From Rallus limicola (Eukaryota > Chordata > Aves > Gruiformes > Rallidae): DNA of 64,000 bases. The position numbers and the translations under genes were made by a program. Positions within the stretch are counted from its first letter, which is position 1. Each line of letters begins with the position of its first letter. The stretch lies in contig JAKCOZ010000006.1 of the NCBI GenBank assembly GCA_022605955.1, forward strand, positions 434,001 through 498,000, read 5' to 3'. The notes beneath the pieces were generated by a model. That model searched no databases, was not told where the DNA came from, and worked only from the letters and a program-made list of their open reading frames with translations. Below are positions 1 to 64,000 of this stretch, one piece after another.

Positions 1-3000
1 GTTGGTGATGATGAAGACTCACCATAACAAAAGCAATTTCATTTTTCTCCTGAAAAGTTAGTTCAAGTAGATGTATTTTCATCTGGAAAGACTTCTTCTC
101 CACAAGGTCTTCCTGAGCATTAAAATTCATAGATAAATGCTGCTGCATATTACTCTGCCAGTTACTGTAGCAATGTTAATAATGGCTTGCTTTAACACTT
201 AAGACTCCTAGAACCAGGACTGTCTTTTCACAAGAGTACAGAACACACATAAAAGATCACAGCGTTTCTGGGTTATGGAGAAAGCTATGCCAGGGCAAAA
301 GTTAGCAGCAGCAATCCATCAACTGTACTTCTCCAGCTTCTACTTACCACTGCAAACAGGCCTGGATACAGAATATCTAAGCACCCAGCTTATTTTCCTA
401 GGTAAGGAGCTATTTGCAAAGAGGGACAAGATCAGTGAGGAATATAGAGCTATGCAACAGAAATATGGAGTTTCAATGTAAAAACCCAGATGTCTTCACC
501 AGATTATGAGCTCCTGGGAAAGTGGTAAGACATGCCTTCTATGGGCCTACAGAGCTCAAAGAAAACTTCAGGGCTCCATGTGAGAGCTAAACAGAGCCAA
601 AGGTGTCTATTCCCTTCAAGAACACAGAAAGCTAACATTGCAGCTCTTCTTAAAAAAACCCTTTTGGGGTTTTTTGTTTTTCAGTACTCCAGTACTTCTG
701 CAGTACAAAATTATGGCTCTACAACTTACAGTGACAGAGATTTATCAATGACACAGCCTCTCAGTCTTTGTCTACCCAAATGCCCGAAGGCCCACAGAAC
801 CTGTCCTCAACTGCCAAAGCCACCAGCATCAGCACTTCCCGTTACACAGCTGAGCTACATGTAAAAACCCAAGATGTGTGGCATTTATGATTATTACACC
901 CATCTACAGCTAAAGTGCCTTCTGCTACTCTGCCCACAAAGAGAGGAAGAGCAGCTGTTTGGGAGAGTAAGCAGGAAAAACATAGACTAAGGTGAGAGGC
1001 CCGATGCTTAACAACTGTGTGGAACTTCATTAGGATAGAACCATTGCAGGTGTGAAAAGCAACAGGCAAGGGGTAACATGCTAGCAAGACCACAGGGACA
1101 CAAATCTATTAAACTGCTGAAGAGACAAAGTCAACCCATAATAGGTTCCCTCAGGTCAGCCAGTCTCAAGTTTCCTAGGAACGGGACACCTTTAAAGAAG
1201 AGGGAAACATATATTCCTTCTGTGGTTTGAAACAGTTCCTCCAGTGATTGTGCACATTGGAGGTAGCAAGAGTTTCCAGCTGAAAATGAGACAGTTTAGA
1301 GCAACAGGCTCCCTGAGGAAAGTACCTTGCCATTCCTGAATAACATGAAGTTTACCTCAATACCATGACAGGGGGGAAGAAATTGCTGCCAACCTCTGAA
1401 TTCAGTCCAAGAGCAGAACCCCTGAGATAGGGCTTTCCTAGCCCCTAACTACACAACTTTAGGCAGACACTGAGGTCCCGGTGTATTCACTCTAGTTCTC
1501 TGGAGCAGATGTCTACTGTAGATGTTCTGCACTGCTCTCCAAAGACATCCACCTCTTCACACACCCTACAGAGACTCTTAAACTCAGACACAATACCAAG
1601 AACCGAATATCCCCAAACAGGCACATTTGACACCGTTCCTGCTGTTGGAGCAGGATATGACTATTTGAGTGCTGGGGACAGGGAAGAAACACATCTCTCC
1701 ACAAACTGTTCTCTTTAAAATGCCTTTAGGGTATCAAAGTTTGGCATGTGAAGACTGCCAAGTAAATACAAATGAGCAGTACATTATCTAATTGTGGTGT
1801 TGCATGGCAGGGTTCTGGTGGAGGAGGCAGGGGGCTGCAGCGGCGCCTTCCGCAAAAAGCAGCTAGCAGAGTCCAACCACCAGACCAATATACTACAATA
1901 CATAACTGTTCTTTTAAATTAGAGGTGGCTGGGGTTTTTTAAAAGGACACTCCTATGACAAGTCTTTAGAATACAATCAATCATCAACCAGCTGTCCCTA
2001 CCTGTATCTTCAAAACCCACCTCACACAAAATTCCAAATCCCAAATGACAAGGCAAACCAATATGTTTCTTCAAACCATAAGAAATTATTGAAACTAACT
2101 GCTATCTTACCTTCCAAAGTCCTACTAAGAGTCCTGGATTCAAGCCAAAGAGTTGGACCAGCTGATCAGCACCAAGCGCTACGCTCCTTTCAGTCAGGTG
2201 AGCACGACTGTAGTCAGCAATTAAGGAACGTCGACGAGGTCTGTGGAAAAAACATACAAAACAGAGCAACAAGGCTGTGTCTTCCTGGTTAGGTGAAAGT
2301 TCAGAGCTTAACATGAAATTAGGGTGAAGTCTGACAAACAGCACAGGATGAAAACTGTTTTGAAAGTATTCAGCATACACAACTTGACTTCTGAACAAAT
2401 AGAGCATACCAGCAGGTAAGAAGCCACTGTGAGATGGCCCAGAATACTACTCAGATGAGGAAAAACTTCCATGCTTGCCCAATATTTCAAAACAGTTACA
2501 GAACTGCTTTCTTTCTAATACCATGTGGTCACTAGATGGAATCACTGAATAGTTACCCATAGCAAGCAAGCTACAAAAGGGTTCTCTTTCTTCATTTTTT
2601 AGGCAAATACTTTGCTGCTTCTGGAGGAACCTTGTGGGTTCTTCTGGGTGAATGAAAATGCTCTCTGCTCAGAGCTTTACTGCTAGGGTTTTATGTAAGG
2701 AGCTTGGAGGTGATACTGCACATACTAAAACCACACAGACATGTGGAAAACTCCTGGAGAGAAACCAACTAATACATACATATATACCTCAAATAGAAAA
2801 TTGGAATTTAAACTTCTCAGAATGCCAGAAAAACACTGTACAAACTTCAGATACAGAACAACAGCTAGCCCACATTGAGCTGTGGACTATTTGTATTTAT
2901 ATGCCTGTACTTATATTCTACATGCAGCCAAACACCAGCTTCCCTAAAGTCACATACACGCCCACCAGAGAAAAAGAAACCCACGTTAGAAACATCGATT

Positions 3001-4533
3001 ACCTGGTTGTTGCCACATAAACATTATGAACTGTCCCAGTCTAAATGTCTCGCTTTAAAGTCTCCTTAATTGACATGTTTCTTTCATGCTCACTTGTAGC
3101 TGCAATGTCAGATTCAGCTTTGCAAGGCAGAACCTATTAACCTGCATCTTGTAGGCTTTAGCATGCCAGGAGCTGCATTAACCTATGAATTCCTGCCATA
3201 GCTTGCTGGATTATATCTATCTCTTGCTGAAAAGCTCCACCAGTGAAGAGAAGGACACAGGCTTTGGAAGAAAGGCTACAGAGAGGATTTCTAAGAAAGA
3301 ATTATCTTGTTAAGTCAAACCTAGGTCAGATAGCTCTTACAGACACATTATCAAGGGTTCCATTAAAAAAAACACCCTCAAAAATCCCAGGTTAAAACTT
3401 ACCCATTCTTGCTGGGAGCTTTGCTTTGGTCAGGAAGCAATGGCCTAACTCCAAATAGTTTTAGGGTGGACAGGATGTCTAGGCATGGCCAACTTGCACT
3501 GGTCCAAAGCATAGTAACAGATGTGTCCTTAAAGGACAGTTTGGCCTTCTCCAGTACATGCTCCTTTCCATTTTTGTCCTTTAGAACAATTCTCCAACTC
3601 AAGCCAGAGGCTCTGTTATTTAGGAATTGAGAGGGAAGGAGGCTGTTTAAAAAAGTCATTCTGAAAAGGACAAAACTTAAGCAACGTTTTCAACAGAGTT
3701 TTCACATTTCTACTGACTGCTACTTACCTTTCTCAGGCTATTTCATTTATAGACTATCACTGGATCTTCCCATTCTGATACACATTTTACAGCCCTATTT
3801 CCACCTCACGCCCACCCAGCATTTCCAAAGCCATTAACAGTCTCTGCATTGCTCTTCTGTGAATGTCTTCTGTGACAAGGCATTGCTCACCTCATAGCTT
3901 CTCAGTTTTTACAGGGAAGACCTGTATAAACATCTCCAGGTTTAACAAGTCGCATTACTCTAGCTTTGACAGCAGCTCTTTGTTTCAAGGTTTATTCTTT
4001 CTTCCAGGACCCAGGCTTTCTATCAGGTACAGCAGCACGGTCCAAGGAAATGGTTTCTGTTGGTTCAGATTTCATTGTCCAAAGTGTCCTTTCTGGTTGA
4101 AAACAACTGGAATAAATTTTCAGCCAGATTTCACTGAAAATAAAAACAGAAGAAAGAGGAAAACCATGGACATATACAAGCCCAGAACTCTAGCCTCCCA
4201 GGTGCCAGTCAAGAAAATCCAAAGTCATCAACTTGCCACCAGTACCTACCACCTTTCTCCTCACTATCAGTTACACACTGACTCTACCTTTCCCAGAGCA
4301 ACATGGTGTAGGCATAGGAGAAATCAGTTAATTCAAAGCCGAGCAAAACAAAAGATGTGGGAACTACCAGCTTCTAAATACACAAATCAAAACTCATCTG
4401 AAGAGTTAATGGAAAACTTTTGGCTCGGATTTGTCTCAAATACTTGCTTACAACTATTCAACACAACCCAGTCAAGCACCACAGCACAATTATGTGCAAC
4501 ATTATAGGCGTGCATTTTGTTAAACTTTATTAA

Positions 4534-4600
4534 CTCCAGAATCACAGAATAGAATCACAGAAAGCACTAGGCTATAAGGGACCTTTAAAGCTGAGAGGAA
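4534..4600 (-). mobile_element. Short CR1 3' tail fragment
   Basis: AGAATCACAGAATAGAATC followed by a GGGACCTTTAAAG-type block is the reverse complement of an avian CR1 3' end. It is shared with copies B (34178) and C (59846), so it predates the duplication. Confidence 0.6.
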
Positions 4601-5984
4601 GGTTTTTCCTTTTTTTCCTCATCTTTCACACCAAATTAACAACATAAACTCAAGTGTCCTTCCAGTGGAAAGCAAAGAACTACACAGGAAGCTGCAAAAT
4701 GTACAAAACAAAGAAAATTGATTCATCTTTCATATAGCATCTTCTTACATCTCTTTATGTGGAAGCCTAACAGATTTTCAAAACAAGTATACTGGAAGTG
4801 CCCTTTCACCATCCAAACTCTCAAAAGGGAGGGAAGCGTTTACTTTGCAGCAAATATGCAGCAGCCACGTTACTCCTTCCCCCCTCACCCCATTCAACCA
4901 TCCTAAGCCTCTCCAGACAAAGAAAAGAGCATGGAGAGAAACATCAGGAGTTTCATTCCAACCTGTTTTGCACTGAAGTAATACAGTAGCAATTCATATT
5001 CTCAAGGAACACGACAGCTCATGATTTGCAAAGGAGTTGCTGAAGGCTTTGCATGACTCAGAAAACTCCCATGCTTCAGATGAGCTTCAATAAGGAGGGA
5101 AAACCCTGCCTGAAAACATTCAAAGGAAAGCAAATATTTTCACCTCAGTACTCTGTCTGGCACAGAAATCTCCAAAGCATGAACATCATACCTGGAAGCA
5201 GCCAAAAGATGGCTTAATGGTGTGCACGCTTACTCCTAAACTGAAGGCATACTCACCTCTCAATGCACAAACGAGCTTTTGCTTCTGTGGAAGGCATCAA
5301 ATACAGACTTTGCATTGCAGCAGTTACAGTTTCACCACAGTCCCCAGGCCTGGCACCAAAGCTTCTTGAGCTAGTTCTAAAAAGAGAAAGCTGTTAGGAG
5401 TCACATCATCACAAAATGAAGAAATATGCCCACTGTGCAGACCGAGACACCTCATCCCAGCTGAGATTCAGGGAATACATTGCACGAGAACTCACTATTA
5501 TCGGTTCACACATTGGAAGAATTATCACCAAATTAAATACCTGACATCAAAAAAGATGCCAGATTTAAACTCCTAGGGGTCTCTCCTATGATTAATTGCT
5601 CACAGCATTCAGAGAATAGTGCTGCACCACAAAACCAGTTTCAATCCAACAGAGATTACCCTTACAGTTACCCCACTGAGGCCACCATCACCAAGCTCCA
5701 GACAGGCCCCTGCAGCAAGGCCAAATCACTGATGAATCCTCTGTTGTGCAATATTACTCTGGAGACAGTTTCAAGCACTTCAAATTCCCTAAGCTATTAA
5801 AAGAGAGAAAATAAAACAGGACCTTGAAACACTCTCAAAAACTGACAAGGCTCAAAAAGACTATGCAACACAACCATGCTTGAAAGACATCTTTAGTCTC
5901 CTTTCCAATTTTCCCCTGCTAAGCCACTAGAAACTTTGCAGGTAAGAGTTCGGTTAACAGGCAAGATGTGTACCAATGCTTTGA

Positions 5985-6310
5985 TTATCAGAGAACCACA
6001 GGCTGGCTTGGCTTGGCAGGGACCTCAAAGCCCATCTCGATCCAGCACCCCTGCCATGGGCAGGGACCACCTCCACTAGACCACGTTGCCCAAAGCCCCA
6101 GCCAACCGGGCCTTGAACACTGCCAGGGAGGGGGCAGACACAGCTTCTCTGGGCAGCCAGGCCCACACTGTCCTCACAGGGAAGTTCTTCCTCATAGCTA
6201 ATCTAAATCTGTCCTCCTTCAGGTTAAAACCATTATTCTTTCTCCTTGTCAACAGTTGCTCTCCATCTTCTCTGTAGGCCCCCTTTAGGCACTAGAAGGC
6301 TGCAGCAAGC
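5985..6310 (-). mobile_element. CR1 LINE 3' fragment (copy A)
   Basis: Antisense CR1 3' region: GGCAGGGACCTCAAAGCCCA, then a GGCCTTGAACACTGCCAGGG block and CTTCTCTGGGCAGCC. Its paralogue is at 35631-35955; copy C lacks it because its homology ends at 61221, joining block D2. Confidence 0.8.
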
Positions 6311-6625
6311 TTTCCCTTGGAGCCTTCTCCTCTCCAGGCTGAACTGTGCCCTACATTGTCAACTGTGCTATGTAAAAGAATAAAAAATGTTACAAAAATC
6401 CCTGAAGATTCACTGGGAATTATGATCAGCCTAACGCAAAGAGACATGCACATTTCAGCTTGGGCCCCAATCTGTAATAGACTAACAAAATTAACACTGG
6501 CTGGTTTTGAAGTATGGCCTGTGGTAAGATTTGAAATTATTCCTAACAAAACACTTCTAGACCACATGGACAAACCCTGCCTGCTGAAGGGCAAAATCAA
6601 TGGCAGCTGTTACTCCCCCTCTTCA

Positions 6626-7299
6626 GAGGCTTCTAGTGGCAACCGAGATGCTCTGGCTTTGAGACACAAGCACCTCAATTTCCATTCCATCAGCTTTCAG
6701 CTTGTGGGAGTCAGTTTGTATTATTTTCACTTTCGTGCCCTGTAGAACTTGCAACGTGACTGTTGGGTTTTTGCTGGTCAGGGAACAAATCTGTTTCAAG
6801 CAACACATAGAAAGTGTTAAGTAATGACAAAAGCTGTCTCCTTCTCCAAATGGTAAAACATATGTGGCAATAAAAATCAATTGCAGTGTTAACATCTGTT
6901 GTCAGGCAAAAAAAAAAGGGGGGTGGGGGGGTGGGAGGCATGGAACGAAACAGCTGTGAAACCCCAGGGTGTAGAAATGAGTTAGCAGAAAATCCTGCTT
7001 CCTCAGCATTACTTCTAAGATTGGCACTTTACATTTCTGGAAGCTGAACCTGTAAGGATGAAGCTTAATCCCGCCTTCCACAAAGAAATCCTCACGCTTA
7101 TTACAAAAGCATAACTACGCTGGACATCACATCAGCCAGCAGGCCAGGTAGACGGGCTCCTGCTTATGGACACTGCGGCCTCCCAGCTGAAGCACATACC
7201 CCAGGGAAAGCCCCACCACCCAGACAGAAAGCAGCACCTTATGCTGAGCTCTTCGTAAACCCAGAAAGGCCTGTGCATCACAAAAGCACACGACTTCTA
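6626..7299. other. FBXO15 copy A intron 1, non-duplicated part
   Basis: Begins where similarity to copy B ends. A minus-strand open stretch near 6795-6626 follows a plausible acceptor but lacks a donor and a family match, so no exon is called. A G-run near 6919-6938 is present. Confidence 0.5.
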
Positions 7300-7920
7300 C
7301 GAAGACATCCCCTTGCACAGGGCCAGGGGGAGGGCGGGGAGGCCACCACAGCCACGAGGGAGCAGCCCGAGCTGTGGCAAACGCTCAACTGGAAAGCAGG
7401 AGCTGCAATGGGAACTACAAGGGAAACAAGAAGCCACCCCCCGCGGACAAGAGGACAAAGGAGGAGCAAGCAGCCCTGGGGCTACAGAGCTCTGCTCCCC
7501 ACTCCAGCTTCCCTCCGGAGGCCTCTCCTCGGGCCGCGCAGGGACACCCTTACCTGGGCCCGGCGGCCCGGCCGAGCCGAGGCACGGCGGCGACAGCAGT
7601 GCGGAGGCTAAAAGGCCGCGGCGGCCCCCCCTCGGCGGCACGGCGGTAAGCCACCACGTCGGCCGCCGCTGCCGCGCCGCGGCTGTACCGCCACAGGGCC
7701 CTGCCGCGGGCCGTGGCCAGGGGGAGCGTCGCCATGGCACAGCGCCTTCGCGCCGGGCAGGGAGGGAACGGGGCGGTGTCGCCACCTCCCACGTGACGCC
7801 ACCGTGCCAGCCCGGGAGGCGGCCGCCCGGGACGGGACGGGGGCTGAGCCCTTCCTGGGCCGGGGGAGAGACAACCTGCGGGCTTCGCCTTCGCACCTGA
7901 GCGCTTTAGCTGCAGGCAAG
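7300..7920. promoter_or_regulatory. CpG island over FBXO15 exon 1
   Basis: A CpG-dense, GC-rich block stands out from the AT-rich flanks. On the minus strand it contains an ATG at 7735 followed by 60 open codons and a consensus donor at 7553. The product starts MATLPLATARGRALW and is Ala/Arg-rich. The phase-2 end fits FBXO15 exon 2. Only copy A has this island; the homology to copies B and C stops at about 6625. In mammals FBXO15 lies head-to-head with TIMM21, so a bidirectional promoter is possible, but I saw no TIMM21 exon on the plus strand. Confidence 0.65.
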
Positions 7921-8039
7921 GGACACCCCCTGTTATAAACGGCCGTGACGAATGGTAGAGTTCCATCTTTTTCTGGTGATCCTATTGTTTTCCTAGCAGC
8001 ATTCAGTGTGTTGCTTCCAATCTATTCTTTACCAGCCCA

Positions 8040-9690
8040 ATAATCTTATTTAGTATGCAGGGTCAGCACAGTAATAAGCATTGGGGTCATTGCCATAACC
8101 TCTCCCTGGGTTTGACCTAGGGCAGAAATAAATCCATATTTTTATATGCAAGGAGATATGGGGGCCAGTTGGCAGAGAGTAGTATTGAAAGTAGGGGCTC
8201 CCACCGTCATTACTTGCTGAACGAGGGCCTGGTCCTCCCGTCAAATTAAGCTCCACTTGTAAGGCTGATGGGGACTCTCCTTTCCAGTCCTTACACCTAG
8301 GTCCCATCACCTGTACAGGTAACATTAAACCTGAGAAGGACAGAGGGCTCTTACCTGTAATACGGGTTCCCCAGGGCCCTTGTCCAGTGCTTTGTCTTTT
8401 ATCTTCCTTGCCTCCTAGGGATGGTGGGAGGTGTGGGGTAGTCGCTGAGACAATTCCACTTTGGGCTCGCATTTTAAGGGGCCCCGTGAGCTGATTCCAG
8501 AGGTGGTTCACTAACCTCACTCCCCACAGTATTATGTCTCTGCCTCCACCGTCTACTCTTTTGCTGAGAGCAACGGGGTGTGCCATCTTCTCAGCAGCAG
8601 GCATATTCTTCAGGGGAACCTCCTTCATCCCGCGCTCACTTGATTTGTATGCTTTCCTATGCATCCCTACTTCTTTAGGATTAAACCACACATTGCTTGT
8701 ACCCCCCAATGACTCCCTTGGTGTAAAATGGCCATTATTGTCCTCATGATTTGTTTATTTAGCATCTCTCATCCATCTGAGAGAATCCACTTCCTTTCTT
8801 CTGTTTCAATAGCTCCCAATTCCTTCCGTCCTTTTTTCTCTCCTTCAGTGAAAATTGGAGCCTCCTTTGGTTCAGATACACAAGGAGTAAGATTACACAT
8901 TTTAACCAATTCAGGCCTGAAGGCAGCTTCTTTGGCTACCTCATCTGCCAATCTGTTCCCTCTAAGCTTCCAAGGAATTCCCTTGCTGATGCAGATTTAC
9001 ATGGACAAATTGCAATTTCTCTGGGTAGGAGCAAATTCTTCCAAACCTGTTTCACCAGTTCCCCATGTACCAAAATGCCCAAAGTAACATCTCTGTAACA
9101 GTCCCATCTGAGCATATCCAAGTTAACTGATGTGGAACATAAAGAGTTAAGTCATCATCAAGAGTTAATTGCCCACAGATCCAGGGATCTGACAGGAAGA
9201 TTTCTTAGTATATTCTAAATCTTTATAGTTTGGGCTACCATTACCTCTCCTTTGTGCAATTTTGACACAAGCAGGTGGCACTGACTAAATGCCGTAATGA
9301 AGGAATTAACCACAAACCACAAACCAGAGGCTTCAAATGAGCTTTGATTTAATTTATTATTAAATGGCCATTTCCATTCAAAAATCTCCCCAAATTACTG
9401 ACTTATTCTGGTTCCAGAGCCAATCTAATTTTTTAACCCATGTCCACAGGGAGAGCTGTTAGAGGGGTCCCTTGAGTAGGGGTATGTGGTAAAGGCAAAC
9501 AGGTAATCACATGAGAAAACTTAAGCATACGAGCAAAACCTTGTAGCATTTGATAGATCACATTGTCTGGTTCAGTGTGATTTATAATCAGAGAACCATC
9601 GCCATGTTCAAAAGCTCCAGGCTCTATATTCCATATACTAGATTCTGTAACAACTACAGCCATGACGTAGCTCTTATTATTACAACTTGA
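8040..9690 (-). mobile_element. Decayed gammaretrovirus-like pol/env remnant
   Basis: Read on the minus strand. Around 9663-9600 is an RNase H-like start (AVVVTESSIW). Near 8951-8769 comes the RNase H C-terminal region with its ADEVAKEAA motif. An env-like frame at 8709-8050 ends in an IYFCPRSNP ... NAYYCA motif, typical of gammaretroviral surface protein, just before the conserved WGCET-type region, which is missing. Frames are broken by shifts and deletions, most of integrase is gone, and no LTRs were identified. This is an old non-coding fossil; the class assignment is from motifs only. Confidence 0.6.
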
Positions 9691-9927
9691 GTTACAAACA
9701 ATCGCTCCTATTGAAACAAACAGACAAACAGACAGACAAAACTAAGACCAGAAAACCAAAACTCCCAGCCTCTGCTTCAGGTTTCAGTACTTCTTCAACT
9801 TCTTCCAGGTACAGGTCATATTTCAGACTTACACCTATGAGGTCTCCACCCCACTTCTTCTCAGCTGTCCCTTTTCTTTTCCTTACTGGAGCAGTCCTGT
9901 GATTTTTGCAAAAGCAACATTTCCCAG

Positions 9928-10190
9928 CCTTTTCCACAGTGACTGCAGACTGACCATGAGCCAGCAGTGTGCCCGGGGGGCCAGCAAGGCCACTGCCATC
10001 CTGGCTTGTGTCAGCAATAGTGTGGCCAGTAGGTCTGGGGACGGTGATTGCGCCCCTGGACTGGGCACTGGGGAGGCTGCACCTTGAGTGCTGGGTCCAG
10101 TTCTGGGCTCCTCAGCATCAGAAGGACATGGAGGTCCTGGAGCGAGTCCAGAGAAGGGCAACCAGGCTGGGGAAGGGGCTTACCTCAACT
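9928..10190 (+). mobile_element. CR1 ORF2 C-terminal fragment, sense
   Basis: The plus strand encodes, across frames, [31 protein letters not shown] and ATRLGKGL, the conserved CR1 reverse-transcriptase C-terminal region. It is truncated at both ends. Confidence 0.85.
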
Positions 10191-10584
10191 CCTAAGCCCC
10201 TCAAAATGTATTTTCTCCCCTATCCAACTAAAAAGGGGAGTGAGAGATTAACTGCTACCTGAGGTACTGAGAGATCTGGGTCTGCACAGGGCAGGAGCAG
10301 TTGGACTCCAGGAGCTTAAAGGGCTTTTCCAAGCCTGTGAGTCTGGGATTCACCCAACGGGCAGTGGTGGGTGACAGGCCAGAGCTGGGTGTGTGGGTGG
10401 GACTGGGCTGGGCCCTGGTGATTCCTCTTCTTCCTTCCTGCCGCTTCCAATAAACAGCCCCCATGGGGCCTGATCACAGCAGAGCTCGGGGCTCCTGCAC
10501 CTCTTGTGGGGGTTTAGGGGTGTTCTCCCAACCCTGGGGTGCCCCTGGGAAAGGCCAAGGGAAAGGGGATGGTTGGGGAGAAGA

Positions 10585-10944
10585 GGGAAGGGAAGGGAAG
10601 GGAAGGGAAGGGAAGGGAAGGGAAGGGAAGGGAAGGGAAGGGAAGGGAAGGGAAGGGAAGGGAAGGGAAGGGAAGGGAAGGGAAGGGAAGGGAAGGGAAG
10701 GGAAGGGAAGGGAAGGGAAGGGAAGGGAAGGGAAGGGAAGGGAAGGGAAGGGAAGGGAAGGGAAGGGAAGGGAAGGGAAGGGAAGGGAAGGGAAGGGAAG
10801 GGAAGGGAAGGGAAGGGAAGGGAAGGGAAGGGAAGGGAAGGGAAGGGAAGGGAAGGGAAGGGAAGGGAAGGGAAGGGAAGGGAAGGGAAGGGAAGGGAAG
10901 GGAAGGGAAGGGAAGGGAAGGGAAGGGAAGGGAAGGGAAGGGAA
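10585..10944 (+). repeat. GGGAA pentanucleotide microsatellite, about 72 units
   Basis: An uninterrupted run of a 5-bp purine unit over 360 bases. The long reading frames across it in all frames are an artefact of the repeat. Perfect regularity suggests recent expansion. Confidence 0.98.
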
Positions 10945-12009
10945 AGCATGAGAGCCAGAGGTGTGAGTCCCTGGCCAGACGTGCCACATGTGTGTGCAAA
11001 GAGCAGCTGCCCCCCACTCTGGGTGGAAGGCACCCCCACAGCCCCCAGAGGGCTCAGTCACATGAGGTGGGCTGTGCGGCCTTGACACCACAGCGATGGC
11101 TGCACCCAGCCCACCCTCCAGCCCCCTGCCTCTCCCTGTCCTTGCACAGGGTCTGCTGGGGACACCGTCTCCACTCCTGGGGCACCCCAATCCTGTGTCA
11201 GACCCCCCCAACTCTCCCCATGGAGCCCCCTGTGCCCTCCAGCTGTCTTGGGGGTCCCCCAATTCTCTCCTAGCTGCCCTGCCAGCCCCAAGTGCGGTGC
11301 AAGGGGGTGCCAGGCCTCAGCCACCTCCCCATCCCTTCAGGTGGGCACCCCAACCTCCATCCCTGCCTCCCATGGGGGGCCATAGCTGCAGCTCAGCTCC
11401 TGGAACCTTGTGATGAGCAGCTGAAGTGGGGACCAATGGCCATGGGCAGGGGGTCCCCTCCTGAGCCCAACGCCTCAGCTCATCACCACCACCCTGGAGG
11501 CACCTCAGGGATCACATCTGCCGAACCCCAACCGTTGTCATGTCTACAGCAAGGCCTGCAGTGAATCCCATGGGCTTTTCTTCTACCCCCCCAGTACTCC
11601 CCTCATCACCCTGGCACCCCCAAACCCTCCCTGGCCTCATGCATGAGCTGTGCTGGGAGTAATGCAACCCCCCCACCTTGCTCCCCCCCTCCCCACAATA
11701 ATCCTCCATCACCCACTGGGTCACTGCAGGGTGGCAGGAAAAACTGACCACTAGAAACTCCTGGTTTGTTGGTGGGGTTTATGTATTTAATACAAACAGA
11801 GGGAACTAAGAATGGGTTAGAGAGATGGGAGCTGGGTTATAAACAAGAACAGGGATCAAAAGATAATCTAACAATGGGGGGAAAACAAAAGGAGTGAAAT
11901 CCCCAAGAAAAGCCCAGAAACTTATGGGGTGTCAAGGGATAAACTGGCTCTGTCCCTGGCCAGGAGACGATGGAGGTCAGAGAGGCACGAGGGGAGAGGC
12001 GCTTCCCAC
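10945..12009. other. GC-rich spacer and 3' flank of the cassette gene
   Basis: C-rich sequence with no supported gene. It includes the probable 3' untranslated region of the minus-strand cassette gene; no canonical AATAAA was found on the minus strand near 11,750-12,000. Confidence 0.5.
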
Positions 12010-15000
12010 TCATTGTCTCCTGCTTCTCCCTGCAGAGGAGAGAAAAGAGACACAGTTGCAGCCTGGGCCCTCTGGTGGGACCCCCAGGCAGCAGCCCCTC
12101 CCCAGCCAGCAGGCAGGGATACCCAAAGCGGGCAGCAAACAGGTGGAGAGTCTGGGGCTGGAGCTGGGGGTCTCCCCAGCACTCACCAGTTGCCCTGGCG
12201 TTCTCTGTTCCTCCAGTTGCTTGGGAAGAACCTGATGAGGGACGAGACATGAGTCAGAGGCTGGCAGCCCCCAGCACAGCCCCGGGTCAGGGCTGCTGTG
12301 GGGTGTCAGCCCTTTGCAGGGTGCTTGGTGCTGGGGTCACTCACCGCTCGGCTGCTCTGGATCGACTCTCGCCGTGCTCTTCCCACACTTCTCCCACCAA
12401 CACTTCTGTAAGACCCCCAGAACATGGGTGAGTGTGGAGCAGCTCCCAGCCCCATGCTACAGTCCCCCGTGCTCCCCCCACACCTCTCCATTTCATGACA
12501 CTGACCTGCTCTTGAGGCATCTCTCCTGGCAGCTCGAGAGGGGGGTCTTGGTCATGGGCTGACCCCGGCTCTGTCACCGGTCCCTCAAGAGCTCGATGGG
12601 TCTGGAGGGCTCGAGATCTGCTGCGAGCCTCCAGCTGCACCATCCCACCGGGTCTGGACTCCAGGAAGGAGTCAAGAGAAACCGACCTGCTGCCCAACAG
12701 AGAGCCCAGGGAGACCATGGAGCCCAGCAGAGTACGAGGGGACAGGCCCCTCATGGTCATCCTCTGCTGGCTCTGGAGGGCTCGCGATGGGATGCGAGCT
12801 TCCTGCTCCCCCATCGCACCAGGCCTGGGCTCTGGGAATGACTCGAGGGATGCAGATATGCTGTCCAAGAGAGAGCCCAGGGACAGCATGGAGCCCAGCA
12901 GAGCATGTGGGGACAGGCGCGTCATGCTCCTTGTCTCCTCGATCTCCCTGCAGAGTAGGAGAGAGAAGAGACCCAGTTGCAGCCTGGCCTCTCTGGTGGG
13001 ACCCCAGGGCAGCAGCTTCTCCCCAGCCAGCAGGCAGGGCTGCCCAATGTGGGCAGGGGCAGGGCACAGGCTGACGCGGAGGCAGGAGCTGGGGGTCTCC
13101 CCAGCACTCACCACATGTCCTGGGGTGCCACAGGCTTCTCTGCACCTCCAGTTGCTCGGGAAGAACCTGATGAGGTATGAGGAGTAAGTCAGAGGCTGGC
13201 AGCCCCCAGCATAGGGGCTGTCCTTGCCCACATTGGGGCATTGCCGTGGGGTGTCAGCCCTTTGCAGGGTGCTTGGTGCTGGGGTCACTCACAGCTCGGC
13301 CGCTCAGGATCGACTCTCGCCGTGCTCTTCCCAAAGTTCTTCTTACAAAAATTCTGCAACATACCCAGAATGTGAGTGAGTGTTGAACAACTCCCAGCCT
13401 CATGCTACAGTCCCCCGTGCTGCCCCCACACCTCTCCATTTCATGACACTGACCTGCTCTTGGGGCATCTCTCCTGGCTGCTCCAGAGTGGGGTCTTGGT
13501 CAAGGACTGACCCCGGCTCTGTCACCGGCCCCTCAAGAGCTCGATGGGTCTGGAGGGCTCGAGATCGGCTGCGAGCCTCCAGCTGCACCATCCCACCGTG
13601 TCTGGACTCCAGGAAGGAGTCAAGAGACACCGACCTGCTGCCCAACAGAGAGCCCAGGGAGACCATGGAGCCCAGCAGAGTACGAGGGGACAGGCCCGTC
13701 ACGGTCATCCTCTGCTGGCTCTGGAGGGCTCGCGATGGGTTGCGAGCTTCCTGCTCCCCCATCGCACCAGGCCTGGGCTCTGGGAAGGAACTGAGAGATG
13801 CAGATATGCTGCCCAGGAGAGAGCCCAGAGAGACCATGGAGCCCAGCAAACCACATGGGGACAGTTGCCTCAAGCTCCTTGTCTCCTCGATCTCCCTGCA
13901 GTGTGGGAGAGAGAAGAGATCCAGTTGCAGCCTGGCCTCTCTGGTGGGACCCCGAGGCAGCAGCTCCTCCCCAGCCAGCAGGCAGGACTTCCCAAATGTG
14001 GGCAAGGACAGGGCACAGGCTGAGGCTGAGGTAGGAGCTGGGGGTCTCCCCAGCACTCACCACATGTCCTGGGGTGCCGCGGGCTTCTCTGCACCTCCAG
14101 TTGCTCGGGAAGAACCTGATGAGGGGTGAGACACAAATGAGTGTCTGGAAATCCCCAGTATAGCCCCATGTCTGGGATACCGTGGGGTGTCAGCCCTTTG
14201 CAGGGCACTTGGTGCCGGGGTCACTCACCACTTGGCTTCTCCAGATGGACTCTCGCCTTGCTCTTTCCACACCTCTTCTTCCGACACTTCTGTAAGATAC
14301 CCAGAACAACGTTGAGTGTGGAGCAGCTCCCAGCCCTATGCTACAGACCCCCATGCTGTCCCCACACCACTCCATGTCATGACATGGTGCAGTGCAGTGT
14401 GGTGGACAGTACCAGTCACCTACCTTGAGTCGCCTGGCAGAAGGCTGCACTTCCCTGGGGCTGGACTTAGGAAAGGATTCGAGACACGCGGATCCGCTGT
14501 CTGAGAGGGAGTCCAGGGAGCCCATGGAGCTCTGCGGGGCACGTGGGGACTGGCGCTTCCCGCTCACTGTCTCCTTGTTCTCCCTGCAGAGGAGGAGAGA
14601 GAAGGGACCACCTGCAGCCTGGGCCCTCCTGTGGGACCCCCGGGCAGCACCCTTTCTGCAGCCAGCAGGCAGGGCTGTCCAAAATGAGTAGGGGCAGGGC
14701 ACAGGCTGAGTCTGGAACAGGAGCTGGGGGTCTCCCCAGCACTCACCACATGTTCTTGGGTGCCGCAGCCTTCGCTGTTGCTCCAGTTGCTTGGGAAGAA
14801 CCTGAGGAGGGACGAGACCAAGTGAGTGGCTGGCAGCCCCCAGCACAGCCCCGGTGTCTGAGCTGCCTTCAGGTGTCAGCCCTTTACAGGGTGCTCACAG
14901 CTGGGATCACTCACAGCTTGGCTGCTCTGGATCGACTCTCGCCTTGCTCTTCCCAAATATCTTCTTCCACCAGTTCTGCAAGACCCCCAGAACATGGGTG

Positions 15001-16723
15001 AGTGTGGAGCAGCTCCCAGCCCTATGCTACAGACCCCCATGCTCCCCCCCCACACCACTCCATGTCATGACATGGTGCAGTGCAGTGTGGTGGACAGTAA
15101 CAGTCACCTACCTTGAGTCGCCTGGCAGAAGGCTCCACTTCCCTGGGGCTGGACTCGGGGAAAGATTCGAGACACGCGGATCCGCTGTCCGAGAGGGAGT
15201 CCAGGGAGCCCATGGAGCTCTGCGGGGCACGTGGGGACTGGCGCTTCCCGCTCACTGTCTCCTTGTTCTCCCTGCAGAGGAGGAGAGAGAAGGGACCACT
15301 TGCAGCCTGGGCCCTCCTGTGGGACCCCTGGGCAGCAGTCCCTCCCTGGCAGGCAGGCAGGGATACCCAAAATGGGCAGAGCATAGGTAGAGAGTCTGGA
15401 GCAGGAGCTGGGGGTCTCCCCAGCACTCACCACATGGTCTCGGGTGCCGCAGGCTTCTCCGTTGCTCCAGTTTCTTGGGAAGAACCTGATGAGGGACGAG
15501 ACGTGTGTCAGAGGCTGGCAGCCCCCAGCACAGCCCCTGTCAGGGCTGCCGTGGGCTGTCAGCCCTTTGCAGGGCGCTCGGTGCCGGGGTCACTCACCGC
15601 TCGGCTGCTCGGGATGCACTCCCGCCTTGCTCTTCCCAAACATCTTCTTCTTCCCACACTTCTGCAAGAACCCCAGAACAAGGCTGAGTGTGCAGCAGCT
15701 CCCAGCCCTGTGCCACAGTCCCTCATGCTCCATCCAACCACTCCATGTCATGTCACACTGCAGCACAGTGTGGTGCTGAGGAACAGTCACCTACCTTGAG
15801 CCTGCTGGGAGAAGCCTCCACTTCTTCCCTTGCGCTGGTCTCAGGGAAGGAGTCCGGAGACATGGAGACCTTGGTCTCCTCATTCTCCCTGCTGAGGAGG
15901 ACAGAGAAGGGACCCAGTTGCAGCCTGGCCCCACTGATGGGACCCTCCCCCTTTCCCCCACCCCCAGGCAGCAGCCCCTCCCAAGCCAGCAGGCAGGGCT
16001 CCCAAGGTGGGTAGAGACAGAGCACAGGCAGTGAGTGTGGGGCAAGAGGTGGGGGTCTCCCCAGCACTCACCACATGGTATCGGGTGCCGCAGGCTTGTC
16101 TACTCCACCAGTTACTTGGAAAGAACCTGAGGAGAGACGAGACCAAGTGAGTGTCTGGCAGCCCCCAGCACAGCCCCGTGTCAGGGCTGCCGTGGGCTGT
16201 CAGCCCTTTGCAGGGCGCACGGTGATAGGGTCACTCACAGCTCGGCTGGTCAGGATCAACTCTCGAATGGGTCTTTCCAAACCTCTTCCTCCAACACTTC
16301 TGCAAGACCCCCAGAACGTGGGTGAGTGTGCAGCAGCTCCCATCCCCTTGCCACCGTCCCCCATGCTCCCCCAACACCACTCCATGTCAGGACATGGTGC
16401 AGCACAGTGTGGTGCAGAGGAAGAGTCACCTACCCTGAGTCTCGCCTTGCTGATCCCGTACCCCTTCCTCCAACGCCTCTTCCCGTGCTTCCTCCTCCAA
16501 CGCCTCTGCAAGACCCCCAGACAGTTCGTGACATGGGAGCAGCTCCCGGCCACCCACACCCCCCCGACACCAGCCCATGTCGGGACACGGCACGGCTCAG
16601 TGCGCCGCAACGTTCCCTTACCCTGAGCCTCCTGGCCCATTGAAAGGTGGTGAGGAACCTGATGTACAGCCCCAGCATCATGACTGGGAGCACATCAGCC
16701 AGGGAGATGCCGAAGCACCCCAT
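12010..16723 (-). CDS. Unrecognised multi-cassette gene, about 20 exons, 726 codons
   Basis: I do not recognise this gene. Exon 1 (16723-16622) starts in a good context (GCCATGG) and encodes a hydrophobic stretch, ISLADVLPVMMLGLYIRFL, a probable membrane anchor. Exon 2 (16505-16434) is very basic (RRWRRKHGKRRWRKGYG). Then three-exon cassettes K, S, E follow. K: 16299-16239, 15661-15598, 14975-14915, 14289-14229, 13353-13293, 12405-12345. S: 16126-16072, 15485-15431, 14801-14747, 14115-14061, 13166-13112, 12231-12187. E: 15888-15795, 15271-15112, 14583-14424, 13895-13454, 12947-12506, 12029-12010. K encodes a KCxKKxFGKSxARVDPEQPS-like peptide, S an SSxATGGxEKPAAP peptide, and E a Ser-rich acidic peptide (SMGSLDSLSDSGSACLESF). 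Every joint is GT-AG and phase-compatible, with no internal stop. The last S exon is 45 rather than 55 nt, shifting the last E exon to an early TGA (12012-12010). Exon structure is directly visible; expression and function are unknown. Confidence 0.68.
12185..16330 (-). repeat. Tandem three-exon cassette array, six units
   Basis: Six imperfect genomic units of about 640-930 bp repeat exons and introns together, so they arose by tandem duplication of genomic DNA. Units 2 and 3 share near-identical E exons of 160 nt. Units 4 and 5 share E exons of 442 nt, which are themselves an internal doubling of an LSPxxLLGSMxSLGSLL module. Unit 1 has a shortened 94-nt E exon and unit 6 a shortened S exon. 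The very similar pairs 2/3 and 4/5 suggest recent duplication or gene conversion. Confidence 0.8.
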
Positions 16724-16904
16724 GGCTATGGCTGGTGTCCACCTGTGTCACTCGGGTCACCAAGGAGCTCCGAGATCTCCAGGAACCGCACAACCAACAC
16801 ACCCACTGGCAATGGCTGAGGCCGCAGTCTGCAGTGACACCGACAGACTACAGTGTCCAGTGCCAACTGCCCTGCGCCCCTCACACCTGTCCAGCAACCA
16901 CACA

Positions 16905-17012
16905 CCCCCTTGGTGACATCACGGGCACGCTGAGCCCTCATTGGTGCTGAGCCCTCATTGGTGCTGAGCCCTCATTGGTGCCCTCAGATGCAGGCAGAAC
17001 GTTGATTGGATA
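16905..17012 (-). promoter_or_regulatory. Candidate promoter with CCAAT triplet and CRE-like site
   Basis: Upstream of the cassette gene ATG (16723) there are three perfect tandem 17-bp units at 16929-16945, 16946-16962 and 16963-16979, each carrying an inverted CCAAT box (ATTGG on the plus strand). A fourth ATTGG lies in GTTGATTGG near 17002. A CRE-like TGACATCA lies at 16914-16921. Distances to the ATG are about 195-280 bp. Such CCAAT plus CRE layouts are common in TATA-less promoters, including germline ones; use here is inferred. Confidence 0.5.
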
Positions 17013-17095
17013 AATCCGCTGTCACTCCAAGGCATCCCACAGCCAGTGCAGACAGATGCAAGGGGCTCAGGGGGGCTTGAAAGTCTCCCTGGACA

Positions 17096-17290
17096 TAGAA
17101 TCATAGAACCATAGACTGGTCTGGGTTGGAAGGAACCCCAAGGATCATACGGTTCCAACCCCCTGCCACAGGCTGGGACACCAACCTCCAGGCCTGGAGC
17201 TACACAACATTGCCCAGGGCCCCAACCAACCTGGCCTTGAACACCTCCAGGGACAGGGCACCCACCCCCTCTCTGGGCAGCCTGTTCCAG
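17096..17290 (-). mobile_element. CR1 3' fragment, antisense
   Basis: ATAGAATCATAGAACCATAG, then TCTGGGTTGGAAGG and CTCTCTGGGCAGCCTGTTCC are the reverse complement of a CR1 3' end. Confidence 0.85.
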
Positions 17291-17307
17291 CCTCTCCCTA
17301 CTCTCTC

Positions 17308-17467
17308 TTACTTTTTAAAAGGGTAGATAATGGCAGGACAAGGGGGAATGGATTCAAGCTGAAGGAAGGAAGGTTTAAATGGGCTATTAGGAGGAAGTTC
17401 TTTCCAGAGAACCTTTCTGTGATCCTCTTGACCCTTTCCAAACCCAGACTAGTCTATGATTCTATAA
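17308..17467 (+). mobile_element. CR1 3' fragment, sense
   Basis: TTTTTAAAAGGGTAGATAAT through GGAGGAAGTTCTTTCC to a TATGATTCTATAAAG end. It lies back-to-back with the antisense fragment at 17096-17290, so these are two insertions. Confidence 0.8.
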
Positions 17468-20429
17468 AGAAAACTAATTGATTACTACTACAACTACACA
17501 CCCAGTGAACCAGAGTCGGGTGATGAGAAGTGCAGCCAGATCTTCAAGCACCTTCCCCCCACCACTCCCTTCTTAGCAGACTTAAACTTCGCAGACTCGA
17601 CATGGCCTGGGGAGGGGCAGGGAATGGGGGGTGGGGGTTTTCAGTCAGTTCCTTTTTAGCTGGGTGTGGGGGGCAGATTACACGTGTGTCCCCCCACACA
17701 CACACACACACATACACACCCTTCCCCTGCAGCAACATGGGGTCCCACCCACAGCAGACAGTCCTCCACCAACTTCTCCAGCATGAGTCCTTTCTATCAG
17801 GGAGTCATCTCCTCACCATAGGCCTCAGCACAGCTCCCACCATGGGGTGCTGACCTTCAGGCCCAGACCACCTCATGTATTTCGGACACTTTTACAAGCC
17901 ATGGGAAAACTTAAGAGTCATTCAAGCCGTGCTCTTCTGCCTGCTTTCACCAGCACGCAGTCAGACACCTGGGAGAGGTGGGGGGGACGGTAAGAAACCA
18001 CCTTGGCAAAGGTGGCACTCCCAGAGGCATAATGCAAACTATCAGACCATCCAAACAATATAATAAAAATAATCCTTAGGATTACTCCTGCAAATGTATG
18101 CTTTTGGAGGTTTTCAGGTAAAATGGAACACTTTCTGAACCTACCCAACTTCACACTCTGCAGAAAACGGAGCAGTTCCAAGGGAGAACTAGGCAAAAAA
18201 AGTGGTATTGAAGACAAATCTAGAAGTCATCTGCAGAGCTTGGACAGTGAGGATTTTAAAAAGCTATACAATCTATTCTCAGTTCATTGATCAAAGATCT
18301 GCTAGCATGAAAAACATTGCAAAGCAATCTCTTCCTTCAGCTTGAGATGAACAGTAATGTTTTGACCATACAAATTAACTACGAGGCAGTGAGATGTACC
18401 CCAGTTCTTGTGCAAACCTTAGCAGCAAAGCCCAACTCTGAGCCTCCTTGCACATTTTCCAGTGGAACCATCCTGACTCTCCATATACCCTACAGAAATG
18501 AATGCAGCAGGATACAGAAACACCAGGACTGACCCAGGCAGAGTGAAATCAAGGAGCCTGGCACAGAATTCACGGAGGAGACAGGAGCTGCTGGATGGTA
18601 GCGAGAAGTCTAATGAAAAAACATCATTCAAGGCAAAATGTGCAGAAGCCCAAAGGTCACAGTGAGTGTGAACTAGAACTGCAGGCACAGTAACTAGTTC
18701 CTCAGGGAGTGACTCTAGGGCAGTGATAAGCAAGCACGTACAATCAAATGCATCCTGACTTCCAAAGCTGAGATTGCTCGGCTGTGTAGCCACATGGGGA
18801 GAGCAGTTACTAGGAAAGGGTATTTGCATGACCATCCCTACGTTTACTGCTGCAGTTGCAAGATATGCTGCCTGGAAGGCAGGAAAGGGAAACAACATGA
18901 ACTTCATCTTTCTCAGCCCAGCAAAACTGGCCCCAGCTACTTTTGGAGTTCTTCTCAAGCACTCATTTCCCATTGCCAACCTTCTCCTCTCAGAAAAAAA
19001 AAAAAAAAGGGGGCGTGGGGGCATGTTTCTACAGAGACCTTACCAAATTCTCTCTCTGATAGTAACCCCATTAGGAGCCATTACAAGGAGATGCATTTTA
19101 CCCTTACTTGAGGTGACTGCAGGTGCTTTAACACAAGCCCAGTGCTTCCTACCTAATGCTACAAAGACAATTTCCCCAATAAGCACAGGAATAAACTTCC
19201 TCATAAATAAGGGCATTGTGAATACCAAAAGCAAATTATCTATCAACAGAACCTTAGACCTTTCAAATATACACTCACGTTTAAAATGCTTCTCACGTAC
19301 AGCTTGCTGGGATCAAACCCTTGCCCACAGATGTGCTTCTGTCAATATTCTCAGGGAAAAAAATCTGGGAGTATGAGAGAAGAAGGTAGGGATTATTTCT
19401 TTTCCCAAAGAGTCAAACTACACATTTGCATAGATACTCAACGTGAGGTTTTGAAGTAGACAGTACCTCTTGAGCCACCAGTTAAAACAGAGTCAGAGAG
19501 ATTCAACAGGGCCTTCTTTCAGTATCAGATATTCTACCTTGGTTATTGCAAAGCAGCGGGACAAGATCAGCCACATAACTGAAAAGCAGGTTATAAACTG
19601 CTTGCATGTCAAAACTGGTGTCTCCCCACAGTTAACTGAAGACTGTAACCCAACTGCAGGTTTATGCTACTGCAGGATTGAATTTCTGGAAAAGGATGAT
19701 GAAGCTAGCTGGCTGCATCACCTTTGGTATCTCTCGAGGCAGCAAAGCTGAAAGGACAGGACTTCTGAGCTATTTCTCTATAGCTGGAGGTGACATGCCC
19801 AAGGCAAAGGTGCTGACAAACCATAGAGCCATCCATGTTGCACCATTCTTGATCAATTTAAAGCATCTCTGCCTGAAGGAAGCACTTTCCACAGTCTTAA
19901 ATGAACTTAAAATGCAAGCTAGGAAAAGCATTGCCTATAATACCAACAGGAGGGGTTTTTTAACTCAATGACTAAGATTAACCAATTTCAGTGCCAATTA
20001 CAAAATTCCTTTTAGCTTAAACTCATTCAACTCCCTTATGCCTTAACATTCCTGGGGCTACATGATCAGTGTGCAACTTCTTCTACTGAACCAATCAGCC
20101 TCAACAGAACTTCAGCTCAACATTTTCACAAGAGGACCCTCTCCCTTTCACGAAGGGCATCAGGAGTCGCCCCACAACTCTGTAAGGTGCTGTTAGACTT
20201 TTGTGTAGCTGGGTTCTGCTGAAGGAGTGGGGCTGCAGAGATGGCACCTACAAGAAGCAGCCAGAAGCTCTCTGCAGGCCCCACAGAGCAAACACCAGCC
20301 GGCTCAAGGCCGGAGTCGCTGCTGACCAAGGCCAAGTCCCTCAGCAACGGTCACAGCGCCCCTGGGAATCACAGTGAGGAGAAAAAAACTCAAGCAGCTG
20401 CTTTTTTCCACAAGAGAAGAGAGTGAGAT
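17468..20429. other. Intergenic stretch with no supported gene
   Basis: Scattered open frames (the longest about 200 codons, near 18419-19376 on both strands) overlap each other and lack convincing splice context or family match. An A-run lies at about 18992-19006. Confidence 0.5.
17694..17720 (+). repeat. CA dinucleotide run
   Basis: Short CACACA tract just after a C-rich stretch. Confidence 0.85.
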
Positions 20430-21170
20430 GTAAGAAGCCATGCAGACACCAAGGTCAGTGAAGATGGGGGGTAAGTGAAGATGACCGTGCAGACACCAAG
20501 GTCAGTGAAGGTGGGGGGAAAGAAGATGCTCCAGGTGCCAGGGAGAAAGATGCCCCTGTAGCCCTGGAGAAACCCATGGTAGAGCAGATGTCCCACCACA
20601 GCCCACGGAAGAGGATGGGGAGCAGAGACCCCACCTGCAGCCTGTGAAGAGGCCCCACGCTGGAGCAGGTAGAGACATACAGAGGACGCTGTGACCCGCA
20701 TTGTATCGAGCCCCTGCCAGCACCTGCAGCCCGTGCAGAGAGACAGAGACACAGAGATGAGCGAGGGAGAGAGATCTGCGCCGGAGCAGGTTTGCTGGGG
20801 GGGCTTGTGACCCATGGGGAAGCAGGCTGGGGCAGGCTGGCCCTGAGAGACTCAGATGTTCTATGATTTATGACAGCTCACCAGAGCAGTGACCCACGCT
20901 GGGGCAGCTGGTGAAGAGCTGAAGCTCCATAGGAAAGGACTCACATTGCAGAAGTTTGTGAAGGACTGTCTGCCATGGGTGGGACCCCACAGTGCAGCAG
21001 GGGAAGGCTGTGAGGGAAGCCACCCCCCACCCACCCCTCCCCAGCTAAGAAGGAAACCAACTTGTGAGGAACTGACTGAAACTTGTAGGAAGAGATGAAA
21101 CAAGATTTATTGTAGTTACTGTGTGGCCAGACCGTTCCTGACAGTAAGGAAGCTTAAAAAAAGTCTGGGC
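20430..21170 (+). mobile_element. LTR-like avian interspersed repeat (tentative)
   Basis: A GC-rich stretch of loosely repeated phrases (CACCAAGGTCAGTGAAG, GCCTGTGAAGAGGCC, CCCACGCTGGAGCAGG) resembles LTRs of avian ERVL-type elements as I recall them. Bases 20885 onward recur at 61222. No terminal boundary was confirmed. Confidence 0.4.
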
Positions 21171-22535
21171 AGCTCCCAGAAGCAAACCTGCCAAACAGCA
21201 GACAAATGAAGAAGGGACATCCCCCTTAATCCAATCACTTGGATTAAGAAAATAGAGGCAGGACCTGATGTAAAAAAACATGGGAAGAAACTAGTCAAGA
21301 AGCAAGAGCAATAGGAAACAAAGAAGAAGAAGAGGTAGAGGTTGAACCCTGAAGTACAGAACCTTTTTCCACCTTCAGCTGCAACCCTCACATGTGCCAT
21401 TACTACACCCACCTTTTCCTTGTGGTCTCCCACTGCAGTTTCCAAGGAAGAGCTGAGAAGATGCCCATTGGTTTACTGCATTCATTGTGCCAGCCTTCCA
21501 TTGCATTTCCTCAACCCTCAACAGAGGTCCACAGTGCAGGAGACTACTGGTTATCATCAGCAACACAATTCACTGAGGTTCTAGTCCAAAACTCCAGGAA
21601 ATTGCCCAGCTCCTGGTGAATTTTGCATTCTGAAAGATGGAAATGATCCTGGAAATAAAAATACACCTCTGAGTAAGGATTGCAACAAAGCACTGGGTTC
21701 CATGCACCATCCACACTGCCTTTGTGCTTCCACCCAAACTCCCATCTCTCTCCTGGCACTCATCTCGTGACAAGCTGTTTGAGAAGCTCTTAGTTCCACT
21801 GTGGTGCAAGAAGGTTCATGGACTCAAAAGCCCTCCATGTCTCTCACCTGCCTCTAAGCACCTTAGTGGCAAGGCAGGAATCCCATTACTACAGTCTTTC
21901 ACTACCTGCATGGCAAAGTAAGAGCTACATGGGGGAAGCTGAGGGGGGAAGGATTCCTTTTCTGCTGAGGCAGCAGAGATTGTGCTATTCCAAAACTCCA
22001 GTAAATTACTGCCCAGGAAATTAGTTTCCATATAAATTCTGGCAAAAAAAACCCGCCCCAAAGAAATCAAGACTGGCTTTATGCTAATGTCCATGTATTT
22101 GTTGGAAATGAGTGATTTGCTTAAATCAGATTTTTAACAGTCAAAGCAAAACTATCAATGCAAATCAGGAAACTTAAATAATCTTCCTCCTACTGAATGT
22201 AATTCTGCCCAGTTTCACTGCTAGGGAAGTTACTTCAGCTCTGACAAAGACAGGGGATTATAAAGGACATCTATACTGGAAGTCCATAGCGCTGAATTAG
22301 TAGGGAATAAACATTAAGTGTTGAGCTAAAGCACCGACTGAAACTCCACTTCTAATAAATCCTGGAATAAATGTCTCATGTAGCACAAGTATGGATGCAC
22401 AGTTGGATTTGCAGATGGGCATCTCTTTAGACTTCAAAATTTGCAGACATCTTCCTCTCTGCACTGCAATGTAGGCAATTTGCAGAAAGTTACTGTGGGT
22501 GCAGAATGAGGGACCAAGGCAAATTGCAATTTCAC

Positions 22536-22540
<5 letters not shown>

Positions 22541-22586
<46 letters not shown>
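22541..22586 (+). repeat. TA/TG dinucleotide microsatellite
   Basis: Short TATATA lead followed by about 20 TG units; the D2 counterpart is at 62761-62816, where one TA interrupts. Confidence 0.95.
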
Positions 22587-22587
<1 letters not shown>

Positions 22588-23356
22588 TTAGCAACTTCAA
22601 CGAAAGGTGCCAAGTACCTTAGAGGTTACACTGTCCTTACAGTCGTTGTGGAGAGATGCCAGGATAAAAGCCCCTGTCTCTCAGCAGTGATAAGCTCTGG
22701 GGCACTGTTGGGTTTCTTCCCACTTTTGCTGGCTGGCTGATGAGAATGAGGCGATGTAGGAACGGACCGATCAGTAACAGGCACAGTTCTGAGTTCCTGC
22801 TTTTGCGACAGAGCTCAGTGTTACAGCTGCCTTTCAATGGAATAGAGCTGCATAAAACAAGGCCAACTTTTTCCTACACAACAACAACAGACAGGTTAAC
22901 TAACACTTAAGTTCTAAAGAGCATCTTAAACTAACCCACATGTAGAGGTCTCCAGCTGCATAAAGCCAGACTGCAATACACCAGCGATGGTCCTTCAGAA
23001 TACCAAGTAAATTGGGCAAGAATCCCTGTGTCCCATAAATCCATCCACTGAAATCAGTGGAAACTGACAGCCTTTTGCTCATGATTTGTACATAACAAAG
23101 TCTGTTTATGTAAATTTACCTCTTCAGGATGCCACAGAGGAAGAAGCAAAGCAGAAAATGGATTCTTAAGACTAGAACATCACCTGCTGAAGGCACAGCA
23201 GGAAGTAGAATTCAGACACAAATCTTCTGATCCCAGAACAAAACAGACATCACCTTCAGTAACTTCATGGCTTGTCCATGCAAGCACATATGTGCCATTG
23301 TTTTTCTTTTAAGAGTAGATGTAGGCTGAAAACTGAAATGCTGAGATTGGGGGAAA

Positions 23357-23648
23357 AAAGGAAGGAAGGAAGGAAGGAAGGAAGGAAGGAAGGAAGGAAG
23401 CAAGCAAGCAAGCAAGCAAGCACGCAAGAAAGCAAGCACGCAAGAAAGCAAGCAAGCAAGAAAGCAAGCAAGCAAGAAAGCAAGCAAGCAAGAAAGCAAG
23501 CAAGCAAGAAAGCAAGCAAGCAAGAAAGCAAGCAAGCAAGAAAGCAAGCAAGCAAGAAAGAAAGCAAGCAAGAAAGAAAGCAAGCAAGAAAGAAAGCAAG
23601 CAAGAAAGAAAGCAAGAAAGAAAGCAAGCAAGCAAGAAAGAAAGAAAA
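23357..23648 (+). repeat. Compound GGAA / GCAA / GAAA tetranucleotide array
   Basis: About 11 GGAA units grade into GCAA runs interspersed with GAAA in a higher-order GCAAGCAAGAAA pattern. The 120-195-codon frames across it are repeat artefacts. Absent from block D2. Confidence 0.97.
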
Positions 23649-26004
23649 AAGAGCAGCATTTCAATTACCAAGTAGTAAAGATCCAATCCAGTCTTCACTG
23701 AATGTCCCACAACATGTAAAAGCAGAAACAAAACTTGGAATAAAAACATTACTTATTATTCCATTACTTATTCATGAAATGTCTTTTCATGATCACATGA
23801 CATTAGCATTACTAAACTCTGCCTTTTCTCAGGCACAGATATTCCCCTCTTACAAGTAAAGCCACTATTCCTACCATTCAAGCAAAAATAGTGATGAAAT
23901 AAAAAGAGACTGAAAAAAGCAGACTACTAATAAAAGAATGAAGCCCAGGACATCGCTACCACTGCATGACATTAATAACACAAACCACTGCACGGCTAGC
24001 TGGGTCACTTAGCTAAGGTGTGACTTGAAGCCAGAAGGGAAAGAGGCGACACAGATAAGGAATCTGAAGGCTAATTATTCATGGCTAAGTTATTTCAATA
24101 GTTACAACTAATTATTATAGAAGCTCCACTGCAATCCTCATATCCAGAAGAAAGAAAAAGTATGCCTACAAGGTAGCATGAAGCTGAAGCGCTCTGCAAT
24201 CTCCCCTTCTTCATCCCCATCAAATAGGAAAAAGGAAATGAAAGGGCAGAGCAAGCTACCTTAAGCATACTATGGGAAACACGGAGGAAGCACCTTGGAC
24301 AGGGCTTTCTTCAGCCTGATCTAGAATTCATTTCACTGTCCCTTATAATATTTACAGCTCAGAGTTTATGCAAGGAATGTGACAGCAGCAAAGCAGCCCT
24401 TTAATCAGTATAGATCATAGGAAACAAGTATTTCAAAATAAAGGGCACACCAATCTAGAGAACATATATCATGCAGACAAACCTCAAAAGAGCCAAAACA
24501 GGGGGGCAAAACAGCTAGTTACTGTGGTGCAAGCATTCATAACAAAAAACCCCAAACAGTCTGAAGCTGTATATACTCCATCCACCTGGTTCAATGACAC
24601 AACTTTTTTAATGCCAAGAACTTTGCAGCAAGAACTGAAAACAGAGCAGCACAGTGAAGGGCAACACTCCTGAACACTAACAAAAAGCAGACAAAACCAA
24701 AACTAAACGTGAACAAATGAGTCAGTTATTCTGCAGAACAGCAAATGAGCCTTCCCTGGTCGCCTATGAGTGTCTACAACTTCCTAACAGAAACAAATAA
24801 GTCAAACCCCAGGATAAGAGCTGACAACTGATCTGTGTCTCAGATTGGGGGAACTGCCATTGGCACCTCACATCCCTAATTCAGAATAGATCTGGATTGG
24901 GTGAAGAATTCTAAGAAAGAGACAGACTTCTCACTATGTCACAGACCTCCATGCTGCAGAGCCCTCCCACAGAAAGGGACCAAGAGCATCATTAGAAGAG
25001 AGACAAAAAACAAAACATAAACCATCAAATACAACCAGCTTGGACAAACCTACACTGCTGGCCACACTCAGAAACACCATGTTTACCAGAAAGAGCAGCA
25101 CGAACAACAAATTGCTGTGAAGGGATGTGACAGCAGACAGCCACAAGCTGCCTCACCACATCCTTTTTTTTTTAATCAGTAGTTACAGAGGAAATCAAGC
25201 ATTTTCCAAAAGGAATTGCTGTGCAAGGACATGAAGGGACTAGATAACAAATGAGCTTACTGCCTGCAGAACCATTCAGCTGGCTGATGTCCTGTGTGAG
25301 CAGAATCCAGTGGCTATCACACAGCTAAAGGCCACAAAACCAAAACAGGTCAGAAAACACTCATGATCATAACACAGACTCTCTAACTATCAAAGTGAGA
25401 TGGCACCACGACCATAGCTTCTGGACATTTCCTACAATGTGCATAACCATTAGCTTCATCTTGAACAGAAGTAGCTTCTAAGCACCATGTGATACCAACA
25501 AAGAAAAGCATGCCACACATTGCTTTCCCTGGTACAGCTGCATTGCTAGGAGCATAAAAAAATTTCATTTTAAAAAACAAAACATGACATTTACCTCATT
25601 CACCAACCCTCTGGTTGGGAAGGGGAGGTGGGAGGTGGGTGGTGGATAAAGAGGACTTCTATACTGTACACCACCTTGGGAGAGACTACTATTGGGATGT
25701 GGGCAGAATTTCACTCAAATTTTACCCTTCTAAGTATTCCTCTCTTTCAAGCTTGAAGTTTTTTGGGAATCTGAAAACATTCGTGTTTCAAATTCAAAGG
25801 ACAAAAGGCAAAAAAAGAGAAAAGAGGAGTACAGTTAAAAACAATTACTGATTTTTTTCATTACCAAGTGAAAAGGTGGCAGAAGAGGCAACCCTAAGAG
25901 GACCTAAATAAAAGCTATGTATCTTGTCAGTGCACCTCAAGTATCCTTCAGAAAACTTCTACAGAAACGTGTCTCTAAAATATAAAAGGACAAACCACTC
26001 TCCA

Positions 26005-26500
26005 CATCCAAAGATGTAGAACTGTTGGAGAGGATTCAGAGGAGGGCCAGAGGAGATGACTAGAGGGCTGGAGCACCCCCCTACAAAGAGAGGCTGAGGG
26101 AGCTGGGCTGGTTCAGCCTAGAGAAGAGAAGGCTGTGGGGGGACCTCATTGCAGCCTTCCAGGCCCTGAAGGGAGCAGAGAAACAGCAGGGGAATCCACT
26201 TTTTAAAAGGATAGATAATGGCAGGACAAGGGGGAATGGATTCAAGCTAAAGGAAGGAAGGTTTAGATTAGATATTAGGGGGAAGTTCTTTACAGAGACA
26301 CTGGTCGGGTACTGGAACAGGCTGCCCAGAGAGGGGGTGGATACCCCAGCCCTGGAGGTGTTCAAGGCCAGGTCAGATGGGACCTTGGGCAACCTTGTGT
26401 AGATCCAGGCCTGGAGGTTGGGGCCCTACCTGGAGCAGGGGGTTGGAACTGTATGCACCTTGGGGTCCCATCCAACCCAAATGATTCTACGGTTCGATAG
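26005..26500 (+). mobile_element. CR1 LINE fragment, sense
   Basis: Sense CR1 with GGCTGAGGGAGCTGGGCTGG, CTGGAGGTGTTCAAGGCCAG and a terminal ATGATTCTACGGTTCG. The paralogue at 44027-44290 is shortened by two deletions. Confidence 0.85.
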
Positions 26501-26840
26501 TATACAAGTGGAAGGAACATCAACCTGCACCAAAACTGGTGCCACTTCATCAGTGACTCAGCACTGAAGCAAATGAAAACATCCTGACAACCTGCAGAAC
26601 TTCTGTCTCAGGCCTCATACTATCTCAAGGTAAAAGCAGGCAGACTTCACCTAGCACAATCTTACAACATCACACAGCTCACCACGCAGAGATAAAGACA
26701 TCACACATGGCCAGCTGCACAGCTTACTCTGCAAAATCCCTTTCAGTTTCTCCCCTGAAAACAGAGATATTGGATAGAGGAGGCAAAATGTAACAGCAGG
26801 GATCATTTCAAAACAGACATTACTGTTGTGTCAGCTCTAC

Positions 26841-29800
26841 CTTTCCTGCAGAAGAAGTTCCTGAACGTTGCACACAGGTAGGTGCAGTTGCCACCATGCA
26901 TATCAAGACGCAGGGGGGAGTAATGCTGCCCATATTCTCCGTCAACATCATCCAGTACAGGTTTAGTGGGTGGAAGGGCAAATTGACTTAAAAAACAAAA
27001 AAACAACAATACTACAATTAAGCAAGGGGAAATTCCTTCCTAGAAAGAATCAAACATCTTTGGTTTATCATGATTCTTTCCAGCTGTCTAACACAGTGTC
27101 TAACACTTCTCATCAGCTGTCCAGTCTAGCCAAAGGCAGAAACTATGGCAGTCAACTTATAAAAGAGCAAGCATCGGTTTAACTGCAAATCTAAAAGCCA
27201 ACTACAGCAGATGACTCTAGAAGAGCATTTCCTGAATAATTTTGGCTGTGCCTAACCTACAAGTGAAACTACTGCACACAAATGACCAGAAAAGCCTAAA
27301 TCCCAGAGCTACCTGAGCAGCTCCTACAGAGGATCCTGTTTAGAAGAAAGGGAAATGGTATTAGGAACATAAAACAACCAATAGATACAACAGTATCTTA
27401 GCAGAAAACTAAGGGGGTGGGCAGGGCATAAGTCTCAAAAATCATCATCTAAAGCTAAAAAGAATCCATCTTTTTAAACAGAGTAAAAACAGGTATTATA
27501 GGCTGCAATAAAGACATAGACACAACGACTTCATAGGAAATACAGCTAGTTTTTCAGTGGCACTGAAAGATAAATGCAGGCATCTTCACAGTTTACTGGG
27601 TCTTTTTCTCCCCTCTTACACAGCTCAAGATTATTTTCCTACTTCCTAAAATGCCTTCCTCTTTCCTAGGTCTTTCAGATAGGAAAAAGGAATAAAACGG
27701 TTCCTCCTGAAAGAGGAGAAAGCATGGGCAGTGTATTTCTAACTTTCTCAATACAGCAAGTCCTAATACACTTGTGTGACTAAATTATCTCCTTAACAGC
27801 CTAACAATGCCAACATTTTAGTATGGAAATACTTCTACAGCTTTGCATGTAGTTACCATAACTGTTGTTTGGATTAAACTAGAATGGTTAATTACTGCCT
27901 AAAGATAAACCTCTTAACAGCAGCCAATTTGAACTGTAAAACTCAAAGCTTTATTCAAAAGGTTATCTTTATTGCCCACAAAGGAGAAACCAATACTTAC
28001 ACAGTAGCAGAACCCAAAGCACTTCTCTCAACAAGTTGGTGATAATCAAGACTCACCATAACAAAAGCAATTTCATTTTTCTCCTGAAAAGTTAGTTCAA
28101 GTAGATGTATTTTCATCTGGAAAGACTTCTTCTCCACAATGTCTTCCTGAGCATTAAAATTCATAGATAAATGCTGCTGCATATTACTCTGCCAGTTTCT
28201 GTAGCAATGCTAATAATGGCTTGCTTTAACACTTAAGACTCCTAGAACCACGACTGTCTTTTCACAAGAGTACAGAACACACATAAAAGATCACAGCGTT
28301 TCTGGGTTATGGAGAAAGCTATGCCAGGGCAAAAGTTAGCAGCAGCAATCCATCAACTGTACTTCTCCAGCTTCTACTTACCACTGCAAACAGGCCTGGA
28401 TACAGAATATCTAAGCACCCAGCTTATTTTCCTAGGTAAGGAGCTATTTGCAAAGAGGGACAAGATCAGTGAGGAATATAGAGCTATGCAACAGAAATAT
28501 GGAGTTTCAATGTAAAAACCCAGATGTCTTCACCAGATTATGAGCTCCTGGGAAAGCGGTAAGACATGCCTTCTACGGGCCTACAGAGCTCAAAGAAAAC
28601 TTCAGGGCTCCATGTGAGAGCTAAACAGAGCCAAAGGTGTCTATTCCCTTCAAGAACACAGAAAGCTAACATTGCAGCTCTTCTTAAAAAAAAAAAAAAA
28701 ATTCAATTTGCGTTTTTAAATCCTATATATATAGAGGCAAACACATAACAGTGGCAAAATTATTCACTGCCAGTATCTCTTCCTGTCCTGAGAAGTGGGC
28801 ACCTCAGGGTTGCCAAAGAGAAAATGGCATCCCCTATTCAAACCTACCTTTTGGGGTTTTTTGTTTTTCAGCTACTCCAGTACTTCTGCAGTACAAAATT
28901 ATGGCTCTACAACTTACAGTGACAGAGATTTATCAATGACACAGCCTCTCAGTCTTTGTCTACCCAAATGCCCAAAGGCCCACAGAACCTGTCCTCGACT
29001 GCCAAAGCCACCAGCATCAGCACTTCCCGTTACACAGCTGAGCTACATGTAAAAACCCAAGATGTGTGGCATTTATGATTCTTACACCCATCTACAGCTA
29101 AAGTGCCTTCTGCTACTCTGCCCACAAAGAGAGGAAGAGCAGCTGTTTGGGAGAGTAAGCAGGAAAAACATAGACTAAGGTGAGAGGCCTGATGCTTAAC
29201 AACTGTGTGGAACTTCATTAGGATAGAACCATTGCCAGGTGTGAAAAGCAACAGGCAAGGGGTAACATGCTAGCAAGACCACAGGGACACAAATCTATTA
29301 AACTGCTGAAGAGACAAAGTCAACCCATAATAGGTTCCCTCAGGTCAGCCACTCTCAAGTTTCCTAGGAACGGGACACCTTTAAAGGAGAGTGAAACATA
29401 TATTCCTTCTGTGGCTTGAAACAGTTCCTCCAGTGATTGTGCACATTGGAGGTAGCAAGACTTTCCAGCTGAAAATGAGACAGTTTAGAGCAACAGGCTC
29501 CCTGAGGAAAGTTCCTTGCCATTCCTGAATAATATGAAGTTTACCTCAATACCATGGCAGGGGGGAAGAAATTGCTGCCAACCTCTGAATTCAGTCCAAG
29601 AGCAGAACCCCTGAGATAGGGCTTTCCTAGCCCCTAACTACACAACTTTAGGCAGACACTGAGGTCCCGGTGTATTCACTCTAGTTCTCTGGAGTAGAGA
29701 TCTACTTTAGATGTTCTGCACTGCTCTCCAAAGACATCCACCTCTTCACACACCCTACAGAGACTCTTAAACTCAGACACAATACCAAGAACCGAATATC

Positions 29801-32800
29801 CCCAAACAGGCACATTTGACCATGTGGTCACTAGATGGAATCACTGAATATTTACCCATATCAAGCAAGCTACAAAAGGGTTCTCTTTCTTCATTTTTTA
29901 GGCAAATACTTTGCTGCTTCTTGAGGAACCTTGTGGGTTCTTCTGGGTGAATGAAAATGCTCTCTTTTCAGAGCTTTACTGCTAGGGTTTTATGTAAGAA
30001 GCATGGAGGTGATACTGCACATACTAAAACCACACAGACATGTGGAAAACTCCTGGAGAGAAACCAACAAATACATACATATATACCTCAAATAGAAAAT
30101 TGGAATTTAAACTTCTCAGAATGCCAGAAAAACACTGTACAAACTTCAGTTACAGAACAACAGCTAGCCCACATTGAGCTGTGGACTATTTGTATTTATA
30201 CGCCTGTACTTATATTCTACATGCAGCCAAACACCAGCTGCCCTAAAGTCACATACACGCCCACCAGAGAAAAAGAAACCCACGTTAGAAACATCGATTA
30301 CCTGGTTGTTGCCACATAAACATTATGAACTGTCCCAGTCTAAATGTCTCGCTTTAAAGTCTCCTTAATTGACATGTTTCTTTCATGCTCACTTGTAGCT
30401 GCAATGTCAGATTCAGCTTTGCAAGGCAGAACCTATTAACCTGCATCTTGTAGGCTTTAGCATGCCAGTAGCTGCATTAACCTATCAATTCCTGCCATAG
30501 CTTGCTGGATTATATCTATCTCTTGCTGAAAAGCTCCACCAGTGAAGAGAAGGACACAGGCTTTGGAAGAAAGGCTACAGAGAGGATTTCTAAGAAAGAA
30601 TTATCTTGTTAAGGCAAACCTAGGTCAGATAGCTCTTACAGACACATTATCAAGGGTTCCATTAAAAAAAAACACCCCCAAAAATCCCAGGTTAAAACTT
30701 ACCCATTCTTGCTGGGAGCTTTGCTTTGGTCAGGAAGCAATGGCCTAACTCCACATAGTTTTAGCGTTGACAGGATGTCTAGGCATGGCCAACTTGCACT
30801 GGTCCAAAGCATAGTAACAGATGTGTCCTTAAAGGACAGTTTGGCCTTCTCCAGTACATGCTCCTTTCCATTTTTGTCCTTTAGAACAATTATCCAACTC
30901 AAGCAAGAGGCTCTGTTATTTAGGAATTGAGAGGGAAGGAGGCTGTTTAAAAAAGTCATTCTGAAAAGGACAAAACTTAAGCAACGTTTTCAACAGAGTT
31001 TTCACATTTCTACTGACTGCTACTTACCTTTCTCAGGCTATTTCATTTATAGACTATCACTGGATCTTCCCATTCTGATACACATTTTACAGCCCTATTT
31101 CCACCTCACGCCCACCCAGCATTTCCAAAGCCATTAACAGTCTCTGAATGCTCTTCTGTGAATGTCTTCTGTGACAAGGCATTGCTCACCTCACAGCTTC
31201 TCTGTTTTTACAGGGAAGACCTGTATAAACATCTCCAGGTTTAACAAGTCGCATTACTCTAGCTTTGACAGCAGCTCTTTGTTTCAAGGTTTATTCTTTC
31301 TTCAAACCCAGGCTTTCTATCAGGTAGAGCAGCATGGTCCAAGGAAACGGTTTCTGGTTGTTCAGATTTCATTGTCCAAAGTGTCCTTTCTGGTTGAAAA
31401 CAACTGGAATAAATTTTCAGCCAGATTGCACTGAAAATAAAAACACGTTTGTGCACGTTTCCTCCATCGGGGAGGAAAACCAACCTTCCAACAGGTCCTA
31501 TCAGCTTGGTTTCCCAGGTGCAAACATGAAGGCTGAGGAACCAAAACATGGTAGATATCAGTCTTTTTTATGGGTTTATTACATTATCTCAAAGAATATG
31601 GAATCGCTGAATACATTTCTTGTTCTGCATTATACTTGCCAAATGATGCATTTATGTCTTTCTGCTCTATCACAGAGGAAAAAAAAAAACCCCCCAAAAA
31701 AACCCAGCCCCTACACAAAACAGGGAAGTTATTCAGTCAACTCTTACAACATGCCAGTGAGTAGTGCTCTACAAAGTAGGATCCTTAGATATTGGGAACT
31801 TCCCACTGTCTTATGCCTCTCAAGACACCAGTAGTGTATCTGGTTTTCAAAAGCCTTCCTTCATTCAAAGACTGAATGCAGCCCACACTGCCTCCTACCC
31901 ATGAAAACCACCCTTGCTTCATCAGCTGCTGAGAATAAATCCCCCCATGCTGAGAGCCAGGCTCTTCCTTATTGATGCAAACGTCCCCGGCAGTTTGCAA
32001 AACCCTTCCTCCACCCGGCTGCTCTGCAGATACACGGACAAGCTCCCACAACCATTGTGTGAGTCAAAGCTGCTTCAAACGCACACCCATACGCTTCTAG
32101 GACTGGTAAAAGGGGGGTCGCAGCCAACATAAGCTTCCAACTTCACTTGCCCAGAATCTGCAGGGGGTGCAGGGGGTGGTATGAAGAAAAATCTCCGCAG
32201 GAAAACAAACATTTAAGATACTTCCATTTTGAGATCAGCAAAGACAACCCAGGTACCACACACTAGAAAACATTTCTGATGGCAGGGAGGAAATTTTTCT
32301 TTAACTCCAAAGCAGCTCAGAATTGCAGGATGATGAAAACAGGAGAGAGCTCCTTGAGACATTTTAGCTGGGGAAAATGAGCTGTGTATCATACAACTTA
32401 GTCAGCCTAAAAAGCCCCTTAAGATGTCCACCTCTAACTCTCCACTTGAAAGTCCCTCCCAAGACAGACATCCTTTCTTTCATGGGGGGAGATGCTCAGC
32501 ATCTGGCTGCATGATGCTCAAGAGGCAGGGCTTTGCAGTTGGCATTGCCTGCATTTTGAAGGTAGTCTCTGGCAGTGTGAGCTCAACGATGACCAACTTG
32601 CCACCAGTACCTACCACCTTTCTCCTCACTATCAGTTACACGCTGACTCTTCCTTTCCCAGAGCAACATGGTGTAGGCATAGGAGAAATCAGTTCAAGCA
32701 GCACGAAATTTCCACAAGAGCAGGGAGGCGAAGGAGAGAAAAGGGGGACTTGGAATCACAAGTGTTTAGGGAGGTATCACTGCCCCTTCATCCTCAACTT

Positions 32801-35022
32801 CGTAAGAATTCAAGGGACACAAATGAAAAAGGCATCCAACAGAGAAGCATGAGCTTGCCTCTGTCACAGGAGAAAACACACCACTTTGAGTAAGGCCTCT
32901 TACTGTACAGTGTTACAAGCCAACCAAAGCTCTTACAGCTAACTCAAAGGCCAGAATCACAGATGCACCGCTGTCAGTCGTCACTCAGGCACAATGGCAA
33001 AAAGATCTGGGCAAGGCCAAAAGATCTTTCCCTGTGCTCTGCTTTCTCCTTCCCACTTTCATGAGCACTTGGTACAGGTGATCAAAAGCCTCACGCTTCC
33101 GGACAGACCATCTATCTGAGCTTCTCATGCTGCATGAGAGGAAGGCCAGAATAACGCCACATCCTAGGGCAGCAGGGTCCAGAAACGCAGCTCAGCAACA
33201 TTTCCCTGCCTTCATCAGTGCCAAGGAACTGCTAAAGCACATGCAATGTTTGAAGGCCCCAAAGACAAAGCACAGCATTAGGCAGCACAGGTGTCTCACA
33301 GTGAAACACTGATTATTCCGCTGCATCAAGGACAGCCTCCCTTACACCCAGGGCAGCAGAAATATCCTCAAAAACACCGTCTGCCTAAAAGCCACAATCC
33401 TAGGAAAAAAGTTATGCCCATGTGTCATACTTACCACATACAACCCAGGTTCTCTTTTCTTGATCCCTTCACAAAGTTGTCATGATACTAGTAGGAGCAA
33501 TTTATGAACTCTCTAGAAGCCATCACTTACAAAAAACTCTGTCAGTATTTAACTGTCTCTTTTGTTTTCATTTATAAGTCTAAATTTCATTTAGAATTTA
33601 TTCCTTGACAGGAAGAGCAACAGATAAAACCTACTAATGGATCACTTGACTAAATGCAACTCTCTACCAAAAAAACAAAACCAAAAGGGATTAAAGAGCT
33701 AAATAAGCAGGATTTCAAAATGATAAAAACTGTAACAATCCTTCTGACTACACACAACTAAGGATAGCCTACGACTAGTACTTGTGCTTCCCTCTTCTTC
33801 ACTTGTTGTTGGCCAGATGATAGAAGTTCTTATTCACACAACCAACACACAACAGGGACCCAGCACCCAAATAGATAAGAATTTTTATCAGCGTTTCTGG
33901 TGGCATACTGGAAAACAAGAGAAACACTATTAGACTTGGCTGTAAACTCCAGAAATGACAATGGGAAAGAATTTTAATTCAAAGCAGAGCAAAGCAAAAG
34001 ATGTGGGAACTACCAGCTTCTAAATACACAAATCAAAACTCACCTGAAGAGTTAATGGAAAACTTTGGGCTCGGATTTGTCTCAAATACTTGCTTACAAC
34101 TATTCAACACAACCCAGTCAAGCACCACAGCACAATTATGTGCAACATTATAGGCGTGCATTTTGTTAAACTTTATTAACTCCAGAATCACAGAATAGAA
34201 TCACAGAAAGCACTAGGCTATAAGGGACCTTTAAAGCTGAGAGGAAGGTTTTTCCTTTTTTTCCTCATCTTTCACACCAAATTAACAACATAAACTCAAG
34301 TGTCCTTCCAGTGGAAAGCAAAGAACTACACAGGAAGCTGCAAAATGTACAAAACAAAGAAAATTGATTCATCTTTCATATAACATCTTCTTACATCTCT
34401 TTATGTGGAAGCCTAACAGATTTTCAAAACAAGTATACTGGAAGTGCCCTTTCACCATCCAAACTCTCAAAAGGGAAGGAAGCGTTTACTTTGCAGCAAA
34501 TATGCAGCAGCCACGTTATTCCTTCCCCCCTCACCCCATTCAACCATCCTAAGCCTCTCCAGACAAAGAAAAGAGCATCGAGAGAAACATCAGGAGTTTC
34601 ATTCCAACCCGTTTTGCACTGAAGTAATACAGTAGCAATTCATATTCTCAAGGAACACGACAGCTCATGATTTGCAAAGGAGTTGCTGAAGGCTTTGCAT
34701 GACTCAGAAAACTCCCATGCTTCAGATGAGCTTCAATAAGGAGGGAAAACCCTGCCTGAAAACATTCAAAGGAAAGCAAATATTTTCAGCTCAGTACTCT
34801 ATCTGGCACAGAAATCTCCAAAGCATGAACATCATACCTGGAAGCAGCCAAAAGATGGCTTAATGGTGTGCACGCTTACTCCTAAACTGAAGGCATACTC
34901 ACCTCTCAATGCACAAACGAGCTTTTGCTTCTGTGGAAGGCATCAAATACAGACTTTGCATTGCAGCAGTTACAGTTTCACCACAGTCCCCAGGCCTGGC
35001 ACCAAAGCTTCTTGAGCTAGTT
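26841..35022 (-). pseudogene. FBXO15: FBXO15 copy B, partial and disrupted
   Basis: Minus-strand exons: exon 2 35022-34903, exon 3 33907-33803, exon 4 31430-31190, exon 5 30912-30703, exon 7 28083-28001, exon 8 26986-26841. Exon 3 encodes the F-box core (MPPETLIKILIYLGAGSLL, then CVGCVNKNFYHLAN). Its donor is weakened, GTGAAG where copy C has GTGAGG. Exon 4 is 241 nt instead of 243; the 2-nt loss near 31303 shifts the frame and leads to an early stop. Exon 6 is absent: sequence equivalent to copy A 1630-2520 is deleted at 29821. Exon 8 encodes the conserved YLCATFRNFF block. No exon 1 or exons 9-11 were found; the left side runs into duplicated block D at 23860. Identity is firm, and non-function is strongly suggested. 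Confidence 0.83.
34178..34244 (-). mobile_element. Short CR1 3' tail fragment (copy B)
   Basis: Paralogous to 4534-4600. Confidence 0.6.
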
Positions 35023-35630
35023 CTAAAAAGAGAAAGCTGTTAGGAGTCACATCATCACAAAATGAAGAAATATGCCCACTGTGCAGAGCGAGACACCTCA
35101 TCCCAGCTGAGATTCAGGGAATACATTGCACGAGAACTCACTATTATCGGTTCACACATTGGAAGAATTATCACCAAATTAAATACCTGACATCAAAAAA
35201 GATGCCAGATTTAAACTCCTAGGGGTCTCTCCTATGATTAATTGCTCACAGCATTCAGAGAATAGTGCTGCACCACAAAACCAGTTTCAATCCAACAGAG
35301 ATTACCCTTACAGTTACCCCACTGAGGCCACCATCACCAAGCTCCAGACAGGCCCCTGCAGCAAGGCCAAATCACTGATGAATCCCCTGTTGTGCCATAT
35401 TACTCTGGAGACAGTTTCAAGCACTTCAAATTCCCTAAGCTATTAAAAGAGAGAAAATAAAACAGGACCTTGAAACACTCTCAAAAACTGACAAGGCTCA
35501 AAAAGACTATGCAACACAACCATGCTTGAAAGACATCTTTAGTCTCCTTTCCAATTTTCCCCTGCTAAGCCACTAGAAACTTTGCAGGTAAGAGTTCAGT
35601 TAACAGGCAAGATGTGTACCAATGCTTTGA

Positions 35631-35955
35631 TTATCAGAGAACCACAGGCTGGTTTGGCTTGGCAGGGACCTCAAAGCCCATCTTGATCCAGCACCCCTGC
35701 CATGGGCAGCGACACCCTTCACTAGACCAGGTTGCCCAAAGCCCCAGCCAACCGGGCCTTGAACACTGCCAGGGAGGGGGCAGACACAGCTTCTCTGGGC
35801 AGCCAGGCCCACACTGTCCTCACAGGGAAGTTCTTCCTCATAGCTAATCTAAATCTGTCCTCCTTCAGGTTAAAACCATTATTCTTTCTCCTTGTCAACA
35901 GTCGCTCTCCATCTTCTCTGTAGGCCCCCTTTAGGCACTAGAAGGCTGCAGCAAG
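35631..35955 (-). mobile_element. CR1 LINE 3' fragment (copy B)
   Basis: Paralogue of the fragment at 5985-6310 with a few substitutions. Confidence 0.8.
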
Positions 35956-38900
35956 CTTTCCCTTGGAGCCTTCTCCTCTCCAGGCTGAACTGTGCCCTAC
36001 ACTGTCAACTGTGCTATGTAAAAGAATAAAAAATGTTAAAAAAATCCCTGAAGATTCACTGGGAATTATGATCAGCCTAACGCAAAGAGACATGCACATT
36101 TCAGCTTGGGCCCCAATCTGTAATAGACTAACAAAATTAACAACTACAAAAAAAGGAATTGTGTATCAAATACACCTTGAAGGGCAAGCAAATGTTTTCT
36201 TCTCCAGAAGTTCAATTAGATTATGAGATAAGGTTGTCACACACTGGTTTTGAAAAACACTGGCCTGTTCAACAGCAGCAGAATGGCTCCTTCTGGATCT
36301 TTCTGCTTAGCACGTCCCAGGCTATTCTGCCCTGCGTCTATGCTGAAAGCAAAAGGAGACCCAGTTTGGGCATACCCTAGAGTGACACGCTCACACAGGC
36401 ACCAGGTACAGGAGCAATTCAGATCAGGAGCTGGATCCTGGATTTTGCAAGACACTTTACCCAGTACATAACCTGTACTCATTCTGTTGCTCTCCTTTAA
36501 ACCTCTCCTCCCATCCCCTTCCTCTTCACCCCAGGAATGAATTTCTGAAGTAAAAGAAATGTTGCCTATGCAGCCTTGAAAACTTCTACTTTTAACAGAC
36601 GGATATTTTGTAACCTTCATTTTTAAAAAAAAACACTTCATTTCTACATCTTCCAAAGAAAAGGAAAACATTCTCAAGGGCTGAAGACACGAGAGCAAGT
36701 CCACTGCACTGGCTGGTTTTGAAGTATGGCCTGTGGTAAGATTTGAAATGATTCCTAACAAAACACTTCTAGACCACATGGACAAACCCTGCCTGCCGAA
36801 GGGCAAAATCAATGGCAGCTGTTACTCCCCCTCTTCACGGCGTACCACCTGAGTTGCAGAAGTGTGTCAGGCAGGGGGGCAAACGCTTTCACCTAAATCT
36901 CTACCCAATTGTTTGAATGTGTAGGAACACCTGGTACATAGGAGGGAGGCTGTAAACATGCATGAGATACTCTCCAGCAACAGCAAGACATACAACTCCA
37001 CCACTGGTTGGGATTCTTCATCTGAAACAGTATTAATCCGTTTCATCTCACTGTATCCTTATTATGCTACCTATCTATTTTTGCCAAGTACCCAAACACT
37101 AGGATCAGATAGCCACAGAGCAGAACTTAAAAAAAAATTAAAACTTGACCGTTCTTGTCTCATAAAGCAAGCATACAGCAGCAGTTCCAGCACAATCAGC
37201 ACCGTACCTAAATATCTAAGGGGGCAATGCAAAGCAAAACATGCATGCTAAATTGGGAAGGAGAGGTCAGGCAGGTAAAAAAAATGTTACCAAGACGCAT
37301 CTGTGATGAGGTTTTCCAGCTTGCAGCTGTTTTCTGTATTCAACTGCAGGCATCACAGGCACACTGGAGCAGGCACGCATTACGAGAGCGGAGCTGCTTC
37401 TCTAATGGCAACTGCAGAAAGAGGGGAAGGAAAACCAAAACAACTGAAATGCCATTTTGAAGAACAAAAAGTCATGATTATGAGCCTACACTACAAAGAC
37501 TTCAGAAATGCATAGGTGCTGTTTGTTCCCCCCTAAAGAAAGTCAACCACAGTGAAGAGCAATGACCCCAGAGAGGCAGTGTTATATTAAGGACAAGTCT
37601 TCCACTGATACAAACACACACAGTTCCAGCTTCTATCAATGGATGATCACATCCATTCCCAAGAATATTAATGAATTGATCACTGAGACAGATACCCTCT
37701 GTATCTGCATAGTCTGTGGTATAGACAGGACCCATGGAGCCCTAAAGGCTGGATGCCTGGGAAGTCAGTTCCACGGAGACTGGGGCACTGAAACACCACA
37801 ACGGCTTTCCAGTTTCATCCAAGAGAGTGACATCCATCACACAGCAGTCCTACAAGCAACAAGCAGAAGAGATTATTTCCCTGTGCCATGGCACAGGAAG
37901 GAGATATATTATTTCTTGAACATTTCTGAAGCCTCTACCGTCTGTATTTCTCAATAATTAGTTACCTTACCATGCAAATCAAGGTAGTACTTTCAACATG
38001 AGAAAGAAACCGACATTTAAACTGATGCTAAACTTGGGTGAATGCAGCAATGGTTGCAAACATACTCAAAGAGACCACCCCCAAGGCAGTGCACACACAC
38101 AGCAATTACCCTTACATGCCAGGTATAAATGAAAGCCATGCAGGCCTTTTTGAATGGATGGAAGCTTCCATTCCCAGAAAGGTAGTATTAAGATATCTTT
38201 CTATGGTCTGAAGAATTCTGCCTTTTTAAAAGTCTTGAAAGCATTTCATTACAACCCTACTGAATGACATCATTTTATAATGCTAAAGGCTGGATGCCAC
38301 TTCTTGGGCACTTACAAGCTGATGGGTTTCACAGGTGCCATAAAAGCTTATGGGTTGTGTGTCATTGTTAATATCAGCTGCTACCTGTCCTCATGAGTTC
38401 TGAATCACTACGTGAATCAGACTCGCTTCACTATGCTGTATATGGGCATTACTTCCAGGAGTATCATATGCTCCAAAAGCATAAACCAATCCATGCCACA
38501 TATTCCATGTCAAAGTAAATCAGGCTGGAAGGCTTCCTTTCACTGTGCTACAGATTGTGCTGCCTGGCTTTAACATTTCTGTTGCTATTGCTGTATCTCA
38601 GTCACACAATGCAGAGCAGGTGGCACAGACACAAGGGGCAATGTGATACAGACACTTTGCATAGGTCTGCGACTGTAGACTACGTGGAAAATACAAAACT
38701 CAAACCAAGTAACTTACACAAGCTACAACTTAACTTGAAATAAGAAAGGATTACTACTTTATGGTCTGGTATCTTGCATATCAAAGGCCAGTTTTAACAA
38801 GTAAAGCACGGTGGCCCTGAGCGCTGGGGGGTTTTCACTTTGCATGTAATACCCACCATCTGTACTTCAGTGATTACTTTTTTAGATATAAAAAATACCC

Positions 38901-39535
38901 CAAAGTGCCAGAAAAATCCCCTTTTTTCCTTTAGAGGATTGAACAAAATTGAAATAAACTCGATGTAATGGCATGTCCTGCTGCTGCGGTTGATTTTCTT
39001 TGGCCTTCACATATTTTAAGGGTGAAAATTTTATCTTAAAAGCCAAAGATTTCCTACCTCCTGCTGTATGCTTTGCAAGGAAATCAAGCATACTCTGTAT
39101 TGAAGTGCTACAATCCCACTAACCTTAAACATGCAAATAGTTCTAATCAAATGGGGTACACCATAAAAATTAAAATTTAAGAAAAATTGAATTCTGCCTC
39201 AAAGAAGCACCTATTCTGCATTACAGTTCTCAGTGAACATTCATGGCAATTAAAGAAAGATGGCAAACAGCTGCCTTAAAAGTATTTTTCTTCTAGCATG
39301 AATTCCTTTTCATTACCAACATAGCATATTTTTATTAACACACACACAGTGGAAGGATTTGTTGTGCTTTTGATACCATCACCCAACTCAAAAAGGCTTA
39401 GTAGGAGCTCAGAAGAAATGCACATGAATAAACTTGTCACTATGTAAACAAGGAATTTCAAGGAAAAAAATTGCCATGAGCAACTAGAGAGGGAAGGAGG
39501 ACTGAAGAGATACTGTCATCCATGCTCAACTGTAG

Positions 39536-40640
39536 CTGAGCCTGGAAAAGGTTGGAAGAGACCTTTAAAGATCACGGAGTCCAACAGTTCCTGTCCTACG
39601 CTAAACTGGATCTCTAAGTACCTGATCTACCCTTTCTTTAAACACATCCAGGGATGGAGACTCAACCACCTCCCTGGGCAGCCTGCTCTAGGCCCCAACA
39701 ACTCTTTCTGAGAAGAACTTTTTCCTAACATCTAATCTGAACCTGCCCTGGTGCAGCTTTGTGCCATTTCCCCTTGTCCCATCTCCTGTCCCCTGGCTGA
39801 AGAGACCAGCGCCCACCTCTCTACAACCTCCCTTTCAAGTAATTGCAGGTGCTGAGAAGGTCTCCCCTCAGCCTCCTCTTCTCCAGGCTCAACATCCCCA
39901 GCTCCCTCAGCTGCGCCTCAGAGGATTTGCCCTCCAGACCCTTCCCCAGCCTGGTTGCCCTTCTCTGGACTCGTTCCAGGACCTCCATGTCCTTCTGATG
40001 CTGAGGAGCCCAGAACTGGGCCCAGCACTCGAGGTGCAGCCTCCCCAGTGCCCAGTCCAGGGGCACAATCCCCTCCCCAGACCTACTGGCCACACTATTG
40101 CTGATACAAGCCAGGATGCCATTGCCCTTCCTGGCCACCCGGGCACACTGCTGGCTCAGATTCAGCCTGCAGTCACCCAGCACCCCCAGGTCCTTCTCTG
40201 ACTGACAGCTCTCCAGCCAGTCTCCCCCAGCATGTAGTTGCTCAGGGTTGTTAAACCTCATCCCATTGGTCTCAGCCCATGGGTCCAGCCTGTTCAGATC
40301 CCTCTGAAGAGCCTCTTGTGACTGGCCTCCAGCTGGATTTGGCTCTATTTACCACCACCTTTTGGGCCCAGCCATCCAGCCAGTTTTTAACCCAGCTGAG
40401 GGTCCACCTGTCCAGGCCAGTGGCAGCCAGTTTCTCAGTCTCAGAATGCTGTGAGAAACCATGTCAAAGGCTTTAACGAAGTCCAGGTAGACCACATCCA
40501 CAGCCTTCCCCTCGTCCAATAAGCGGGTGGTGTGCCCCAGGCCTCAGTCCTGGCTCCAGTTTTGTTCAATCTCTTTATCAGTGACCTGGATGAAGGGATT
40601 GAATGCTCCCTCAGTAAATAGAAGGTGATCAAGTTCTTTT
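39536..40640 (-). mobile_element. CR1 LINE, 1.1 kb, 5'-truncated
   Basis: The minus strand encodes the ORF2 C-terminal RT region with [22 protein letters not shown] and [19 protein letters not shown], and an upstream part with a frame break. The 3' end is at about 39536 (antisense GGAAAAGGTTGGAAGAGACC). Confidence 0.9.
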
Positions 40641-43600
40641 AGGAATTACAGGAGAACAACTGACAATTCCCCTAAAATACACAATAGTTAATCCTTCTGA
40701 CTCTTGTACACGAGAGAAGAGCTAGGTGCTGACTGCAGGAGTGTGGGCTGTAGTTTGTGTCCATCAGCATTTTACCATTCTCCAACAGCTTCTACCTTTC
40801 ATGGTGCATACATGCTGCAACACAACCACAGAGAATCTCCCCAGAGGTTCAAGACTTACTGCCTGAAAAAATCCCATCCAACAAAACCAACAAACAAGCC
40901 CCCCACAGATGTACTGCACATCTACAGTACATCTTTTGCCCAGCATTTCCAAGCAGCGCTGGTCATGCACAGCATCTTTGGGCAGTGAAAAGCACTGCAG
41001 TCACCACACATGCAAAGGAGTCTATCAATCTCGATTGTTAAGACACAAAGGATAAAACTTTTTCCTCAAAATTCACATAATTTGGGCAATATTCTAATTG
41101 AGTTTTTTCCTACTTACAGAAAACTACTACAAATGAAACCATGTTTTAAAAAACCTAGCATATTTAGCATGCATAAGCATCATTCTATTTTGAGATAAGC
41201 ATTTCAAGAAACAAAAAGTATTTCTGACTGACCTTTACGCTGCCTTTAAACACATCTGTTGCCCAGGATAAGTCAACAGGCAAGTGCTTTCTGTTATCCT
41301 TTAAGGTTACAACTGTGAGCCTCAAATATCCATCTTCAGTGTCACCTGAGAATATTAGTAAGATGCCATTACACTACTACAAATCAGACCAAGCCCAAGT
41401 ACACTGTAAATCTTCTCTCTGCTTCTCTCCATGCCTTCAGATTCTTCCCACTCAACAATCAAGAGCCCTGACATGCACCAACAGCTAGATATCAAGCACG
41501 TTATAGAGAAGTTAAGTTGCACTTTAGAGCTTTGATTCTGTGATCCACAGGAGAAGCGGCAGCTAAAACACATCTAAATGTCACCTAAAGGCATTATGCA
41601 AGGATGGAAGGAGTAAATTCCACATTCAGGATTTCAACTTCATGCCATCAGTGCCGCCATCACTGCCCACTCCCCAAAAGCCAAGCTCTGCCTGCTAACT
41701 CAACCCTATACAACAGGGTATAACAATAACTAGGTATCACTCTTCTCTGGAAAGGAGATTTCATCAATTACACTCAAAAGCGTTATGCCTTGATTAGAAT
41801 CCAGTGTTTAAATCATGGGTTTTTTCACTTCTTAAACACCTTTCCAAAAGTTTCATTCCTTTTATTTCTTAAATTCTTTGACAGAATTACTAAGATTTCT
41901 TTGTGATTTTTTTTTTTTTTTATTACTACACATCTTTCTTCGGTAAGTCTTCCTCTTCCCCCACAAGAGATCAGTCTTTCTAAAACTGCTCTTTTTTCCC
42001 TTGTTATTGGAGGGGGGAAGTTAACCAGGGAGTCCAACATTCTAATGATCATTTGAGGCACGGCATAACAAACAAGAACTCTGGCTGGAGAAAAGAAAAA
42101 GCATCCCATCATGACACGAGCAGACTGCTTAGGAGGACATCACTTAAACAACTTGAACAGGAGACACTCACTGAAAAGAGCAAAGGAAAGCACTAGAGAC
42201 ATCAAAGAAAAATAAGTATCTGGCACTTGCAGGAGACAGACAGGAGAAAAGAGAAGGGATAAACACTGCTTGTTAGGATCCAGTGGCAGGCCCTGCATAG
42301 GGGATGAGAAGTGAAAGGGGCTGGCAGAGCTTTCAGATGCAAGTTGCAAAAGGGAAAAAAGAGAGGGAAGTGTTTTGCCTGTGGTTCTCCTTCAATCAAG
42401 CACAAGCAGCAGCTTGAGGCTGAAGAGCAAAGGAGGATCAGAAAAGCTAAAGTCTGTGTGAAGGAGCAGCAAAACCCTCTGCCTGGTGTCTGTTTAAGGC
42501 AGACAGCTGGAGGCAAAGTGAGAAAGAGCCCACAGGTTCCCACATAAGCTCTGCTCAATTGGTACTACGGGACCAAGCAACTCCCAAGAGACACCTGGCC
42601 ACAAACCAGTGCTGGAAAGACATGGCTCACCAAGAATACTTACTGTGTGGAGAAAGCAGCACAATACATGGAAAAACTGCTGCTTCTGTTCTCTGTCAGC
42701 ACAGACACTGTTTGGAATAGGAGGGTTAATACAGCGGCACCAGCATGACGATGCCCAGGAAATATTTAGGATGGCTGAAGGAAAATGCATTACTCCAGAC
42801 AGTGATACCCACTGTCCTTGCAGTGAAGTCCCGGAGAACTCAGGGAGGGAAATGTAAGCAGAATTCACTTTCAGGAGCCATCTCAAAGTACCAAAAAAAC
42901 CCGTCATGAAGTGGATCCCTACCACCCAAATGGTTCAGCTCAAAACCTCAGCAAATTAAATCCAATCCCATTAGTTCAGCTAAGAGAAAAATATTTTCTA
43001 GTCAAGCTTTACTGAGTGAACACTGAAAACAGATGACCTTTAATCCAAGAGACTTTAAACAACATCAGCCAACAAGCCCCTCTTCCTAAAGACTGTTACC
43101 TGTAGTTCAGATTTAAATGAAGCCACTATTCCTACCATTCAAGCAAAAATAGTAATGAAATAAAAAGAGACTGAAAAAAGCAGACTACTAATAAAAGAAT
43201 GAAGCCCAGGACATCGCTACCACTGCATGACATTAATAACACAAACCACTGCACGGCTAGCTGGGTCACTTAGCTAAGGTGTGACTTTAAGCCAGAAGGG
43301 AAAGAGGTGACACAGATAAGGAATCTGAAGGCTAATTATTCATGGCTAAGTTATTTCAATACTTACAACTTCTTTTTTTAATTATTATAGAAGCTCCACT
43401 GCAATCCTCATATCCAGAAGAAAGAAAAAGTATGCCTACAAGGTAGCATGAAGCTGAAGCGCTCTGCAATCTCCCCTTCTTCATCCCCATCAAATAGGAA
43501 AAAGGAAATGAAAGGGCAGAGCAAGCTACCTTAAGCATACTATGGGAAACACGGAGGAAGCACCTTGGACAGGGCTTTCTTCAGCCTGATCTAGAATTCA

Positions 43601-44026
43601 TTTCACTGTCCCTTATAATATTTACAGCTCAGAGTTTATGCAAGGAATGCACAGCAGCAAAGCAGCCCTTTAATCAGTATAGATCATAGGAAACAAGTAT
43701 TTCAAAATAAAGGGCACACCAATCTAGAGAACATATATCATGCAGACAAACCTCAAAAGAGCCAAAACAGGGGGGCAAAACAGCTAGTTACTGTGGTGCA
43801 AGCATTCATAACAAAAAAACCCCAAACAGTCTGAAGCTGTATATACTCCATCCACCTGGTTCAATGACACAACTTTTTTAATGCCAAGAACTTTGCAGCA
43901 AGAACTGAAAACAGAGCAGCACAGTGAAGGGCAACACTCCTGAACACTAAAAAAAGCAGACAAAACCAAAACTAAACGTGAACAAATGAATCAGTTTTTC
44001 TGCAGAACAGCAAATGAGCCTTCCCT

Positions 44027-44290
44027 GGTCCACTTTTTAAAAGGATAGATAATGGCAGGACAAGGGGGAATGGATTCAAGCTAAAGGAAGGAAGGTTTAG
44101 ATTAGATATTAGGGGGAAGTTCTTTACAGAGACACTGGTCAGGTACTGGAACAGGCTGCCCAGAGAGGGGGCCTTGGGCAACCTTGTGTAGATCCAGGCC
44201 TGGACGTTGGGGCCCTACCTGGATCAGGGGGTTGGAACTGTATGCACCTTGGGTTCCCATCCAACCCAAATGATTCTATGATTCGATAGT
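44027..44290 (+). mobile_element. CR1 LINE fragment, sense, shortened
   Basis: Matches 26198-26500 but lacks the 5' part and an internal stretch between GAGAGGGGG and CCTTGGGCAACC. Confidence 0.85.
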
Positions 44291-47200
44291 ATACAAGTGG
44301 AAGGAACATCAACCTGCACCAAAACTGGTGCCACTTCATCAGTGGCTCAGCACTGAAGCAAATGAAAACATCCTGACAACCTGCAGAACTTCTATCTCAG
44401 GCCTCACACTATCTCAAGGTAAAAGCAGGCAGACTTCACCTAGCACAATCTTACAACATCACACAGCTCACCACGCAGAGATAAAGACATCACACATGGC
44501 CAGCTGCACAGCTTACTCTGCAAAATCCCTTTCAGTTTCTCCCCTGAAAACAGAGATATTGGATAGAGGAGGCAAAATGTAACAGCAGGGATCATTTCAA
44601 AACAGACATTACTGTTGTGTCAACTCTACCTTTCCTGCAGAAGAAGTTCCTGAACGTTGCACACAGGTAGGTGCAGTTGCCACCATGCATATCAAGACGC
44701 AGGGGGGAGTAATGCTGCCCATATTCTCCGTCAACATCATCCAGTACAGGTTTAGTGGGTGGAAGGGCAAATTGACTTAAAAAACAACAATACTACAATT
44801 AAGCAAGGGGAAATTCCTTCCTAGAAAGAGATATTGTCAATTGCTCTACACTGAGACTGTCAGCTTAGGAGAAATTAAGAGTGGAAAAGACCATATTATT
44901 AGATGACAATAACGTTCTTCCTTATGGCTGCTTTTGAAAAATCAAACATCTTTGGTTTATCATGATTCTTTCCAGCTGTCTAACACAGTGTCTAACACTT
45001 CTCATCAGCTGTCCAGTCTAGCCAAAGGCAGAAACTATGGCAGTCAACTTATAAAAGAGCAAGCATCGGTTTAACTGCAAATCTAAAAGCCAACTACAGC
45101 AGATGACTCTAGAAGAGCATTTCCTGAATAATTTTGGCTGTGCCTAACCTACAAGTGAAACTACTGCCCACAAATGACCAGAAAAGCCTAAATCCCAGAG
45201 CTACCTGAGCAGCTCCTACAGAGGATCCTGTTTAGAAGAAAGGGAAATGGTATTAGGAACATAAAACCACCAATAGATACAACAGTATCTTAGCAGAAAA
45301 CTAAGGGGGTGGGCAGGGCATAAGTCTCAAAAATCATCATCTAAAGCTAAAAAGAATCCATCTTTTTAAACAGAGTAGAAACAGGTATTATAGGCTGCAA
45401 TAAAGACATAGACACAACGACTTCATAGGAAATCCAGCTAGTTTTTCAGTGGCACTGAAAGATAAATGCAGGCATCTCCACAGTTTACTGGGTCTTTTTC
45501 TCCCCTCTTACACAGCTCAAGATTATTTTCCTACTTCCTAAAATGCCTTCCTCTTTCCTAGGTCTTTCAGATAGGAAAAAGGAATAAAACGGTTCCTCCT
45601 GAAAGAGGAGAAAGCATGGGCAGTGTATTTCTAACTTTCTCAATACAGCAAGTCCTAATACACTTGTGTGACTAAATTATCTCCTTAACAGCCTAACAAT
45701 GCCAACATTTTAGTATGGAAATACTTCTACAGCTTTGCATGTAGTTACCATAACTGTTGTTTGGATTAAACTAGAATGGTTAATTACTGCCTAAAGATAA
45801 ACCTCTTAACAGCAGCCAATTTGAACTGTAAAACTCAAAGCTTTATTCAAAAGGTTATCTTTATTGCCCACAAAGGAGAAACCAATACTTACACAGTAGC
45901 AGAACCCAAAGCACTTCTCTCAACAAGTTGGTGATGATGAAGACTCGCCATAACAAAAGCAATTTCATTTTTCTCCTGAAAAGTTAGTTCAAGTAGATGT
46001 ATTTTCATCTGGAAAGACTTCTTCTCCACAAGGTCTTCCTGAGCATTAAAATTCATAGATAAATGCTGCTGCATATTCCTCTGCCAGTTACTGTAGCAAT
46101 GTTAATAATGGCTTGCTTTAACACTTAAGACTCCTAGAACCACGACTGTCTTTTCACAAGAGTACAGAACACACATAAAAGATCACAGCGTTTCTGGGTT
46201 ATGGAGAAAGCTATGCCAGGGCAAAAGTTAGCAGCAGCAATCCATCAACTGTACTTCTCCAGCTTCTACTTACCACTGCAAACAGGCCTGGATACAGAAT
46301 ATCTAAGCACCCAGCTTATTTTCCTAGGTAAGGATGTGTGGCATTTATGATTCTTACACCCATCTACAGCTAAAGTGCCTTCTGCTACTCTGCCCACAAA
46401 GAGAGGAAGAGCAGCTGTTTGGGAGAGTAAGCAGGAAAAACATAGACTAAGGTGAGAGGCCCGATGCTTAACAACTGTGTGGAACTTCATTAGGATAGAA
46501 CCATTGCAGGTGTGAAAAGCAACAGGCAAGGGGTAACATGCTAGCAAGACCACAGGGACACAAATCTATTAAACTGCTGAAGAGACAAAGTCAACCCATA
46601 ATAGGTTCCCTCAGGTCAGCCCGTCTCAAGTTTCCTAGGAACAGGACACCTTTAAAGAAGAGGGAAACATATATTCCTTCTGTGGTTTGAAACAGTTCCT
46701 CCAGTGATTGTGCACATTGGAGGTAGCAAGAGTTTCCAGCTGAAAATGAGACAGTTTAGAGCAACAGGCTCCCTGAGGAAAGTACCTTGCCATTCCTGAA
46801 TAATATGAAGTTTACCTCAATACCATGACAGGGGGGAAGAAATTGCTGCCAACCTCTGAATTCAGTCCAAGAGCAGAACCCCTGAGATAGGGCTTTCCTA
46901 GCCCCTAACTACACAACTTTAGGCAGACACTGAGGTCCCGGTGTATTCACTCTAGTTCTCTGGAGCAGATGTCTACTGTAGATGTTCTGCACTGCTCTCC
47001 AAAGACATCCACCTCTTCACACACCCTACAGAGACTCTTAAACTCAGACACAATACCAAGAACCGAATATCCCCAAACAGGCACATTTGACACCGTTCCT
47101 GCTGTTGGAGCAGGATATGACTATTTGAGTGCTGGGGACAGGGAAGAAACACATCTCTCCACAAACTGTTCTCTTTAAAATGCCTTTAGGGTATCAAAGT

Positions 47201-50200
47201 TTGGCATGTGAAGACTGCCAAGTAAATACAAATGAGCAGTACATTATCTAATTGTGGTGTTGCATGGCAGGGTTCTGGTGGAGGAGGCAGGGGGCTGCAG
47301 CGGCGCCTTCCGCAAAAAGCAGCTAGCAGAGTCCAACCACCAGACCAATATACTACAATACATAACTGTTCTTTTAAATTAGAGGTGGCTGGGTTTTTTT
47401 AAAAGGACACTCCTATGACAAGTCTTTAGAATACAATCAATCATCAACCAGCTGTCCCTACCTGTATCTTCAAAACCCACCTCACACAAAATTCCAAATC
47501 CCAAATGACAAGGCAAACCAATATGTTTCTTCAAACCATAAGAAATTATTGAAACTAACTGCTATCTTACCTTCCAAAGTCCTACTAAGAGTCCTGGATT
47601 CAAGCCAAAGAGTTGGACCAGCTGATCAGCACCAAGCCCTACGCTCCTTTCAGTCAGGTGAGCACGACTGTAGTCAGCAATTAAGGAACGTCGACGAGGT
47701 CTGTGGAAAAAACATACAAAACAGAGCAACAAGACTGTGTCTTCCTGGTTAGGTGAAAGTTCAGAGCTTAACATGAAATTAGGGTGAAGTCTGACAAACA
47801 GCACAGGATGAAAACTGTTTTGAAAGTATTCAGCATACACAACTTGACTTCTGAACAAATAGAGCATACCAGCAGGTAAGAAGCCACTGTGAGATGGCCC
47901 AGAATACTACTCAGATGAGGAAAAACTTCCATGCTTGCCCAATATTTCAAAACAGTTACAGAACTGCTTTCTTTCTAATACCATGTGGTCACTAGATGGA
48001 ATCACTGAGTATTTACCCATATCAAGCAAGCTACAAAAGGGTTCTCTTTCTTCATTTTTTAGGCAAATACTTTGCTGCTTCTTGAGGAACCTTGTGGTTT
48101 TTCTGGGTGAATGAAAATGCTCTCTTTTCAGAGCTTTACTGCTAGGGTTTTATGTAAGAAGCATGGAGGTGATACTGCACATACTAAAACCACACAGACA
48201 TGTGGAAAACTCCTGGAGAGAAACCAACAAATACATACATATATACCTCAAATAGAAAATTGGAATTTAAACTTCTCAGAATGCCAGAAAAACACTGTAC
48301 AAACTTCAGATACAGAACAACAGCTAGCCCACATTGAGCTGTGGACTATTTGTATTTATACACCTGTACTTATATTCTACATGCAGCCAAACACCAGCTT
48401 CCCTAAAGTCACATACATGCCCACCAGAGAAAAAGAAACCCACGTTAGAAACATCGATTACCTGGTTGTTGCCACATAAACATTATGAACTGTCCCAGTC
48501 TAAATGTCTCGCTTTAAAGTCTCCTTAATTGACATGTTTCTTTCATGCTCATTTGTAGCTGCAATGTCAGATTCAGCTTTGCAAGGCAGAACCTATTAAC
48601 CTGCATCTTATAGGCTTTAGCATGCCAGTAGCTGCATTAACCTATGAATTCCTGCCATAGCTTGCTGGATTATATCTATCTCTTGCTGAAAAGCTCCACC
48701 AGTGAAGAGAAGGACACAGGCTTTGGAAGAAAGGCTACAGAGAGGATTTCTAAGAAAGAATTATCTTGTTAAGTCAAACCTAGGTCAGATAGCTCTTACA
48801 GACACATTTTCAAGGGTTCCATTAAAAAAAACACCCCCAAAAATCCTAGGTTAAAACTTACCCATTCTTGCTGGGAGCTTTGCTTTGGTCAGGAAGCAAT
48901 GGCCTAACTCCAAATAGTTTTAGGGTTGACAGGATGTCTAGGCATGGCCAACTTGCACTGGTCCAAAGCATAGTAACACATGTGTCCTTAAAGGACAGTT
49001 TGGCCTTCTCCAGTACATGCTCCTTTCCATTTTTGTCCTTTAGAACAATTCTCCAACTCAAGCCAGAGGCTCTGTTATTTAGGAATTGAGAGGGAAGGAG
49101 GCTGTTTAAAAAAGTCATTCTGAAAAGGACAAAACTTAAGCAACGTTTTCAACAGAGTTTTCACATTTCTACTGACTGCTACTTACCTTTCTCAGGCTAT
49201 TTCATTTATAGACTATCACTGGATCTTCCCATTCTGATACACATTTTACAGCCCTATTTCCACCTCACCCCCACCCAGCATTTCCAAAGCCATTAACAGT
49301 CTCTGCATTGCTCTTCTGTGAATGTCTTCTGTGACAAGGCATTGCTCACACCTCACAGCTTCTCAGTTTTTACAGGGAAGACCTGTATAAACATCTCCAG
49401 GTTTAACAAGTCGCATTACTCTAGCTTTGACAGCAGCTCTTTGTTTCAAGGTTTATTCTTTCTTCCAGGACCCAGGCTTTCTATCAGGTAGAGCAGCACG
49501 GTCCCAGGAAACGGTTTCTGGTTGTTCAGATTTCATTGTCCAAAGTGTCCTTTCTGGTTGAAAACAACTGGAATAAATTTTCAGACAGATTGCACTGAAA
49601 ATAAAAACAGAAGAAAGAGGAAAACCATGGACATTTCAAGAAGAGTTACCTAATTATCCCTATATGCGGCTCTCAGCTATCACTGAGCAACATAAAGCCC
49701 TAGAGTATCTGCAAACTGGTTGGGACCTAAATCCAAGTGTATACAAGCCCAGAACTCTAGCCTCCCAGGTGCCAGTCAAGAAAATCCAAAGTCATTCTTG
49801 TGAATGTTTCCTCCATCGGGGAGGAAAACCGACCTTCCAACAGGTCCTATCATCTTGGTTTCCCAGGTGCAAACATGAAGGCTGAGGAACCAAAACATGG
49901 TAGATGTCAGTCTTTTTTATGGGTTTATTACATTATCTCAAAGAATATGGAATCACTGAATACATTTCTTGTTCTGCATTATACTTGCCAAATGATGCAT
50001 TTATGACTTTCTGCTCTATCACAGAGGAAAAAAAAAACAACCCAAAAAAAAAGACTGAATGCAGCCCCCACTGCCTCCTACCCATGAAAACCACCCTTGC
50101 TTCATCAGCTGCTGAGAATAAATCCCCCCATGCTGAGAGCCAGGCTCTTCCTTATTGATGCAAACGTCCCCGGCAGTTTGCAAAACCCTTCCTCCACCCG

Positions 50201-51777
50201 GCTGCTCTGCAGATACACGGACAAGCTCCCACGGCCATTGTGTGAGTCAAAGCTGCTTCAAACGCACACCCATACGCTTCTAGGACTGGTAAAAGGGGGG
50301 TCGCAGCCAACATAAGCTTCCAACTTCACTTGCCCAGAATCTGCAGGGGGTGCAGGGGGTGGTATGAAGAAAAATCTCCGCAGGAAAACAAACATTTAAG
50401 ATACTTCCATTTTGAGATCAGCAAAGACAACCCAGGTACCACACACTAGAAAACATTTCTGATGGCAGGGAGGAAATTTTTCTTTAACTCCAAAGCAGCT
50501 CAGAATTGCAGGATGATGAAAACAGGAGAGAGCTCCTTGAGACATTTTAGCTGGGGAAAATGAGCTGTGTATCATACAACTTAGTCAGCCTAAAAAGCCC
50601 CCGAAGATGTCCACCTCTAACTCTCCACTTGAAAGTCCCTCCCAAGACAGACATCCTTTCTTTCATGGGGGGAGATGCTCAGCATCTGGCTGCATGATGC
50701 TCAAGAGGCAGGGGTTTGCAGTTGGCATTGCCTGCATTTTGAAGGTAGTCTCTGGCAGTGTGAGCTCAACAATGACCAACTTGCCACCAGTACCTACCAC
50801 CTTTCTCCTCACTATCAGTTACACGCTGACTCTTCCTTTCCCAGAGCAACATGGAGTAGGCATAGGAGAAATCAGTTCAAGCAGCACGAAATTTCTGCAA
50901 GAGCAGGGAGGCGAAGGAGAGAAAAGGGGGACAAGTGTTTAGGGAGGTATCACTGCCCCTTCATCCTCAACTTCGTAAGAATTCAAGGGACACAAATGAA
51001 AAAGGCATCCACCAGAGAAGCATGAGCTTGCCTCTGTCACAGGAGAAAACACACCACTTTGAAGTATCATATTCATCTTAAGGCCTCTTACTGTACAGTG
51101 TTACAAGCCAGCCAAAGCTCTTACAGCTAACTCAAAGGCCACAATCACAGATGCACCGCTGTCAGTCGTCCCTTAGGCACAATGGCAAAAAGATCTGGGC
51201 AAGGCCAAAAGATCTTTCCCTGTGCTCTGCTTTCTCCTTCCCACTTTCATGAGCACTTGCTGCAGGTGATCAAAAGCCTCACGCTTCCGGACAGACCATC
51301 TATCTGAGCTTCTCATGCTGCATGAGAGGAAGGCCAGAATAACGCCACATCCTAGGGCAGCAGGGTCCAGAAATGCAGCTCAGCAACATTTCCCTGCCTT
51401 CATCAGTGCCAAGGAACTGCTAAAGCACATGCAATGTTTGAAGACCCCAAAGACAAAGCACAGCATTAGGCAGCACAGGTGTCTCACAGTGAAACACTGA
51501 TTATTCCGCTGCATCAAGGACAGCCTCCCTTACACCCAGGGCAGCAGAAATATCCTCAAAAACACAGTCTGCCTAAAAGCCAAGACCAGGTTTGTCTCAG
51601 ACACACACAGGGGCTTCAGTTAAAACTTCTGTTAATTCACAAAAAGGTTCAGGCCCTTAAGAAGGTCTATGGAAACCCAGCAGGAAGAAATGACCTGGTG
51701 CCAATGAACTAGTCAGCCTCCGAGATAAGGGAAAGTATCTCCTCAAATCCCATTTGTGCACATACAGTTATCTCTCT

Positions 51778-51782
51778 CTGGA
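51778..51782. repeat. Target-site duplication, left copy (CTGGA)
   Basis: CTGGA directly precedes the left LTR and recurs directly after the right LTR at 58550-58554. The 5-bp duplication marks a genuine integration. Confidence 0.9.
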
Positions 51783-52375
51783 TGTCGTGGTTTCACCCCG
51801 GCTTGGGCCGAGATCCACGCAGCTGCCTGCTCCTTAAAGTAAAAGAGCAGGAGAAAAGGGAAAAAGGGGAGGGGGGAAACAAGGGAAGGGAAAAGGAAGG
51901 GGCAAATAACTCCAAAACCAAGAAACTAAGAGGCCCGTGGGTTGGGATAAGGATAGTTTACTAAGATAACAGAAAAATAAAATATATAAAATGCTAACAG
52001 GACTATAGAGCAAAAGAATATGAAAATATTGATACGATACACAATGCAGTTTCTCACCGAACCACACAACTCAGGCCGTACCACCCAGAGCCGTCCCGGA
52101 ACCCGACCGTCCCCCAAGACCCTCGCGTCCCGGCCGCTCGCGTCCCGGAACCGCCCCTTCTTCCTCCCATCAGCCCCCCTTTATCCTGGGCAGGACGTAA
52201 TTGGCATGGAATATTCTCTTTGGCCCATCTGGGTCACCTGTCCTGGCATTGACTGTCTGACTGCAACTAAAAACATCAGGGTGTTATCAGCACTGTTTTC
52301 ATTTTAACTCCCAAACACAGCATTCCATCCGCTGCTACAAATGAAATTAACTCTATCCTGACTGAAACCAGGACA
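51783..52375 (-). repeat. 3' LTR of the ERV
   Basis: 593 bp with the same ends and apparently the same sequence as the 5' LTR. The pol-side boundary is followed by a purine tract, as expected for a 3' LTR on the minus strand. Confidence 0.95.
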
Positions 52376-52392
52376 TTATCCACCCCTTATTC
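52376..52392 (-). promoter_or_regulatory. Polypurine tract before the 3' LTR
   Basis: The minus strand has AATAAGGGGTGGATAA immediately upstream of the LTR TG end. Position and purine richness fit the plus-strand primer of an LTR element. Confidence 0.7.
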
Positions 52393-52852
52393 CATACCAT
52401 TTACGTCATGACCAGATCCAACCATTTCTTTTGGGTACAACCAATGTTTCAGACACACATATCTGTATTATTCCCTTGTCTATGGACCATTCTTCTGAGT
52501 TTTGTTGAGTAAATGATTTAGTCCATGACTTTCAGGCTTCATTCGTTGTAACAGTCTCTCATGGTGTCAGTATGCACCATTGGATCGTTGCATACTGCAT
52601 CTCGGGCTCTCGACCAATGCATCTGACATGGTCCATGGTCATGGTCTGTGAATCAAAAGTGTTCATTTTCAAAGGGGAAGAGGAAAAAGTTCTTGTGATG
52701 GTAGGTCTTGATCCCATCATCGTGGCAGTCTTCCTTCATTGACGTGTATGTTTCCGGCTGTAACTCCATTGGTACAACACACAACAACAATTATATATAC
52801 AGAAATTAAAGTAATAATGTATATACTGTAATGGGTTATTTAGCACTTATTA
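52376..52852 (-). other. ERV pol-to-LTR spacer without env
   Basis: About 480 bases with no open frame of note and no env motif, ending in the purine tract. Confidence 0.7.
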
Positions 52853-55800
52853 CTAATTACATTGGCTATTCTCACCTAAAATCAAATCCCTTTGAGGTAC
52901 ACATCGAGTTTCTCCATCCTTCTGCATTACCCACCAAGTAGAACCAGGTCCTTGAGCAAAAACAATTCCCGACATAGGTTTACCTTTACCTGAAGCAGGG
53001 ATGACCCAAACTGTCTTCCCTAATATACTTTTCATGTGCACCACTGGGACTCTGTCTCCTTCTACAGTACATGGAAATTTTGACTGGGCAGGGCCAGCCC
53101 GATTGGTAGAACCCCTAGAGTTAACTAACCACGTGGCTTTGGCCAAATGTGTATCCCAGTGTTTGAATGTTCCACCACCCATTGCTTTCAGGGTGGTCTT
53201 TAAGAGTCCATTATATCGTTCAATTTTCCCAGAGGCTGGTGCATGATAAGGAATGTGGTACACCCATTCAATGCCATGCTCTTTGGCCCAGGTGTCTATG
53301 AGAGCATTTCGGAAATGAGTCCCGTTGTCTGACTCGATTCTTTCTGGGGTACCGTGTCGCCATAGGACTTGCCTTTCAAGGCCCAGGATTGTATTCCGGG
53401 CAGTAGCATGGGGTACCGGATATGTTTCTAGCCAGCCAGTGGTAGCCTCCACCATTGTAAGCACATAGCGTTTGCCATGGCGGGTTTGTGGGAGGGTGAT
53501 GTAATCAATCTGCCAGGCCTCCCCATATTTATATTTCATCCACCGTCCCCCATACCAAAGCGGCTTCAACCGCTTCGCCTGCTTAATTGCGGCACACGTC
53601 TCACATTCATGGATAACTTGTGCAATAGCATCCATGGTTAAGTCCACCCCTCGATCTCGAGCCCATCTATATGTTGCATCTCTCCCTTGATGACCTGAGG
53701 AATCATGAGCCCATCGAGCTATGAATAATTCACCTTTATGTTGCCAGTCTAGATCTACCTGAGCCACTTCAATCCTAGCAGCCTTATCTACCTGATGGTT
53801 GTTTTGATGTTCCTCCATGGCTCGACTCTTAGGTACATGGGCATCAACATGACGTACCTTTACAACAAGCCTCTCTAATCGGGTAGCAATGTCTTGCCAT
53901 AAGTCAGCAGCCCATATGGGTTTGCCTCTACGCTGCCAGTTGTTCTTTTTCCACTGTTGCAACCAACCCCACAGGGCATTAGCTACCATCCATGAGTCAG
54001 TATAAAGATAGAGCATTGGCCACTTTTCTCTCTCAGCAATGTCCAAGGCCAACTGGATGGCCTTCACCTCAGCAAATTGGCTTGATTCACCTTTTCCTTC
54101 AGTGGCTTCTGCTACTTGTCTGGTAGGACTCCATACAGCAGCTTTCCATCTTCGCTGCCTTCCCACAAGGCGACAGGAGCCATCGGTGAACAGGGCATAT
54201 CGCTTCTCATTCTCTGGCAGTTTGTTGTAAGGTGGGGCTTCTTCAGCACGTGTCACCTCCTCGTCCTCTGGTGACATCCCAAAATCTTTGCCTTCTGGCC
54301 AGTCTGTGATCACTTCCACGATTCCTGGGCGATTAGGGTTTCCTATTCGAGCCCGCTGAGTAATTAGTGCAACCCACTTGCTCCACGTAGCATCAGTGGC
54401 ATGGTGTGTAGAAGGGACCTTCCCTTTGAACATCCAGCCCAGCACCGGCAGTCGGGGTGCCAGGAGGAGTTGAGCTTCAGTTCCAATCACTTCTGAAGCG
54501 GCTCGAACCCCTTCATAGGCGGCCAGTATTTCCTTTTCTGTTGGAGTATAATTGGCCTCAGATCCTTTGTAGGCCCGACTCCAAAACCCCAGTGGTCGAC
54601 CTCTAGTCTCCCCTTGTGCTTTCTGCCAGAGACTCCAGGTAGGGCCATTCTCCCCGGCTGCAGTGTAAAGCACATTTTTAACATCTGTCCCTGTCCGGAC
54701 AGGCCCAAGGGCTACTGCATGGACTATCTCGCGTTTGATCTGTTCAAAGGCTTGCTGCTGCTCAGGGCCCCATTGGAAATCATTCTTCTTCCGAGTTACG
54801 TGGTAGAGTGGGCTCACAATGAGACTGTAGTTTGGGACATGCATTCGCCAAAAACCTATAACACCTAAAAAAGCTTGTGTTTCCTTTTTGTTGCTTGGTG
54901 GAGACATAGCTGCTATTTTATTGATAATGTCCATTGGGATCTGACGACGCCCATCCTGCCATTTTATTCCTAAAAACTGGATTTCTCGGGTAGGCCCCTT
55001 GACTTTACTTTGCTTTATAGCAAAACCAGCTTCCAAAAGGATTTGAATTATCCTTTTTCCTTTCTCAAATACTTCCTCTGCTGTATTGCCCCATACAATG
55101 ATGTCATCAATATACTGCAGGTGCTCTGGGGCTTCACCCTTTTCCAGTGTGGTCTGGATTAGTCCATGGCAAATGGTGGGGCTGTGTTTCCACCCCTGGG
55201 GCAGACGATTCCACGTGTATTGGATGCCCCTCCAAGTGAAAGCAAATTGTGGCCTGCACTCTGGCGCCAGTGGTATTGAGAAGAAAGCATTTGCAATGTC
55301 AATTGTGGCATACCACTTGGCTGCCTTTGACTCCAATTCATACTGCAGTTCCAGCATGTCTGGTACAGCAGCACTCATACCTGGAGTGACTTCGTTTAGG
55401 CCACGATAATCCACTGTCAGCCTCCACTCTCCATCGGACTTCCGCACTGGCCATATGGGACTGTTAAAGGGTGAGCGGGTTCGGCTGATCACCCCTTGAT
55501 TCTCTAGTTGACGAATCAGCTTATGGATGGGGATCAGGGAATCCCTGTTAGTACGGTATTGTCTCCTGTGCACCGTCGTTGTAGCAATTGGCACCTGCTG
55601 TTCTTCAACCTTCAATAACCCCACAACAGAAGGATCATCAGAGAGTCCAGGCAAGGCACGCAATTGCTCAGTGCCTTCTGTCTCCAAAGCAGCTATTCCA
55701 AAAGCCCACCGGTACCCTTTTGGGTCCTTAAAATAACCTCTACGGAGGTAATCTATACCTAAAATGCATGGAGCTTCTGGGCCAGTCACAATTGGGTGTT

Positions 55801-56047
55801 TCTCCCAGTCCTTCCCAGTTAAGCTCACTTCAGCCTCTAACACAGTCAATTGTTGGGATCCACCTGTCACTCCAGAAATGCTGACAGGTTTTGTCCCTAC
55901 ATGATTCGATGGCATTATCGTACACTGGGCACCAGTATCCACCAGAGCCTTGTACTCTTGTGGGTCTGACATGCCAGGCCATCTGATCCACACAGTCCAA
56001 TAAACACGGTTATCCCTCTCCTCCACCTGGCTGGAGGCAGGGCCCCT
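52853..56047 (-). CDS. pol: ERV Pro-Pol: protease, RT, RNase H, integrase
   Basis: This frame continues the Gag frame straight after the UAG. Numbering from the GTG at 56026, an aspartic protease has DTG at 30-32. Reverse transcriptase has LTVDYRGLN (203-211), the first catalytic Asp in TIDIA (243), LPQGWKHSPT (275-284) and YIDD (305-308). RNase H has FTDGS (613-617), Glu653 and TDS (676-678). Integrase has an HHCC zinc site (H774, H779, C808, C811) and a D841-D900-E936 triad with exact D,D-35-E spacing. No motif is broken and no dUTPase insertion is seen. The lack of any AUG near the start, and the shared frame, imply translation as a Gag-Pol fusion by stop-codon readthrough. The sequence suggests an enzymatically complete product; activity is not shown. 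Confidence 0.93.
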   Translation of the reverse strand, partial: RGPASSQVEERDNRVYWTVWIRWPGMSDPQEYKALVDTGAQCTIMPSNHVGTKPVSISGVTGGSQQLTVLEAEVSLTGKDWEKHPIVTGPEAPCILGIDYLRRGYFKDPKGYRWAFGIAALETEGTEQLRALPGLSDDPSVVGLLKVEEQQVPIATTTVHRRQYRTNRDSLIPIHKLIRQLENQGVISRTRSPFNSPIWPVRKSDGEWRLTVDYRGLNEVTPGMSAAVPDMLELQYELESKAAKWYATIDIANAFFSIPLAPECRPQFAFTWRGIQYTWNRLPQGWKHSPTICHGLIQTTLEKGEAPEHLQYIDDIIVWGNTAEEVFEKGKRIIQILLEAGFAIKQSKVKGPTREIQFLGIKWQDGRRQIPMDIINKIAAMSPPSNKKETQAFLGVIGFWRMHVPNYSLIVSPLYHVTRKKNDFQWGPEQQQAFEQIKREIVHAVALGPVRTGTDVKNVLYTAAGENGPTWSLWQKAQGETRGRPLGFWSRAYKGSEANYTPTEKEILAAYEGVRAASEVIGTEAQLLLAPRLPVLGWMFKGKVPSTHHATDATWSKWVALITQRARIGNPNRPGIVEVITDWPEGKDFGMSPEDEEVTRAEEAPPYNKLPENEKRYALFTDGSCRLVGRQRRWKAAVWSPTRQVAEATEGKGESSQFAEVKAIQLALDIAEREKWPMLYLYTDSWMVANALWGWLQQWKKNNWQRRGKPIWAADLWQDIATRLERLVVKVRHVDAHVPKSRAMEEHQNNHQVDKAARIEVAQVDLDWQHKGELFIARWAHDSSGHQGRDATYRWARDRGVDLTMDAIAQVIHECETCAAIKQAKRLKPLWYGGRWMKYKYGEAWQIDYITLPQTRHGKRYVLTMVEATTGWLETYPVPHATARNTILGLERQVLWRHGTPERIESDNGTHFRNALIDTWAKEHGIEWVYHIPYHAPASGKIERYNGLLKTTLKAMGGGTFKHWDTHLAKATWLVNSRGSTNRAGPAQSKFPCTVEGDRVPVVHMKSILGKTVWVIPASGKGKPMSGIVFAQGPGSTWWVMQKDGETRCVPQRDLILGENSQCN

Positions 56048-56050
56048 CTA
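56048..56050 (-). promoter_or_regulatory. Candidate readthrough UAG at the gag-pol border
   Basis: Codons read CAG CAA CAA TAG AGG GGC CCT. The reading frame is open for hundreds of codons on both sides, so a single suppressed amber codon would give Gag-Pol, as in gammaretroviruses. I could not fold the downstream RNA for a pseudoknot. Confidence 0.65.
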
Positions 56051-57859
56051 TTGTTGCTGATCGTATTGGCTGCTCACTGGTGCAGCCTTCTTCCTGACAA
56101 CATTGCGTTGTGCGATTCTTTTACCTCGAAGCTCATCTACTCGTGCCTGGAGGGCTGAGGTGGGCTGCATATGCCACTTCCTCATGTCCTCACCATGGTC
56201 ACGCAGGTAAGACCACAGCTGCCCTCGCACCGTGTCTCGTGGTGTGTACCTTCTGTATCCTCCCTTCTGGGATGATGGACGCTTTCTCCTAGTAGCTGCA
56301 ACATTGCCCCAATGTTGGTCAAATCGTTTGACCAGTTTCTCTACCGCTGCGATCATAGAGTGGGAAACATTGTCCTCATATTTCCGGAGTCGCCAGGACA
56401 CTTGTTCTACAGTTGGTGGATATGCATCCTCCCAGTCTATTGATGCTAGTGAATTGGTGTGCCCTGCTGGTGCACTTCGTACAACCTTACGCCACATATC
56501 TGGGGTGCATATAACTTCATCAGGATCAGAGGGATTCTGTGTATTGTCCAGATCATAATAAATGATCTCCCGTACAGCTAATTCTCTCAGGTACTGGATA
56601 ACTGCCTCTATGCTGTTACACTTGGGTGAGTGACATGTAATATATTCCTTTATGGGATACCTTTCCTCCACACTTGACAGTAGTCGCCTCCAGAGGCTGA
56701 GGATTTCTGGCTTTTTCCCAATTTCCTTATCAATGCCTCCTTCTCTAGCTAGGGATCCCAACTGCTTGGCCTCCCTGCCATCTAATTCCAGACTACTGGC
56801 CCCTAGATCCCAGCATCGGAGCAACCAGGTGATGATGTGCTCACCTGGGCGGCGGCTGAAATCTTTTCGAACCTCACGCAGCTCACTCAGGGTCAGGGAT
56901 CGTGTGACAATCTCTGGCCCTGCTCCATCCTGAGATGCCTGAGATGGCCCTGCTCCATCCTGACATGCTCCAGATGGCCCTGCTTCATCATCATCATCCT
57001 TCACTACACGAACTGATTTCTTTGTGTGTTTCCTCTTTTGTACGGGAGCAACAGACACTGGCGGGGGTTGGTTTTTTGTTTTATCAGCAGTATCTGCTGT
57101 AGGGGTGGCAGTAGCTGCAGCATTGGTTGGACTAGTGGCAGTAGCCACAGTGCTAGTCACAGAAGTTACAGTGGCAGCAGTGCCAGTCATAGGGGTTGCA
57201 GCAGCTGCAGTCTTTGCTGGTTTGTTTTCATTCCTTTCCCTCTGACAGTGCTGACAGTACTGCCTGTTATCAAGCAGTGTTTTGTAAATAGTGGCCAGGG
57301 CCCAGCACAGTGCAGTAAGGTGTGCTTCTCTGGTAAACTTACAGCAATTCCTTTTCAGATATGCAGTAACTTTACCAGGGTCCTGTAACTGCTCAGGAGT
57401 GAAACTCCAAGCCATTGGGAGTGAGAAAGTACCTAGGTACCTGCCCATGCTCTGCCACATGCCCTGCCACTCATGTTTATCTGGCCTCGCAGAAAACTCT
57501 TGAGTGGTATTCATAAACCTCTGCTTAATATTTGACAACAACTGAACCATCTGCACCAAAGCTAAAAACAACAAAATGCTAGTTTGAATATCCCAGGGAT
57601 ATTGGAAGTTTTTAAAAACTGCTAGCAGAGTTGTTGTATTTAGCCCAAAGGAAAAGAAAGCAGTACTCCCACCATACCAGCTGCCGTTTTTAAACCCTCC
57701 CTGTCCAAGGAATGGACAGGGCAGCAAGATCTCATATAAGTACCAGAAAAAGTTCACGATCCTCGATATTCCTGTATCATAGACTGTTATCATAAAATAC
57801 AAGAACAAGAGACATAGGAATAAATAACACAGCATCATGATCGGAGACTGCTTAAACAA
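56048..57859 (-). CDS. gag: ERV Gag polyprotein, 603 codons, ends in UAG
   Basis: First large frame of the ERV, starting about 97 bases after the 5' LTR. Residues 7-28, about 33-49 and 92-108 are strongly hydrophobic, unusual for Gag, which normally begins with a myristoylated or basic matrix domain. Residues 216-258 are Thr/Ala-rich. Residues 277-293 are basic then acidic (KKSVRVVKDDDDE), followed by two AGPSxAxQDG repeats. Residues 320-510 are the likely capsid region, helical in character with an EHIITWLLRCWD motif. The C-terminus is basic but has no CCHC zinc knuckle. The capsid-like part reminds me of avian ENS-1/ERNI-type retroelement proteins, from memory and unverified. The frame ends in TAG at 56050-56048, in phase with pol. 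Confidence 0.85.
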   Translation of the reverse strand: MFKQSPIMMLCYLFLCLLFLYFMITVYDTGISRIVNFFWYLYEILLPCPFLGQGGFKNGSWYGGSTAFFSFGLNTTTLLAVFKNFQYPWDIQTSILLFLALVQMVQLLSNIKQRFMNTTQEFSARPDKHEWQGMWQSMGRYLGTFSLPMAWSFTPEQLQDPGKVTAYLKRNCCKFTREAHLTALCWALATIYKTLLDNRQYCQHCQRERNENKPAKTAAAATPMTGTAATVTSVTSTVATATSPTNAAATATPTADTADKTKNQPPPVSVAPVQKRKHTKKSVRVVKDDDDEAGPSGACQDGAGPSQASQDGAGPEIVTRSLTLSELREVRKDFSRRPGEHIITWLLRCWDLGASSLELDGREAKQLGSLAREGGIDKEIGKKPEILSLWRRLLSSVEERYPIKEYITCHSPKCNSIEAVIQYLRELAVREIIYYDLDNTQNPSDPDEVICTPDMWRKVVRSAPAGHTNSLASIDWEDAYPPTVEQVSWRLRKYEDNVSHSMIAAVEKLVKRFDQHWGNVAATRRKRPSSQKGGYRRYTPRDTVRGQLWSYLRDHGEDMRKWHMQPTSALQARVDELRGKRIAQRNVVRKKAAPVSSQYDQQQ

Positions 57860-57931
57860 CAGTACTTATCACAACTTTGTCTTAATTGCAATCGCGTCAG
57901 GGTCAGATCTACCGTTATCCCAACCTTTCGG

Positions 57932-57949
57932 GCCCCACGTTGGGCGCCA
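57932..57949 (-). promoter_or_regulatory. Primer-binding site, tRNA-Lys type
   Basis: The minus strand reads TGGCGCCCAACGTGGGGC, the complement of the 3' end of tRNA-Lys1,2. It starts 7 bases after the 5' LTR end, a longer spacer than the usual 0-3. Confidence 0.85.
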
Positions 57950-57956
57950 AAAAGAC

Positions 57957-58549
57957 TGTCGTGGTTTCACCCCGGCTTGGGCCGAGATCCACGCAGCTGC
58001 CTGCTCCTTAAAGTAAAAGAGCAGGAGAAAAGGGAAAAAGGGGAGGGGGGAAACAAGGGAAGGGAAAAGGAAGGGGCAAATAACTCCAAAACCAAGAAAC
58101 TAAGAGGCCCGTGGGTTGGGATAAGGATAGTTTACTAAGATAACAGAAAAATAAAATATATAAAATGCTAACAGGACTATAGAGCAAAAGAATATGAAAA
58201 TATTGATACGATACACAATGCAGTTTCTCACCGAACCACACAACTCAGGCCGTACCACCCAGAGCCGTCCCGGAACCCGACCGTCCCCCAAGACCCTCGC
58301 GTCCCGGCCGCTCGCGTCCCGGAACCGCCCCTTCTTCCTCCCATCAGCCCCCCTTTATCCTGGGCAGGACGTAATTGGCATGGAATATTCTCTTTGGCCC
58401 ATCTGGGTCACCTGTCCTGGCATTGACTGTCTGACTGCAACTAAAAACATCAGGGTGTTATCAGCACTGTTTTCATTTTAACTCCCAAACACAGCATTCC
58501 ATCCGCTGCTACAAATGAAATTAACTCTATCCTGACTGAAACCAGGACA
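57957..58549 (-). repeat. 5' LTR of the ERV
   Basis: 593 bp with TG...CA ends (TGTCCTGG to CCACGACA on the minus strand). By eye it is identical to the LTR at 51783-52375. It has a GC-rich, CpG-containing block (about 58255-58330) and an AT-rich TATATA stretch (58146-58165). I could not fix the U3/R/U5 borders; no canonical AATAAA was seen on the minus strand. Confidence 0.95.
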
Positions 58550-58554
58550 CTGGA
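58550..58554. repeat. Target-site duplication, right copy (CTGGA)
   Basis: Matches 51778-51782 exactly. Confidence 0.9.
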
Positions 58555-59845
58555 TTACAAAATGCAAGAAGACATCCTTGAGGTGGAGACAGGCGAATCA
58601 GCTTCCCTTGAACAGCCACAATGATTTTATCCCACCTTACTATCCTGAGGTGGAAAATGCTTATTAAGATAGATAATTTCTGTCAACTATGCACCTCTAT
58701 GCATCTGCTGGCAGCCTCAAAAAATAAATCTGGATTATGCACCTCCTTTTGAATTCACCAGTTCTAAAGGCATCAATGCCAGTGTCAGCCAATTCACTGC
58801 ACAAGTTTTCATAGACAAGTGAGAAATGGATGAATACCAGATGCTAGTAGGAGCAATTTATGAACTCTCTAGAAGCCATCACTTACAAAAAACTCTGTCA
58901 GTATTTAACTCTCTCTTTTGTTTTCATTTAGAAGTCTAAATTTCATTTAGAATTTATTCCTTGACAGGAAGAGCAACAGATAAAACCTACTAATGGATCA
59001 CTTGACTAAATGCAGCTCTCTACCAAAAAAAACAAAACCAAAAGAGATTAAAGAGCTAAATAAGCAGGATTTCAAAATGATAAAAACTGTAACAATCCTT
59101 CTGACTACACACAACTAAGGATAGCCTGAAGAAAAAAGCCTGCACAGGTGCAGCTGGATGCAAACACAAGCACATACATGCAAATCTTAGGGCAAAATAA
59201 ATGCTAATAGCAACATTACAAAACTCCGGATTTCGTTTCTGCCTCGTGACCCCCACGGACCTTCGCAGGGCTTGCACAGCCAGAATGCCACACAACACGT
59301 GGTGCTGTGAGCTCTGCAGCACCTCTTCAGCAGAGTAACTGTCAATAGCAGATACGTCCATCAGTGCTCCAGCATCAGCCCAACTCAATTAGGCAGACTT
59401 ACAACTCAGGGAAACTCAATTCCACCACAACTACGACTAGTACTTGTGCTTCCCTCTTCCTCACTTGTCCTTGGCCAGATGATAGAAGTTCTTATTCACA
59501 CAACCAACACACAACAGGGACCCAGCACCCAAATAGGTAAGAATTTTTAGCAGCCTTTCTGGTGGCATACTGGAAAACAAGAGAAACACTATTAGACTTG
59601 GCTGTAAACTCCAGAAATGACAATGGGAAAGAATTTTAATTCAAAGCAGAGCAAAACAAAAGATGTGGGAACTACCAGCTTCTAAATACACAAATCAAAA
59701 CTCACCTGAAGAGTTCATGGAAAACTTTGGGCTCGGATTTGTCTCAAATACTTGCTTACAACTATTCAACACAACCTAGTCAAGCACCACAGCACAATTA
59801 TGTGCAACATTATAGGCGTGCATTTTGTTAAACTTTATTAACTCC

Positions 59846-59912
59846 AGAATCACAGAATAGAATCACAGAAAGCACTAGGCTATAAGGGACCTTTAAAGCT
59901 GAGAGGAAGGTT
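59846..59912 (-). mobile_element. Short CR1 3' tail fragment (copy C)
   Basis: Paralogous to 4534-4600. Confidence 0.6.
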
Positions 59913-61221
59913 TTTCCTTTTTTTCCTCATCTTTCACACCAAATTAACAACATAAACTCAAGTGTCCTTCCAGTGGAAAGCAAAGAACTACACAGGAAGC
60001 TGCAAAATGTACAAAACAAAGAAAATTGATTCATCTTTCATATAACATCTTCTTACATCTCTTTATGTGGAAGCCTAACAGATTTTCAAAACAAGTATAC
60101 TGGAAGTGCCCTTTCACCATCCAAACTCTCAAAAGGGAGGGAAGCGTTTACTTTGCAGCAAATATGCAGCAGCCACGTTATTCCTTCCCCCCTCACCCCA
60201 TTCAACCATCCTAAGCCTCTCCAGACAAAGAAAAGAGCATCGAGAGAAACATCAGGAGTTTCATTCCAACCCGTTTTGCACTGAAGTAATACAGTAGCAA
60301 TTCATATTCTCAAGGAACACGACAGCTCATGATTTGCAAAGGAGTTGCTGAAGGCTTTGCATGACTCAGAAAACTCCCATGCTTCAGATGAGCTTCAATA
60401 AGGAGGGAAAACCCTGCTGGAAAACACTCAAAGGAAAGCAAGTATTTTCAGCTCAGTACTCTATCTGGCACAGAAATCTCCAAAGCATGAACATCATACC
60501 TGGAAGCAGCCAAAAGATGGCTTAATGGTGTGCACGCTTACTCCTAAACTGAAGGCATACTCACCTCTCAATGCACAAACGAGCTTTTGCTTCTGTGGAA
60601 GGCATCAAATACAGACTTTGCATTGCAGCAGTTACAGTTTCACCACAGTCCCCAGGCCTGGCACCAAAGCTTCTTGAGCTAGTTCTAAAAAGAGAAAGCT
60701 GTTAGGAGTCACATCATCACAAAATGAAGAAATATGCCCACTGTGCAGAGCGAGACACCTCATCCCAGCTGAGATTCAGGGAATACATTGCACGAGAACT
60801 CACTATTATCGGTTCACACATTGGAAGAATTATCACCAAATTAAATACCTGACATCAAAAAAGATGCCAGATTTAAACTCCTAGGGGTCTCTCCTATGAT
60901 TAATTGCTCACAGCATTCAGAGAATAGTGCTGCACCACAAAACCAGTTTCAATCCAACAGAGATTACCCTTACAGTTACCCCACTGAGGCCACCATCACC
61001 AAGCTCCAGACAGGCCCCTGCAGCAAGTCCAAATCACTGATGAATCCTCTGTTGTGCAATATTACTCTGGAGACAGTTTCAAGCACTTCAAATTCCCTAA
61101 GCTATTAAAAGAGAGAAAATAAAACAGGACCTTGAAACACTCTCAAAAACTGACAAGGCTCAAAAAGACTATGCAACACAACCATGCTTGAAAGACATCT
61201 TTAGTCTCCTTTCCAATTTTC

Positions 61222-63512
61222 CAGCAGTGACCCACGCTGGGGCAGCTGGTGAAGAGCCGAAGCTCCATAGGAAAGGACTCACATTGCAGAAGTTTGTGAA
61301 GGACAGTCTGCCATGGGTGGGACCCCACAGTGCAGCAGGGGAAGGCTGTGAGGGATGCCACCCCCCACCCTCCCTCCCCAGCTAAGAAGGAAACCAACTT
61401 GTGAGGAACTGACTGAAACTTGTAGGAAGAGATGAAACAAGATTTACTGTAGTTACTGTGTGGCCAGACCGTTCCTGACAGTAAGGAAGCTTAAAAAAAA
61501 GTCTGGAGGGAGAGAGCCGGTAAGCATATGCCACACAAAACCACTCACTGAGCCATCTCCACAGTATTTTGTGTGCAAGTTAGCGTGGGTTATTTTATAG
61601 ATCAGGTCAAAACAAGCAAAGGAAACGAGTGAGACTGCTCTACACAGGAGCTGCCTCAAATGCCAAATGCACAAGGTTAGGAAAACGTGCTGGATCCCTC
61701 CATAGGGCTAGAAAAAGAATCACAATCAGTAAAATGAGTAAAATGAGAAAGTGCCCTGACTGAAATTTGTTGCAGAGATGTGACAGGCTGTTGGGAATGG
61801 TGGGGATTAAAAAAAAAATGGGTGGGGGGGAGCAGAAGGGAAACTTGTGGTTCTTAAAATCATTTCTGCTTGAAAAACAACTTTCTACAAACTTAGTCTT
61901 TGGGAGAAGATTGCAGATTTCAGAGTGGCAGCAAGTTATTGACAGCCACAGAACGTACGATTACCTGGAGCTGTAAGTGAGTTTTCACACAAAGAGAGGT
62001 AGAGAGTACATATTTAAGTATGTCTACACTAGGAGAACATAAATGTAATGAATTCAGCAAAAATTATTCATGAAGGACAAAAGGGGTGAATCGACTTCTG
62101 TTATTCTTATCTGTGAAAGACAAGAAATCTCTTTTTCAAAGAAGAATCCTGGAGGGATAAGTAGCTGCTACAACAGCCAAACCATGTGTGCTACTTTCAG
62201 TTGGATCAACCAGCCATAGATTCAGGGCAGTCTGATAATGTCTGAGAATTAGTTTCTATATAAATTCTGGCAAAAAAACCTGCCCCAAAAAAATCAAGAC
62301 TGGCTTTATGCTAATGCCCATGCATTTGTTGGAAATGAGTGATTTGCTTAAATCAGATTTTTAATAGTCGAAGCAAAACTATCAATGCAAATCAGGAAAC
62401 TTAAATAATCTTCCTCCTACTGAATGTAATTCTGCCCAGTTTCACTGCTAGGGAAGTTACTTCAGCTCTGACAAAGACAGGGGATTATAAAGGACATCTA
62501 TACTGGAAGTCCATAGCGCTGAATTAGTAGGGAATAAACATTAAGTGTTGAGCTAAAGCACCGACTGAAACTCCACTTCTAATAAATCCTGGAATAAATG
62601 TCTCATGTAGCACAAGTATGGATGCACAGTTGGATTTGCAGATGGGCATCTCTTTAGACTTCAAAGATGCAGACATCTTCCTTCTGCACTGCAATGTAGG
62701 CAATCTGCAGAAAGTTACTGTGGGTGCAGAACGAGGGACCAAGGCAAATTACAATTTCACATATATATATGTGTGTGTGTGTGTGTGTGTATGTGTGTGT
62801 GTGTGTGTGTGTGTGTATTTAGCAACTTCAATGGAAGGCGCCAAGTACCTTAGAGGTTACACTGTACTTACAGTCCTTGTGGAGAGATGCCAGGATAAAA
62901 GCCCCTGTCTCTCAGCAGTGATAAGCTCTGGGGCACTGTTGGGTTTCTTCCCACTTTTGCTGGCTGGCTGATGAGAATGAGGCGATGTAGGAACGGACCG
63001 ATCAGTAACAGGCACAGTTCTGAGTTCCTGCTTTTGAGACAGAGCTCAGTGTTACAGCTGCCTTTCAATGGAATAGAGCTGCATAAAACAAGGCCAACTT
63101 TTTCCTACACAACAACAACAGACAGGTTAACTAACACTTAAGTTCTAAAGAGCATCTTAAACTAACCCACATGTAGAGGTCTCCAGCTGCATAAAGCCAG
63201 ACTCCAATACACCAGCGTTGGTCCTTCAGAATACCAAGTAAATTGGGCAAGAATCCCTGTGTCCCATAAATCCATCCACTGAAATCAGTGGAAACTGACA
63301 GCCTTTTGCTCATGATTTGTACATAACAAAGTCTGTTATGTCCTGTTATTCACTGTATGTCCTACAACATGTAAAAGGAGACACAAAACTTGAAATTAAA
63401 AAATTACTTATTATTCCATTACTTATTCATGAAATGTCTTTTCATGATCACATGACATTAGCATTACTAAACTCTGCCTTTTCTCAGGCACAGATATTCC
63501 CCTCTTACAAAT
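61222..63512. repeat. Duplicated block D2
   Basis: Second copy of block D, joined to the 5' side of FBXO15 copy C within intron 1. It lacks the GGAA/GCAA microsatellite and its flanks (D1 23103-23697), being fused after TCTGTTATG near 63338. Its stretch 61501-62254 is unique in the window and holds no recognisable gene. Confidence 0.75.
62761..62816 (+). repeat. TA/TG dinucleotide microsatellite (block D2)
   Basis: Paralogue of 22541-22586, longer and with an internal TATG interruption. Confidence 0.95.
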
Positions 63513-64000
63513 CTACAAGAGGATCAAAGCTGAAATGTTAAGATCCTTACATATGCGTGTAAAAATCAGCACCAAACAAGGTGGACATGTGGTATCATTA
63601 CCATGACTTTCCTCCCCCTCCCCCCCCCCCAAACGTTCTTATACTTACCATATCATGCAGATAGAAACCTGCAATAGAAAGTTTTAGTTCCAGGGTACCT
63701 TACCTCTCTTGTAAGGTTTTTGTTAATTGCTTTAACTAGGTACACACAGACACCTCTCTTTGCACATTTCTCACAGAAAAAAAAGGCACAAGTTGTAAAG
63801 CAACGTGTCATGAAACACATGAGAGAACAATGAACAAAGAACCACTGATGACCACAAGAATACTGACTTGATTTTTCCAGATTTTTTTCCAGAAGTTGAG
63901 TTTTCACTACATTTCTAAATATGCAATTTTTAGCTTTGCTCATTATTTCCAGATTTTTCTGACCATCAAGAGGGTTTTTTTCCAGCAGAGTTGTGAAAAT
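63513..64000. other. Right-edge sequence beyond block D2
   Basis: Unique in the window; contains a C-run near 63613-63630. No gene recognised. Confidence 0.5.

What the first reader, a model, noticed from the sequence alone, without database searches (positions are those of the whole stretch)
12010..16723. Undescribed gene built from a phase-neutral three-exon cassette repeated six times
Reading the minus strand by splice sites gives 20 exons that join in frame for about 726 codons with no stop. Exon phases repeat as 0-1, 1-2, 2-0, so a whole K-S-E cassette can be duplicated or lost without breaking the frame. Exon lengths are conserved (K 61 or 64 nt, S 55 nt, E 94/160/160/442/442 nt), and length changes within K and E are multiples of three. 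An N-terminal hydrophobic anchor plus an Arg/Lys-rich exon precede basic K peptides alternating with Ser-rich acidic E peptides. I know of no family with this layout. It could be a fast-evolving, perhaps germline, membrane-anchored repeat protein.
Basis: partly seen in the sequence, partly recalled or inferred. Interest (0 to 1): 0.88.

Follow-up and report, generated by a model that had tools for sequence, protein, structure and literature searches.

The report
Bird orphan gene with repeated exon cassettes
A short bird gene, with no relative found among known proteins, appears to be one anchor exon followed by six or seven copies of the same three-exon block, each of which can be gained or lost without breaking the reading frame; no transcript has yet been seen.

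Summary
On the minus strand 20 exons (16723-12010) join into a 726-codon frame with 19 GT-AG introns. K, S and E exons carry phases 0-1, 1-2, 2-0. Corrections: the sixth S exon is 45 nt, not 55, its E exon is cut short, and the Arg-rich exon R2 is a collapsed cassette.

For a real gene: 20 of 20 gap-free splice-consensus columns are invariant between cassettes against 207 of 344 intron-interior columns; neutral simulation leaves all copies stop-free in 0.24-0.25% of runs. Against strong constraint: omega is about 0.67, exons are no more conserved than introns, and codon positions do not differ significantly. A 300-bp tract of 90-100% identity suggests gene conversion.

Two protein searches found no relative, though the database holds bird proteins. 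The gene sits in a tandem amplicon; one unit junction lacks its 15-kb segment.

Best reading: a young, fast-evolving, membrane-anchored, disordered, multivalent protein, perhaps germline-expressed. Expression, species and genome copy number were not tested; the genome search did not complete. A recent pseudogene is the main rival.

The parts
16622..16723 (-). Exon M1, 102 nt, start ATG with GCCATGG context, hydrophobic residues 3-21 then basic
16434..16505 (-). Exon R2, 72 nt, phase 0-0, net +13; read as a collapsed cassette (K start joined to E end)
16239..16299 (-). Exon K1, 61 nt, phase 0-1
16072..16126 (-). Exon S1, 55 nt, phase 1-2
15795..15888 (-). Exon E1, 94 nt, phase 2-0
15598..15661 (-). 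Exon K2, 64 nt
15431..15485 (-). Exon S2, 55 nt
15112..15271 (-). Exon E2, 160 nt; in a near-identical tract shared with E3
14915..14975 (-). Exon K3, 61 nt
14747..14801 (-). Exon S3, 55 nt
14424..14583 (-). Exon E3, 160 nt; 154/160 identical to E2
14229..14289 (-). Exon K4, 61 nt
14061..14115 (-). Exon S4, 55 nt
13454..13895 (-). Exon E4, 442 nt, with an internal 171-nt (57-codon) tandem duplication
13293..13353 (-). Exon K5, 61 nt
13112..13166 (-). Exon S5, 55 nt
12506..12947 (-). Exon E5, 442 nt, same internal 171-nt duplication; 411/442 identical to E4
12345..12405 (-). Exon K6, 61 nt
12187..12231 (-). Exon S6, 45 nt (10 nt shorter than the others; changes the frame)
12010..12029 (-). Coding part of last exon E6, 20 nt with stop 12012-12010; homology to E2 runs on to about 11963
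11786..11791 (-). ATTAAA, candidate polyadenylation signal
16929..16981 (-). 17-bp tandem repeat, 3 copies, carrying three CCAAT boxes (a fourth at 17005-17009); candidate promoter
16914..16921 (-). TGATGTCA, CRE-like octamer (single short motif; chance match possible)
6626..20884 (.). Segment holding the gene; apart from repeat-like matches of at most 242 bp it has no counterpart elsewhere in the window

Best explanation
A protein-coding orphan gene of one anchor exon plus a tandem array of frame-neutral K-S-E exon cassettes. SHOWN: the frame, the cassette phases, the constrained splice sites, the mixed K/E homology of R2, near-identical tracts between cassettes. INFERRED: the array grew by unequal exchange (a whole cassette can be gained or lost in frame) and its E blocks are homogenised by gene conversion. 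INFERRED: the product is a single-pass protein with a very short outer N-terminus and a tail of about 690 residues, largely disordered, on the cytosolic side (positive charge directly after the hydrophobic stretch). The tail repeats a basic patch with conserved GK...V...PS, a linker, a WExxET motif, Ser-Pro sites and an SFPE-like motif. GUESSED mechanism: the tail works as a multivalent tether in which basic patches bind an anionic partner (membrane, RNA or microtubule) and Ser-Pro phosphorylation tunes binding, so cassette number sets reach and avidity. Male-germline expression is the likeliest site, from the amplicon setting and a CCAAT/CRE-like upstream region, but is untested. My split: real protein-coding gene about 0.7; membrane-anchored about 0.5; germline about 0.4; tether mechanism about 0.25.
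For: Model and frame; other forward frames 13 and 14 stops; splice columns 20/20 against 207/344, p = 6.8e-5; neutral simulation P(no stop) 0.0024 and 0.0025; omega 0.67 on three topologies, 2dlnL 4.84-4.97 against omega = 1 (p about 0.03, my conversion); exon lengths 1 mod 3 in 16 of 17 (K1-6, S1-6, E1-5) while introns take all three values; start context, CCAAT repeat, ATTAAA; WExxET in 5 of 5 full E exons, SFPE-like motif 7 times, 10 Ser-Pro sites; basic K peptides and hydrophobic residues 3-21; E-exon model mean pLDDT 44.7 with two short helices, in keeping with disorder; amplicon units about 96-99% alike; in chicken, amplified genes are testis-biased on 7 of 10 dot chromosomes and the Z holds testis-expressed tandem arrays (passages of PMC9974502, and PMC7787181).
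Against: No transcript or peptide was seen. Exons are no more conserved than introns: invariant columns K 33/61, S 33/55 against introns 65/112, 98/159, 67/98. Codon positions do not differ (p = 0.48 over all). In S exons pN exceeds pS (0.191 against 0.141). S6 carries a frame change. Two searches of the protein set found nothing at E <= 10, although that set holds bird proteins, so a long-kept gene would have to have escaped annotation. The hydrophobic stretch is short, with Arg at 22. Testis arrays are not general in birds: the duck Z lacks the chicken ones (PMC7787181).
Confidence: 0.4

Rival explanations
1. A recently silenced member of a gene family: the array was coding until lately and stays open only because few mutations have struck since.
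For: Omega near 1 and no codon-position effect; exons and introns diverge alike; S6 frame change; a neighbouring amplicon junction lacks the 15-kb segment.
Against: All copies free of stops where neutral simulation expects about 8; splice columns invariant 20/20. These bear on the time in which the cassettes diverged, so silencing after the last duplications is not excluded.
Confidence: 0.25
2. A non-coding tandem duplication (or spliced long non-coding RNA) in G+C-rich DNA in which a long frame was found by choosing splice sites.
For: G+C 60% lowers the expected stop frequency to 3.4% per codon; antisense frames of the spliced sequence hold only 2 and 4 stops in two of three; no homologue.
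Against: The same splice sites are kept between cassettes, exon lengths keep frame in 16 of 17, neutral P(no stop) 0.0024 and 0.0025, start context and a polyadenylation signal flank the frame. A spliced non-coding RNA would explain the splice sites but not the frame.
Confidence: 0.12
3. A secreted protein: the hydrophobic start is a cleaved signal peptide and the repeats act outside the cell (eggshell, seminal fluid, immunity).
For: Hydrophobic residues 3-21; fast-evolving repeats are common in secreted proteins (established knowledge).
Against: No basic residue before the hydrophobic stretch; all 17 Lys/Arg of the M1 and R2 peptides lie after it, the pattern of a cytosol-facing anchor; no clear cleavage site seen by eye (no predictor was available).
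Confidence: 0.12
4. A nuclear, nucleic-acid-packing protein of spermatids (protamine-like): basic R2 and K patches bind DNA or RNA, and the hydrophobic start is not a true anchor.
For: Net charge +34, R2 +13; bird amplicons can carry testis genes (passages).
Against: Only 112 of 726 residues are Lys/Arg, with 78 Asp/Glu and 105 Ser, unlike protamines (recalled); hydrophobic start.
Confidence: 0.08

Closest known systems
Genes grown by tandem duplication of a multi-exon, frame-neutral set (for example the kringle IV units of apolipoprotein(a); recalled, not from a call)
   Same: Exons plus their introns duplicated as a block; the set begins and ends in one phase, so copy number can change in frame
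   Different: No sequence relation sought or found; no folded domain per unit predicted here; three small exons (K 20-21, S 18, E 32-148 residues) per unit
Testis-expressed amplicons of birds (chicken Z arrays and pericentromeric arrays of dot chromosomes; passages of PMC9974502 and PMC7787181 read)
   Same: Locus lies among tandem units of about 96-99% identity with CR1-like repeats and a retrovirus-like element
   Different: Within this window the gene is present once and is missing at a neighbouring unit junction; expression unknown; species and chromosome unknown
SPEM family, SPEM1-3 (testis proteins without known domains; passages of PMC10904452 read)
   Same: Works-like only: hydrophobic start followed by basic and disordered tail (SPEM layout recalled)
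   Different: No Pfam match to any such family; authors of PMC10904452 report no SPEM2 orthologue in chicken; no exon cassette array known to me
SPATA31/FAM205 family (layout recalled)
   Same: Short N-terminal hydrophobic stretch, basic stretch, long low-complexity tail, rapid evolution
   Different: No Pfam match; no cassette exons known to me

Membership tests
Gene with internally duplicated frame-neutral exon set | Repeated set starts and ends in the same phase | tested here: met
   K 0-1, S 1-2, E 2-0 in cassettes 1-5; broken in cassette 6 by S6 = 45 nt
Gene with internally duplicated frame-neutral exon set | Introns duplicated with the exons | tested here: met
   Homologous introns 73-93% alike between cassettes
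Gene with internally duplicated frame-neutral exon set | Spliced transcript joins the copies | not testable with these tools
   No RNA data on hand
SPEM or SPATA31 family | Match to the family's profile | tested here: not met
   Pfam scan at E <= 1 lists only PRAP, E 0.014, 16 bits against cut-off 27
SPEM or SPATA31 family | Male-germline expression | not testable with these tools
   No expression data
PRAP (PF15314) | Score above the curated cut-off | tested here: not met
   16 bits against 27, over 21 residues (641-661) of the protein
Avian testis-expressed amplicon | Tandem, near-identical units | tested here: met
   Flanking units match in pieces at about 96-99%
Avian testis-expressed amplicon | The gene itself is multicopy | tested here: inconclusive
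   One copy in the window; whole genome not reached (genome search did not complete)
Avian testis-expressed amplicon | Testis-biased expression | not testable with these tools
   No expression data

The most novel reading that the evidence does not exclude
A lineage-specific germline gene, born or amplified inside a bird amplicon, whose protein length is set by gain, loss and conversion of a frame-neutral three-exon cassette: a copy-number-tunable multivalent membrane tether evolving under genetic conflict, missed by annotation because it lies in repetitive, G+C-rich DNA.
Probability: 0.2. Interest if true: 0.75.

Novelty: new variant of a known kind. Interest (0 to 1): 0.5.

Why it matters
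If transcribed, it is an undescribed vertebrate gene family in a part of bird genomes that annotation may miss, and a clean case of a protein that can change length in steps of one cassette without frame loss. It would let one measure cassette gain, loss and conversion between individuals, and ask whether amplicon residence (as in chicken testis amplicons) drives it. If it proves silenced, it still shows how quickly such arrays turn over.

Tried and rejected
Homologue searches: full protein (726 aa) against 5.8 billion proteins, the 7990 candidates sharing most words scored, none at E <= 10; first 313 aa, 3999 candidates, none. The tool only weighs proteins 0.55-1.75 times the query's length and E-values are for 5.8 billion sequences, so short or very distant relatives could be missed. 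Control with hen lysozyme: 207 proteins, birds such as quail, geese and emu among the 120 listed. PDB: one chance hit, E 0.35. Pfam: nothing above cut-off. GTDB genome contigs and IMG/VR contigs with a 331-aa piece: 0 of 75 and 0 of 9 pattern matches confirmed; these collections are bacterial/archaeal and viral, so the result says little. Rfam 0, tRNA 0. 64 of the 152 listed open frames of 90 aa or more, chosen outside the gene and the retrovirus-like element, gave no Pfam match at E <= 0.01, so no neighbouring gene identifies the chromosome; shorter exons were not scanned. tblastn and blastn of the gene against the rest of the window: no second copy (best tblastn E 0.20).

Selection tests that did not favour coding are kept in the report: codon-position test p = 0.48, exons not more conserved than introns, S exons pN > pS. 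Codon analyses used cassettes 1-5 in full and only the first part of cassette 6 (K6 and 43 nt of S6, trimmed to whole codons); R2, the rest of S6 and E6 were left out. dS exceeds intron divergence in 11 of 15 pairs, which may reflect alignment of the E exons, so omega is rough.

Structure: E exon pieces only (E5 with E4, E3, E2), mean pLDDT 44.7; too poor for a fold search, so none was run.

Literature: ten counted searches showed no description of such a gene among the titles and abstract starts listed; of papers only passages of PMC10904452, PMC7787181 and PMC9974502 were read.
Full report
WHAT IS THERE. On the minus strand between 16723 and 12010 twenty exons join in one frame of 726 codons plus stop. 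All 19 introns begin GT and end AG and are 100-183 nt long. Exon M1 (34 codons) is followed by R2 (24 codons) and six K-S-E sets. K is 61 nt (64 in K2), S is 55 nt in five of six, E is 94, 160, 160, 442, 442 nt and then a truncated last copy. K enters at phase 0 and leaves at 1, S goes 1 to 2, E goes 2 to 0.

TWO ADDITIONS. First, R2 is not a separate domain. Its 3' end and the following intron align with the E donor region (84.6% over 143 columns to E1-K2, 85.3% over 156 to E2-K3); more weakly, the intron before it and its first 29 nt or so align with the E-K intron and the start of K (66% over 141 columns to E2-K3, E 4.7e-14). I read R2 as a cassette collapsed in frame to one 0-0 exon, so the gene is one anchor exon plus seven cassettes. 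Second, E4 and E5 each hold an internal 171-nt, 57-codon tandem duplication, and they use a donor that does not align with that of E1-E3.

IS IT MORE THAN CHANCE. The other two forward frames of the spliced sequence hold 13 and 14 stops; but the antisense frames hold 4, 2 and 11, so open frames are not rare in this G+C-rich DNA. Because the cassettes are copies of each other, I asked whether they stayed open while diverging. Simulated neutral change along the exon tree left no stop in any cassette in 0.24% and 0.25% of 10,000 runs for two starting sequences (mean 8.2 and 7.6 stops). Independently, of intron columns without gaps, 20 of 20 at the splice consensus are invariant against 207 of 344 in the interiors (Fisher p = 6.8e-5); 7 of 27 consensus columns were left out for gaps. 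K, S and E lengths are 1 mod 3 in 16 of 17 (K1-6, S1-6, E1-5), introns take all three values. A strong start context, four CCAAT boxes (three in a 17-bp tandem repeat), a CRE-like octamer and an ATTAAA at 11791 frame the gene; these short motifs are weak evidence on their own, and no TATA box was found in 16722-17250.

RESULTS AGAINST A WELL-CONSTRAINED GENE. A codon model gives omega 0.67 on three topologies, with 2dlnL 4.84-4.97 against omega = 1, a marginal result. Pooled pS is 0.281, pN 0.197 and intron divergence 0.181. In S exons pN (0.191) exceeds pS (0.141). Changes by codon position do not differ (48, 51, 60; p = 0.48). Exons are not more conserved than introns: 33 of 61 K and 33 of 55 S columns are invariant against 65 of 112, 98 of 159 and 67 of 98 intron columns. 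So frame and splice sites look kept, but the amino-acid sequence is nearly free to change. Twenty-one amino-acid columns are nevertheless invariant in all five or six cassettes that have them, among them GK, V, PS, TG, MWE..ET and SFP.

HOW THE ARRAY CHANGES. Exon and intron trees disagree. Between cassettes 2 and 3, of fourteen 50-nt blocks, six in a row over E and its flanks (about 300 nt) are 90-100% identical, four of them 98-100%; the other eight are 72-90%. I read this as gene conversion between E blocks on top of unequal exchange of whole cassettes; this is inference.

SURROUNDINGS. The window is a tandem amplicon: pieces within 1-6625, 20885-36837, 43120-51582 and 58840-63510 match each other at about 96-99%. 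The segment 6626-20884 that holds the gene has only repeat-like matches of at most 242 bp elsewhere in the window. At 61222/61223 the equivalents of 5914 and 20885 are directly joined, so the 15-kb segment with the gene is absent there; another unit has unrelated sequence in its place. Whether the segment was lost or gained is not certain, but the second unit shares sequence up to 6625, which favours loss at 61222. No neighbouring gene was recognised in 64 of 152 listed open frames. That the DNA is avian rests on CR1-like repeats, recognised from memory; I did not test it. In chicken, multicopy genes of pericentromeric amplicons are testis-biased on seven of ten dot chromosomes, and the Z holds tandem testis-expressed arrays, which the duck Z lacks (passages of PMC9974502, and PMC7787181). 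This makes germline expression a reasonable guess, no more.

RELATIVES. None was found: Pfam, PDB, and two searches of 5.8 billion proteins, a set that does hold bird proteins, though whether it holds this species or close kin is unknown. It is therefore an orphan at present, either young or unannotated. Ten literature searches listed no description of it.

HOW IT MOST LIKELY WORKS. The start is hydrophobic over residues 3-21 and is followed by net +13 in R2, which by the positive-inside rule places the long tail in the cytosol. K peptides are basic (+1 to +8); E peptides are not uniformly acidic (-4 to +3). The E exon is predicted mostly disordered with two short helices at low confidence. 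WExxET occurs in all five full E exons, SFPE-like motifs seven times, Ser-Pro ten times. I propose a membrane-anchored multivalent tether tuned by phosphorylation, with cassette number setting avidity. Only the anatomy is shown; the mechanism is a guess at about one in four.

VERDICT. Observation confirmed with corrections; interpretation partly supported. Most likely a real, fast-evolving orphan gene; a recently silenced gene is the main rival. Transcripts would decide.

Noticed in passing
51783-58549: Retrovirus-like element on the minus strand, flanked by 593-bp direct repeats that are 100% identical, with two long open frames; a recent insertion in one amplicon unit. Described only.
   Followed up: no
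61222/61223 against 5914 and 20885: Clean junction: the 15-kb segment that holds the gene in the first unit is absent here, i.e. presence/absence of the gene varies between neighbouring amplicon units.
   Followed up: partly
36838-43119: A 6.3-kb stretch unrelated to the first unit takes the place of the gene-bearing segment in the second unit; apart from a repeat-like match (39936-40176) nothing recognised.
   Followed up: partly
10584-10944: (AGGGA)n array, 72 perfect copies, about 0.8 kb beyond the gene's candidate polyadenylation signal.
   Followed up: no
23358-23644: Imperfect AAGC/16-bp tandem array, about 18 copies of the 16-mer.
   Followed up: no
15889-15894: E1 has a tandem acceptor (CAG CAG), so a three-base alternative splice would keep frame.
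   Followed up: no
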